39,856 nucleotides of DNA. Origin: Bacteroidaceae bacterium (GTDB lineage Bacteria; Bacteroidota; Bacteroidia; Bacteroidales; Bacteroidaceae). Positions 1 to 39,856 of this stretch are shown one piece after another. Position 1 is the stretch's first letter. Every line of letters begins with the position of its first letter. Below the pieces are notes generated by a model. It was not told where the DNA came from. It ran no database searches and saw only the letters and a program-made list of their open reading frames with translations. Position numbers and translations under genes: made by a program. The stretch spans positions 1 through 39,856 of the forward strand of contig JAFTAJ010000032.1 in NCBI GenBank assembly GCA_017458585.1, in the 5' to 3' direction.

Positions 1-75
1 AGTTTCCAACGAAGTCCGCTTTAGTTAGTGACGAAGTCCGCTTTAGTTTGGACGAAGGCCGCTTAAAATTTGGCG
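1..75. repeat. Left 21-22 nt tandem array (enters from outside the window)
   Basis: Three units of about 22 nt carry the shared words ACGAAGTCCGC and TTTAGT; the third is degenerate. The array probably continues to the left of the window. A related array of 21-nt units is at 39305-39427. In both places the array precedes the same 105-bp core element in the same orientation. No spacers and no cas genes are present, so it is not a CRISPR array. Confidence 0.75.
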
Positions 76-120
76 AGGTGCGCGTAAGTTTTTGGGAGGT
101 CGAGGTAAAATTTAGCAAGG

Positions 121-255
121 GTGCAACTGGCTGATTTTCATGCAGTTGCCCAAATCGCCATATTCGCGCTATTTCGGTGCGATGTCCAGTTCGTTTTCGT
201 ACACGCGATTCTAGAGGCCTCAAAAGGGGCTTTTTAGTACGAAATATTTTGACAA
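121..255. repeat. Conserved interspersed element, copy 1
   Basis: This is a direct repeat of 39485-39620. The best-conserved core is 151-255 against 39516-39620: 105 bp with 7 differences counted by eye. It contains the words ATTCGCGCTATTTCGGTGC and TCGTACACGCGATTCTAGAG. It ends in a GGGGCTTTTT stretch, which in this copy can form a short GCCTC/GGGGC stem followed by T residues, and then in CGAAATATTTTGAC. The last word is also found at 39010. No open reading frame fits it. It may be an untranslated RNA or a multi-copy genomic repeat. Confidence 0.8.
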
Positions 256-431
256 TGGCGGCTTGCGGGAGAGTATTTCGCACAGAAATCACGGAAATCA
301 CAGAAGTTAAACGATAACGAAAACGAAAACGATAATTCGGCAAGCTCATCACAAGTAAACGGAAACAAAAATTAGGAAAAATCTCCGCTTTGCGGAGACA
401 AAAAATAAGAAAAACAAAAACCAGAAAAACC

Positions 432-544
432 CCAATGAGCCACGTATTGCATACGTTCTTACCGCAGCCTCTGCATCTGGCTGCAAGCAAGCTCGCGCCA
501 CACGCAGCGACTACGCCAAGGAGCTAACGCTCACGGCTCATTGG
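432..544. repeat. Nested hairpin element with 10-bp outer arms
   Basis: The outer arms CCAATGAGCC (432-441) and GGCTCATTGG (535-544) are perfect inverted repeats. Inside lie ACGTAT-TGC-ATACGT (442-456) and GCAGCC...GGCTGC (464-484). The element is flanked by TTACATC heptamers. In design it resembles the hairpin arrays at 22382-22450 and 36574-36840. No tRNA or known RNA family was recognised. Confidence 0.6.
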
Positions 545-561
545 CAAAAACAAAGAAAAAT

Positions 562-706
562 TTTACATCATACATCACACTTCTTACATCTTACATCTTA
601 AACTCATCCTCCTGTCGAAGCCCCGTCTTATCCTGACGGATTAAAAGCTCTTGAAAAGCAAATACAGGAAAAACATCTGACTTTTTACATATTACATCTT
701 ACATCG
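562..706. repeat. TTACATC heptanucleotide tracts (two clusters)
   Basis: Units of the type TTACATC recur in 562-601 and again in 684-706, with about 80 bp of other sequence between the clusters. They belong to the same 7-nt-period class as ATTGACC and TAGGAGT elsewhere in the window. Confidence 0.7.
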
Positions 707-770
707 ACAAATGACGCTCACGGCTCATTGGCAAAAATAAGGCTCACTTGCGGAATCCTAGATAGCAGGA

Positions 771-860
771 CTAGCCTGGATAGCCGAGCTAGTCGTTCTA
801 GGGGTTCTAGGAGGGGATAGGAAACTCTAGGAGATTCTAGGAAATCCTAGGAGGGGTAGG
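771..860. repeat. CTAG-rich repeat block, copy 1
   Basis: A 22-bp sequence (771-792, beginning CTAGCCTGGATAGCC) recurs perfectly at 1585-1606. It is followed in both places by short units ending in CTAGG or ATAGG. The two blocks bracket the truncated DUF4357 gene, and this one abuts the point where that gene loses its 5' end. Confidence 0.75.
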
Positions 861-868
861 GTTATTGA

Positions 869-1513
869 TACATCGGAGAAACAACCAACGGCACAAAGCG
901 CATTAATAATCATAAGAGCCACAAATTGTTTTGGAACAAATGCCTGATGTTTGTAGCTAAAGATGACAGCATTAACAAGGCTGATGTGCTATATCTGGAG
1001 CGCAAGGCCATTGACCTGGCTACTGACTGCTCGCAATATGGTGTGATGAACGAGCAGCAGGGCAAGGAGATATCATTGTCGAATTATCAAAGAGACATCA
1101 TGGATGAGTTCTTCGATGATGTCTGTCTGCTGGCATCGTTTATTGGTTGTCCCATCTTCGAGAAGCAGGAAAAGACTAATATGAAGAACGGCGAGAACTT
1201 GTTCCATATCAAAGTGCGTGACTGTGATGCTCACGGCATCTTCAACGAGATAGACCATTCAATTCGTATTCTGAAAGGCAGTCTGCTACCTCAGAGCACG
1301 GTGCCTTCGTATAGGGACGGAGAAAAGCGCAATGCCATTATAGCTGCAATGTCTAAGCCTACTAAAGATGGGTTCTGGGAGTTGCAGCGCGACTATGTGC
1401 TGGCCAGCCCAAGCACCGCTGCCAGCTACTGCTCAGGTCGCAGTTGCAACGGCTGGACGCACTGGATTAATGATTCAGGTCAGTCGCTGGATGAGCTATA
1501 CAGAAGCGAATAA
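869..1513 (+). pseudogene. 5'-truncated GIY-YIG nuclease with C-terminal DUF4357 domain
   Basis: The reading frame opens at the codons for YIGETTNGTKR, which match the second (YIG) half of a GIY-YIG nuclease core; the TGA at 866-868 precedes them. The first (GIY) half and anything N-terminal are absent, and the DNA upstream is CTAG repeat. The rest looks intact: FWNKCLMFVAKDD and LERKAIDLA of the nuclease region, then a C-terminal DUF4357 signature (SPSTAASYCSGRS, NGWTHWIND, LDELYR). The only start inside the frame is a TTG at 926, which would give 195 residues without a full nuclease core. Family members probably act on DNA, but this copy should lack nuclease activity. Expression of the DUF4357 part alone cannot be excluded. 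Confidence 0.8.
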
Positions 1514-1522
1514 AGTTAACGA

Positions 1523-1550
1523 AAGCCCCTGAGCGCAAGCTTGGGGGCTT
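1523..1550 (+). terminator. Hairpin after the DUF4357 remnant
   Basis: AAGCCCC (1523-1529) pairs with GGGGCTT (1544-1550), starting 10 bp after the stop codon. There is no long T run, so intrinsic termination is only plausible. Confidence 0.45.
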
Positions 1551-1584
1551 ATCGTTGATAGGGGCGATAGGGGCTATAGCCGAG

Positions 1585-1640
1585 CTAGCCTGGATAGCCG
1601 AGCTAGCCGCACTAGGAGGGAATAGGAAAGTATAGGAGAT
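1585..1640. repeat. CTAG-rich repeat block, copy 2
   Basis: 1585-1606 repeats 771-792 exactly and is followed by ACTAGGAGG and ATAGG words as in copy 1. The unit TAGCCGAGCTAGCC also occurs twice in tandem here, starting near 1577. Confidence 0.75.
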
Positions 1641-1704
1641 GTATGAGGGCTGAGGGCAGAGGGTAATCCGCACACCCCCTCTCCGCGCTCCCACCCCTCA
1701 GTCG

Positions 1705-1749
1705 CACACCCCATCCCCCTTACGGGGACTTCCCCTAACTTAGGGGCAG
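1705..1749. repeat. C-rich/G-rich palindrome (CCCCT...AGGGG family)
   Basis: CACACCCCATCCCCC is followed by TTACGGGGAC and then TTCCCCTAACTTAGGGG, giving two adjacent self-complementary blocks. Close relatives are at 18176-18220, 22570-22615, 26655-26693, 30983-31027, 33310-33353, 38961-38977 and 39671-39706. The copy at 30983-31027 is nearly identical. Confidence 0.8.
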
Positions 1750-1763
1750 AATTATAGAGTTTA

Positions 1764-1818
1764 AGGGTTTAAGAACCTTTTTTTGCTACGCAAAACAATA
1801 TTGGGGAGTTTTTTGCGT
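1764..1818 (+). promoter_or_regulatory. Leader structures before the polysaccharide export cluster
   Basis: AGGGTT-TAAG-AACCTT (1764-1779) runs into a T7 stretch and looks like an intrinsic terminator or attenuator. It is followed by an inverted repeat ACGCAAAA (1788-1795)/TTTTGCGT (1811-1818). Further on, ATTGTACAT occurs twice, 11 bp apart (1851-1859 and 1862-1870), and could be a regulator site. No clear TAnnTTTG element was found here. Together this is a plausible control region for the cluster that starts at 1900; function is inferred. Confidence 0.4.
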
Positions 1819-1899
1819 TAAATAATGTAAATACACGCGCGAGAAAAGAAATTGTACATAAATTGTACATCGCAAATTGTAAAATTGAAAACCAAAGAT

Positions 1900-4428
1900 A
1901 TGACACGAAAAACTCTTATTATCGGCGCTATGCTCCTGATGGGGGCTTTGGGCGCGATGGCACAGAGCCAGATGACTGACGAGCAGGTGGCCACCTACGT
2001 TACCAATGAGATGCAGCGTGGAACCAGTCAGCAGACTATCGTCCGTAACCTCATGGGCAAGGGCGTGACTTTGAACCAGCTAAACAGGGTGAGGAAAAAC
2101 TATCTCTCCCGCCAAAACACTATGGCCGAGCTCAACTCGCCACTGCAGAAAGGCATCGACCGCAACCGCAAGGCGATGGACAAGGCCGACGACCAGAAGG
2201 CCGCCGACCAGCACATGCAGCAGATGAACCCCGTGGTGCCGCCATACGAGACGGTCAACAACGTGGCGCTCTACAACGAGCAGACGCAAGACTCGCTGCA
2301 GATATACATGGAGAGCCTGACCACGGCGAAGAAAATATTCGGTCACGATATATTCAACAAGGAGAACCTCACCTTTGAGCCCAACATGAATATGGCTACG
2401 CCCGCCAACTACACCCTCGGCGCCGGCGACCAGGTAATCATCGATGTGTGGGGCGCCACACAGAAGACCTTCGACTGCACAGTGTCGCCCGACGGCGTCA
2501 TCGTGATTGAGGATGTCGGCCCCATCCGCGTGGGAGGACTCAGCGTGCAGGCCGCCACAGCGGCCATCAAGAGCAAGCTGGGACAGTTCTACGGCGGCAG
2601 CCGCGTCAACCTGTCGGTGGGACAGACACGCACCATACAGGTGCAGGTGGTAGGCGAAGTGGAGGTGCCCGGCACATACTCACTCAGCGGACTGGCCTCA
2701 GCCTTCAACGCCCTTTATGCTGCGGGCGGCATCAACGATATCGGTACGCTGCGTAACATCAAGGTGTACCGCCAGAACAGAGTGCTCACCACCGTGGATG
2801 TGTATGACTACCTCATCAACGGCAACAGCTCAAGCGATGTGCGACTGCAGGACAAGGACATCATCGTGGTAGGCCCCTACGACTGCCTGGTGCAGATAGA
2901 CGGTAAGGTAAAGCGACCGATGTACTACGAGATGCGCTCCACGGAGAGCGTGAAGCAGCTGCTCCGCTTCTCCGGCGGCTACACCGGTGACGCCTACACG
3001 AAGAATATCCGCCTCTCGCGCAAGGGCGGCGAGGAGAGAAGCATCTACACCATCGACGAGTTTGAGATGGGCGGCTTCGCCGTGATGGACGGCGACGAAG
3101 TATATGTGGACAGCGTGGTGATGAAGTTCAGCAATATGGTTGAGGTGCGCGGCGCCGTCAACCATGCAGGACAGTTCCAGCTCGGTAACACCATACAGAG
3201 TGTCAAGGAGCTCATCGAGGCTGCCGACGGACTGAGAGAGGATGCCTACACCGAGCGCGCCGTGATGCACCGCCAGAGGAGCGACCTCAGCCTGGAGATG
3301 GTTGGCGTGGACCTCAAGGGCATCATGAATGGCACCACCGCCGATGTGGCTCTGCAGAAGAACGACCTGCTCTTCATCCCCAGCAAGACCGAGATGAGGG
3401 GCAAGTGGATATTCAACGTGAAGGGCGAGGTGGTCTATCCCGGCCAGTATCCCTTTGCCGACAACACCACGCTGCAAGACATCATACTGCAGTCGGGCGG
3501 ACTGACCGACGCCGCCAGTCTGGCACACGTCAATGTGTACAGGCGTATCTCCGACCCCACCGCCACCCAGGACAACGACCTGCTGGCCGAGCAGTTCTCA
3601 TTCCGACTTGACGAAAACTATAATATTATAAATAAGGATACAGTGTTCTACCTCAAGCCCTACGACGAGGTGAACATCCGTCGCAGCCCGAGCTACGAGG
3701 AGCAGCAGAATGTGTTTGTGAACGGATGTATCAACTTTGCCGGCTCCTACAGCATGACGCGCAAAGACTACCGACTGAGCGACCTGGTGAAGGCTGCCGG
3801 CGGCTTTACCTCGCTGGCATACGTGCCCGGAGCACGACTGACACGCCGACTCACCGACGACGAGAAAGTGCAGCGCGACAATGCCATGCGCCAGGCACAG
3901 ATACAGCTCTACGAGCAGGCACTGAAGGCCGAGAATGCCAAGATGGACTTTGAGAAAGCCGACACGCTGCTGAGCATGAAGATGAGCCTCGACGACACCT
4001 ACCCCGTGGCCGTGGACCTCGACAAGGCCGTGGCTACCCCCGGTGGCAGCTACGACATAGTGCTGCGCAAGGGCGACGTGCTCACCATCCCGCAGTTCAC
4101 CAACACCGTGAAGGTGAGCGGCGAAGTCAGCTACCCCATCAGCATGAACTACAAGAAGGGCGAGAAGCTCAAATACTATATCAACCACGCGGGTGGCTTC
4201 GCCAACAGGGCTAAGAAGAGAGCCGTGTACATCGTTTACGCCAATGGCGCCGTGGAGAAAGCCGAGCGCGGCTCCACCAAGGCTGTGCAGCCCGGATGCG
4301 AGATAGTGGTGCCCACCAAGGAGGAAAGCCAGAAGCTCTCCATGGCTGAGAAGATGGCCATCGGTACCGGAACAACATCTGTTGCGACAATGATTGTCAG
4401 CTTAATGAACATGATAAAGAACTGGTAA
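1900..4428 (+). CDS. SLBB-domain polysaccharide export outer-membrane protein (Wza-like)
   Basis: This protein should form the outer-membrane exit channel for a capsular polysaccharide or exopolysaccharide. The ATG at 1900 gives 842 residues and puts a signal peptide (MTRKTLIIGAMLLMGALG...AMAQ) at the very N-terminus; in-frame codons upstream of it are not needed. A polysaccharide-export domain begins near residue 168 (NYTLGAGDQVIIDVWG). At least six SLBB-type repeats follow, near 245, 330, 413, 503, 603 and 733, each with the form GEV..PG.Y or similar and a closing AGGF/SGGL. A hydrophobic stretch closes the protein (about 821-838). This long multi-SLBB form is usual in Bacteroidetes and much longer than E. 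coli Wza. It is the first gene of the cluster and is separated from the Wzz-like gene by an ATTGACC heptamer tract. Confidence 0.9.
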   Translation: MTRKTLIIGAMLLMGALGAMAQSQMTDEQVATYVTNEMQRGTSQQTIVRNLMGKGVTLNQLNRVRKNYLSRQNTMAELNSPLQKGIDRNRKAMDKADDQKAADQHMQQMNPVVPPYETVNNVALYNEQTQDSLQIYMESLTTAKKIFGHDIFNKENLTFEPNMNMATPANYTLGAGDQVIIDVWGATQKTFDCTVSPDGVIVIEDVGPIRVGGLSVQAATAAIKSKLGQFYGGSRVNLSVGQTRTIQVQVVGEVEVPGTYSLSGLASAFNALYAAGGINDIGTLRNIKVYRQNRVLTTVDVYDYLINGNSSSDVRLQDKDIIVVGPYDCLVQIDGKVKRPMYYEMRSTESVKQLLRFSGGYTGDAYTKNIRLSRKGGEERSIYTIDEFEMGGFAVMDGDEVYVDSVVMKFSNMVEVRGAVNHAGQFQLGNTIQSVKELIEAADGLREDAYTERAVMHRQRSDLSLEMVGVDLKGIMNGTTADVALQKNDLLFIPSKTEMRGKWIFNVKGEVVYPGQYPFADNTTLQDIILQSGGLTDAASLAHVNVYRRISDPTATQDNDLLAEQFSFRLDENYNIINKDTVFYLKPYDEVNIRRSPSYEEQQNVFVNGCINFAGSYSMTRKDYRLSDLVKAAGGFTSLAYVPGARLTRRLTDDEKVQRDNAMRQAQIQLYEQALKAENAKMDFEKADTLLSMKMSLDDTYPVAVDLDKAVATPGGSYDIVLRKGDVLTIPQFTNTVKVSGEVSYPISMNYKKGEKLKYYINHAGGFANRAKKRAVYIVYANGAVEKAERGSTKAVQPGCEIVVPTKEESQKLSMAEKMAIGTGTTSVATMIVSLMNMIKNW

Positions 4429-4431
4429 AAA

Positions 4432-4460
4432 CCATTGACCATTGACCATTGACTATTGAA
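4432..4460. repeat. ATTGACC heptanucleotide tract between export and chain-length genes
   Basis: Four 7-nt units (ATTGACC, ATTGACC, ATTGACT, ATTGAAA) fill the whole gap between the SLBB gene and the Wzz-like gene. Confidence 0.9.
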
Positions 4461-4464
4461 AATT

Positions 4465-5511
4465 ATGGCAAAGAAGAATAATATAAATATTGGAGAGATA
4501 ATCCGCAAGATTATTGCCCGCAAGAAATTGATGATTCGCAACCTAGTGATTGCGGCTGTGGTATTCGGCGGACTGATAATGTGTGTGCCCCGCACCTACA
4601 CTTGCGAGGTGACCATGGCACCCGAGTTTGGCAACACGTCCCCCAACGGATCGCTCGCCTCGATAGCCTCCAGCTTTGGCGTCAACCTGGGCAACGATGT
4701 GCAGACCGACGCCATCTCGCCCTCACTATACCCCGACCTACTGGAGTCGAAGCAGTTTATTGTCAGCCTCTTCCCCGTGAGAGTGAAGAGCCAGGACGGA
4801 CTCATCGACACCGACTACTACACCTACCTGAGCAAGTATCAGAAGAGCCCTTGGTGGAAGAGTCTAAGCAAATGGCTCAAAAACACGATTAAGGGCATAT
4901 TCTCCAAACCCAAGCCCAAGGACAAGGGCAACTATAAGAAAGCCAATCCTTTCCGTCTGACTGAAGAACAGTATAATATGGCGGAGAAGATAACCGGTAG
5001 GATAAACTGCTCCGTTGACCGCCGCAGCTACGTCATCACCATCCTCGTCACCGACCAAGACCCGCTGATTGCCGCCTCGATAGCCGACACTGTTAGAGTG
5101 CGACTGCAGAAATACATTACCGACTACCGCACCAGCAAGGCAAGAGGCGATTTGGAGTACTACACCAAGCTCTACAACGAAGCCAAGCAGGAATACGAAA
5201 GGACCATGAAGGAATATAGCGCTTACGCTGACAGCCATCGCGACATGATACTGCAGACCTTCATCTCACAACGCGACAAACTGGAGACTGCAATGCAGAT
5301 GGCCTTCAATGTCTATACCGCACTCAGCCAGCAATTAGAGACTGCCAAAGCTAAGGTGCAGGAGTGCACCCCCGCCTTCACTACCCTTAAGTGCGCCAGC
5401 GTGCCCGTCAAGCCCAGCGGTCCGAAGCGAGTGATGTTTGTGCTGGGTATGCTTATCCTCACTTTCATTGCCACTGCCTATTATATTGTGAAAGTAGATA
5501 AAAGGAGTTAG
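4465..5511 (+). CDS. Wzz/Wzc-type chain-length determinant protein
   Basis: The protein should sit in the inner membrane and set polymer length together with the Wzy polymerase and SLBB exporter. The ATG at 4465 gives 348 residues; the TTG at 4456 lies in repeat DNA and is less likely. It has the Wzz layout: N-terminal membrane segment (about 22-42, LVIAAVVFGGLIMCVP), a long periplasmic part with coiled coil (about 215-290, YNEAKQEYERTMKEY), the pre-membrane PxxP-like stretch VPVKPSGPKR, and a C-terminal membrane segment (VMFVLGMLILTFIATAYYIV). There is no C-terminal kinase domain, so it is a Wzz-type and not a full Wzc-type protein. Its last codons and TAG stop lie in a TAGGAGT repeat tract. 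Confidence 0.88.
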   Translation: MAKKNNINIGEIIRKIIARKKLMIRNLVIAAVVFGGLIMCVPRTYTCEVTMAPEFGNTSPNGSLASIASSFGVNLGNDVQTDAISPSLYPDLLESKQFIVSLFPVRVKSQDGLIDTDYYTYLSKYQKSPWWKSLSKWLKNTIKGIFSKPKPKDKGNYKKANPFRLTEEQYNMAEKITGRINCSVDRRSYVITILVTDQDPLIAASIADTVRVRLQKYITDYRTSKARGDLEYYTKLYNEAKQEYERTMKEYSAYADSHRDMILQTFISQRDKLETAMQMAFNVYTALSQQLETAKAKVQECTPAFTTLKCASVPVKPSGPKRVMFVLGMLILTFIATAYYIVKVDKRS

Positions 5512-5540
5512 GAGTTAGGAGTTAGGAATTAGGAGTTAAG
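5503..5540. repeat. TAGGAGT heptanucleotide tract supplying a stop codon and an SD site
   Basis: About five units of TAGGAGT/TAGGAAT. The first TAG is the stop of the Wzz-like gene (5509-5511). The last AGGAG (5531-5535) sits 6 bp before the GTG start of the flippase gene at 5542 and is a good Shine-Dalgarno match. Confidence 0.85.
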
Positions 5541-5541
5541 A

Positions 5542-6861
5542 GTGGGGCTTCATCTGACTGGAAATAAGCGAAAGATAGTCAACAACCTACTGTGGGCTAC
5601 CGGCGGCAAAGTGATAAACCTTGGCGGCACACTGATATTGGGCATCATCGTGGCCCGCTACCTCGGCCCCGAGCAGTATGGACTGATGAACTACATCATC
5701 AGTTATGTTTTTCTTTTCCAGACTCTGGCATGCTTCGGACTTGACAGCATAGAGGTGCGCGAGGAAGCCGCAGGCAATGTGCCCTTCACCACTATCATCG
5801 GCACCGCCTTCTGGATAAAGGTAGTGCTGGGCGTGGTGTGCATCGGACTGTCCATCGGCACTGCCATCATCATGGGCGAGGACGGCTATACCGTAGCCTT
5901 GATAGCGATGTACTCTTGCTACATCGTGTTCAACTCCTTCGTTGTCATACGCAACTACTTCACCTCGCTGGTGCAGAACAAGTACATTGTCCTCTCTGAG
6001 ATATTCCGCACCTTCGTAGGCATCGCCATCAAACTGACGCTGTGGGCTCTCGACTGCTCGCTCACCTGGTTTGTCGCCGCCTTTGCCTTTGACCATGTGC
6101 TGCTGGCCGGCGGCTATATCTCGTCGTACCGCCACAAGATAGGCAGGATGAAATATTGGCACTTCTCGATGTCGTATGCCAAGTATATGCTGAAGGAGTC
6201 GTTTCCTTTGCTGCTCACCAATGCCGCCGTGATTATCTACCAGCGCATCGACCAGGTGATGATAGGCCAGATGGTAAGCAAGGCTGACGTGGGCTATTTC
6301 TCCGTTGCCGCCAAGTTTGTGGAGGTGATGATATTCATTCCCGCCACCATAGCCCATACCATCTCTCCCGTGTTAGTCCAGCTCAGACAAAAGAGCGAAG
6401 AGGCCTACCGCATAAAGAGCCAGCAATTTATGAACATCTCAGTCTGGCTATGCTTCCTGTGTTGCATCGGTGTGTCAGTTATATCCTACTGGCTCGTTCT
6501 CTATACCTTCGGCACACAATATCTGCCTGCTGTTGCAATACTACAAGTTCTGTCCTTTAAAATGGTAAGTGTAGCCTTATCCAATGCCGGCGGAACATTA
6601 GTTATTGTAGAGCATTTGCAGAAGTGGGTCTTCTTCCGCGATATATTTGGATGCATCGTTTGCGTTGCTCTCAACTGGTGGCTTTTGCCTAAGTATGGTG
6701 CCATCGCTGCAGCGTTTGTAGCCATCGCCGCCAATCTCGCCGCCGGCTATGTGGCCGATTTGCTTGTGCCAGCCTATCGCCATATCTTCCGCCAACAAAC
6801 CAAAGCCCTCCTGCTTGGATGGCGCGACCTTTTCCATATAAAGCAACTGCTCAATTCATAA
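5542..6861 (+). CDS. Wzx-type polysaccharide flippase
   Basis: An integral membrane protein of the MOP/MATE-like polysaccharide exporter class that would flip lipid-linked repeat units across the inner membrane. It is 439 residues with many hydrophobic helices spread along its length, consistent with 12-14 membrane segments. It opens with NNLLWATGGKVINLGGTLIL and RYLGPEQYGLMNY, a typical start for this family. The start is a GTG with an AGGAG site 6 bp upstream provided by the repeat tract. Its stop is 1 bp before the polymerase gene, so the two are probably translationally coupled. Confidence 0.9.
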   Translation: MGLHLTGNKRKIVNNLLWATGGKVINLGGTLILGIIVARYLGPEQYGLMNYIISYVFLFQTLACFGLDSIEVREEAAGNVPFTTIIGTAFWIKVVLGVVCIGLSIGTAIIMGEDGYTVALIAMYSCYIVFNSFVVIRNYFTSLVQNKYIVLSEIFRTFVGIAIKLTLWALDCSLTWFVAAFAFDHVLLAGGYISSYRHKIGRMKYWHFSMSYAKYMLKESFPLLLTNAAVIIYQRIDQVMIGQMVSKADVGYFSVAAKFVEVMIFIPATIAHTISPVLVQLRQKSEEAYRIKSQQFMNISVWLCFLCCIGVSVISYWLVLYTFGTQYLPAVAILQVLSFKMVSVALSNAGGTLVIVEHLQKWVFFRDIFGCIVCVALNWWLLPKYGAIAAAFVAIAANLAAGYVADLLVPAYRHIFRQQTKALLLGWRDLFHIKQLLNS

Positions 6862-6862
6862 T

Positions 6863-8191
6863 ATGTTTCTGCTGCCGTTCATATATTTCAGTTTCCTGAC
6901 CTACTACCTCTACCGGAGGCAGGAGGGCATGACTATTGCTGTGTATATGTCGGCGCTATATGCCATCACGGCTTTCTGTGGCATAACAACCATACTGGGA
7001 GGCTACCTCGGCGAAGATGGTGGAATCCTCTATGAGAACCACAATGCGGAGTTTGGCCTGTTGCCCACGCTCTGCTACTGCGCCATAATCACTGCGACCA
7101 TTTGGCCCTTTACACGCTTCAACAATAGGAAGATAAAAGATGTAGAGTTGCTGAATCCCATAATACTCGACCTTTTTGGAGTTTTCATGATTCTGTTGTC
7201 GCTGCTCAATATCTATCTGGTGGCCGACTCCACTCTCGACATCCTCAACGGTGACTTCCGGGAACTGCGCCAGAGTGTATATGAAGGCGAAGAATCGGCT
7301 GCTTTTCTCAAGGCCCAGTCTATGCCGTATGTCTCCCACATATATCTGCTCAACATAATCACGATATTCGCACTCCCTCTTGCATTCTATAATATCACCC
7401 ACCACCGCCGCGCGTGGTGGTTCAATGGCCTATTGCTGTTCGCCTCTCTTGCCCAGCCTATTGCCGGCATCCAGACTGCCGACCGCACAGAGATAGCCTT
7501 TTGGGGACTCATGGCTCTATTCACCATTGTGATGTTCTGGCGCAAGATAACGCTGAAGGTAAAGGTCATTCTTGTTGTTGCAGCCGCGCCCTTCATAGCC
7601 GCTATGGCCTTATATCTCAGCGCTGTGACTACCGACCGCTTCGAAAAGAGCTATGCCGGGCCTACCGCTGCCGCGATGCAGTACGTTGGCCAGGGTTATA
7701 TCAACTTCTGCTATTTCTGGGAGCATGCCAAGTCGGACTATATCTCCACCGAGCGCGAGTTCCCACTCTTCAACCGTATCTTCACCGGCAAGGTCTCCGA
7801 CGGTGAGCGACGAAATGTACGCTCTGCCGAGCAAGGATTCTACATCAGCGTCTTCCCCACCTTTATCGGCGACGTTATGCTCGACCTCACTCTGCCTGGT
7901 ATGATAATCTGGGTATTAGCATTTATTGCCATCTGCTATCGCTGCATCCCCTCCACTAACGACAGCGACGATACGGGAGAAGAGCACACCACTACCATAC
8001 ATGCAGCCGACTACCTGACGGTATTCCTATTAGGCATAGTGCCCACCTTCGGCATATTCTACTACCGTTTCTTCAACTACAAAAGTACGCTAATGATACT
8101 GTGCGTGGTCATAGTGATATATCTTTCCAAACACACCTTCACCCTATTCAACGACGACAATGAAGATAGTAGCAATAATAGTGACATATAA
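6863..8191 (+). CDS. Wzy-like O-antigen/capsule repeat-unit polymerase
   Basis: A 442-residue protein dominated by hydrophobic helices, with a larger hydrophilic loop around residues 260-330 (GQGYINFCYFWEHA...YISTEREFPLFNRIF). Length, hydropathy and position just after a Wzx flippase fit an oligosaccharide repeat-unit polymerase, which would join flipped units in the periplasm. Such polymerases have little sequence conservation, so the call rests on topology and context. It overlaps the next gene by 32 bp. Confidence 0.75.
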   Translation: MFLLPFIYFSFLTYYLYRRQEGMTIAVYMSALYAITAFCGITTILGGYLGEDGGILYENHNAEFGLLPTLCYCAIITATIWPFTRFNNRKIKDVELLNPIILDLFGVFMILLSLLNIYLVADSTLDILNGDFRELRQSVYEGEESAAFLKAQSMPYVSHIYLLNIITIFALPLAFYNITHHRRAWWFNGLLLFASLAQPIAGIQTADRTEIAFWGLMALFTIVMFWRKITLKVKVILVVAAAPFIAAMALYLSAVTTDRFEKSYAGPTAAAMQYVGQGYINFCYFWEHAKSDYISTEREFPLFNRIFTGKVSDGERRNVRSAEQGFYISVFPTFIGDVMLDLTLPGMIIWVLAFIAICYRCIPSTNDSDDTGEEHTTTIHAADYLTVFLLGIVPTFGIFYYRFFNYKSTLMILCVVIVIYLSKHTFTLFNDDNEDSSNNSDI

Positions 8192-9080
8192 TGGCATGAA
8201 ATGGATAGACCGCTGTCTGCAGAGCCTGCAGCAGAGCTATCTACCCATACAAACCATAGTTATCGACAACGGCTCCACCGACGGTCTGCGCCAATACGTA
8301 CCCGCCCATTATCCGGACATAGTATGGCTACCGCAAGAGCAAAACCTGGGCTTCGGTCAGGCTAATAACATCGGACTGCGCTATGCCCTTGACAAAAACG
8401 CCGACTATGCCCTGCTGCTCAACCAAGATGCATGGATAAATGCTGAGATGCTCGTGCAACTCCTACGATTTGACGACCGCCAGTGCATACTCAGCCCCAT
8501 TCACCTCAACGGCCAAGGCAGCGACTTTGACTTCAATTTCAAGAAGAACACCATCTCCCGCTCGTCCAACATCTGCAACCTGCGCGAGCTGAAGTCCGGC
8601 GACAAACTAAAGCCCTTTGAGGCTCGCGCGGCAGCAGCAGCATGCTGGCTCATACCGTCAACCATAATACAGAAAGTGGGAGGATTCAATCCCCTCTTCT
8701 TCCAATACGGGGAAGACCATAACTACCTTGACCGCGCCTTCTACCACGGTTTCCACCTCAAGGTTGTGCCCACCACCTTCGCCTGCCACGACCGTAATCA
8801 GTACGGCAACAGCAAACTGCACCATAAGTGCCTGGTCTATCGTTACCTGCTCGTTAAGGCAACAGACATAAACGAAGAGCCTACGTTCGGTCAATATCTG
8901 CATATCTGCGGTTTCTGGTGCAAGAAAGGCCTGCACAACCGCAACCTCTTCAAGATGATAGGCCAAAGCATCAGCGGACTAATACGCCTGCGACGCAATC
9001 GCAAAGCTATCAAGGAAAGCCGCGCCGCAGAGCAAGCTGTTGGGCCGACATGGCTGGAAGGATTGACCATTGACTATTGA
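8160..9080 (+). CDS. Family 2 glycosyltransferase (rhamnosyltransferase-like)
   Basis: A cytoplasmic GT-A fold enzyme that would add one sugar to a lipid-linked repeat unit. The N-terminus has the GT2 nucleotide-sugar site (MKIVAIIVTYNG, then VIDNGSTDG), followed by EQNLGFGQANNIGLRYA and a DXD-like LLLNQDAWIN. A GEDHNYLDRAF motif near residue 185 is the usual acceptor-side acidic pair. The layout resembles the WbbL/rhamnosyltransferase subgroup; donor and acceptor are not known. The gene starts inside the polymerase gene. Its final residues (GLTIDY) and TGA stop come from the ATTGACC/ATTGACT repeat, so the natural C-terminus has been replaced or extended by repeat DNA. Confidence 0.88.
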   Translation: MKIVAIIVTYNGMKWIDRCLQSLQQSYLPIQTIVIDNGSTDGLRQYVPAHYPDIVWLPQEQNLGFGQANNIGLRYALDKNADYALLLNQDAWINAEMLVQLLRFDDRQCILSPIHLNGQGSDFDFNFKKNTISRSSNICNLRELKSGDKLKPFEARAAAAACWLIPSTIIQKVGGFNPLFFQYGEDHNYLDRAFYHGFHLKVVPTTFACHDRNQYGNSKLHHKCLVYRYLLVKATDINEEPTFGQYLHICGFWCKKGLHNRNLFKMIGQSISGLIRLRRNRKAIKESRAAEQAVGPTWLEGLTIDY

Positions 9081-9125
9081 CCATTGAAGATTGAGAATTG
9101 AGAATTGAGCATTGAAATTTGAGAA
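9063..9125. repeat. Mixed ATTGACC/ATTGAGA heptanucleotide tract overlapping a gene end
   Basis: About nine 7-nt units start inside the preceding glycosyltransferase gene and run to just before the next. ATTGACC-type units come first and ATTGAGA-type units after. The tract contributes the last codons and the stop of the gene ending at 9080. Confidence 0.9.
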
Positions 9126-9135
9126 TTACTCTGGC

Positions 9136-9984
9136 ATGACGCACAACTACTCAGTAATAGTGCCGTATGGCGATAGATACCCCTTGCTCATAAAGGCGAT
9201 GGACAGTATCCCCGACCGCGCGGACATACAGATAATCATCGTCGATAATGCCCCACAGCCTCTCACCCCCTCGCAAGTGCCGGTGAAGAAGAATGCAGAG
9301 GTAGTATATACCACCTCCTCCCCTGCCAAGGGAGCAGGGCATGCACGCAATGTAGGCCTGACATACGCAAAGGGATTGTTCCTCGTGTTCCTCGATTCTG
9401 ACGACTACTTCACACCCGAAGCCTTTGATGCCTTCGACCGATTTCTCCACCAAGACTACGACATAGTATATTTCGACGCCAGCAGCATCAAACTGGCAGA
9501 CAATAGCGAGAGCAAGCGCCACCACACCATTCACCAACGGATAACAGGCTATCTGGCAACAGGAGACGATGACCCGCTGCGGTACGACTTCGTCAACCCT
9601 TGCTGCAAAATGGTGCGAGCCTCCCTCGTGCTTGACAATAACATTCAGTTTGGAGAGACGCGCGTAGCAAATGACTCCCTCTTCTCCGTGCGTATAGGCC
9701 ATAAGGCAAAAAAGGTCACTGCTTCCGACAACGTGGTCTATGTAATCACCGAGGGAGGAGCAGGCACCTCGCTCACTCAGAGTCACAGTGCCGAAGACCA
9801 GTTCACCCGCTTCACCGTCACCGTGAGCAGATATAAATTCCTTAAGTCAATTGGCAAGGAGCATCTGTGTCCACGCCTCTACACACGAGTAGGGCGTGCG
9901 TTCCTTAACTACGGTGCGAAAGAAGGACTAAAATGGCTTAAGCATGCCCACCGCCAGGGAGTCAAACTCTTACTTGTATATTAA
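9136..9984 (+). CDS. Family 2 glycosyltransferase
   Basis: A second cytoplasmic GT2 enzyme of the cluster. The ATG at 9136 gives 282 residues beginning MTHNYSVIVPYGDRYPLL; the TTG at 9112 lies in repeat DNA and is less likely. The core motifs are IIIVDNAP, the GAGHARNVGLTYAKG helix and the DXD-like FLVFLDSDDYF, with NDSLFSVRIG further on. This is the SpsA-like layout. Sugar specificity cannot be read from sequence. The next gene starts 4 bp after its stop. Confidence 0.85.
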   Translation: MTHNYSVIVPYGDRYPLLIKAMDSIPDRADIQIIIVDNAPQPLTPSQVPVKKNAEVVYTTSSPAKGAGHARNVGLTYAKGLFLVFLDSDDYFTPEAFDAFDRFLHQDYDIVYFDASSIKLADNSESKRHHTIHQRITGYLATGDDDPLRYDFVNPCCKMVRASLVLDNNIQFGETRVANDSLFSVRIGHKAKKVTASDNVVYVITEGGAGTSLTQSHSAEDQFTRFTVTVSRYKFLKSIGKEHLCPRLYTRVGRAFLNYGAKEGLKWLKHAHRQGVKLLLVY

Positions 9985-9988
9985 TGCC

Positions 9989-11029
9989 ATGACCTACCAA
10001 TACCTCCACAAGGCCGACATCCACACGGCAGAATACCGCACCTTCCTGGAAGCCTATCACGGCGAAGGCAGCTACGAGTCGTGGCGCCGCCGTATGGAGT
10101 GGTATTGGCAGCTAGGTGACGAGAGTTATCGCGTGTTGGCAGCAAAACGAGGCACCGAGTTTGTCGGACAATCATGCGCATACCGTGTAAAAGTATGTAT
10201 AAACCAAAATATCCACGAATTTTGGTGGAGTATTGATACATTTGTCTTAGGCACAATGCGAGGCAAAGGCATCGGCAAAAAACTACAAGCACAATTACAT
10301 CAAGATGTTCCCAACTTCTCGTCAGCATGGTATTCGCCTGCCAATGGTGCTATCAAACGCAAATGCGGAGGTCACGGAATACTCACTTTCCCCTATGCCT
10401 ACTACCCCGTATCGTGCTACTGCAGCATCCTGCTGGAATTGGCGCTCAAGAAAGTCATCAGCAGCAAGATAACCCTGCCACACCTGCGGTTGCCCCATTT
10501 CTACAGCACACTCAATGCTTGGCGACACGGACTGGATAAGACATATACAATAAGCGAAATCAGTCAAGACGCTATACCTTCGCTATCTCCCCTAATGGAC
10601 GAGTTTCTGAAGTACGAGCCCTTTTATGTTATCCGTTCGGAAGAATACCTGAGATGGAAATACATTGACAATCCAGATTTGAGATGCAGAGCCCTTACAA
10701 TCTCAAAGGGTAACGCAATAGTAGGAGTGGTGGTCTTCTCGCATGCCAGCGACAATCTCTTCGTGGCCTCCACTGTCCGCACGGTGAAGATATACGAAAG
10801 CCTGTTCAGGAAAGACTCCGGGCTCACGCATCGCCACCTGCTGCTGGCAGTGGCAGACTACCTGAAGCAACATCACATAAAGGTGGATGGAATACAGTCG
10901 CTCCAGGCTATCAAATATAGGCCAGCATTAGCCTATCCTTTCTCAGGCACAGAGTTGCTCTCCACCCTCAAAGTAGAGAAGCTGCCTTCGGGATACATCA
11001 CCCTTATCGACCAAGATATGGAGCATTAG
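9989..11029 (+). CDS. GNAT-family N-acetyltransferase of the polysaccharide cluster
   Basis: A 346-residue protein when started at the ATG at 9989, just after the previous stop; the ATG at 9944 would overlap the glycosyltransferase by 41 bp. The acetyl-CoA loop RGKGIGKKL (about residues 89-97) follows a beta strand with WWSIDTFVLG, as in GNAT motif A. The remaining C-terminal part could be a second GNAT-like lobe (EPFYVIRSEEYLRWKYIDNP, then VGVVVF). In this setting it probably acylates an amino-sugar or nucleotide-sugar precursor, and the following deacetylase gene fits that theme. The substrate is unknown. Confidence 0.75.
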   Translation: MTYQYLHKADIHTAEYRTFLEAYHGEGSYESWRRRMEWYWQLGDESYRVLAAKRGTEFVGQSCAYRVKVCINQNIHEFWWSIDTFVLGTMRGKGIGKKLQAQLHQDVPNFSSAWYSPANGAIKRKCGGHGILTFPYAYYPVSCYCSILLELALKKVISSKITLPHLRLPHFYSTLNAWRHGLDKTYTISEISQDAIPSLSPLMDEFLKYEPFYVIRSEEYLRWKYIDNPDLRCRALTISKGNAIVGVVVFSHASDNLFVASTVRTVKIYESLFRKDSGLTHRHLLLAVADYLKQHHIKVDGIQSLQAIKYRPALAYPFSGTELLSTLKVEKLPSGYITLIDQDMEH

Positions 11030-11030
11030 G

Positions 11031-11107
11031 AGGAAGGAGATAGAAGGAGATAGAGGTAGATAGAAGGAGATAGAAGGAGATAGAAGGAGATAAAAGGAGT
11101 AAGAGGT
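11031..11107 (+). repeat. Purine-rich 10-nt tandem tract carrying the SD site of the deacetylase gene
   Basis: About seven units of the type AAGGAGATAG fill the gap between two genes. The last part gives AAGGAG followed by TAAGAGGTAAG and the ATG at 11111, so the repeat supplies likely ribosome binding sequence. Related 10-nt tracts are at 25986-26036 and 38287-38336. Confidence 0.8.
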
Positions 11108-11110
11108 AAG

Positions 11111-11722
11111 ATGATATATAAGAGAATAATCAATAAGCTAATCCAGCAGGTAGAGATACGAACCATCCCTACCAAGGAGAAGGTCGTCTATCTCACCTTT
11201 GATGACGGTCCGGAAAAGGGCATACTAGATTTTGTCCTTGACCAACTGGACAAATACAATTACAAGGCGACCTTCTTTTGCCGAGGCGACAGAGCCGAAG
11301 CGAATCCTCAGCTATTGGAACTGCTGCGACAAAAAGGGCACAGCATTGCCAACCACAGCTATGGGCATCCCAATGCATTCGATGTGCCGGCAGACAAATA
11401 TGTAGCAGACATCGAGCAGGCAGACGGCATACTGTGCACCCCCTTGTTCAGACCGCCGTATGGCAGTTTGACGCTAAGCACTTGGCTAAAATTGCATAAG
11501 AAGTACCGTATGGTGTATTGGTCATTAGACTCAGAGGACTCCAAGTTGGAGAGATACCATCATCTGCAGGCCTTAGGCAAACTGAAAGCCAAAACCAAGA
11601 AAGGCGATGTGGTGCTCTTCCATTTCTGCCAGCGGCACGAAAAAGAGACACGCCAGTTGCTGCCAGAATATCTGGCATGGCTACACAAAGAGAACTACAG
11701 GAGTGAGGGGATAGGAATTTGA
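11111..11722 (+). CDS. NodB-type polysaccharide deacetylase
   Basis: A compact 203-residue carbohydrate esterase family 4 protein that would remove an acetyl group from an N-acetylated sugar. The conserved motifs are present: TFDDGP (residues 29-34, catalytic base and metal Asp), HSYGH (82-86, metal His pair), RPPYG (114-118), WSLDSED, and LFHF near the C-terminus in place of the more common LHD/LFHD. There is no signal peptide or membrane anchor, so it probably works in the cytoplasm on a precursor and not on exported polymer. It is the last gene of the + strand cluster and converges with the gene ending at 11752; no clear terminator lies in the 29-bp gap. Confidence 0.85.
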   Translation: MIYKRIINKLIQQVEIRTIPTKEKVVYLTFDDGPEKGILDFVLDQLDKYNYKATFFCRGDRAEANPQLLELLRQKGHSIANHSYGHPNAFDVPADKYVADIEQADGILCTPLFRPPYGSLTLSTWLKLHKKYRMVYWSLDSEDSKLERYHHLQALGKLKAKTKKGDVVLFHFCQRHEKETRQLLPEYLAWLHKENYRSEGIGI

Positions 11723-11751
11723 AGTAGTTAACTGGACGATGCTCTGTGTCA

Positions 11752-12189
11752 TCAATATTTGCGGAAAGTAAGCTGGGCTGTGTCGGAGCGGAGCACCAGC
11801 GCTGAGCGGGTGAGCTTGTCTATGGCAAACTTGCCGTCGCCAGGCACGCCGTAATCGGCTAGCGCGTCATAGTCAACTATGTCATCCTTAGGACCGTGAT
11901 AAACGGTGCCGATGAACAGGCTATCTGCCGTGCGACGGAAACGCGCCAGATATTGGCTTCTCCCGTTGAAAGCCATGAGGTCAAGCTGCACACTATAATA
12001 GATGCCATCGTATTCTTTATGATATATGCTTTTGTACCTATCTGCCACAACTTGGCCGTCGGGAAGACGTTTCCACTCTGTCAGTTGCCACATACCTGCA
12101 AAGCGGCCGTTGTCCTCTACCTTGTCGCAACTAGTGACGCCGCACAACAATGCTGTCGCTATAAATATACTTGCAAAAAACGTTTTCAT
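11752..12189 (-). CDS. Small lipoprotein, lipocalin-like
   Basis: A 145-residue protein with a lipoprotein signal (MKTFFASIFIATALLC, lipobox-like GVTSC with Cys near residue 21). The mature part starts GRFAGMWQLTEWKRLPDG and then alternates polar and hydrophobic residues, like the Bacteroidetes lipocalin-like lipoproteins that open with a G.W.L motif. The role is unknown; it probably sits in the outer membrane facing the periplasm. It starts 4 bp after the Wzi-like gene stop, so it is the last gene of the rsmI-to-Wzi run. Confidence 0.75.
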   Translation of the reverse strand: MKTFFASIFIATALLCGVTSCDKVEDNGRFAGMWQLTEWKRLPDGQVVADRYKSIYHKEYDGIYYSVQLDLMAFNGRSQYLARFRRTADSLFIGTVYHGPKDDIVDYDALADYGVPGDGKFAIDKLTRSALVLRSDTAQLTFRKY

Positions 12190-12193
12190 TTCC

Positions 12194-13666
12194 TTATTTC
12201 TTTTTGAAGGCGTGATTCCATGCTACGGTAAACTGTACACCATTGCTGTGGCCCAGCAGATTGCCGCCGTTATGGCCGTAAGCCAAGCCAAAGTTGAAAT
12301 CGCGGAGCCAACGCGGATTGTAGGTCGCCTCGGCCATCATAGTCCAGCCGTGCTTCGTGTCAACCAGAGGAGCGGCATAAGTGCCCCAACTACGCTGATG
12401 GCTATAAAGGAGACGATAGCCCAGCTCGTCGGTAGGCTGTCCTGCTATGCCAAAGTGGTGAGCTTTTACACGATTGTGGCGAACAGTAATCACTCCGTTA
12501 TTATAGATGGGCGAAACGATGAGTCCACTGCCATTGATAAAGCCTGCATGCTGCCACGCCCCATAGGTGCCGTGGCCCCAGTAGCCATCCTTGGCACTGA
12601 TTTGGTCAGGGATGTTAGCGGTACGGTCGTGGTAGATAGGGCCGCTCTGATGCTTGGTATAGAGATATTCATACACCACATCGCTGACAATGGGATTCTT
12701 GGGCAGGTTGAGCTCCAGTCCCCACAGCATATCCTTCCATCCATACTGCACGAATACCTGGCTATGATCTTCGAAGTAATGCTCAGCATAAGCGCGGGCA
12801 GCCCAGCCCTTGCCTTTGTAGTCGAGACTGAAGTGCCACGAGCCAGTCACATTGCCCATCTCGTTGGAGTAGATACCATCGGTGGGGTCGTCGCCGCTGA
12901 GCACGAGCACATGCCAGAAGGCGCCGAGGTCAGACTTCAGATTTAGCGTTTGCTCGGGATGCCCTTTGACATAGCGCTTGCCGCCAAACTGCGTGTTCAT
13001 CTCGAGGCCGCCGGTGAAGCTGAGAGGAAACTTCTCGTCATTGCCGATGCGTAGCCACCCCGCCTTGGTATGATAGAGAGAGTTTTGGGTATAGACATCA
13101 GCAAAGTCGCGCTGCCACTTATTGTCCGTGTATATGCCGTAGCCCAAGCGAGCCTTCAGAGCCAACCAGTTCTTGGTGCCAGGGATAGTCCAGAACTCGG
13201 GCAACTCCAGTCGCACCTGCGGTATAGGCCGGGCATTGATGCCGGAGGCCAGTCCGCCGCTGCTCAACGCTTGGTTCTTCAGTTCCGAGGGTCGCTCCTT
13301 AGCACCAACAGAGAGACGCACCTTCTTGTACTGCACATCGACATACGCCTGCTGTAGCACGAAGCGCGAGTCCTGCTTTTGAAACACCGGAGCTATCTCC
13401 AAGCCGTAGCCCACCTGCCACTTACGTCCCAGGTCATCCCGCTGATCGCGACTCAGTCCGACACGCATCGACGCCCATTTTGTGTTGACAGAAGCCACGC
13501 CATAGCGATTGTTGCTCATCCAATAGGGTGCGAAATCGCCGTGACTGGCAGTGGCCGTAAACTCTGTCTTGAGATGCAGAGTGTCAGTAAGGCGTAACCA
13601 CTGATTGCTTTGCGCCCTGGCAACAAGGGTCGCAACAGCTATACATAAAAAGAGAGATTTCTTCAT
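12194..13666 (-). CDS. Wzi-family capsule assembly outer-membrane protein
   Basis: A 490-residue exported beta-barrel-like protein with a signal peptide (MKKSLFLCIAVATLVARAQ). Family features include HGDFAPYWMSNNRYG near the N-terminus, the NQALSSGGLASGINARPIPQ segment, LELPEF, and many alternating strands with aromatic belts up to the end (VQFTVAWNHAFKKK). Wzi proteins help attach capsular polysaccharide to the cell surface, which fits the neighbouring polysaccharide cluster on the other strand. It starts 6 bp after hflX and ends 4 bp before the small lipoprotein gene. Confidence 0.88.
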   Translation of the reverse strand: MKKSLFLCIAVATLVARAQSNQWLRLTDTLHLKTEFTATASHGDFAPYWMSNNRYGVASVNTKWASMRVGLSRDQRDDLGRKWQVGYGLEIAPVFQKQDSRFVLQQAYVDVQYKKVRLSVGAKERPSELKNQALSSGGLASGINARPIPQVRLELPEFWTIPGTKNWLALKARLGYGIYTDNKWQRDFADVYTQNSLYHTKAGWLRIGNDEKFPLSFTGGLEMNTQFGGKRYVKGHPEQTLNLKSDLGAFWHVLVLSGDDPTDGIYSNEMGNVTGSWHFSLDYKGKGWAARAYAEHYFEDHSQVFVQYGWKDMLWGLELNLPKNPIVSDVVYEYLYTKHQSGPIYHDRTANIPDQISAKDGYWGHGTYGAWQHAGFINGSGLIVSPIYNNGVITVRHNRVKAHHFGIAGQPTDELGYRLLYSHQRSWGTYAAPLVDTKHGWTMMAEATYNPRWLRDFNFGLAYGHNGGNLLGHSNGVQFTVAWNHAFKKK

Positions 13667-13672
13667 ACTACC

Positions 13673-14953
13673 TTATTTATTATTATCATCCTCGCTGAAG
13701 TCCAGGTCTTCAGCAGTAGGATAAAGGAAATCGTTATACGGGAAACGCTGCACATGCAGTTGTCGCACCTTCTGGTAGAGCAGCGAACGGAAGGAGTCTA
13801 TGCCCTCCTTCGTCAGTGCCGAGATAAAGACACAATCGCTGCCCAGCTTAGCTATCCACGACTGTTTGAGCTCGTCCATAGTCATATTCTCCTTGGTGGC
13901 AGGGGTGAGGTCAAACTCGTCCTTTTGCACGAATGAGTAGGCATCCACCTTGTTGAACACCATAATGGTAGGCTTCTCCGCACAGCCCAGCTCCGCCAGA
14001 GTCTTGTCCACCACGCTTATCTGCTCCTCAAAGTCGGGATGGCTCACGTCCACCACATGCAGCAGCAGGTCGGCCTCTCTCACCTCGTCGAGTGTTGATT
14101 TGAACGATTCGACGAGGTCGGTGGGCAGTTTGCGGATAAATCCCACCGTGTCGCTGAGCAGGAAGGGCAGGTTCTGCACCGTCACCTTTCGCACAGTGGT
14201 ATCGAGTGTAGCAAAGAGTTTGTTCTCAGCAAAGACCTCGCTCTTAGCCATCAGGTTCATCAGTGTTGATTTGCCTACATTGGTGTAGCCCACCAGTGCC
14301 ACCCTGATAAGGCGGCCTCTATTCTGGCGCTGCGTAGTCTTCTGCTTGTCAATCTCCGCCAGTCGCTTCTTGAGCAACGACATACGATTGAGGATGATAC
14401 GGCGGTCCATCTCCAGCTGTGTTTCGCCGGGACCACGCAAGCCCACCGAGCCCTTGCCGCCACCAGAGCCAGAGCCACCACCCTGACGCTCAAGGTGAGT
14501 CCAGAGTCGGCTAAGGCGCGGCAGCATATAGCGATACTGTGCCAGCTCTACCTGCGTCTTGGCATTGGCCGTCTGCGCCCGCATGGCGAAGATATCCAAG
14601 ATGAGCGTTGTGCGGTCGAGAATCTTTACCTTCAGTTCCTTTTCAATGTTACGGAGCTGGCGAGCAGAGAGTTCATCATCGAATATCACCATACCCACCT
14701 CGCGCTCAGCCTCGGCCTCAGCCTCAATATATGCGCGTATCTCCGCCAGTTTGCCTGAGCCGACATAGGTAGTGGTGTTGGGCCCCTCGGCACGCTGTGT
14801 GAAGCGTTTCACGGTGCGAGCCCCTGCCGTCTCGGCCAGGAACTCCAGTTCGTCGAGATACTCGGCAGTCTTGCGCTCATCCTGTCGCGAGGTGACAATC
14901 GCCACCAGCACTGCAGTTTCCGCTTGCGCCTCAGAGATGATGAACTCTTTCAA
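13673..14953 (-). CDS. hflX: Ribosome-associated GTPase HflX
   Basis: A GTPase that binds the 50S subunit and can split stalled ribosomes. The 426 residues show the HflX N-terminal domain (SRQDERKTAEYLDELEFLAETA, then TTYVGSGKLAEI), the glycine-rich linker (GGGSGSGGGKGSVG, GPGETQLEMDRR), and the G domain with G1 GYTNVGKST (about 220-228), G3 DTVGF and G4 NKVD. An acidic C-terminus follows. The start is a TTG at 14953, chosen because MKEFIISEAQAETA is where family members begin. A heptamer tract lies directly upstream. Confidence 0.95.
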   Translation of the reverse strand: MKEFIISEAQAETAVLVAIVTSRQDERKTAEYLDELEFLAETAGARTVKRFTQRAEGPNTTTYVGSGKLAEIRAYIEAEAEAEREVGMVIFDDELSARQLRNIEKELKVKILDRTTLILDIFAMRAQTANAKTQVELAQYRYMLPRLSRLWTHLERQGGGSGSGGGKGSVGLRGPGETQLEMDRRIILNRMSLLKKRLAEIDKQKTTQRQNRGRLIRVALVGYTNVGKSTLMNLMAKSEVFAENKLFATLDTTVRKVTVQNLPFLLSDTVGFIRKLPTDLVESFKSTLDEVREADLLLHVVDVSHPDFEEQISVVDKTLAELGCAEKPTIMVFNKVDAYSFVQKDEFDLTPATKENMTMDELKQSWIAKLGSDCVFISALTKEGIDSFRSLLYQKVRQLHVQRFPYNDFLYPTAEDLDFSEDDNNK

Positions 14954-14956
14954 AGA

Positions 14957-14995
14957 ATTAGGAATGAGGAATTAGAAATTAGGAATGAGGAATTA
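14957..14995. repeat. AATTAGG/AATGAGG heptanucleotide tract
   Basis: Five or six 7-nt units (AATTAGG, AATGAGG, AATTAGA, AATTAGG, AATGAGG) fill the gap between the coiled-coil lipoprotein gene and hflX, reaching into the TAA stop of the former. Confidence 0.85.
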
Positions 14996-15835
14996 CTTCA
15001 CCTGCACGACCAGATAGCGGCTCACGCTCCAGAAGGAGGCTGGGTCGGTGATGCGCAGCGTGTAGGTCTTGTCGTCATTCTTGTCGAGCGAATAGCTGCT
15101 CTTGGGGTGAGTAGTGAGCAGCTTAGCCGACTTGGAGCCCAGAGGAATAGTCCTCACATTGCGCACGTCGATCTCGGTGAAGTAGCTAAGATTGACGCCC
15201 TGCGCAAGCACATCACCATGCTTGAGGATATTGTGGTCTTTCAGCTCGCGCTTGGTGCCAAACACATACCACGCCTTGTTAAGATTCTTGTCTTGCTGAC
15301 TGATAGTGCGTGCCTTAGCCTCATTGGCCTGAGTAAGATTAGCCTTGTCGTTGCTAAGATTGCTAATCTCCACTGCCTGCTGTTGAATCTTCACGTCGCG
15401 TTCAGCCAGTTCGGCAGTGAGTCGCTCTATCTGCTGCGACTTATCGTTGAGCTGTGCCTGCAGTGACTCGATAGTCTGTCGCAGGTTCTGTGCATTGATA
15501 TTGCTGTTTTTCAGCTGCTTCTCCAGTTGGGCGATGCGTTCTTGGTTGAGCTGCATGGTGCGCTGGATGAACGCCATCTGTTCACGAATATCGTTGGCAG
15601 CAGAGCCCTCCACTCCCCCCTGCTTGAGGGCGTTGATGCGTCCCTGAGCCTCCGTTATCTGGTTCAGGCCATCCTGAATGTCATTGACCGTGCCGAGCAG
15701 GTTGTTGATCTCGGCATCCTTCTGATTGATGATACGGCTCACCGAGTCGCCATCCACAAGATTTTGTTTCTTGCCCTCTTGTCCGCATGAAGACAGGAGC
15801 ATAGCACAAATAGCTAAGTAAAATAAATTTTTCAT
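14993..15835 (-). CDS. Coiled-coil lipoprotein, Cbp1-type adhesin-like
   Basis: A 280-residue lipoprotein (MKNLFYLAICAMLLSSCGQ, lipobox Cys 17). Residues about 35-175 form a long coiled coil rich in Gln, Asn, Leu and Ala; a conserved-looking C-terminal domain follows (KAWYVFGTKRELKDHNIL ... FWSVSRYLVVQVK). The layout matches Bacteroidetes proteins annotated as Cbp1 collagen-binding glycoprotein adhesins, but I know that name from general annotation and cannot confirm binding here. A DSV triplet near the N-terminus would fit the Bacteroidetes O-glycosylation motif D-S/T-hydrophobic. It lies 28 bp downstream of rsmI. Confidence 0.65.
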   Translation of the reverse strand: MKNLFYLAICAMLLSSCGQEGKKQNLVDGDSVSRIINQKDAEINNLLGTVNDIQDGLNQITEAQGRINALKQGGVEGSAANDIREQMAFIQRTMQLNQERIAQLEKQLKNSNINAQNLRQTIESLQAQLNDKSQQIERLTAELAERDVKIQQQAVEISNLSNDKANLTQANEAKARTISQQDKNLNKAWYVFGTKRELKDHNILKHGDVLAQGVNLSYFTEIDVRNVRTIPLGSKSAKLLTTHPKSSYSLDKNDDKTYTLRITDPASFWSVSRYLVVQVK

Positions 15836-15863
15836 GATTTTCGATTTTATATTAGAACCTCAA

Positions 15864-16538
15864 TTATTCATTGTTCACTTTTTCACCAATAACTATCACA
15901 AACTCGCCTCGCGGCTCGTTGGCGTTGAAGTAGGCAATCGCCTCGGCCATAGTGCCGCGCACCACCTGCTCGTGCACCTTGCTAATCTCGCGGCACACGG
16001 CCACCGGTCGGTCAGCGCCCATCACCTCGGCCATCTGCGTCAGCGTCTTCAGCACGCGGTAGGGACTCTCGTATATCACCACTGTGCGTTGCTCGGCAGC
16101 CAACTCGCGCAAGCGCGTCTGGCGTCCCTTCTTCTGAGGCAGGAAGCCCTCAAAGACAAATCTGTCGCAGGGCAGTCCGCTTGCCACCAATGCAGGCACC
16201 AGAGCTGTGGCACCAGGTAGGCACTGCACCTCCACGCCCTGTCGCACGCACTCTCTGGCCAGCAGGAAGCCTGGATCGCTGATGCCCGGCGTGCCGGCAT
16301 CGCTGATGAGAGCCATCGTCTCGCCGCCCTTCAGCCGCTCCACGAGTGCGTTGACGGCCTTGTGCTCGTTGAACTTATGGTAGCTCTGTAGCGGACGATG
16401 GATGTCGTAGTGCTTCAGCAGGACAGAGGATGTGCGGGTATCCTCGGCCAGGATAAGGTCCGCCTCCTTCAGCACACGCAGCGCACGCAGCGTGATATCC
16501 TCCAGATTGCCAATAGGCGTAGGTACAATATACAGCAT
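15864..16538 (-). CDS. rsmI: 16S rRNA (cytidine1402-2'-O)-methyltransferase
   Basis: A SAM-dependent tetrapyrrole-methylase-fold enzyme that methylates the 2'-O of C1402 in the ribosomal decoding site. The ATG at 16538 gives 224 residues starting MLYIVPTPIGNLEDIT, exactly the family N-terminus. LAEDTRTS, SDAGTPGISDPGF, LPGATALVPAL and FEGFLPQKKGR are also typical. The TTG at 16553 is rejected because it would put the promoter -7 element inside the gene. The promoter element ends only 3 bp before the ATG, so the transcript may be leaderless. It heads the minus-strand run down to 11752. Confidence 0.93.
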   Translation of the reverse strand: MLYIVPTPIGNLEDITLRALRVLKEADLILAEDTRTSSVLLKHYDIHRPLQSYHKFNEHKAVNALVERLKGGETMALISDAGTPGISDPGFLLARECVRQGVEVQCLPGATALVPALVASGLPCDRFVFEGFLPQKKGRQTRLRELAAEQRTVVIYESPYRVLKTLTQMAEVMGADRPVAVCREISKVHEQVVRGTMAEAIAYFNANEPRGEFVIVIGEKVNNE

Positions 16539-16541
16539 GCG

Positions 16542-16550
16542 GCAAAGATA
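16542..16550 (-). promoter_or_regulatory. Promoter -7 element for rsmI
   Basis: On the minus strand the sequence reads TATCTTTGC, a full match to the Bacteroidetes -7 consensus TAnnTTTGC. It ends 3 bp before the rsmI start codon. No clear TTTG -33 element was seen 19-21 bp upstream, where the AAATTAG repeat lies. Confidence 0.7.
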
Positions 16551-16555
16551 CAAAT

Positions 16556-16583
16556 AAATTAGAAATTAGAAATTAGAAATTAT
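16556..16583. repeat. AAATTAG heptanucleotide tract between divergent promoters
   Basis: Three to four 7-nt units (AAATTAG) occupy the space between the two divergent -7 elements, where the -33 regions of both promoters would lie. Confidence 0.85.
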
Positions 16584-16586
16584 TAG

Positions 16587-16595
16587 TACTTTTGC
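16587..16595 (+). promoter_or_regulatory. Promoter -7 element for the AI-2E family gene
   Basis: TACTTTTGC matches TAnnTTTGC. The ATG at 16616 is 20 bp downstream, leaving a short leader. It faces away from the rsmI promoter. Confidence 0.7.
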
Positions 16596-16615
16596 AGCAA
16601 AATCCTCACATAATC

Positions 16616-17674
16616 ATGAAACCCATAACCTTTGACTCCTTCATCCGCGCCGCACTGATTGTGGCCGGCATAGTGGTGGCCGTGCTGATAATAGACTATC
16701 TGAGCGTAGTGCTTGTGCCATTCTTCGTGGCGTGGTTTTTGGCATACCTGGTCAATCCCGTTGTTGATTTCTTTCAGTACAAACTAAAATTCAAGTTCCG
16801 CATCCTAGCCATCATCGCCACCCTGCTGCTTATTGGCGGCATCATCACTGGGTTGGTGCTACTGGTTATGCCCTCAGTTACAGAGGACTTTCATCGCTTC
16901 GTGAAGATAGTGGACAATTACCTCAAGCACAAGTCCTACGATAGCCAGGTGGAGAACTTCATCGCGCAGTATTTCAGCCAGTTCAATATCAGCAAGTTGC
17001 TCCACGACGGACAGTTTGTTGATTTTCTCAAGACCGTCATGCCCCGCATGATATCATTCCTGCAGCATACTGCCGGCATTATCATAAGCATATTCTCGTG
17101 GGGTATCGCGGTGCTATACTTTTTCTTCATCCTCTACGACTATGAGCGCATCGCTCAAGGCTTCCACAAGATGGTGCCGCGTCGCTATGCACGCTTCACC
17201 TCGCAACTCACCACCGACCTCAAGAACGGCATGAATGCCTATTTCCGTGGGCAGTTTCTTATCTCGCTGTGCGTAGGTGTGCTCTTCTGCATAGGCTTTA
17301 CCATTATCAACTTCCCACTGGCCATACCCATGGGTCTGCTCATCGGAGTGCTGAGCTTCATTCCCTATCTTCATGCCTTGGGCCTCATTCCCGCCCTATT
17401 TCTCTGCATACTGAAGTCCGCTGAGACGGGTCAGAATTTCTGGCTCGTGGCCGCAGGCTGCGCTGCCGTCTTTATCATCGTGCAGATAATACAAGATGCC
17501 ATCCTCACACCACGCATCATGGGAAAGGCCATAGGACTCCCACCCTACCTCATTCTCCTCTCCCTCAGCGTGTGGGGCTATCTGCTGGGCATCATCGGCA
17601 TGATTATCGCACTGCCACTCACCACGCTACTCGTATCGTATTATAAAAGGTATATAGTAAAGAGCGAAGCCTAA
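16616..17674 (+). CDS. AI-2E family transporter (PF01594-type membrane protein)
   Basis: A 352-residue inner-membrane protein, ATG at 16616 (the TTG at 16592 is inside the promoter element). Membrane helices cluster at the N-terminus (about 10-40 and 60-85) and in the second half (about 150-345), with a hydrophilic region between, as in the family. FVAWFLAYLVNPVVDFF, the late AIPMGLLIGVLSFIPYLHALG and PRIMGKAIGLPPYLILLSL are typical. Members are proposed exporters of small molecules or sodium/proton antiporters; the substrate here is unknown. It is a single-gene unit whose stop codon lies in the loop of a terminator hairpin. Confidence 0.88.
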   Translation: MKPITFDSFIRAALIVAGIVVAVLIIDYLSVVLVPFFVAWFLAYLVNPVVDFFQYKLKFKFRILAIIATLLLIGGIITGLVLLVMPSVTEDFHRFVKIVDNYLKHKSYDSQVENFIAQYFSQFNISKLLHDGQFVDFLKTVMPRMISFLQHTAGIIISIFSWGIAVLYFFFILYDYERIAQGFHKMVPRRYARFTSQLTTDLKNGMNAYFRGQFLISLCVGVLFCIGFTIINFPLAIPMGLLIGVLSFIPYLHALGLIPALFLCILKSAETGQNFWLVAAGCAAVFIIVQIIQDAILTPRIMGKAIGLPPYLILLSLSVWGYLLGIIGMIIALPLTTLLVSYYKRYIVKSEA

Positions 17675-17690
17675 CAGCTTCGCTCTTTTA
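17661..17690. terminator. Bidirectional intrinsic terminator between convergent genes
   Basis: AGAGCGAAGC (17661-17670) pairs perfectly with GCTTCGCTCT (17677-17686), with a 6-nt loop and TTTTA after it. The stop codon of the AI-2E family gene is inside the hairpin. The CotH gene on the minus strand ends 17 bp further on, and the reverse reading also has a TTTA stretch, so it can serve both genes. Confidence 0.9.
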
Positions 17691-17706
17691 TTCAATGATT
17701 ATTTGT

Positions 17707-20700
17707 TTAACGGACAATTATCTTCTCCTTATTTATTATATATACGCCTTGTGGCAGGGTGATGGTCTCTCGGCCACCAGTGAGGTGGTAGAGACGATAA
17801 ACTCTGCCGTCAACACCATACACAGGCACCACAGTGTCCGACGTGCTGTTGAGCGTGAGGCTGTTGCCCTCCTGGCCTACGATGGCCACGGCATCGTTGA
17901 TACCCGTCAGCTCCTCCGACGCAAACTCGACGGTACGGCTGCCGCTGCGCTCATCCTCACCCAGCGAGGTGGAGAAGAGAACGTTGGAAAGCGAGGCTTT
18001 CAACAATTGACAATTGACCATTGACAATTGACCATTGACAATTTCACTATTTGACAATCCACTTGAGCATTGACCATTATTCTTGCCGAGCTCGAGGGTG
18101 AGTTCGCTGCGGCCAATGGGCAGCTTATGCTTCGCGCTGGAGTAGAGGGAGACGCGATAAAGTTGAGAGTTCGTCATACCCCCTCCCCCTTCGGGGACTC
18201 CCCCTATCTTAAGGGGAGAATCATTAGCTCCTACTTCGGCTATGCTCACATCGAAGTCGGGGATGGAGCGGCTGATGTCGAGATTGTCGATGGTCATGCC
18301 CTCGGGGATGGAGAGGTCGAACTGGAGGCCGCTGTAGTCGCCCTCCTCCACGACAATGGTGAGCGGTATGCTCACGCCCTCGGCGGTGTAGCTCACAGAG
18401 CCTGTAGTTATGGCGGCATCTGCCTCGGGTAGGCCGTAGAACCTACTACTATAGAGGATGCCACCGCCGCCTCCGCCACCTCCGCTGCTACCACTGCCAA
18501 TGAGGTTGCGCACGTTGATAATGTCGGCCACAGTGATGATGTCGTTCTTATCGGTGTCGGCCTGCTCAAACTCAAAATCTTCGTTAGGCAGGTTGAGCAT
18601 ATAGTTGAGCACGCAGACCACATCGGAGGTGGTGATGGAGCCGTCGTCATTCACATCGCCGATGAGTGGCTTGCCGCCGTTGGGCTCCAGATAGTCCTTG
18701 TCGGTATAGCCCAAGGTATTACCGAGGAAGTTGTAGATATACTCGGCTCGCTTGCGGAGCCATGTCTTGGAGCTGGTGGTGACGGTGGCATAGGTCTTGG
18801 CATCGCCATGGCGCCACTTAGTATTGTCGTGTGTGTAGGATGGTGCGGTGAAATTGTAGTAGTCGTCGCAGTAATCGACGAGCTCATCAAGGCTGCCATT
18901 ATAGATGAAGTCGTGCCAGAGGTTGTAGTATTTCTTATCCACTCTCTCATCACAGTATCTCAAGTCTTTCGACCACGCATATCCCACGGTGTCGCCGGTG
19001 CGTGCCCAGAAGTTGAGTGTAGATTGTGCGGTGAAATAGTCGCGGTTCTCTGAGTAACCGAATGCCCAGTCGAAGTCCCACACGGGGCCGAAGACATAGG
19101 GTGAGCTGGTGTCCATGAGATTGGCGTTGTAAACGAAGGTGCTCTTGGGGTGCATTATCTCCACATTGGCGGTGTAGTCGGTGACGAAGAGGTAACGCAC
19201 AAGGTAGTCAAGGTCATAATAGACATCCAGATACTCATCTTTGTTCTTCAGTGCCTGGGTGGCACGGTTGAAACTCTCCTGTATCAGCGACTGCGGGAGC
19301 TGGGTGGTGCCCTCGCTGTAATCGGGGTCTTTGATGTTGACTGGCAGGTTGTAGGTGGCGTCCCTGAACTTGTAGGCCTCGTCGTAGTAGCTGTCCAGCT
19401 CCAGCAGCACGGCGTATGTCTCGTCGTCAAGGTCAACGCTGTTGTTGGATAGCCCCACTTTTTCGGTGAGGTTGTAGGAGCCACGATACTCGCCGTTGAT
19501 ATACAGCTCCACGGGTATCTCGTGGTTGAAGCCCGCTGTCTCCACCAGCTGCGCCATCTTCATGGCCACGGCATTGCTGGTCATGGAGCGTGTCTGGGCG
19601 TTGGCGATGAGGTTCCAATGCTTGCCTTTCTTAAGGCCGAGCACCTTGGTGGCGGTGTCAAACTTAAAATGGTAGGGCGCCTTGCCAGTGGATGTCCACG
19701 AGGTATTGCCGCGGCCTTTAATCTGCATCGGAGTCTCAGGCAGGTCGGGGAACACTCCCGCTCCGTCGATGCGCACCTTGCCGCTCCAGTAGTAGCTTTT
19801 GGAGGTGATGCTGGTGCCGTCGTCGGTAGTGACATATACGATGGGCACATTATAGATAGAATTGGAGTGGTCGGTGGCGAAGTCCACCCTCACCTTCACA
19901 TCACGGCCGTAAGGCTTGATAACATATTCGCCGTTGTATGTGCGTCGCAGTATGGTATGGCCATGGCGGGAGACAGTATAAATGACATCTTTGTCAAAGC
20001 GCACTCGCGTCACCTTACTGTGCTGCAGCGAGTCGCCAATCCATGCCTGCACGTCATCGTCAAGCTTAAACGACGGGCGCAACGTCTTGCCGATGCCCAC
20101 CACGCTGAGGGTGATGAGGGTATCTTCCTCAAACACGCCTATCGCATCGCTGACTATATGGTGGTTGAACTTATTATTGAACTTGAAGCTGTTGAATGCC
20201 GGCAGCTCAGGCGCGGTGTAGGACAGCGAGTCCACCTCGTAGTCATTGTAGGAAAGCGTTGGGCCACCACCCTTGGTGGTGATTGACCATTGACCATTGA
20301 CCATTGACCATTGACCGTTGTCCATTATCTGCACTCCTCCCATATTCTCGATATACATCTCGGGCACGGCCTCCACCCTGCCATCAGCACGATAGACAAA
20401 GAGCACCTTGCCCTCTATGGGCTCCACCTGTGTGCTGTCAATAGTGGGGTCTATGGGATCGGGGCCAGTACCATTGGTGTGGAACTGCTGCCCCTGCGAG
20501 TCATAAAGGTTGAATGTCTCGTTGAGGCCGTATGGTATGCCGCCTTTGCTGTATGCGCCAAGGACATAGCTGCCTGTACGGACATTAAAGAAGAAGGATT
20601 CGCTGCTTACGCTCTGGAAATAGAATATCTCGGTGCCGTCATCAGATGTGGTGTTGCAGATATACCATAGCGACGCATCGCCCTCTATGTAAGACGACAG

Positions 20701-21030
20701 GTGGGCATAGCGCAGTATCTGAGGACTGTTGGTGTACTGGTCGTCAAGGGTGATGTATTGACTGGTAGAGACGTTCTTCAATGCATACTTGCCAGTGCCA
20801 TTGCCCTGCTCCACGAAGTACCACCAGCAGTCGGCATTGTAGGAAGCTTCGTCCATGGTCATACACAGCGGCGAGTTGACATTGTGGTTCGCCCCAATGG
20901 CGGCACTGCTGCCAAGGAAGTATAGCGACTCAATGCGATACTTGGTGGTGGAGCTGATGCCAGTCACCACATCGCCCATAGCCGTAACAGCGGCCATAAG
21001 CATCAGCACGAAAAGACTTACTCTACTCAT
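17707..21030 (-). CDS. Secreted CotH-kinase protein with dockerin and cohesin-like domains (A)
   Basis: This 1107-residue exported protein has a signal peptide (MSRVSLFVLMLMAAVTAMG), a ricin-like N-terminal region (about 25-185), a CotH kinase domain (about 410-760, with KGRGNTSW near 440 and the metal-site motif GPVWDFDWAFG near 652), a type I dockerin (about 788-845, GDVNDDGSITTSDVVCVLNY and ADTDKNDIITVADI), an 8-Gly linker, a cohesin-like domain (about 865-1045) and a C-terminal domain like T9SS sorting tails (VYGVDGRVYRL...QGVYIINKEKIIVR). CotH kinases phosphorylate secreted proteins; the target is unknown. Two heptamer tracts (residues about 234-250 and 984-1009) and one palindrome (about 937-951) are translated in frame. 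It is the last gene of a three-gene operon, with AGGAG from a repeat before its ATG. Confidence 0.88.
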   Translation of the reverse strand: MSRVSLFVLMLMAAVTAMGDVVTGISSTTKYRIESLYFLGSSAAIGANHNVNSPLCMTMDEASYNADCWWYFVEQGNGTGKYALKNVSTSQYITLDDQYTNSPQILRYAHLSSYIEGDASLWYICNTTSDDGTEIFYFQSVSSESFFFNVRTGSYVLGAYSKGGIPYGLNETFNLYDSQGQQFHTNGTGPDPIDPTIDSTQVEPIEGKVLFVYRADGRVEAVPEMYIENMGGVQIMDNGQWSMVNGQWSITTKGGGPTLSYNDYEVDSLSYTAPELPAFNSFKFNNKFNHHIVSDAIGVFEEDTLITLSVVGIGKTLRPSFKLDDDVQAWIGDSLQHSKVTRVRFDKDVIYTVSRHGHTILRRTYNGEYVIKPYGRDVKVRVDFATDHSNSIYNVPIVYVTTDDGTSITSKSYYWSGKVRIDGAGVFPDLPETPMQIKGRGNTSWTSTGKAPYHFKFDTATKVLGLKKGKHWNLIANAQTRSMTSNAVAMKMAQLVETAGFNHEIPVELYINGEYRGSYNLTEKVGLSNNSVDLDDETYAVLLELDSYYDEAYKFRDATYNLPVNIKDPDYSEGTTQLPQSLIQESFNRATQALKNKDEYLDVYYDLDYLVRYLFVTDYTANVEIMHPKSTFVYNANLMDTSSPYVFGPVWDFDWAFGYSENRDYFTAQSTLNFWARTGDTVGYAWSKDLRYCDERVDKKYYNLWHDFIYNGSLDELVDYCDDYYNFTAPSYTHDNTKWRHGDAKTYATVTTSSKTWLRKRAEYIYNFLGNTLGYTDKDYLEPNGGKPLIGDVNDDGSITTSDVVCVLNYMLNLPNEDFEFEQADTDKNDIITVADIINVRNLIGSGSSGGGGGGGGILYSSRFYGLPEADAAITTGSVSYTAEGVSIPLTIVVEEGDYSGLQFDLSIPEGMTIDNLDISRSIPDFDVSIAEVGANDSPLKIGGVPEGGGGMTNSQLYRVSLYSSAKHKLPIGRSELTLELGKNNGQCSSGLSNSEIVNGQLSMVNCQLLKASLSNVLFSTSLGEDERSGSRTVEFASEELTGINDAVAIVGQEGNSLTLNSTSDTVVPVYGVDGRVYRLYHLTGGRETITLPQGVYIINKEKIIVR
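18003..18079. repeat. In-frame AATTGAC/CATTGAC heptamer tract inside CotH gene A
   Basis: 7-nt units of types AATTGAC and CATTGAC, partly degenerate, are translated in the minus direction as residues around 984-1009 (words NGQ, SEIVNGQLSMVNCQ). The paralogue has a different insert at the same place (22362-22474). Confidence 0.9.
18176..18220. repeat. In-frame C-rich palindrome inside CotH gene A
   Basis: A CCCCCTCCCCCTTCGGGGAC-type palindrome is translated as NDSPLKIGGVPEGGGGM within the cohesin-like domain. The paralogue has the same insert at 22570-22615, so the insertion predates the duplication or was copied between the genes. Confidence 0.88.
20281..20327. repeat. In-frame ATTGACC heptamer tract inside CotH gene A
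   Basis: About six units of ATTGACC, the last ones degenerate, are translated as NGQWSMVNGQWS between two conserved segments (MYIENMGGVQI and GGGPTLSYNDYEVDSL). The paralogue has ATTGAGA units at the same position (24642-24690). Confidence 0.92.
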
Positions 21031-21042
21031 CTCTCTTAACTC

Positions 21043-22062
21043 CTAATTCCCGTAGGTGATGATATAATAGATAGCTGTTACGTCAGCAGTGTTGACATTG
21101 CCATCGTTGTTGACATCGGCACGTTCCCTATCGATGCCCGAGTTGTCGCCATCGATGATGTAGCTATACACTGCCACCACATCGGCAGTGTTGATGTAGC
21201 CATCGAGGTTCACATCACCTATCTTCACATAGCGGGCAGTATAGGTAACATCGTGGGCAGGCATAGTGGTGAGCTCCTCGCCTTCCCAGCCGAGGAACAT
21301 GTAGCCGTCAATAACCGGAGCCTCAAAGCCTGGCACAGAAGCGCCGTAGGACACTTGAGAAGTGAAGACTGTCTCGCCCTCAACGATATACTTCAACTCA
21401 TAAGAGTTGACGCACCATATAGCATGCAGGTCAAGATTGGATGCAGGCATCACCTCGGGCACATCGCCCCAGCCACAGAAACTGTAGCCCTCTATGGGGT
21501 CAGGGTCAAGAATGGGATGGATGGCAGCTCCCGGTTCCATCTCGGTAGTATAGTATATCTCCTCGCCATTCCAAAAGGTAAGGATATACTTGTCGGCAGC
21601 TGTTATGGTAAGTGTACATGTGGCATTAGGCATCACGGTCTCCACCCCATTAGTGGTGGTGAAGCGCACATTCTTCGCCACTATCTCGTAGTCACCGGCC
21701 CCCATCGTCTCTGGCACGTTGAGCTGCACAGAGAATATCCTACCCGAGGAACCCGTGATATTGTTTTTCTTGTTGGACGAGTAGCCCACCACCCTCGGCA
21801 GTCCGTTGGCAGCAACGGCGGCCTGCAGAGTGAGGTTGGTGGTGCGCAGCGTCTTAGTGACAGCAGATGTATTGAGCGTGACACCATCGGGCAACACCAT
21901 GTCCATTTGGAAACCACTGTATATGGTGGAAGGGTTGCTCAGCTGCACATATAACGTCCACTGGCCGTCAGTACCTTGGGTAACTTCCAATGCTATCTCG
22001 TCGGCTATGGCCGGAGCAGAGAATAGAGAACAGAGAATAGAGAATAGAATTATTTTTTTCAT
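21043..22062 (-). CDS. Secreted cohesin-like / InlB-repeat / dockerin protein
   Basis: A 339-residue exported protein. After the signal peptide (MKKIILFSILCSLFSAPAIA) comes a cohesin-like domain (about 22-155; QLSNPSTIYSGFQMDMVLP), then two InlB B-repeat (Listeria-Bacteroides) modules (about 160-215, ending FCGWGDVPEVMPASNLDLHA; and about 222-278, ending FLGWEGEELTTMPAHDVTY), then a type I dockerin (about 281-339; DVNLDGYINTADVVAVYSYI and ADVNNDGNVNTADVTAIYYI). It probably serves as a surface scaffold or adhesin. The ATG directly follows the TAA of the upstream CotH gene. The signal-peptide core is encoded by an AGAGAAT-type heptamer tract. Confidence 0.85.
   Translation of the reverse strand: MKKIILFSILCSLFSAPAIADEIALEVTQGTDGQWTLYVQLSNPSTIYSGFQMDMVLPDGVTLNTSAVTKTLRTTNLTLQAAVAANGLPRVVGYSSNKKNNITGSSGRIFSVQLNVPETMGAGDYEIVAKNVRFTTTNGVETVMPNATCTLTITAADKYILTFWNGEEIYYTTEMEPGAAIHPILDPDPIEGYSFCGWGDVPEVMPASNLDLHAIWCVNSYELKYIVEGETVFTSQVSYGASVPGFEAPVIDGYMFLGWEGEELTTMPAHDVTYTARYVKIGDVNLDGYINTADVVAVYSYIIDGDNSGIDRERADVNNDGNVNTADVTAIYYIITYGN
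22018..22052. repeat. AGAGAAT heptamer tract forming a signal-peptide core
   Basis: Units of AGAGAAT/AGAGAAC recur with 7-nt spacing. Read on the minus strand they give ATTCTCT-type codons translated as ILFSILCSLFS, the hydrophobic core of the signal peptide of the InlB-repeat gene. Confidence 0.8.
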
Positions 22063-25000
22063 TTAACGCACAATTATCTTCTGCTGGTTGATGATATATA
22101 CGCCCTGCGGCAGGAATATGGTTTCTCGGCCACCAGTGAGGTGATACAGACGATAAACTCTGCCGTCAACACCATACACGGGCACCACAGTGTCCGATGT
22201 GCTGTTGAGCGTGAGGCTGTGACCCTCCTGGCCTACAATGGCTACGGCATCGTTGATACCTGTCAGCTCCTCCGAGGCGAACTCGGCGGTGCGGCTGCCG
22301 CTACGTTCGTCCTCACCCAGTGAGGTGGAGAAGAGGACATTGGAAAGCGAAGCCTTCAACAATTGAGAATTGCCACTTCGTTCTCGCGGCTCTTTAATGT
22401 CGGAACCGGCTTCGCCGACAACCGACGAGCCGCTCGCGACCCCTTCGGGGTTGAACATTGACCATTGACCATTATTCTTGCCCAATTCGAGGGTAAGTTC
22501 GCTGCGGCCAATGGGCAACTTATGCTTAGCGCTGGAGTAGAGGGAGACTCTATAAAGTTGAGAGTTCGTCATACCCCCTCCCCCTTCGGGTACTCCCCCT
22601 ATCTTAAGGGGAGAATCATTAGCTCCTACTTCTGCTATGCTCACATCGAAGTCGGGGATGGAGCGGCTGATATCGAGGTTGTCTATGGTCATGCCTTCGG
22701 GGATAGAGAGGTCGAACTGGAGGCCGCTGTAGTTGCCGTCCTCCACCACGATGGTCAGTGGTATGCTCACGCCCTCGGCGGTGTAGCTCACAGAGCCTGT
22801 GGTGATAGCGGCGTCTGCCTCGGGTAGGCCGTAGAAGGTGCCGCTCTTAGCCGACTGAGCCAGCGCCAGATTGCGCACCATGATAAGGTCGGCAATGGTG
22901 ATGATATCGTTGCCATCGAGGTCGGCGCGGTCAAACTCAAAGTCCTCGTTGGGCAGGTTGAGCATGTGGTTGAACACACACACTACGTCGGACGTAGTGA
23001 TGGTGCCGTCATCGTTGACATCGCCCATCAGCAGACCAACAGTGGCATCGTTAAGGTAGCCCATCTTGTTGTAGCCCAGCGTATTGCCCATATAGTCGTA
23101 TATGAAGTTAGCTCTGGCACGCAGCCACTCCTTAGCTCTCTCGGTCACTGTGGCATAGGCCTGTGCATCGCCGCGGCGCCACTTGGTATTGTCGTGAGTG
23201 AACGACTGGGCGGCAAATTCATAGTAGTCGTCGCAGAAGTCGATGAGGTCATCCAGACTGCCATCGTTCATGAAGCGGTGCCAGAGTTGATAGTATATCT
23301 TGTCGAAGTTCTCGCCGCAGTAGCGGAAGTTGTACCCCCAGCTACCGGCTTCCATCGATGAAGCTCTGGTCCAATAGTCATTAGTCGTTGTGCTATTAAA
23401 ATAACCGCCATTGTACTGATAACCGAATCCCCAGTCGAAGTCCCACACAGGACCGAACACATAAGTCGAGTTGCTGTCCATAATATTGGGGTTGTAGCAG
23501 AAGGTGCTCTTGGGGTGGAACAGTTCGTAGTTCTCACACAGTTCGTCCACCAGCATGAAACGTGCCAGATAGTCAAGGTCTAACAGATATTGCATATCCT
23601 CGCCGTTGGCCAGCCCATCCCACACGCGGTTGACGCTCTGCTGCACCATCGACATGGTCAGTTGCGTGGTACCTTCGCTGAAGTCTGGCTCCTTTATATT
23701 GATGGGCAGGTTGAAACTGGACGTCCTGAACTTATATGTCTCGTCGTAGTAGCTGTCGAGCTCAATCATCACAGCATTGGTCTCGTCGTCAAGGTCGATA
23801 CTGTTATTGGAGATACCCACCTTTTCGGTAAGGTTGTATGAGCCGCGGTAATCGCCATTGACATACAGCTCCACTGGTATCTCGTGGTTGAAGCCCGCCG
23901 TCTCCACCAACTGCGCCGTCTTCATGGCCACGGCATTGCTGGTCATGGAGCGTGTCTGCGCATTGGCGATGAGGTTCCAGTGCTTGCCTTTCTTTAGGCC
24001 AAAGGGCTTGACGGCCGTCTCAAACTTCATGTGGTAGGGCGCCTTGCCCGATGATGTCCACGAAGAGTTGCCGCGGCCCTTTATCTGCATCGGTGTCTCC
24101 GGCATGTCGGGGAACACACCCGCTCCGTCGATAGATATCTTGCCGTCCCAGTAGTAATACTTTGAGGTGATGCTGGTGCCATCATCGGTGGTGACATACA
24201 CCGTGGGTACTTGGAAATCACTAGTGGAATGGTCGGTAGCGAAGTCCACGCGCACCGTCACATCGAGGCCGTATGGCATTGTCTTGTAGGGACCGCCTGG
24301 GAAGCGTCGCAAGATAGTCTGGCCGTGGTGAGCCACTGTATAGACAACATCCTTGTCAAAACGAACGCGAGTGACCTTGCTGTGCTGCAGCGAGTCGCCA
24401 ATCCAGGCATGCACACCCTCGTCGAGTTTAAACGACGGGCGCAGCGTCTTGCCGATGCCCACTACACTGACGGTGATGAGGGTATCTTCCTCAAACACGC
24501 CTATAGCGTCATTAATGATATGGTGATTGAACTTATTGTTGAACTTGAAGCTATTGAATGCCGGCAACTCCGGAGACGTGTACGTCAGCGAGTCCACCTC
24601 GTAGTCCTGATAGGTGAATGAGGGGCCACCGTTTTTGGTGTTGATTGAGAATTGAGAATTGAGAATTGAGAATTGACCGTTGGTATTTATCTGCACTCCT
24701 CCCATACTCTCGATGTACATCTCTGGTACAGCCTCCACCCTGCCGTCGGCACGATAGACGAAGAGCACCTTGCCCTCTATGGGCTCCAGGCCATCCACCT
24801 TGGTGGTATCGATAGGGGCAATGGTGTCCACCGGCAGTGAGTCGCCGGATATCACCAGTCCCTGCGTGGCAAGATATTCGCGGTGTCGCTCGTCCCTCGA
24901 TAGGAAGGCGAATGTAGAGCCACCGTCAACGCTGAACCAGCAGATGCCGTTGGACGAGTAGTCGTTCCAATAATAGCGACCTGTGAGGAAGTGTACATTG

Positions 25001-25980
25001 TCCTCTGCATTCTCGCTACACGACTTCACGCCTATCGAGTAGCCCTCATAGTCGCCGCGGCTACTCCAGCTAATCACCCACGAATGGTCGTTAGTCTTGG
25101 GAGTGCCATAGACCACCGACACATCGCTCTCCGACGTACCGATTGTCTCGGTCAACTTAGCGCTGACATAGCTGTCGCCCTCCACCCTTATCTGCACGCC
25201 GTCAGCAGTAGGCACGAAGTAGAACTGGTTATTGGGCAGCGACTTGCTCTGGCTGAGCCATCCGCCGCTCTTATAGGTGAGCGGCGCCACCCAGTTTTGC
25301 GACCTCGAGTTGCGTATGTAGTAGTACACAGGGTCGGCCAGATCGGTGGTCAACACCACGGGTGTCTCCAATGGGTAGCTGGTCCAGTATAGGCCCTGCT
25401 CATCACGTCCGCAGACGGTGTTGTAATCCTTCTCGGGGTCGTAGGGCATGCCATCCTCCTTGAAGATATAGAACAATTCATTGTTTGACGGAGTAGCCCC
25501 CGTGTTGGCAAAAGTTCCCAGCACACCGGAGCCGCTACGCACATTGAATCGATACACCTCGTTGGCCACGCTCTCAAAGGCATACACCCCGTCGTCTATC
25601 ACGCGGATGGTCCACAGGGTAGAGTCACCGCGCAATACATCGGTGGTGCTCATATAGCGCCGTATGGGATTGTCGGAACGAACGTCATCCCACATCAGGA
25701 AGGCACCCGTGGAGGCATTGCGCAGCGCATACTGTCCAGCCTTATACTGCAGCACATACCACCAGCAGTCGGCAGAGTATTCCGGGTCGTCGGTAGTAAC
25801 GCATAGGGGCGAGTTGACACTATGCAACGCCCCCAGCGCCACGGAGGCACCGGCGGAGCTGTAAGACTCAATGCGCAGCTTCATCGTCGGGTCAAATGAC
25901 AACGATTCAGTTTGCGCCTGCGCCCACACGCCCGCGAGCAAGGCAGCCAACAAACATATATATCGCAACAATCTGTTCAT
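22063..25980 (-). CDS. Secreted CotH-kinase protein with dockerin and cohesin-like domains (B)
   Basis: A 1305-residue paralogue of the CotH protein ending at 17707 and the first gene of the operon. Signal peptide (MNRLLRYICLLAALLAGVWA), two ricin-like regions (about 30-180 and 200-395; the second is absent from paralogue A), the repeat-derived segment (430-446), CotH kinase (about 600-950; KGRGNSSW near 632, GPVWDFDWGFG near 850), dockerin (about 985-1040; GDVNDDGTITTSDVVCVFNH), cohesin-like domain (about 1060-1240) and a C-terminal sorting-like tail (QGVYIINQQKIIVR). There is no poly-Gly linker. It contains in-frame repeat DNA at three places, including a hairpin array translated near residues 1177-1200. 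Its stop touches the start of the InlB-repeat gene. It is transcribed from a TACATTTGC element about 70 bp upstream. Confidence 0.88.
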   Translation of the reverse strand: MNRLLRYICLLAALLAGVWAQAQTESLSFDPTMKLRIESYSSAGASVALGALHSVNSPLCVTTDDPEYSADCWWYVLQYKAGQYALRNASTGAFLMWDDVRSDNPIRRYMSTTDVLRGDSTLWTIRVIDDGVYAFESVANEVYRFNVRSGSGVLGTFANTGATPSNNELFYIFKEDGMPYDPEKDYNTVCGRDEQGLYWTSYPLETPVVLTTDLADPVYYYIRNSRSQNWVAPLTYKSGGWLSQSKSLPNNQFYFVPTADGVQIRVEGDSYVSAKLTETIGTSESDVSVVYGTPKTNDHSWVISWSSRGDYEGYSIGVKSCSENAEDNVHFLTGRYYWNDYSSNGICWFSVDGGSTFAFLSRDERHREYLATQGLVISGDSLPVDTIAPIDTTKVDGLEPIEGKVLFVYRADGRVEAVPEMYIESMGGVQINTNGQFSILNSQFSINTKNGGPSFTYQDYEVDSLTYTSPELPAFNSFKFNNKFNHHIINDAIGVFEEDTLITVSVVGIGKTLRPSFKLDEGVHAWIGDSLQHSKVTRVRFDKDVVYTVAHHGQTILRRFPGGPYKTMPYGLDVTVRVDFATDHSTSDFQVPTVYVTTDDGTSITSKYYYWDGKISIDGAGVFPDMPETPMQIKGRGNSSWTSSGKAPYHMKFETAVKPFGLKKGKHWNLIANAQTRSMTSNAVAMKTAQLVETAGFNHEIPVELYVNGDYRGSYNLTEKVGISNNSIDLDDETNAVMIELDSYYDETYKFRTSSFNLPINIKEPDFSEGTTQLTMSMVQQSVNRVWDGLANGEDMQYLLDLDYLARFMLVDELCENYELFHPKSTFCYNPNIMDSNSTYVFGPVWDFDWGFGYQYNGGYFNSTTTNDYWTRASSMEAGSWGYNFRYCGENFDKIYYQLWHRFMNDGSLDDLIDFCDDYYEFAAQSFTHDNTKWRRGDAQAYATVTERAKEWLRARANFIYDYMGNTLGYNKMGYLNDATVGLLMGDVNDDGTITTSDVVCVFNHMLNLPNEDFEFDRADLDGNDIITIADLIMVRNLALAQSAKSGTFYGLPEADAAITTGSVSYTAEGVSIPLTIVVEDGNYSGLQFDLSIPEGMTIDNLDISRSIPDFDVSIAEVGANDSPLKIGGVPEGGGGMTNSQLYRVSLYSSAKHKLPIGRSELTLELGKNNGQWSMFNPEGVASGSSVVGEAGSDIKEPRERSGNSQLLKASLSNVLFSTSLGEDERSGSRTAEFASEELTGINDAVAIVGQEGHSLTLNSTSDTVVPVYGVDGRVYRLYHLTGGRETIFLPQGVYIINQQKIIVR
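22362..22474. repeat. In-frame composite insert (heptamers plus hairpin array) in CotH gene B
   Basis: ATTGAGA-type units (22362-22373) lead into nested hairpins and then ATTGACC units (22455-22474). The hairpins are GCGGCTC (22386-22392)/GAGCCGC (22427-22433), an inner GTCGG...CCGAC, and CCCC-TTC-GGGG (22440-22450). Everything is read through as codons. Paralogue A has only heptamers here. Confidence 0.88.
22570..22615. repeat. In-frame C-rich palindrome inside CotH gene B
   Basis: Nearly identical to 18176-18220 in the paralogue and translated to the same peptide (NDSPLKIGGVPEGGGGM). Confidence 0.88.
24642..24690. repeat. In-frame ATTGAGA heptamer tract inside CotH gene B
   Basis: About five ATTGAGA units plus a degenerate end are translated as NGQFSILNSQFSI. 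This is the same position in the protein as the ATTGACC tract of paralogue A (20281-20327). Confidence 0.92.
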
Positions 25981-25985
25981 ATTTG

Positions 25986-26036
25986 AAGTAGGTAAAAGTA
26001 GATAGAGGTAGGTAGAGGCAGGTAGAGGTAGATAAA
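25986..26036. repeat. GTAGAGGTAG 10-nt tandem tract in the CotH operon leader
   Basis: About five units of the type GGTAGAGGTA occupy the untranslated leader between the promoter element at 26052-26060 and the CotH B start codon. Confidence 0.8.
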
Positions 26037-26051
26037 TGTATAATTAGCGAC

Positions 26052-26060
26052 GCAAATGTA
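26052..26060 (-). promoter_or_regulatory. Promoter -7 element of the CotH/InlB operon
   Basis: The minus strand reads TACATTTGC, a full TAnnTTTGC match. It lies about 72 bp before the CotH B start. A TTTCGG or TTGG word upstream could act as a weak -33 element. Confidence 0.65.
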
Positions 26061-26121
26061 CTAACTTTGACCGAAACGACCAATATTTTGGGAGCATATT
26101 CGTACGTTTTACGACATTTTT

Positions 26122-26712
26122 TTATTCCTCGTCACCGAAACTATCGTTGGTAGTGGCCACGCGCTGCATCGAAGTCTTGCCATCAGTCAGGCTCAGTGTT
26201 ACGGCCACTACGGTCTGTTCATCGCTGTGAGGCACACTTACGCTAGCTTCCAAGGTGAGCGCCGTGGCGGCGGCATTGGTGAGGGTGAGACCATCGAGAA
26301 TGGCCGAGTTGCCCAGCGACTGGTCGAGGTAATCGGCGAAGTCGGTCTTAACAAAACGGTGCACAAGCAATGTGTCGGCATCGCGAGTCACAACGACGGT
26401 GGCGCGATTGTCGCTATAAGGACCAAAGTTGTCATTGGCCACGCGGGGCAGGCGCTCGTCAGGCTCCACCAACAGGCTGACGCGGTAGCCCGCCTCGGTG
26501 TCGAGCGTCTGGTTGGAGGCTCTCAGCTTATTGAGACCATTCTCCTTGTACTCGTTGGTCTCTACCAGTTCGTTGACCTCCTCATCGATGCTCTCGGCGT
26601 TATCAGCTGGCTTACTGCCGCATGAGCAGAGGAGTAGGGAGAAAAGGATGAAAAGACCCCCTCTTATCCCCCTATAGGGGGAGGATTTGAATCTTGAAAT
26701 TTTGTTTTTCAT
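26122..26712 (-). CDS. Lipoprotein, possibly DUF4738
   Basis: A 196-residue lipoprotein with a long N-terminus: MKNKISRFKSSPYRGIRGG precedes the hydrophobic core and lipobox (LFILFSLLLCSC). The segment FKSSPYRGIRGG is encoded by a C-rich palindrome (26655-26693), so the n-region of the signal peptide is repeat-derived. The mature part is acidic at first (ESIDEEVNELVETNEY), then has LVEPDERLPRVANDNFGPYSDNRA and beta-rich sequence. It resembles Bacteroidetes lipoproteins of the DUF4738 type, from memory only. It starts 7 bp after ribD and is the last gene of the housekeeping run. Function unknown. Confidence 0.7.
   Translation of the reverse strand: MKNKISRFKSSPYRGIRGGLFILFSLLLCSCGSKPADNAESIDEEVNELVETNEYKENGLNKLRASNQTLDTEAGYRVSLLVEPDERLPRVANDNFGPYSDNRATVVVTRDADTLLVHRFVKTDFADYLDQSLGNSAILDGLTLTNAAATALTLEASVSVPHSDEQTVVAVTLSLTDGKTSMQRVATTNDSFGDEE
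26655..26693. repeat. C-rich palindrome inside a lipoprotein signal peptide
   Basis: The words ACCCCCTC, ATCCCCCTATAGGGGGA and GGATTTG form a self-complementary block of the CCCCT...AGGGG family, translated as SSPYRGIRGG just before the hydrophobic core. Confidence 0.8.
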
Positions 26713-26719
26713 AAGTATG

Positions 26720-27670
26720 TTATTGATTATTGATGTATATGTTTATATGATGTGTGCCCATCTGTATGGTATGGTGTGGTGTCAAATGGCTGAGGTCGGG
26801 AGCGGATATAGATTGACCATTGACCATTGAACATTGACCATTTTCACTCCTCGCGCCTATCTCTTGGTGTATTTCGTCCCAGAGTCCAAGGTCGAGGAAC
26901 TGACGGTGGGTGGCTGCCCCACCCTCCACGAGCAATGATTGCAGTGAGCGGCGGTAGAGGTCGCCGAGCAGGTCGGGGATTGACTGAGTATGACTGTCAT
27001 AGACTATACGCACGGGATTGGGGCCGCTGTAGTGTCGCGTGGTGAGCGACGGACGGTCGCTCTGGTTGGTGCGCCAGCCCACGAGGATGGCACTGCTGGT
27101 AGCACGCAGGTGATGCACATGGCGCAAGGTGCAGGGAGAGGAAATCATAAGTCGTTCCCCTTTTACGCCCATCACGCCGTCGGGCGTCTGTGCCCACTTG
27201 AGGATGATGTAGGGGCGGTGCTTGGTGTGGAAGGTAATGAAGCGTCGATTGAGGTAACGACACTCCTCCTCCATCACACCGACGGTGACATCGATACCCG
27301 CGTCGCGCAGCTTCTGCACTCCGCGCCCGCTGACCTTGGCGAAGGGGTCGAGACAGCCCACCACCACACGCTTCACGCCTTTACTTATGATAAGGTCAGC
27401 ACAAGGTGGCGTCTTGCCTTGGTGAGCGCATGGCTCCAGGCTGACATACAGCGTGCTCTGCGGCAGCAAGTGCCGGTCCTCCGGTCTGACGGAAGCAAAG
27501 GCATTGACCTCTGCATGGGGCTGTCCGCAGCGGGCATGGAATCCCTCGCCTATGATGCGGTCGTCAGCCACGATGACAGCGCCGACCATTGGATTGGGCG
27601 GTGCGCCTATCTCGCCATTGAGGGCAAGCTGCAGGCAGCGGGACATGTATGTCAATTGACCATTGACCAT
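26720..27670 (-). CDS. ribD: Riboflavin biosynthesis deaminase/reductase RibD
   Basis: A bifunctional enzyme of riboflavin synthesis: N-terminal pyrimidine deaminase, C-terminal reductase. Zinc and catalytic residues are present: HAEVNAFA (His52, Glu54) and PCAHQGKTPPC (Cys81, Cys90). NPMVGAVIV, the reductase start RPYIILKWAQTPDG and LLVEGGAATH are also conserved. The length of 316 is short. About 30-40 residues normally found between the VRIVYDSHTQSIP strand and the LYRRSLQSLLVEGG segment seem to be missing (judged from memory of the family). Near the C-terminus an in-frame heptamer tract is translated (ENGQCSMVNGQS, about 276-287). The first residues MVNGQL are also repeat-encoded; ATG 27646 is an alternative start. 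Activity of the reductase half is uncertain. Confidence 0.85.
   Translation of the reverse strand: MVNGQLTYMSRCLQLALNGEIGAPPNPMVGAVIVADDRIIGEGFHARCGQPHAEVNAFASVRPEDRHLLPQSTLYVSLEPCAHQGKTPPCADLIISKGVKRVVVGCLDPFAKVSGRGVQKLRDAGIDVTVGVMEEECRYLNRRFITFHTKHRPYIILKWAQTPDGVMGVKGERLMISSPCTLRHVHHLRATSSAILVGWRTNQSDRPSLTTRHYSGPNPVRIVYDSHTQSIPDLLGDLYRRSLQSLLVEGGAATHRQFLDLGLWDEIHQEIGARSENGQCSMVNGQSISAPDLSHLTPHHTIQMGTHHINIYINNQ
26810..26843. repeat. In-frame ATTGACC heptamer tract inside ribD
   Basis: Four to five units (ATTGACC, ATTGACC, ATTGAAC, ATTGACC) are translated as NGQCSMVNGQS close to the C-terminus of RibD, after the conserved LWDEIHQEIGAR segment. Confidence 0.9.
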
Positions 27671-27711
27671 TGAAATTAGAAATTAGAAATTGAACATTGA
27701 CCATTGACTTT
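27653..27711. repeat. Mixed ATTGACC/AATTAGA tract between rnhB and ribD
   Basis: ATTGACC units, then AATTAGA units, then ATTGACC units again, with an almost unbroken 7-nt phase. The tract fills the gap and provides the first codons of ribD (ATGGTCAATGGTCAA). Confidence 0.88.
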
Positions 27712-27713
27712 TG

Positions 27714-28331
27714 TCAGTCAAACAAATCCAGCTGCACGGGTGGCAGCAGATTGTAGCTCATGCGGTGGTATGGCGACGGGCCGTGGGTACGGATGGCATC
27801 GCGGTGAGCTGCGGTGGGATAGCCTTTGTTTTGATTCCAGCAGTAGCAGGGATATTGCTCGTGCAGCTCGTCCATATAGTCGTCGCGGTAGGTCTTGGCC
27901 AGGATGGATGCGGCAGCTATGGAGAGGAACTTGCCATCGCCCTTGACGACAGTCTGGTAGGGTATGTCGTGGTAGGACTTGAACTTGTTGCCATCCACTA
28001 TGATTGACTGTGGACGCAGCTTCAGTTGGTCGAGGGCGCGGTGCATGGCGAGTATGGAGGCATTGAGTATGTTGATGCGGTCGATCTCCTCGGCAGTGAC
28101 GATGCCTATGGCCCACGCAAGGGCGTCGCGCTCTATTATCTGGCGCAGCTCATGACGACGCTGGTCGGTGAGCTGCTTGGAGTCGTTGATAGCCTCGTTC
28201 TGATAGTCGGACGGGAATATCACAGCAGCAGCATACACACTGCCTGCCAGGCATCCGCGACCGGCTTCATCGCAGCCAGCCTCCGCCACATCGGGAACGA
28301 GACAAGACTTTAACGATTGACCATTGACCAT
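27714..28331 (-). CDS. rnhB: Ribonuclease HII
   Basis: An endonuclease that cuts RNA of RNA-DNA hybrids and removes ribonucleotides from DNA. The 205 residues hold the active-site motif GCDEAGRGCLAG (Asp21, Glu22), DSKQLT, VDGNKF, GDGKFLSIAAASILAK and a C-terminal HRDAIRTHGPSPYHRMSY. The start is notable: the only usable ATG in frame is part of the GGTCAAT repeat (first residues MVNGQS), and normal family sequence begins directly after it (LKSCLVPDVAEAGCDEAG). A heptamer tract therefore provides the start codon. Confidence 0.93.
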   Translation of the reverse strand: MVNGQSLKSCLVPDVAEAGCDEAGRGCLAGSVYAAAVIFPSDYQNEAINDSKQLTDQRRHELRQIIERDALAWAIGIVTAEEIDRINILNASILAMHRALDQLKLRPQSIIVDGNKFKSYHDIPYQTVVKGDGKFLSIAAASILAKTYRDDYMDELHEQYPCYCWNQNKGYPTAAHRDAIRTHGPSPYHRMSYNLLPPVQLDLFD

Positions 28332-28361
28332 TGACGATTGACCATTGACTATTGACGATTA
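28311..28361. repeat. ATTGACC heptamer tract at the rnhB start
   Basis: About seven units (ATTGACC, ATTGACG, ATTGACT). The minus-strand reading of a unit pair gives the ATG of rnhB at 28329-28331. Confidence 0.9.
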
Positions 28362-28365
28362 AATC

Positions 28366-29574
28366 TTAAAACATTCGGCTTACTCGCTGTATGCCGTCAA
28401 CCAGGGCATCTACTTCTGCCTCAGTGTTGTAGAACGAGAAGGAGGCACGTACCATGCCCTCCACTCCGTAGTGAGTCATCACTGGCTGGGCGCAGTGGTG
28501 GCCTGTGCGCACGGCAATGCCGAGGCGGTCGAGCAGTGTGCCCATGTCGAGATGATGGATATTGGCCACAAGGAAGGATATGACGGCGCCTTTGTCTGCC
28601 GCATTGCCAAAGATGCGCAGATGTGGTATGGCGCTCAGCCGCTCCGTGGCATAGAGGGTGAGACGGCGCTCGTAGTCGGCGATATTGCCGAGACCTATCT
28701 CGTCAATATAGTCGAGAGCCACGGCAAGGGCATGGGCACCTACATAGTTGGGGGTGCCTGCCTCAAACTTATAGGGTATGTCCTCAAAGGTGGTGTAGGA
28801 GAAGCTGACAGTGCTGATCATCTCGCCGCCTCCCTGCCATGGTGGCATCTGCTCCAGCAGGGCACGACGACCATATAACACACCGATGCCAGCAGGGCCA
28901 TACACTTTGTGGCCACTGAAAGCAAGGAAATCGCAGTCCATCTGCTGCACATCCACGCGGAAGTGGGGTACGCTCTGCGCCGCATCAACCATCACCGGCA
29001 CTGAGTGGCTATGAGCCACGCGTATCATCTCCTCTACAGGGTTGACAGTGCCGAGCACATTGCTGACATGAGTGATGCTGACCAGCCGCGTGCGGTCGGT
29101 GAACAAGGATGCGTAGGCATCAAGGTCGAGGATGCCGTCATCAGTGAAGGGAATCACTCGCAACACTATCCCACGGCGGTCGCGCAGCAACTGCCACGGC
29201 ACGATGTTGGAATGGTGCTCCATCTCGGAGATTATCACCTCGTCGCCCTCCGTCAGCAACTGGCCGTAGGACGATGCCACGAGATTGACAGCCTCAGTGG
29301 TGCCGCGAGTGAAGATTATCTCCTGTGCCGAGGGTGCGTTGATAAACGACGCCACCCTGACGCGAGCCTGCTCCAACAGGTCGGTGGCTTGCTGGGAGAG
29401 ATAGTGCACTCCGCGGTGCACATTGGCGTTGGCGGTGTAGTACTGGTCGCGCTCAGCCTCCACCACGCAACGAGGTTTCTGAGTGGTGGCGGCATTGTCG
29501 AGGTACACCAGCGGGTGGCCATATACCTCAGTGCCAAGTATGGGGAATTGAGTCCGTATCTTTGCTATGTCCAA
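28366..29574 (-). CDS. sufS: Cysteine desulfurase SufS
   Basis: A PLP-dependent enzyme that takes sulfur from cysteine for Fe-S cluster assembly by the Suf system. The 402 residues start MDIAKIRTQFPIL as in other SufS proteins, from a TTG at 29574. LVYLDNAATTQKP, EMEHHSNIVPWQ and the PLP lysine motif FSGHKVYGPAGIG (near residue 224) are present. The catalytic cysteine is in RTGHHCAQPVM (near 361). It follows sufD in the usual Bacteroidetes order, with a GGTTAAT heptamer tract between the two genes. Confidence 0.95.
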   Translation of the reverse strand: MDIAKIRTQFPILGTEVYGHPLVYLDNAATTQKPRCVVEAERDQYYTANANVHRGVHYLSQQATDLLEQARVRVASFINAPSAQEIIFTRGTTEAVNLVASSYGQLLTEGDEVIISEMEHHSNIVPWQLLRDRRGIVLRVIPFTDDGILDLDAYASLFTDRTRLVSITHVSNVLGTVNPVEEMIRVAHSHSVPVMVDAAQSVPHFRVDVQQMDCDFLAFSGHKVYGPAGIGVLYGRRALLEQMPPWQGGGEMISTVSFSYTTFEDIPYKFEAGTPNYVGAHALAVALDYIDEIGLGNIADYERRLTLYATERLSAIPHLRIFGNAADKGAVISFLVANIHHLDMGTLLDRLGIAVRTGHHCAQPVMTHYGVEGMVRASFSFYNTEAEVDALVDGIQRVSRMF

Positions 29575-29578
29575 TGGG

Positions 29579-29611
29579 TGGTTAATGGTTGATGGTTAAT
29601 GGTTAATGGTT
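29579..29611. repeat. GGTTAAT heptamer tract between sufD and sufS
   Basis: Four 7-nt units (GGTTAAT, GGTTGAT, GGTTAAT, GGTTAAT) fill the gap. The sufS TTG start lies directly at its edge. Confidence 0.9.
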
Positions 29612-29612
29612 T

Positions 29613-30944
29613 TTATGCTCCGCACATCACGCAATCGCCGCAAGCTCCGGCACCACGGCGGAATCGCTCCTCCACCATGTGCATCAGTCGCTGGCGTAGT
29701 GGCAAGAGGTCGATGCGCTGCAGCACATCCCACGCAAAGGCTTGCTGCAGGAGCAGGCGCCCCTCCTCAGGGGTGATGCCACGCTGTGCCATATAAAACA
29801 GAGCCGTATCGTCGAGCTGCCCCACCGTGGAGCCGTGGTTGCACTTCACATCGTCGGCGTATATCTCGAGCATCGGCTGAGTAAACATGCGTGCCGAGGG
29901 TGAGACACACAGATTAGCGTTGGTCTCTTGCGAGTCGGTCTTCTGCGCTTGTGCATTGACGAGCACCTTTCCTGCAAAGGCACCGGTGCTGGAGCCATCG
30001 AGCACATATTTATATAGTATATCGCTGCTGCAGAGCGGCGCATTGTGCACCACAAGCAGATTGTTGTCGATATGGCGATTGTCGTTGGCAAGCACCAGTC
30101 CCGACACTGCCGTCTGGGCATGACTGCCTTCGAGGGCTATGTTGACAGTGCGGCGCGACAGACCACTGTTGAGGGTGATGGAGGCATAGTCGAGGTGGCT
30201 GTCTTTCTGCTGCACAAAGTTGGTGGTATTCAGCAGGTTGCAGTTGGCGGTAGTCTCCTCCACACTATAGTACTGCAGATGGCTGCCCTCTGTCAGGAAA
30301 GCTTCCACCACCTCGGTGGCGAGATTGTCGCAGCGAGTGGCTGAGTGATTGCAGTTGAGGATGGATGCCTCAGCACCCCGCTCCATGATGATAAGCTGAC
30401 GGCGGTTGGCAAGCATTGGCACACTGCCCACCGACAGATTGACTATCTGCAGTAGGTCAGCGACCTTATGGCCCTCTGCCACTCGTATGACCAGGCCGTC
30501 CTGTACCAGCAAGGTGTTGAGGACGGCGAGGCTGTCGCCTTCCACCTTATTATAATACGCGCGTAATATATCGGGGTAGCGCTGGGCAAACTCCACCATC
30601 GGCCCCACAAAGAGCGAGCCGTCGTCGATGAGCACATTGCTTTCCGCCACACTGTCGCCCACCACATAATGCACACTGCTACCCAGTCCCGGTACACGGC
30701 AGCGATAGGTTTGGCGTGGATCAAACTGCAGAGACAAGCGACTCAAGTTGAGACCGAAGTCGGGCTCCAGCACTGCCGCCACGTCGGTGTACTTGTATCG
30801 CTCGTCCTTACGAGTGGGCAGACCACAGGCCTCAAGGAACTGCAAGGCTGCAGCGCGATGGGCGTTGATCAGCGGATGGCTACCCTTAGTGAGTAGCGGC
30901 TGCTGCTGACGATAGAGGTCGATATATTGCTGGAGGCTGGACAA
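29613..30944 (-). CDS. sufD: Fe-S cluster assembly protein SufD
   Basis: The SufBCD scaffold subunit homologous to SufB. The 443 residues form an N-terminal helical part (LQQYIDLYRQQQPLL, GLPTRKDERYKYTDV) and the parallel beta-helix core with QKDSHLDYASITLNSGLSR, GSSTGAFAGKVLVN and KCNHGSTVGQLDDTALFY, in which the conserved His of SufD is present. The start is a TTG at 30944, chosen because MSSLQQYIDLY fits the family start and no ATG lies upstream. The last residues contain Cys pairs (GACGDCVMCGA), an uncommon tail. Confidence 0.93.
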   Translation of the reverse strand: MSSLQQYIDLYRQQQPLLTKGSHPLINAHRAAALQFLEACGLPTRKDERYKYTDVAAVLEPDFGLNLSRLSLQFDPRQTYRCRVPGLGSSVHYVVGDSVAESNVLIDDGSLFVGPMVEFAQRYPDILRAYYNKVEGDSLAVLNTLLVQDGLVIRVAEGHKVADLLQIVNLSVGSVPMLANRRQLIIMERGAEASILNCNHSATRCDNLATEVVEAFLTEGSHLQYYSVEETTANCNLLNTTNFVQQKDSHLDYASITLNSGLSRRTVNIALEGSHAQTAVSGLVLANDNRHIDNNLLVVHNAPLCSSDILYKYVLDGSSTGAFAGKVLVNAQAQKTDSQETNANLCVSPSARMFTQPMLEIYADDVKCNHGSTVGQLDDTALFYMAQRGITPEEGRLLLQQAFAWDVLQRIDLLPLRQRLMHMVEERFRRGAGACGDCVMCGA

Positions 30945-31027
30945 AGGAATTAGGAATTAGAATTTAGAAATTTGAAATTTGACACACCCCATCCCCCTTA
31001 CGGGGACTTCCCCCAACTTAGGGGCAG
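30945..31027. repeat. AATTAGG heptamers and C-rich palindrome between sufC and sufD
   Basis: 30945-30981 holds AATTAGG/AATTAGA/AAATTTG units of about 7 nt. 30983-31027 is a palindrome nearly identical to 1705-1749, including the CACACCCCATCCCCC start. Both lie inside the suf operon, before sufD. Confidence 0.88.
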
Positions 31028-31047
31028 AAGGATTGAGGATTGAGGGT

Positions 31048-31803
31048 TTAGATTTGAGAGTTTTCTTCTTTCAGCCAATCGAAGCCTTCGCTCTCAATGC
31101 GATAGGCGAGGTCGGGACCACTGGTGCGTACTATACGTCCGTCGAGCATCACATGCACTATGTCGGGGCGTATGTAGTCGAGCATACGCTGGTAGTGGGT
31201 GATGCAGATGGCAGCAGTGTGAGGAGTGCGCAGTCTGTTGAAGCCCTCTGCCACAATGCGCAGGGCATCTACATCGAGGCCTGAGTCGGTCTCATCGAGG
31301 ATGGCGAGCTGCGGCTCCAGCATAGCCATCTGGAATATCTCGTTGCGCTTCTTCTCTCCGCCACTGAAGCCCTCGTTGACACTGCGGCGCGTGAGTCCGG
31401 CATCGAGGCCCACCATTTCACGCTTCTCCTTCACCAGCTTGAGGAAATCGCCGCCACTGATAGGAGGCAAGCCCTGGTATTTGCGCTTCGCATTGACTGC
31501 GGCACGCATAAAGTTGTTCATACTCACGCCCGGTATCTCCACGGGCTGCTGGTAGGACATAAATATGCCCTCATGGCTGCGGTCCTCGGGCGGCATGGCA
31601 AGCAGGTCCTTGCCGTTGAAGGTGATGGTACCGGCAGTGACCGTGTACTGTGGATTGCCGACTATCACATTACTTAGCGTGCTCTTTCCGCTGCCGTTGG
31701 GGCCCATGAGTACATGGACCTCTCCTTCTTTGACACAGAGATTGATGCCTTTTAGTATTTCCTTGCCCTCTACTGAGGCGTGAAGATCATGTATTTCTAA
31801 CAT
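31048..31803 (-). CDS. sufC: Fe-S cluster assembly ATPase SufC
   Basis: An ABC-type ATPase of the SufBCD complex that powers conformational change of the scaffold. The 251 residues show Walker A GPNGSGKST (34-42), the Suf-type signature FSGGEKKRNEI (near 149), Walker B LAILDETDSGLD and the switch His in ICITHYQRML. It has no membrane part. The ATG at 31803 is 16 bp downstream of sufB. Confidence 0.96.
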   Translation of the reverse strand: MLEIHDLHASVEGKEILKGINLCVKEGEVHVLMGPNGSGKSTLSNVIVGNPQYTVTAGTITFNGKDLLAMPPEDRSHEGIFMSYQQPVEIPGVSMNNFMRAAVNAKRKYQGLPPISGGDFLKLVKEKREMVGLDAGLTRRSVNEGFSGGEKKRNEIFQMAMLEPQLAILDETDSGLDVDALRIVAEGFNRLRTPHTAAICITHYQRMLDYIRPDIVHVMLDGRIVRTSGPDLAYRIESEGFDWLKEENSQI

Positions 31804-31819
31804 AGTTCAATAGTTTCTA

Positions 31820-33301
31820 TCATCCTACGGAGCCCTCCAGCGAGACGCTGAGCAGTTTCTGCGCCTCCACAGCAAACTCCATGGGCAGCTTGCTGAGCAC
31901 GTCCTTGGCATAGCCATTGACGATGAGCGCCACTGCCTCCTCAGGAGGTATGCCGCGCTGGTTGCAATACATCAGCTGCTCCTCGGATATCTTCGATGTG
32001 GTAGCCTCGTGCTCCACCACTGAGGTGTCGTTGTTTACGTCTATATATGGAAAGGTATGTGCGCCGCAGGTGTCGCTCAGCAGCAGCGAGTCACAGCTGG
32101 AGTAGTTGCGCGAGCCGTGGGCGTTGCTGCCCATTCGCACCAGTCCTCGGTAGGAGTTTTGGCTGTGCCCGGCGCTGATGCCCTTGCTGACTATGGTGCT
32201 TCGTGTGTTGTGTCCCAGGTGCACCATCTTGGTTCCTGTGTCGGCCTGCTGATGGTTGTTGGTCACTGCCACAGAGTAGAACTCGGCCACGCTGTTGTCG
32301 CCCTGCAGTATGCAGCTGGGATATTTCCATGTGATGGCGGAGCCTGTCTCCACTTGAGTCCAAGAGAGGCGGCTGCCTTCGCCCTTGAGTAGTCCGCGCT
32401 TGGTAACGAGGTTATACACTCCTCCCCTGCCCTCCTTGTCGCCGGGATACCAGTTTTGCACGGTAGAGTATTTCACCTCGGCATCTTTGCAGACGACTAT
32501 CTCCACGATGGCGGCGTGGAGCTGGTTCTCGTCGCGCATTGGCGCTGTGCATCCCTCGAGATAGGACACGTAGCCTCCGTCGTCGCAGACGATGAGTGTT
32601 CGTTCAAACTGTCCGGTGTTGATGGCATTGATGCGGAAGTAGGTGGACAGTTCCATGGGGCAGCGCACGCCCTTGGGTATATACACAAAGGAGCCGTCGC
32701 TGAAGACGGCGCTGTTGAGTGCGGCAAAGAAATTGTCGCGATAATTGACCACGCAGCCGAGGTACTGTCTCACCAGTTCGGGGTGGGTGGCCACGGCCTC
32801 TGATATGGAGCAGAAGATGATGCCGCGCTCGGCCAGTTTTTCCTTGAAGGTAGTCTTGACGCTGACGGAGTCCATGACGGCATCCACGGCCACGCCGCTA
32901 AGGGCAAGGCGCTCGTTGAGTGGTATGCCCAGCTTGTCGAAGGTCTTCTCCAGTTCGGGGTCTATCTCCTGCGGTCCACTTTTGCGCTTGCGTCCCCGGG
33001 GGTCGGCATAGTAGGAGATAGCCTGGTAGTCGATGGGTGGCAACTCTACATGTGCCCAAGAAGGCTGCTCCATAGTCTGCCAGTGACGGAAGGCCTTGAG
33101 GCGGAAGTCGAGCAACCAAGCGGGCTCGCCCTTCTTCTGCGATATGAGGCGCACCACGTCCTCGCTGAGACCACGCTCTATGACTTCTGTCTCCACATCG
33201 GTGGTGAAGCCATACTCGTAATCTCTGTTGGCTACGTCACGGACAAATGTATTATCTGAAGGAGTCAAAAGTTCGAAAGTTTGAGAGTTTAAGGAGTTCA
33301 A
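31820..33301 (-). CDS. sufB: Fe-S cluster assembly protein SufB
   Basis: Scaffold subunit on which Fe-S clusters are built. The 493 residues have the SufB core: [70 protein letters not shown] and [12 protein letters not shown]. Only TTG start codons are available: the one at 33301 gives [12 protein letters not shown], encoded by an AAGGAGTT-type repeat, before the normal family start near [13 protein letters not shown]; another TTG is at 33268. The N-terminus is thus repeat-derived or starts downstream of the repeat. Confidence 0.93.
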
Positions 33302-33353
33302 GGAGTTAACACACCCCCTCGGCCTTTGGCCACTCCCCCTTGCTAAGGGGGAG
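33267..33353. repeat. AAGGAGTT-type tract and C-rich palindrome at the sufB start
   Basis: 33267-33309 has degenerate units (AGTTCGA, AAGTTTG, AGAGTTT, AAGGAGTTC) that encode the predicted first residues of SufB. 33310-33353 is a palindrome of the CCCCCT...AGGGGG family with an inserted GGCC-TTT-GGCC hairpin. It separates cvpA from sufB. Confidence 0.8.
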
Positions 33354-33364
33354 ATTTATGGAGT

Positions 33365-33889
33365 TCAATGTTTAATGAATACGGTGTCGTCTTTGAGTTT
33401 GCCGCTCTCGGTCACTATGTCGCGATGCTCGTAGATAGCGTTGCCGACCACGGTGATATAGGGATAGAGTTTCGACTCCTGCTTTTTCTCCTCCGAGAGG
33501 ATACCCACGTAGGCCATGGCGCTAAAGACCACGCTGAGCAGGAGGAAGTATTTGATGGCTCCCACCGCCATGCCCAGCAGGGCGTTGAGCGACCCCACGT
33601 GCAGTGCCTTGACGGTCCTGGTGAGCGCGTTGGCCACCAGTCCGAACAGTATCGGCACGACTACCCAGATGAGGATGAAGGCCAGCACACAGGCTGCGAA
33701 GGAAGCCTTGCTGCCCGAGCCCAGTGCTGGGGCGAAGTGCTCGCCCAGCACACTGTAGAATGTGGCTGCCAGCACGAGTCCCACTACTATTCCGACGGTG
33801 GAGAACACCTCCTTGATGAAGCCGCTGCGCCAGCCGCGCCATGCGCCCCAAAGAAGGACTATTACTATGATTATATCTACGCTGGACAT
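33365..33889 (-). CDS. CvpA family membrane protein
   Basis: A small inner-membrane protein (174 residues) with about four hydrophobic helices: MSSVDIIIVIVLLWGAWRG, VGIVVGLVLAATFYSVL, a long one around ACVLAFILIWVVVPILFG and FLLLSVVFSAMAYVG. The GFIKEVFSTVG loop is typical of the family. CvpA was named for colicin V production; in other bacteria it is linked to envelope stress tolerance, and the biochemical role is unclear. The ATG at 33889 is 2 bp after the infB stop, so the genes are probably translationally coupled. A longer in-frame start inside infB (33982) is unlikely. Confidence 0.88.
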   Translation of the reverse strand: MSSVDIIIVIVLLWGAWRGWRSGFIKEVFSTVGIVVGLVLAATFYSVLGEHFAPALGSGSKASFAACVLAFILIWVVVPILFGLVANALTRTVKALHVGSLNALLGMAVGAIKYFLLLSVVFSAMAYVGILSEEKKQESKLYPYITVVGNAIYEHRDIVTESGKLKDDTVFIKH

Positions 33890-33891
33890 GC

Positions 33892-36558
33892 TTACAGCTT
33901 CTGCTTTACCTCTACCTCCTGGTAGGTCTCGATGGTGTCGCCCTCGCGGATGTCGTTGCAGTTGGTGAGCGAGATACCGCACTCGAAGTTGGTGCTTACC
34001 TCTTTCACGTCGTCCTTGAAACGCTTGAGGGCGTTTATCTCACCGGTAAAGATGACAATGCCGTCGCGTATGATGCGTGCCTTGTTGGTGCGCGACACCT
34101 TGCCGTCCACCACGTAAGCACCAGCCACGAGTCCTACCTTGCTGATGCGATAAACCTGACGTACCTCAACCAGTGCGGTCACCTCTTCCTTCACGATAGG
34201 CTTGAGCAAACCTTCCATGGCCTCCTTCACCTCTTCGATGGCATCGTATATCACTGAGTAGAGGCGTATGTCCACGCCCTGCTTCTCAGCCTCGGTGCGT
34301 GCTCCCTTGCTAGGACGTACCTGGAATCCGATGATGATGGCATTCGAGGCTGCTGCCAGCACGATATCGTTCTCGGATATCTGGCCCACAGCCTTATGTA
34401 TCACGTTGACTTGTATCTTCTCGGTGGAGAGGTTGATGAGCGAGTCGGACAGAGCCTCTACTGAGCCGTCCACGTCGCCCTTCACGATGATATTGAGTTC
34501 CTCTACGCCACCCATGGCGATGCGTGCGCCAATCTCTTCGAGTCCGATGCGGTGCTGGGTGCGTATGCCCTGTTCACGCTGCAGCTGCAGTCGCTTGTTG
34601 GCAATGTCGCGCACCTCCTGCTCGCTGTCCATCACATGGAAGGTGTCGCCAGCCTGTGGTGCACCGTTGAGTCCGAGCAGTGTGGCAGCCCTTGAGGGGC
34701 CTACACTCTTTATCTTGCGTCCACGCTCGTCGGTAAGGTCTTTCACACGACCGTAGCATGTACCGGCTATCACGTGGTCACCGATGTTGAGTGTACCGTT
34801 GCTCACCAGGATGGTGGCCACATAGCCACGTCCCTTGTCGAGCGATGACTCGATGATGGTACCTGTGCCTTTGCGGTTGGGGTTGGCCTTGAGCTCCAGC
34901 ATGTCGGCCTCCAGCAGCACCTTTTCCAGCAGGTCGTTGACTCCGATGCCTTTCTTGGCGGAGATATCCTGGCTCTGGTATTTGCCGCCCCAGTCTTCCA
35001 CCAGCAGGTTCATGTTGGCCAGCGATCCCTTGACCTTCTCGGGGTCGGCACCGGGCTTGTCTATCTTATTGATGGCAAACACCATAGGCACACCTGCTGC
35101 CTGTGCATGGCTGATAGCCTCCTTGGTCTGGGGCATCACGTCGTCGTCGGCAGCGATGATGATGATGGCTATATCGGTGGCCTGTGCACCGCGTGCACGC
35201 ATGGCGGTAAACGCCTCATGGCCCGGTGTGTCGAGGAAGGTGATGTGGCGGCCGTTCTCGAGCGTCACGTTGTAGGCACCGATATGCTGCGTGATACCGC
35301 CCGCCTCGCCGGCAATGACGTTACTCTTGCGTATCCAGTCGAGCAGCGATGTCTTACCGTGGTCCACATGTCCCATCACGGTAACGATGGGGTCGCGTGG
35401 CTCCAGGTCTTCGGCCTCATCCTCCTCCTCGTGCACTGCCTCGGAGACGGAAGCGCTGACATACTCGGTCTTGAAGCCAAACTCCTCGGCCACCATATTG
35501 ATGGTCTCGGCGTCCATGCGCTGGTTGATGCTTATCATCATGCCGATGCTCATGCAGGTGCTGATGACCTTGGTGACGGGCACGTTCATCATGCTGGCGA
35601 GCTCGTTGGCAGTCACAAACTCGGTGAGCTTGAGCGTCTTGCTCTCGTTAGCCTCCTCGGTGGCCTGCTGCTCCATCTGCTCGCGTATCTGGTCGCGTTT
35701 CTCGCGGCGATACTTGGCACCGCTGGCGAACGCCTTCTTGCTCTGCAGGCGGGCCAGAGTCTTCTTTACCTCCTTTGCCACCTCCTCGTCGGAGATGTTA
35801 TTCTTGTTGAGCAGGCTGCCTTTGCGCTTGTTGCGTCCGCCGCCCTTTGAGCTGTCGGCGCTCTGGCGACCGTCGTCCACCACTTTCTTGGCCTCGGCGT
35901 TGACGTCCACCTTGTTGGGCTGTATGCGGTTGCGCTTCTTTTTGCCTCCTGTGGCGGCCTGCTGCTGGCGTTGTTTCTCCTCGCGCTCTTTCTTGCGCTC
36001 CTCCTTGCTTTTCTTCTTGGGGCGAGTGGTCTCGTTGATGCTCGAGAGGTCGATGCTGCCCAGCACCTTCGGTCCCTCTATAGTCTGTTGCTTCACCTGG
36101 CGGAAGACCTCAGGAGACTTGGGCTCTTGAACCTCTTGAACCTCTTGAACCTCCGGAACTTCTTGAACTTCCGGAACCTCTTGAACTTCTTGAACCTCCG
36201 GAACTTCCGGAGTCTTGGTCTCCGGCTCGGGCTTCTTGGCGTTCAGGCTGTCGAGGTCGAGCTTGCCCACGGTTTTGAACGACACCTTTTGGTCTTCGGG
36301 CACCACTGTCTTTATCTCCTCGGGAGCAGGCATGGGCGCAGGCTTCTTGGGCTTGGCAGGAGCCTGTGGCTTGACGGTGATCACTTTCTTGGTGGCTTTG
36401 TCCGTGCCAAACTCAGCGCTGATAGCGTTGTATGCCTCGTCGTTGATCTTGGCATTCATGTCGCTGTCAACACTGAAGCCCTTCTTGCTGAGGAACTCCA
36501 CAGCCGTGTTCAAGCCGATGTTGAATTCTTTCAGTACCTTATTTAATCTTACGCTCAT
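33892..36558 (-). CDS. infB: Translation initiation factor IF-2
   Basis: The GTPase that brings initiator tRNA to the ribosome. The 888 residues have the IF-2 N-terminal domain ([23 protein letters not shown]), a long charged linker, and the G domain near residue 394 ([21 protein letters not shown]), followed by the C-terminal domains up to [16 protein letters not shown]. The linker contains a short 3-residue tandem repeat (EVQ/EVP, about residues 115-144), produced by 9-nt DNA repeats at 36125-36213. It is part of the rimP-nusA-infB operon with an unusually structured 285-bp gap before it. Confidence 0.97.
36125..36213. repeat. 9-nt in-frame tandem repeat in the infB linker
   Basis: Nine-base units TTGAACCTC and CGGAACTTC alternate about ten times and code for repeated EVQ and EVP in the minus direction. 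Unlike the 7-nt tracts, this one keeps a single reading frame. Confidence 0.88.
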
Positions 36559-36573
36559 ATATTTTTTTTTAGG

Positions 36574-36673
36574 AGTTATCGCTTCGCTAGAAGTTATCGC
36601 GGCTTTGCCGCTAGAAGTTATCGGAGCCTACGGCTCCTCGGGAGTTATCGCGCTGACGCGCTCGACGATAGTC
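36574..36673. repeat. Modular hairpin array A (nusA-infB gap)
   Basis: A repeated linker AGAAGTTATC (or GGAGTTATC) precedes each of several different hairpins: GCTTCGC, GCGGC-TTT-GCCGC, GGAGCC-TAC-GGCTCC, CGCG-CTGA-CGCG and CTCGAC-GATA-GTCGAG. The block is almost identical to 38155-38258. Confidence 0.9.
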
Positions 36674-36677
36674 GAGT

Positions 36678-36750
36678 TAATTTACGATTTTACGATTTAC
36701 TATTTACTATTTACTATTTATTTACTATTTAGCTATTTAGCTATTTATTC
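36678..36750. repeat. TTACTAT/TTAGCTA heptamer tract
   Basis: Around ten AT-rich 7-nt units (TTACGAT, TTACTAT, TTAGCTA) lie between two hairpin blocks in the nusA-infB gap. Confidence 0.88.
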
Positions 36751-36775
36751 TTAAGGTTGAGTATTGTCTTTAACT

Positions 36776-36840
36776 TCGAGCTTGCGTAGCAAGCGTTAAC
36801 TTCTAGCCCGCTTGCGGGCGTTAACTTCTTTAACTTCTTA
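36776..36840. repeat. Hairpin array in the opposite orientation, next to the nusA stop
   Basis: Hairpins GCTTGC-GTA-GCAAGC and GCCCGC-TT-GCGGGC are each followed by GTTAACTTCT, the reverse complement of the AGAAGTTAWC linker of array A. The gap thus holds two arrays in inverted orientation around a heptamer tract. Confidence 0.85.
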
Positions 36841-36843
36841 ATC

Positions 36844-38124
36844 TTACTCTTCCTCGTCTTCTTCTTCAAACTCGCTGTGGAACACCTTCAGCACCTCGTC
36901 CACGGTGTCCAGTTCCAGGTCGGCCTCCTCGGCCAGTACCTCGCGTGGCACAGCCATCACCTGGCGTGCGCTCTTGTATCCGGCCTGCTTGAGAGCCTCG
37001 ATTACCCACTCGTCAATCTCGTCGGTGAACTCCTCGAGATAGACATCGCTTGCCTGGTTGTCAAGCTCGTCGTCAGCCTCGCGGAACACCTCTATCTGGT
37101 AGCCGGTGATCATGCATGCCAGCTTGATGTTGAGGCCACCCTTGCCTATGGCCAGGGATATCTCTTTCGGCTTGAGCGATACCTGGGCAGTCTTGTTCTC
37201 CTCGTCCACCTCGATGTTAGAGATGGTGGCGGGAGCCAGCGCACGCTGTATGAACAGCGACGGGTTGGCGGTGTAATTGAGCACGTCGAGGTTCTCGTTG
37301 CGCAGCTCGCGCACGATGCCGTGCACACGGCTACCCTTCACGCCTACCACGGCACCCACTGGGGTGATGCGGTCGTCGTAGCTCTCTACGGCAATCTTGG
37401 CTCTCTCACCCGGTATGCGGGCAATCTTCCTTACGGATATCAGTCCGTCGTTGATCTCGGGCACCTCGGCCTCCAGCAGTCGCTGCAGGAACTCGGGAGC
37501 CGTGCGGCTCAGGTAAATCTTCGGGTTGTTGTTGGCGTTGTCCACCTTGAATATCACGGCCCTCACGATGTCGCCCTTGCGGAAGAAGTCGCCGGGTATC
37601 TGCTGCGACTTGGGCAGGATGAGCTCGTTGCCCTCGTCGTCCACGAGCATGGCCTCGCTCTTCCATACCTGATATACCTCACCGCTGACTATCTCGCCCA
37701 CGCGGTCCTTGTATTTGTTGTACAGCGCGTCGTGCTCCAGCTCGAGTATGCGGCTGGCGAGAGTCTGGCGCAGGTTGAGGATGGCGCGGCGTCCGAAGGT
37801 GGAGAAGTCGATGCGCTCGCTCACTTCCTCGCCCACCTCATAGTCGTCGGCAATCTTCTGTGCCTCGCTCAGGGCAATCTCCTTGTTGGAGTCCTGCACC
37901 TCGCCGTCGGCCACCACCACGCGGTTGTGGTAGATCTCGCAGTCACCCTTGTTGGGGTTGACAATCACGTCGTAGTTCTCGTCGGAACCATACATCTTGG
38001 CGATAACGCTGCGGAAGCTCTCCTCCAGCACGCTCACCATTGTAGCGTAATCGATGCTTTTCGTTTCCTTAAACTCGGCAAACGTTTCGATTAAGCTCAC
38101 TGTTTCTTCGTTTTTCTTAGCCAT
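36844..38124 (-). CDS. nusA: Transcription elongation/termination factor NusA
   Basis: Binds RNA polymerase and nascent RNA, and modulates pausing, termination and antitermination. The 426 residues show the N-terminal polymerase-binding domain (SVLEESFRSVIAKMYG), an S1 domain (about 139-205; GEIVSGEVYQVWKSEAMLVD), and two KH domains (ARIPGERAKIAVES then PVGAVVGVKGSRVHGIVREL; and ISLAIGKGGLNIKLACMITG), followed by an acidic tail (EFEEEDEEE). The long C-terminal repeats of E. coli NusA are absent, as is usual in this phylum. Both flanking gaps carry copies of the same hairpin array, and one can ask whether NusA acts on them. Confidence 0.97.
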   Translation of the reverse strand: MAKKNEETVSLIETFAEFKETKSIDYATMVSVLEESFRSVIAKMYGSDENYDVIVNPNKGDCEIYHNRVVVADGEVQDSNKEIALSEAQKIADDYEVGEEVSERIDFSTFGRRAILNLRQTLASRILELEHDALYNKYKDRVGEIVSGEVYQVWKSEAMLVDDEGNELILPKSQQIPGDFFRKGDIVRAVIFKVDNANNNPKIYLSRTAPEFLQRLLEAEVPEINDGLISVRKIARIPGERAKIAVESYDDRITPVGAVVGVKGSRVHGIVRELRNENLDVLNYTANPSLFIQRALAPATISNIEVDEENKTAQVSLKPKEISLAIGKGGLNIKLACMITGYQIEVFREADDELDNQASDVYLEEFTDEIDEWVIEALKQAGYKSARQVMAVPREVLAEEADLELDTVDEVLKVFHSEFEEEDEEE

Positions 38125-38154
38125 TATATATGTTGTTTAATTTAATTTTCAATT

Positions 38155-38258
38155 AGAAGTTACCGCTTCGCTCAGAAGTTATCGCGGCTTTGCCGCTAGA
38201 AGTTATCGGAGCCTACGGCTCCTCGGGAGTTATCGCGCTGACGCGCTCGACGATAGTC
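38155..38258. repeat. Modular hairpin array B (rimP-nusA gap)
   Basis: A near-identical copy of 36574-36673 with the same linker/hairpin order, ending CGATAGTC. Here the last hairpin arm (GTCGAG) has been replaced by GTCAAT. Confidence 0.9.
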
Positions 38259-38286
38259 AATAGTTTCGATTGAGGCTAGAGTATTG

Positions 38287-38336
38287 TCCTTTATCTACTT
38301 CTACCTACTTCTATCTACCTTTTACTACTTTTACTA
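38287..38336. repeat. 10-nt CTACTTCTAC-type tract after rimP
   Basis: Pyrimidine-rich units (CTACTTCTAC, CTACTTCTAT, CTACCTTTTA) lie immediately downstream of rimP and reach its stop codon. On the minus strand they match the purine-rich 10-nt tracts at 11031 and 25986. Confidence 0.75.
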
Positions 38337-38798
38337 GAACCTAATCACCGCCTTGACCTCCTTGGCATCGGTGTAGGCGAGGGTGAGGTCCTCATCCACC
38401 AGCTGTGGGCGCTTGGCCCCCTCGGGCTTGACCTTCTTCTGGGTGGTGACGGTGAACGCGTCGTCCGTCACGTCCTTGAGGAGTCCCTTGAGTATTTTGC
38501 CGTCTTTGAGGAGTATTTCCACCTCGTTGCCGATATTGTTGATGTATTGCTGCTTCACCTTGAAAGGTTTGCCTATGCCGGCGCTGCCCACCTCCAGTTC
38601 GAAGTCCTCCACCTCGCGGTCGAGGTGCGCTTCTATGTGGCGGCTGAGGTTCACGCAGTCATCAATCCATACGCCGTCCTTGTGGTCTATCTCCACCACT
38701 ATGCGGTCGTCTTCGCTAATCGTGAGGTCGGTAAGGAAGTAGTCCTTGCCTTTGAGCCAACTGTCAACGAGGTTTTTTACAATTTGTTTGTCGATCAT
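38334..38798 (-). CDS. rimP: Ribosome maturation factor RimP
   Basis: Helps assemble the 30S subunit. The 154 residues have the two-domain RimP layout: an N-terminal alpha/beta domain (LTDLTISEDDRIVVEIDH, WIDDCVNLSRHIEAHLD, FELEVGSAGIGKPFKVKQQY) and a C-terminal SH3-like barrel (EVEILLKDGKILKGLLKDV). It is the first gene of the rimP-nusA-infB operon and is preceded by a consensus promoter and a hairpin leader. Confidence 0.93.
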   Translation of the reverse strand: MIDKQIVKNLVDSWLKGKDYFLTDLTISEDDRIVVEIDHKDGVWIDDCVNLSRHIEAHLDREVEDFELEVGSAGIGKPFKVKQQYINNIGNEVEILLKDGKILKGLLKDVTDDAFTVTTQKKVKPEGAKRPQLVDEDLTLAYTDAKEVKAVIRF

Positions 38799-38833
38799 GG
38801 AAATTATATTAAAAGACTAGTTTTCTTAATCAA

Positions 38834-38866
38834 AAGTGAGAAGTCCGGCGGGGGGACCTCTCACTT
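38834..38866 (-). promoter_or_regulatory. Attenuator-like hairpin in the rimP operon leader
   Basis: In the minus-strand RNA, AAGUGAGAGGUCC pairs over 13 bp (one G-U pair) with GGACUUCUCACUU around a CCCCGCC loop, and UUUU overlaps the 3' end. It sits a few nucleotides after the expected transcription start and 36 bp before the rimP ATG. It could be an attenuator or a target of autoregulation by NusA; that role is inferred. Confidence 0.6.
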
Positions 38867-38879
38867 CGAGTAGTGCGGT

Positions 38880-38912
38880 GCAAAAATACAGCTTTTTTAT
38901 TTAACAACCAAA
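38880..38912 (-). promoter_or_regulatory. Consensus promoter of the rimP-nusA-infB operon
   Basis: The minus strand reads TTTG (38909-38912), a 20-nt spacer, then TATTTTTGC (38880-38888). This fits the Bacteroidetes primary sigma pattern TTTG-N19-21-TAnnTTTG. It is the best promoter match in the window. Confidence 0.85.
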
Positions 38913-39304
38913 GAAATAAGCGATTTTTTTAGTTATCTCTAGAAAAAAGCCTCACTCAGACTCCCCCTTTGGGGGAGGAAAGGATATTAGGTTGAGTGTG
39001 TTTGAATTGCGAAATATTTTGACTAATTTTATGTTGAGATTTTTCGCAAAATAGAGAAGAATTGATGTCATGACGCTATTTTCGGTGAAATTAGTAGAGG
39101 GAGAAGATGCCTGGATTTTTGCGACGACTGACGCGAAATTGGATGGCGGAGTCATTGCGTCAATATTAAGGCACAAAATACAGGTGAATGTGCATAAAAT
39201 CGGAGGGAAGTTGGAGCTGAAGACGAAAAAATCTGCTTTTTTGAGAAGGAAGAGCGAGTGCGCGAAATTTGAATCAGTTCGTATATAGTTTAGGTCTTTT
39301 CTTG
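38913..39304. other. Gene-free stretch upstream of the rimP promoter
   Basis: No convincing gene was found. It has a short C-rich palindrome (38961-38977, CTCCCCCTTTGGGGGAG), an inverted repeat TTGCGAAA (39007-39014)/TTTCGCAA (39042-39049) and the word CGAAATATTTTGAC shared with the core elements at the two window ends. Two open frames of 72 and 154 codons cross it, but they resemble no family, and the longer one reads through the 21-nt array. Confidence 0.6.
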
Positions 39305-39427
39305 CTTCAACAAAGACGGCTTTAGTTCCAACTAGAACGGCCTTTTTTTCAATTAGAACGGCGATAGTTTCCGTAAACGCGGCTTTAGTGGGGGTCAAGA
39401 ACGGCCTTTTTTTCAATTAGAACGGCG
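39305..39427. repeat. Right 21-nt tandem array
   Basis: Six units of 21-22 nt, consensus near TTCAACTAGAACGGCTTTAGT, with the most frequent variant ending GGCCTTTTTTT. The minus strand can be read as a 7-residue repeat (TKAVFVE-like). Array and following core (39485-39620) repeat the organisation of 1-255. Confidence 0.85.
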
Positions 39428-39484
39428 AAAAATTCGACGAGCATACGGTAAATTTTGGTGGGATTTGGGGGATTTTTGGCGAGG

Positions 39485-39620
39485 GCGCAATTGGTTGATT
39501 ATCATAATATTAGTCCAAATCGTCATATTCGCGCTATTTCGGTGCAATGTTCAGTTCGTTTTCGTACACGCGATTCTAGAGGGCTGAAAAGGGGCTTTTT
39601 GCTACGAAATATTTTGACAA
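39485..39620. repeat. Conserved interspersed element, copy 2
   Basis: Direct repeat of 121-255, same orientation. The core 39516-39620 differs from 151-255 at 7 of 105 positions by eye. The terminator-like stem of copy 1 is weaker here. Confidence 0.8.
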
Positions 39621-39670
39621 AACTGGGTTGTAATGAAGAAGATGGGAGGGGATGGGAGATTTAGGAAACT

Positions 39671-39706
39671 CTGGGGCCCCCTCTAGCTCCCCCTTTTAGG
39701 GGGAGT
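39671..39706. repeat. C-rich palindrome near the right end
   Basis: GGGGCCCCCTCTAGCTCCCC and CTTTTAGGGGGAG form a member of the CCCCT...AGGGG palindrome family. Confidence 0.75.
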
Positions 39707-39725
39707 AAAGGTAAAGTGTAAATAG

Positions 39726-39767
39726 TAATTGAAAAGTATACCACTATAATAATTGAAAAGTATACCA
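39726..39767. repeat. Two 18-bp direct repeats, possible IS21-type terminal repeats
   Basis: TAATTGAAAAGTATACCA is present at 39726-39743 and again, perfectly, at 39750-39767. Multiple short direct repeats just before the first transposase gene are typical of IS21-family ends, but the same pattern would fit an operator. The element body would lie beyond the window. Confidence 0.45.
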
Positions 39768-39835
39768 TGTAGGTCATAGGATTTACGTTATAATAGTAGT
39801 TAATATGAGTGCTGTTTAACGTACAAAGAGAAAAG

Positions 39836-39856
39836 ATGATCGACATGGACAAAAAA
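39836..39856 (+). CDS. Start of an unidentified gene, possibly an IstA-like transposase (partial)
   Basis: ATG at 39836 after the purine-rich AAAGAGAAAAG, followed by six open codons (MIDMDKK) up to the window edge. A transposase of the IS21 type is suggested only by the repeats 70-110 bp upstream. Too short to identify. Confidence 0.25.

What the first reader, a model, noticed from the sequence alone, without database searches (positions are those of the whole stretch)
18003..28361. 7-nt repeats that read the same peptide in all frames and stay open in one direction
Because 7 is 1 modulo 3, (GGTCAAT)n cycles through GGT CAA TGG TCA ATG GTC AAT in any frame and has no stop; (TCTCAAT)n and (ATTCTCT)n are also stop-free. 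The opposite strands of the first two hit TGA in every frame. In ribD and both CotH genes every internal tract is in the stop-free direction (NGQWSMV or NSQFSIL peptides). Tracts in the stop direction terminate a gene (9080), and TAGGAGT, with stops in both directions, is never internal. The repeats are thus built so that insertion inside a gene can be tolerated whatever the frame of entry.
Basis: partly seen in the sequence, partly recalled or inferred. Interest (0 to 1): 0.85.

Follow-up and report, generated by a model that had tools for sequence, protein, structure and literature searches.

The report
Seven-base repeats that survive inside genes
A group of gut bacteria carries more than a hundred seven-base tandem repeats, many inside apparently working genes; they look tolerated because selection keeps the readable ones, not because they are built to be readable.

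Summary
The arithmetic and the window observation hold: (GGTCAAT)n, (TCTCAAT)n and (ATTCTCT)n are stop-free one way, and the five internal tracts in ribD and the two CotH genes run that way. The design reading fails. Elsewhere in this genome five tracts of AGGAGT-type heptamers, which carry stops both ways, lie inside four long ORFs (IleRS, UvrD-like helicase and others), open because the units that would put TAG in frame are altered (23 of 23; 2 of 35 in the other phases). Units are not stop-poor against letter shuffles. Openness does predict survival: 66 of 142 one-way-open tracts lie inside ORFs, against 5 of 63 stop-both-ways tracts.

Arrays (33 units in 74 tracts, fixed period 7) mark six genomes forming one clade of the genus; samples of six other genomes had none. 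The same ribD and CotH regions hold different heptamers in different species, and some arrays form apparent signal-peptide cores. An ~81-nt hairpin element without an Rfam match, supported by covariation, sits within such arrays and in ORFs, resembling Rickettsia palindromic elements. What makes the arrays is unknown; slippage plus copying between loci is my best guess.

The parts
18003..18043 (-). GGTCAAT/TGTCAAT-type heptamer array inside CotH ORF 1 (17707-21030), peptide VNGQLSMVNCQLL
   Evidence: TRF; in-ORF, sense-open
20282..20326 (-). (GGTCAAT)n inside CotH ORF 1, peptide GQWSMVNGQWSI
   Evidence: the same region holds other heptamers or none in relatives
22018..22048 (-). (ATTCTCT)n forming the hydrophobic core of the apparent signal peptide of the 339-aa dockerin protein (21043-22062)
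   Evidence: signal peptide judged by eye
22451..22473 (-). short GGTCAAT array inside CotH ORF 2 (22063-25980), just before the 81-nt element on the ORF strand
22366..22455 (-). E81: ~81-nt structured interspersed element (90-nt query used) inside CotH ORF 2, peptide NPEGVASGSSVVGEAGSDIKEPRERSGN; not seen at this site in the paralogue or in the other 12 aligned CotH sequences
24644..24676 (-). (TCTCAAT)n inside CotH ORF 2, same alignment position as 20282-20326 of its paralogue, peptide GQFSILNSQFSI
26812..26842 (-). GGTCAAT array in a C-terminal, length-variable region of ribD (26720-27670)
   Evidence: orthologues carry other heptamers or none here
27655..27708 (-). mixed array at the ribD start (the listed start codon lies in the GGTCAAT tract) and in the gap to the RNase HII ORF
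28316..28360 (-). GGTCAAT array containing the listed start of the RNase HII ORF (27714-28331)
9062..9127 (+). ATTGACC/ATTGAGA (stop-direction) array in which ORF 8160-9080 ends (looks like a glycosyltransferase by eye; not searched)
5503..5543 (+). (AGGAGTT)n, stops in both directions, at the end of ORF 4456-5511

Best explanation
The tracts are a lineage-specific population of dispersed heptanucleotide tandem arrays. They appear and turn over without regard to reading frame, and purifying selection then sorts them. Shown here: (1) the period (7), not the sequence, is the constant (33 units in 74 tracts); (2) arrays are about 12 times denser outside ORFs; (3) inside ORFs one-way-open units survive mostly in the open direction; (4) stop-both-ways units are found inside ORFs only where the units that would put TAG in frame are altered, giving a 21-nt (3-unit) coding block; (5) in the five genes compared (ribD, two CotH, IleRS, radical SAM) the arrays lie in length-variable regions (loops inferred from alignments), and hydrophobic ones in apparent signal peptides; (6) the carriers of the genus form one clade. 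Inferred: arrays are born by slippage or template switching on short seeds with a step of about 7 nt, spread or are replaced by copying between dispersed arrays, and in genes can change length only in net multiples of 3 nt. An ~81-nt hairpin element (E81) often sits within the arrays and is carried into genes with them. Confidence refers mainly to the selection-filter account; I put the birth mechanism at about 0.45.
For: Period spectrum: 52 runs at period 7, 14 at 8, 0-8 at the other non-multiples of 7 between 4 and 20, 0 in shuffles. 74 tracts, 33 canonical units. Density 7.7 per 100 kb coding against 90.7 per 100 kb non-coding, end-overlaps counted as outside. Direction and openness counts. 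Five stop-both-ways arrays in IleRS, radical SAM, UvrD-like and C10 peptidase ORFs with domains found: 7th base of the unit at the critical phase G22 A1 T0, other phases T33 G2, intergenic T57 G35 A17. T = 0 there is forced by the ORF being open; the information is that such ORFs exist and that the change is confined to that phase. Same regions with different heptamers between orthologues, none in the non-carriers shown. An extra 36-nt GGTCAAT insert in G009 ribD where the six other sequences shown have none. Unit letters not stop-poor overall. Carriers 6 of 6 in one clade, support 100/100, on 17 of the 19 genomes of the genus. Six non-carriers sampled at 60-91 kb each have 0 period-7 tracts. 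Hydrophobic in-gene tracts N-terminal in 7 of 8 against 3 of 71 others, P 3.2e-7, a post hoc test.
Against: A birth mechanism is not shown. The same unit (GGTCAAT) dominates in a genome of another genus (8 of 11 tracts in G034), which fits a sequence-preferring or horizontally spread element better than unit-blind slippage. MutS, reverse transcriptase and Y1 transposase families do not track with carriers. Carriers are not uniform: G007 and G001 have no array at the CotH 2 site, and G001 none in the ribD region. Excess 21-nt periodicity inside ORFs is only weakly met (P 0.064). Gene calls are my own hexamer-based calls trained on this genome; a gene broken by a tract would be scored as 'overlap end' or 'intergenic' (36 of 42 end-overlaps are in the stop direction), so purging cannot be told from truncation there.
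Confidence: 0.72

Rival explanations
1. One reading: the heptamers are elements selected to be readable in any frame, so that they can enter genes.
For: Open direction in 62 of 66 in-gene one-way-open tracts; excess of one-way-open tracts in six relatives, 49 of 62 against 30.5 expected, and deficit of stop-both-ways, 11 against 19.6.
Against: No overall excess of openable units and a deficit of both-ways-open units under letter permutation; excess of stop-both-ways units in this genome; 140 of 219 tracts are not inside ORFs; stop-both-ways arrays are in genes with changed units.
Confidence: 0.08
2. A sequence-specific dispersed mobile element (MITE/REP-like, with E81 as its core) carries heptamers as terminal repeats; arrays are its landing sites or scars.
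For: E81 lies within arrays of many heptamer types with AAT shared at both ends in many copies; a heptamer run on at least one side in 20 of 33 copies; 49 flank arrays of 17 units scored on the 142 sides of 71 copies. Two units dominate at many loci.
Against: G001 and G034 have the arrays but no E81 match; 33 unit types; Y1 and RT families not associated with carriers; no target duplication established.
Confidence: 0.2
3. Phase-variable contingency loci: in-gene heptamers exist because gain or loss of one unit (7 = 1 mod 3) switches the gene off reversibly.
For: Unit length not a multiple of 3; 79 of 219 tracts inside ORFs; heptanucleotide tracts of hmw1A are a known case of phase variation (search listing only, PMC8262952).
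Against: Host genes include an IleRS and ribD, poor candidates for switching; the altered units preserve one frame. Unit-number variation was not tested.
Confidence: 0.12
4. Assembly or ORF-calling artefact.
For: The genome is a fragmented draft (47 contigs); a metagenomic origin is inferred from the named relatives.
Against: Arrays in the same gene regions in several separate genome assemblies, two of them matching named rumen MAG contigs by length, and none in the non-carriers shown.
Confidence: 0.03

Closest known systems
TAACTGA heptamer direct repeats of Beggiatoaceae, Cyanobacteria and some Bacteroidetes (PMC4679880; search passages and sections 3, 12, 15 read)
   Same: Dispersed 7-nt tandem arrays; the paper already notes that one direction has stops in all three frames and so lies at ORF ends, while the reverse could occur anywhere, and it searched for the heptapeptide read from them.
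   Different: One fixed unit, mostly just upstream of start codons, a regulatory site proposed. Here 33 units in 74 tracts, many inside conserved genes, and stop-bearing units made readable inside genes.
GGGAATC / GGGGA(C/T)T heptamers of Xanthomonas and Nostoc (PMC4692102; passages read); STRR sequences of cyanobacteria (recalled)
   Same: Genome-wide heptamer arrays, under-represented in coding regions, varying between close relatives.
   Different: G-rich, G-quadruplex-forming units; the common units here are richer in A+T, and 79 of 219 tracts are in ORFs.
Heptanucleotide long simple sequence repeats (Mrazek 2007, seen only as described in PMC4679880 and PMC4692102)
   Same: Period 7 the most abundant class in most genomes; polymerase slippage proposed.
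   Different: Described there as a genome-level statistic; here tied to one clade of a genus, with orthologue comparison at single loci.
Rickettsia palindromic elements and the 107-bp Correia/NEMIS form (PMC10969869, PMC2229807; passages read)
   Same: Short stem-loop elements inserted in frame in unrelated conserved genes; for Correia, the form with open frames is in genes and the form with stops almost never.
   Different: E81 is shorter (~81 nt), sits within heptamer arrays, and is in a Bacteroidaceae clade; mobility not shown.

Membership tests
Heptanucleotide simple-sequence-repeat / STRR-like arrays | Tandem 7-nt units at many loci | tested here: met
Heptanucleotide simple-sequence-repeat / STRR-like arrays | Mostly outside coding sequence | tested here: met
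   7.7 vs 90.7 per 100 kb; 140 of 219 not inside ORFs
TAACTGA repeat family | Unit TAACTGA | tested here: not met
   not among the 33 canonical units of the 74 tracts (440 kb)
TAACTGA repeat family | Arrays placed just upstream of start codons | tested here: inconclusive
   only neighbour orientation was compared, no clear preference: 74/11/8 vs 300/45/38 co/divergent/convergent
Rickettsia palindromic element (for E81) | Base-paired stem-loop element | tested here: met
   97.6% of cells paired, 13 of 19 pairs with two-sided changes, 0 of 500 shuffles as high on both
Rickettsia palindromic element (for E81) | In-frame insertion in protein genes | tested here: met
   24 of 83 copies inside ORFs, all in one orientation, two of them at the ORF start; one length class mod 3 in 22 of 23 genic vs 31 of 48 intergenic copies
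Rickettsia palindromic element (for E81) | 105-146 bp, in Rickettsia | tested here: not met
   81 nt between the flanking AA motifs in 17 of 22 measured of 33 copies, 78 in 3, 84 in 2; relatives are Bacteroidaceae. Not filed as RPE
Rickettsia palindromic element (for E81) | Terminal inverted repeats | not tested
   a 3-bp outer helix was predicted; no search for terminal repeats was made
Phase-variable SSR locus | Unit-number variation within a population switches the frame | not testable with these tools
   no reads or strain sets available

The most novel reading that the evidence does not exclude
One bacterial clade gained, once, a heritable tendency to make period-7 tandem arrays of almost any sequence. 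These arrays, with an 81-nt structured element that rides in them, continually rewrite protein loops and signal peptides, even in essential genes, while selection in the host frame turns 7-nt arrays into 21-nt coding repeats.
Probability: 0.35. Interest if true: 0.82.

Novelty: new variant of a known kind. Interest (0 to 1): 0.6.

Why it matters
Dispersed heptamers have been reported mainly as intergenic features. Here they are a source of new coding sequence in conserved proteins (IleRS, RibD, CotH, radical SAM, helicase) and in apparent signal peptides, and the effect of the reading frame can be read directly from unit phase. Because carriers form one clade beside array-free sisters in the same genus, the old question of what makes heptamer arrays in some genomes and not others becomes a defined comparison on one branch of a tree.

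Tried and rejected
Design for openness: rejected by letter permutation and by the stop-both-ways arrays in genes. Mismatch-repair loss: MutS_V found in 16 of 16 genomes searched, 7 carriers and 9 others. Reverse transcriptase: 3 of 7 carriers and 3 of 9 others. Y1 transposase: 2 of 7 carriers and 3 of 9 others. Known RNA family for E81: in 10 loci only tRNAs reached the gathering score; window 0 Rfam matches, 0 tRNA genes. DNA folding of the GGTCAAT array: not stable, z 0.71. Neighbour-gene orientation of non-internal tracts: like all gaps. General 21-nt excess in genes: weak, P 0.064. The idea that E81 is 84 nt (12 units) long, in phase with the heptamers: rejected. Single-strand RNA fold of one E81 copy: z only -1.86; the covariation test carried the point. 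GGTCAAT as a phylum-wide feature: weak, since 8 genomes besides our own match in the sample of 395 but 6 match the reversed control pattern. Alignment of 12 ribD proteins showed only 7, because my motif filter lost G010, G015, G018, G008 and G005; the IleRS tree holds 17 of 19 genomes of the genus, without G003 and G011. Not run: structure prediction, fold search, solved-structure search, NCBIfam/PHROGs/PADLOC scans, the viral, phage, plasmid and E. coli collections, signal-peptide prediction.

Literature: paper searches listed no paper that, by title and start of abstract, describes these units in Bacteroidales. In one search, by exact sequence, two papers share one 14-base string each; by title one is about a transporter and one about insect markers, and I did not open them. 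This is a negative only for the held library.
Full report
WHAT IS THERE. The window is a whole 39,856-nt contig (G000:C21) of a 2.4 Mb draft genome. The closest named ribD relatives are rumen Bacteroidaceae MAGs, 75-79% identical. Two unnamed relatives match their contigs by length: G001 with RGIG8180 and G009 with RGIG10102. Tandem Repeats Finder shows heptamer arrays every few kilobases. In 440 kb of this genome there are 52 strong period-7 runs, 14 at period 8, 0-8 at the other non-multiples of 7 between 4 and 20, and none at any period tested in one Markov shuffle of each sequence. At a slightly lower threshold there are 74 tracts with 33 canonical units; the commonest are GGTCAAT (13), AGGAGTT (10) and AAATTAG (8). 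GGTCAATx3 has 119+140 overlapping genome-wide sites and none for the reversed control.

THE OBSERVATION. The three named units are stop-free in the direction given, and all five internal tracts of ribD and the two CotH ORFs are in that direction. Pfam supports the gene names: CotH, RibD_C plus deaminase, RNase HII. ORF 8160-9080 ends in a stop-direction tract. In the window the AGGAGTT array only touches an ORF end. Genome-wide that rule breaks.

DIRECTION AND OPENNESS. Over 840 kb of this genome plus 59-100 kb from each of six other carriers there are 219 tracts: 79 inside ORFs, 42 overlapping ORF ends, 98 intergenic (ORFs called by my own script). In this genome the density is 7.7 per 100 kb of coding and 90.7 per 100 kb of non-coding DNA, end-overlaps counted as outside. 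Of the 79 inside, 70 have a consensus open in the sense direction and 9 do not; of the 66 with a one-way-open unit, 62 are in the open direction. At ORF ends it is the reverse: 36 stop-direction, 6 open. Being inside depends on openness: 66 of 142 one-way-open, 8 of 14 both-ways-open, 5 of 63 stop-both-ways; Fisher P 2.6e-8 for one-way-open against stop-both-ways.

NOT BUILT FOR OPENNESS. If the units were designed to be readable, shuffling the letters within each unit should lower the share with an open direction. Overall it does not: 98 of 136 tracts against about 101 expected, with both-ways-open 7 against 25.8 and stop-both-ways 38 against 35.0 (made before the second 400 kb of this genome was fetched). 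In this genome alone stop-both-ways units are in excess (27 against 15.7 of 74). Counted once per unit type it shrinks to 17 of 25 against 12.8 (sd 2.3) and 6 against 6.3.

HOW STOP-BEARING ARRAYS LIVE IN GENES. Five arrays of the AGGAGT/AGGAAT type lie inside four long ORFs: two in a UvrD-helicase/PD-(D/E)XK ORF, and one each in a C10 peptidase ORF, a radical SAM ORF and an IleRS-like ORF (tRNA-synt_1, anticodon and DUF5915 domains). They read GVRSEEL-type heptads. At the unit phase where T would complete an in-frame TAG the base is G 22, A 1, T 0; at the other two phases T 33, G 2; in intergenic arrays T 57, G 35, A 17. The zero is forced by the ORFs being open; what it shows is that stop-bearing arrays do become readable and that the altered units are confined to the one phase that matters, so a 7-nt array has become a 21-nt one. 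A general excess of 21-nt periodicity inside ORFs over other places was only weak (P 0.064).

ORTHOLOGUES. The same CotH region holds GGTCAAT in one paralogue here and TCTCAAT in the other, ACTCCTC in G016, a TCAAT-type array in G013, GGTCAAT-type or mixed arrays in G009, and a degenerate one in G001 CotH 1. CotH 2 of the carriers G007 and G001 has none, nor do the non-carriers G012 and G010 (14 sequences). The ribD C-terminal region holds GGTCAAT here, a GVRSEEL-type array in G016, a degenerate one in G013, an E81-containing insert in G007, and no clear array in G001 or G012; G009 has a further 36-nt GGTCAAT insert at a site where the six other sequences shown have none. In IleRS a stretch that reads FTGEEPVVAVADRQR in G009 and similarly in G013, G001 and six non-carriers is replaced here by GSEELGMRNEELGIRNE. 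These regions are re-filled or replaced by different units, not just extended.

SIGNAL PEPTIDES. Eight in-gene tracts read as mostly hydrophobic (at least 60%); seven of them begin within the first 20 residues, against 3 of 71 other in-gene tracts (P 3.2e-7; the test was chosen after seeing the list). Six of the seven look like signal peptides by eye, such as MKKIILFSILCSLFSAPAIAD in the window and MKKTVFFFLFSVLCAAGSAD elsewhere. No predictor was run.

WHO HAS ARRAYS. Among sampled genomes of the genus, period-7 tracts run at 6-20 per 100 kb in six and at 0 in six others. The remaining seven genomes of the genus are called non-carriers only because the GGTCAAT and AGGAGT patterns find nothing in them. 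GGTCAATx3 is in 7 of 61 relatives searched, own included. GGTCAATx4 is in 9 of 395 of the phylum sample, own included, but 6 genomes match the reversed control, so outside this clade that unit is hardly above control. AGGAGTNx4 is in 56 of 399 of the family sample, in 11 of 30 genera; its reversed control also hits many genomes, because it is itself a related heptamer. On a tree of IleRS proteins from 17 of the 19 genomes of the genus the six carriers are one group with 100/100 support. Carriers do not differ from others in MutS, and neither reverse transcriptases nor Y1 transposases track with them (16 genomes).

THE 81-NT ELEMENT. CotH ORF 2 carries, next to a GGTCAAT array, an insert absent at that site from its paralogue and the other aligned CotH sequences. 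It has 10 matches in this genome, 12 in G009, 18 in G013, at least 37 in G007 and at least 46 in G016 (candidates scored were capped there), none in G001 or G034, and 0-2 short partial ones in seven non-carriers. Copies sit within heptamer arrays of many types. Over 33 copies the structure is strongly supported: 97.6% of cells pair and 13 of 19 pairs show two-sided changes; of five measures, four are reached by no shuffle of 500 and one by 3. Rfam has no match. Of 83 distinct copies in fetched loci, 24 are inside ORFs, all in one orientation, reading frame 0 in 15, frame 1 in 8 and frame 2 in 1; 58 are intergenic and 1 overlaps an ORF end. The other orientation has nearly as many open frames (mean 1.6 against 1.7 of 3, from the counts), so stops alone do not explain the bias; coupling to the direction of the host array may. 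Length is of one class mod 3 in 22 of 23 genic but 31 of 48 intergenic copies (12 of 83 not measured; P 0.004): selection rather than design. It works like a Rickettsia palindromic element but is not filed as one.

MECHANISM. Shown: fixed period with many sequences, dense outside genes, frame-dependent survival inside, turnover in the same gene regions, one clade in the genus. Inferred: birth by slippage or template switching on short seeds, spread and replacement by copying between arrays. Against pure slippage: the same unit dominates in a genome of another genus (G034). The all-frames property is arithmetic (7 = 1 mod 3), and its consequence for direction inside ORFs was already noted for TAACTGA arrays (PMC4679880, section 15). 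What is new here, as far as the searches show, is the in-gene evidence: the unit-phase pattern, the turnover between orthologues, the signal-peptide use and the E81 partner.

Noticed in passing
window 11033-11099 and 25988-26040; L034:17789-17842, L035:5505-5655, L035:11355-11434, L292:8666-8702, L306:14755-14791: 10-nt arrays (GTAGGTAGAG / GAAGGAGATA type) end 2-12 nt upstream of a called start in 6 of 9 strong period-10 arrays of this genome sample; the weaker window array at 25988-26040 lies just before the CotH ORF 2 start. A separate, sharply placed 5' leader repeat.
   Followed up: partly
L041:11700-13727 (-), two sites: The radical SAM ORF carries, at two places, a similar stretch ending in PVSSPYKGDGRGS absent from the aligned orthologues: another repeat family inside genes.
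   Followed up: no
window 22570-22600 and 18175-18205 (-): A GC-rich stretch (CCCGAAGGGGGAGGGGG) in both CotH ORFs recurs in L041, L046 and L066 and may be a further interspersed element.
   Followed up: no
IleRS orthologues, L356 and L358: G007 and G016 IleRS hold a PLKGED-ARTPL-LGGVGG insert at another place where the other aligned sequences have none.
   Followed up: no
L274 (G007:C15): E81 occurs in a local series of three copies with about 95-nt spacing, joined by AATTAGG units.
   Followed up: no
window 36124-36211: 9/18/27-nt repeats within ORF 33892-36558 (IF-2-like by eye, not searched) give an [12 protein letters not shown] low-complexity stretch.
   Followed up: no
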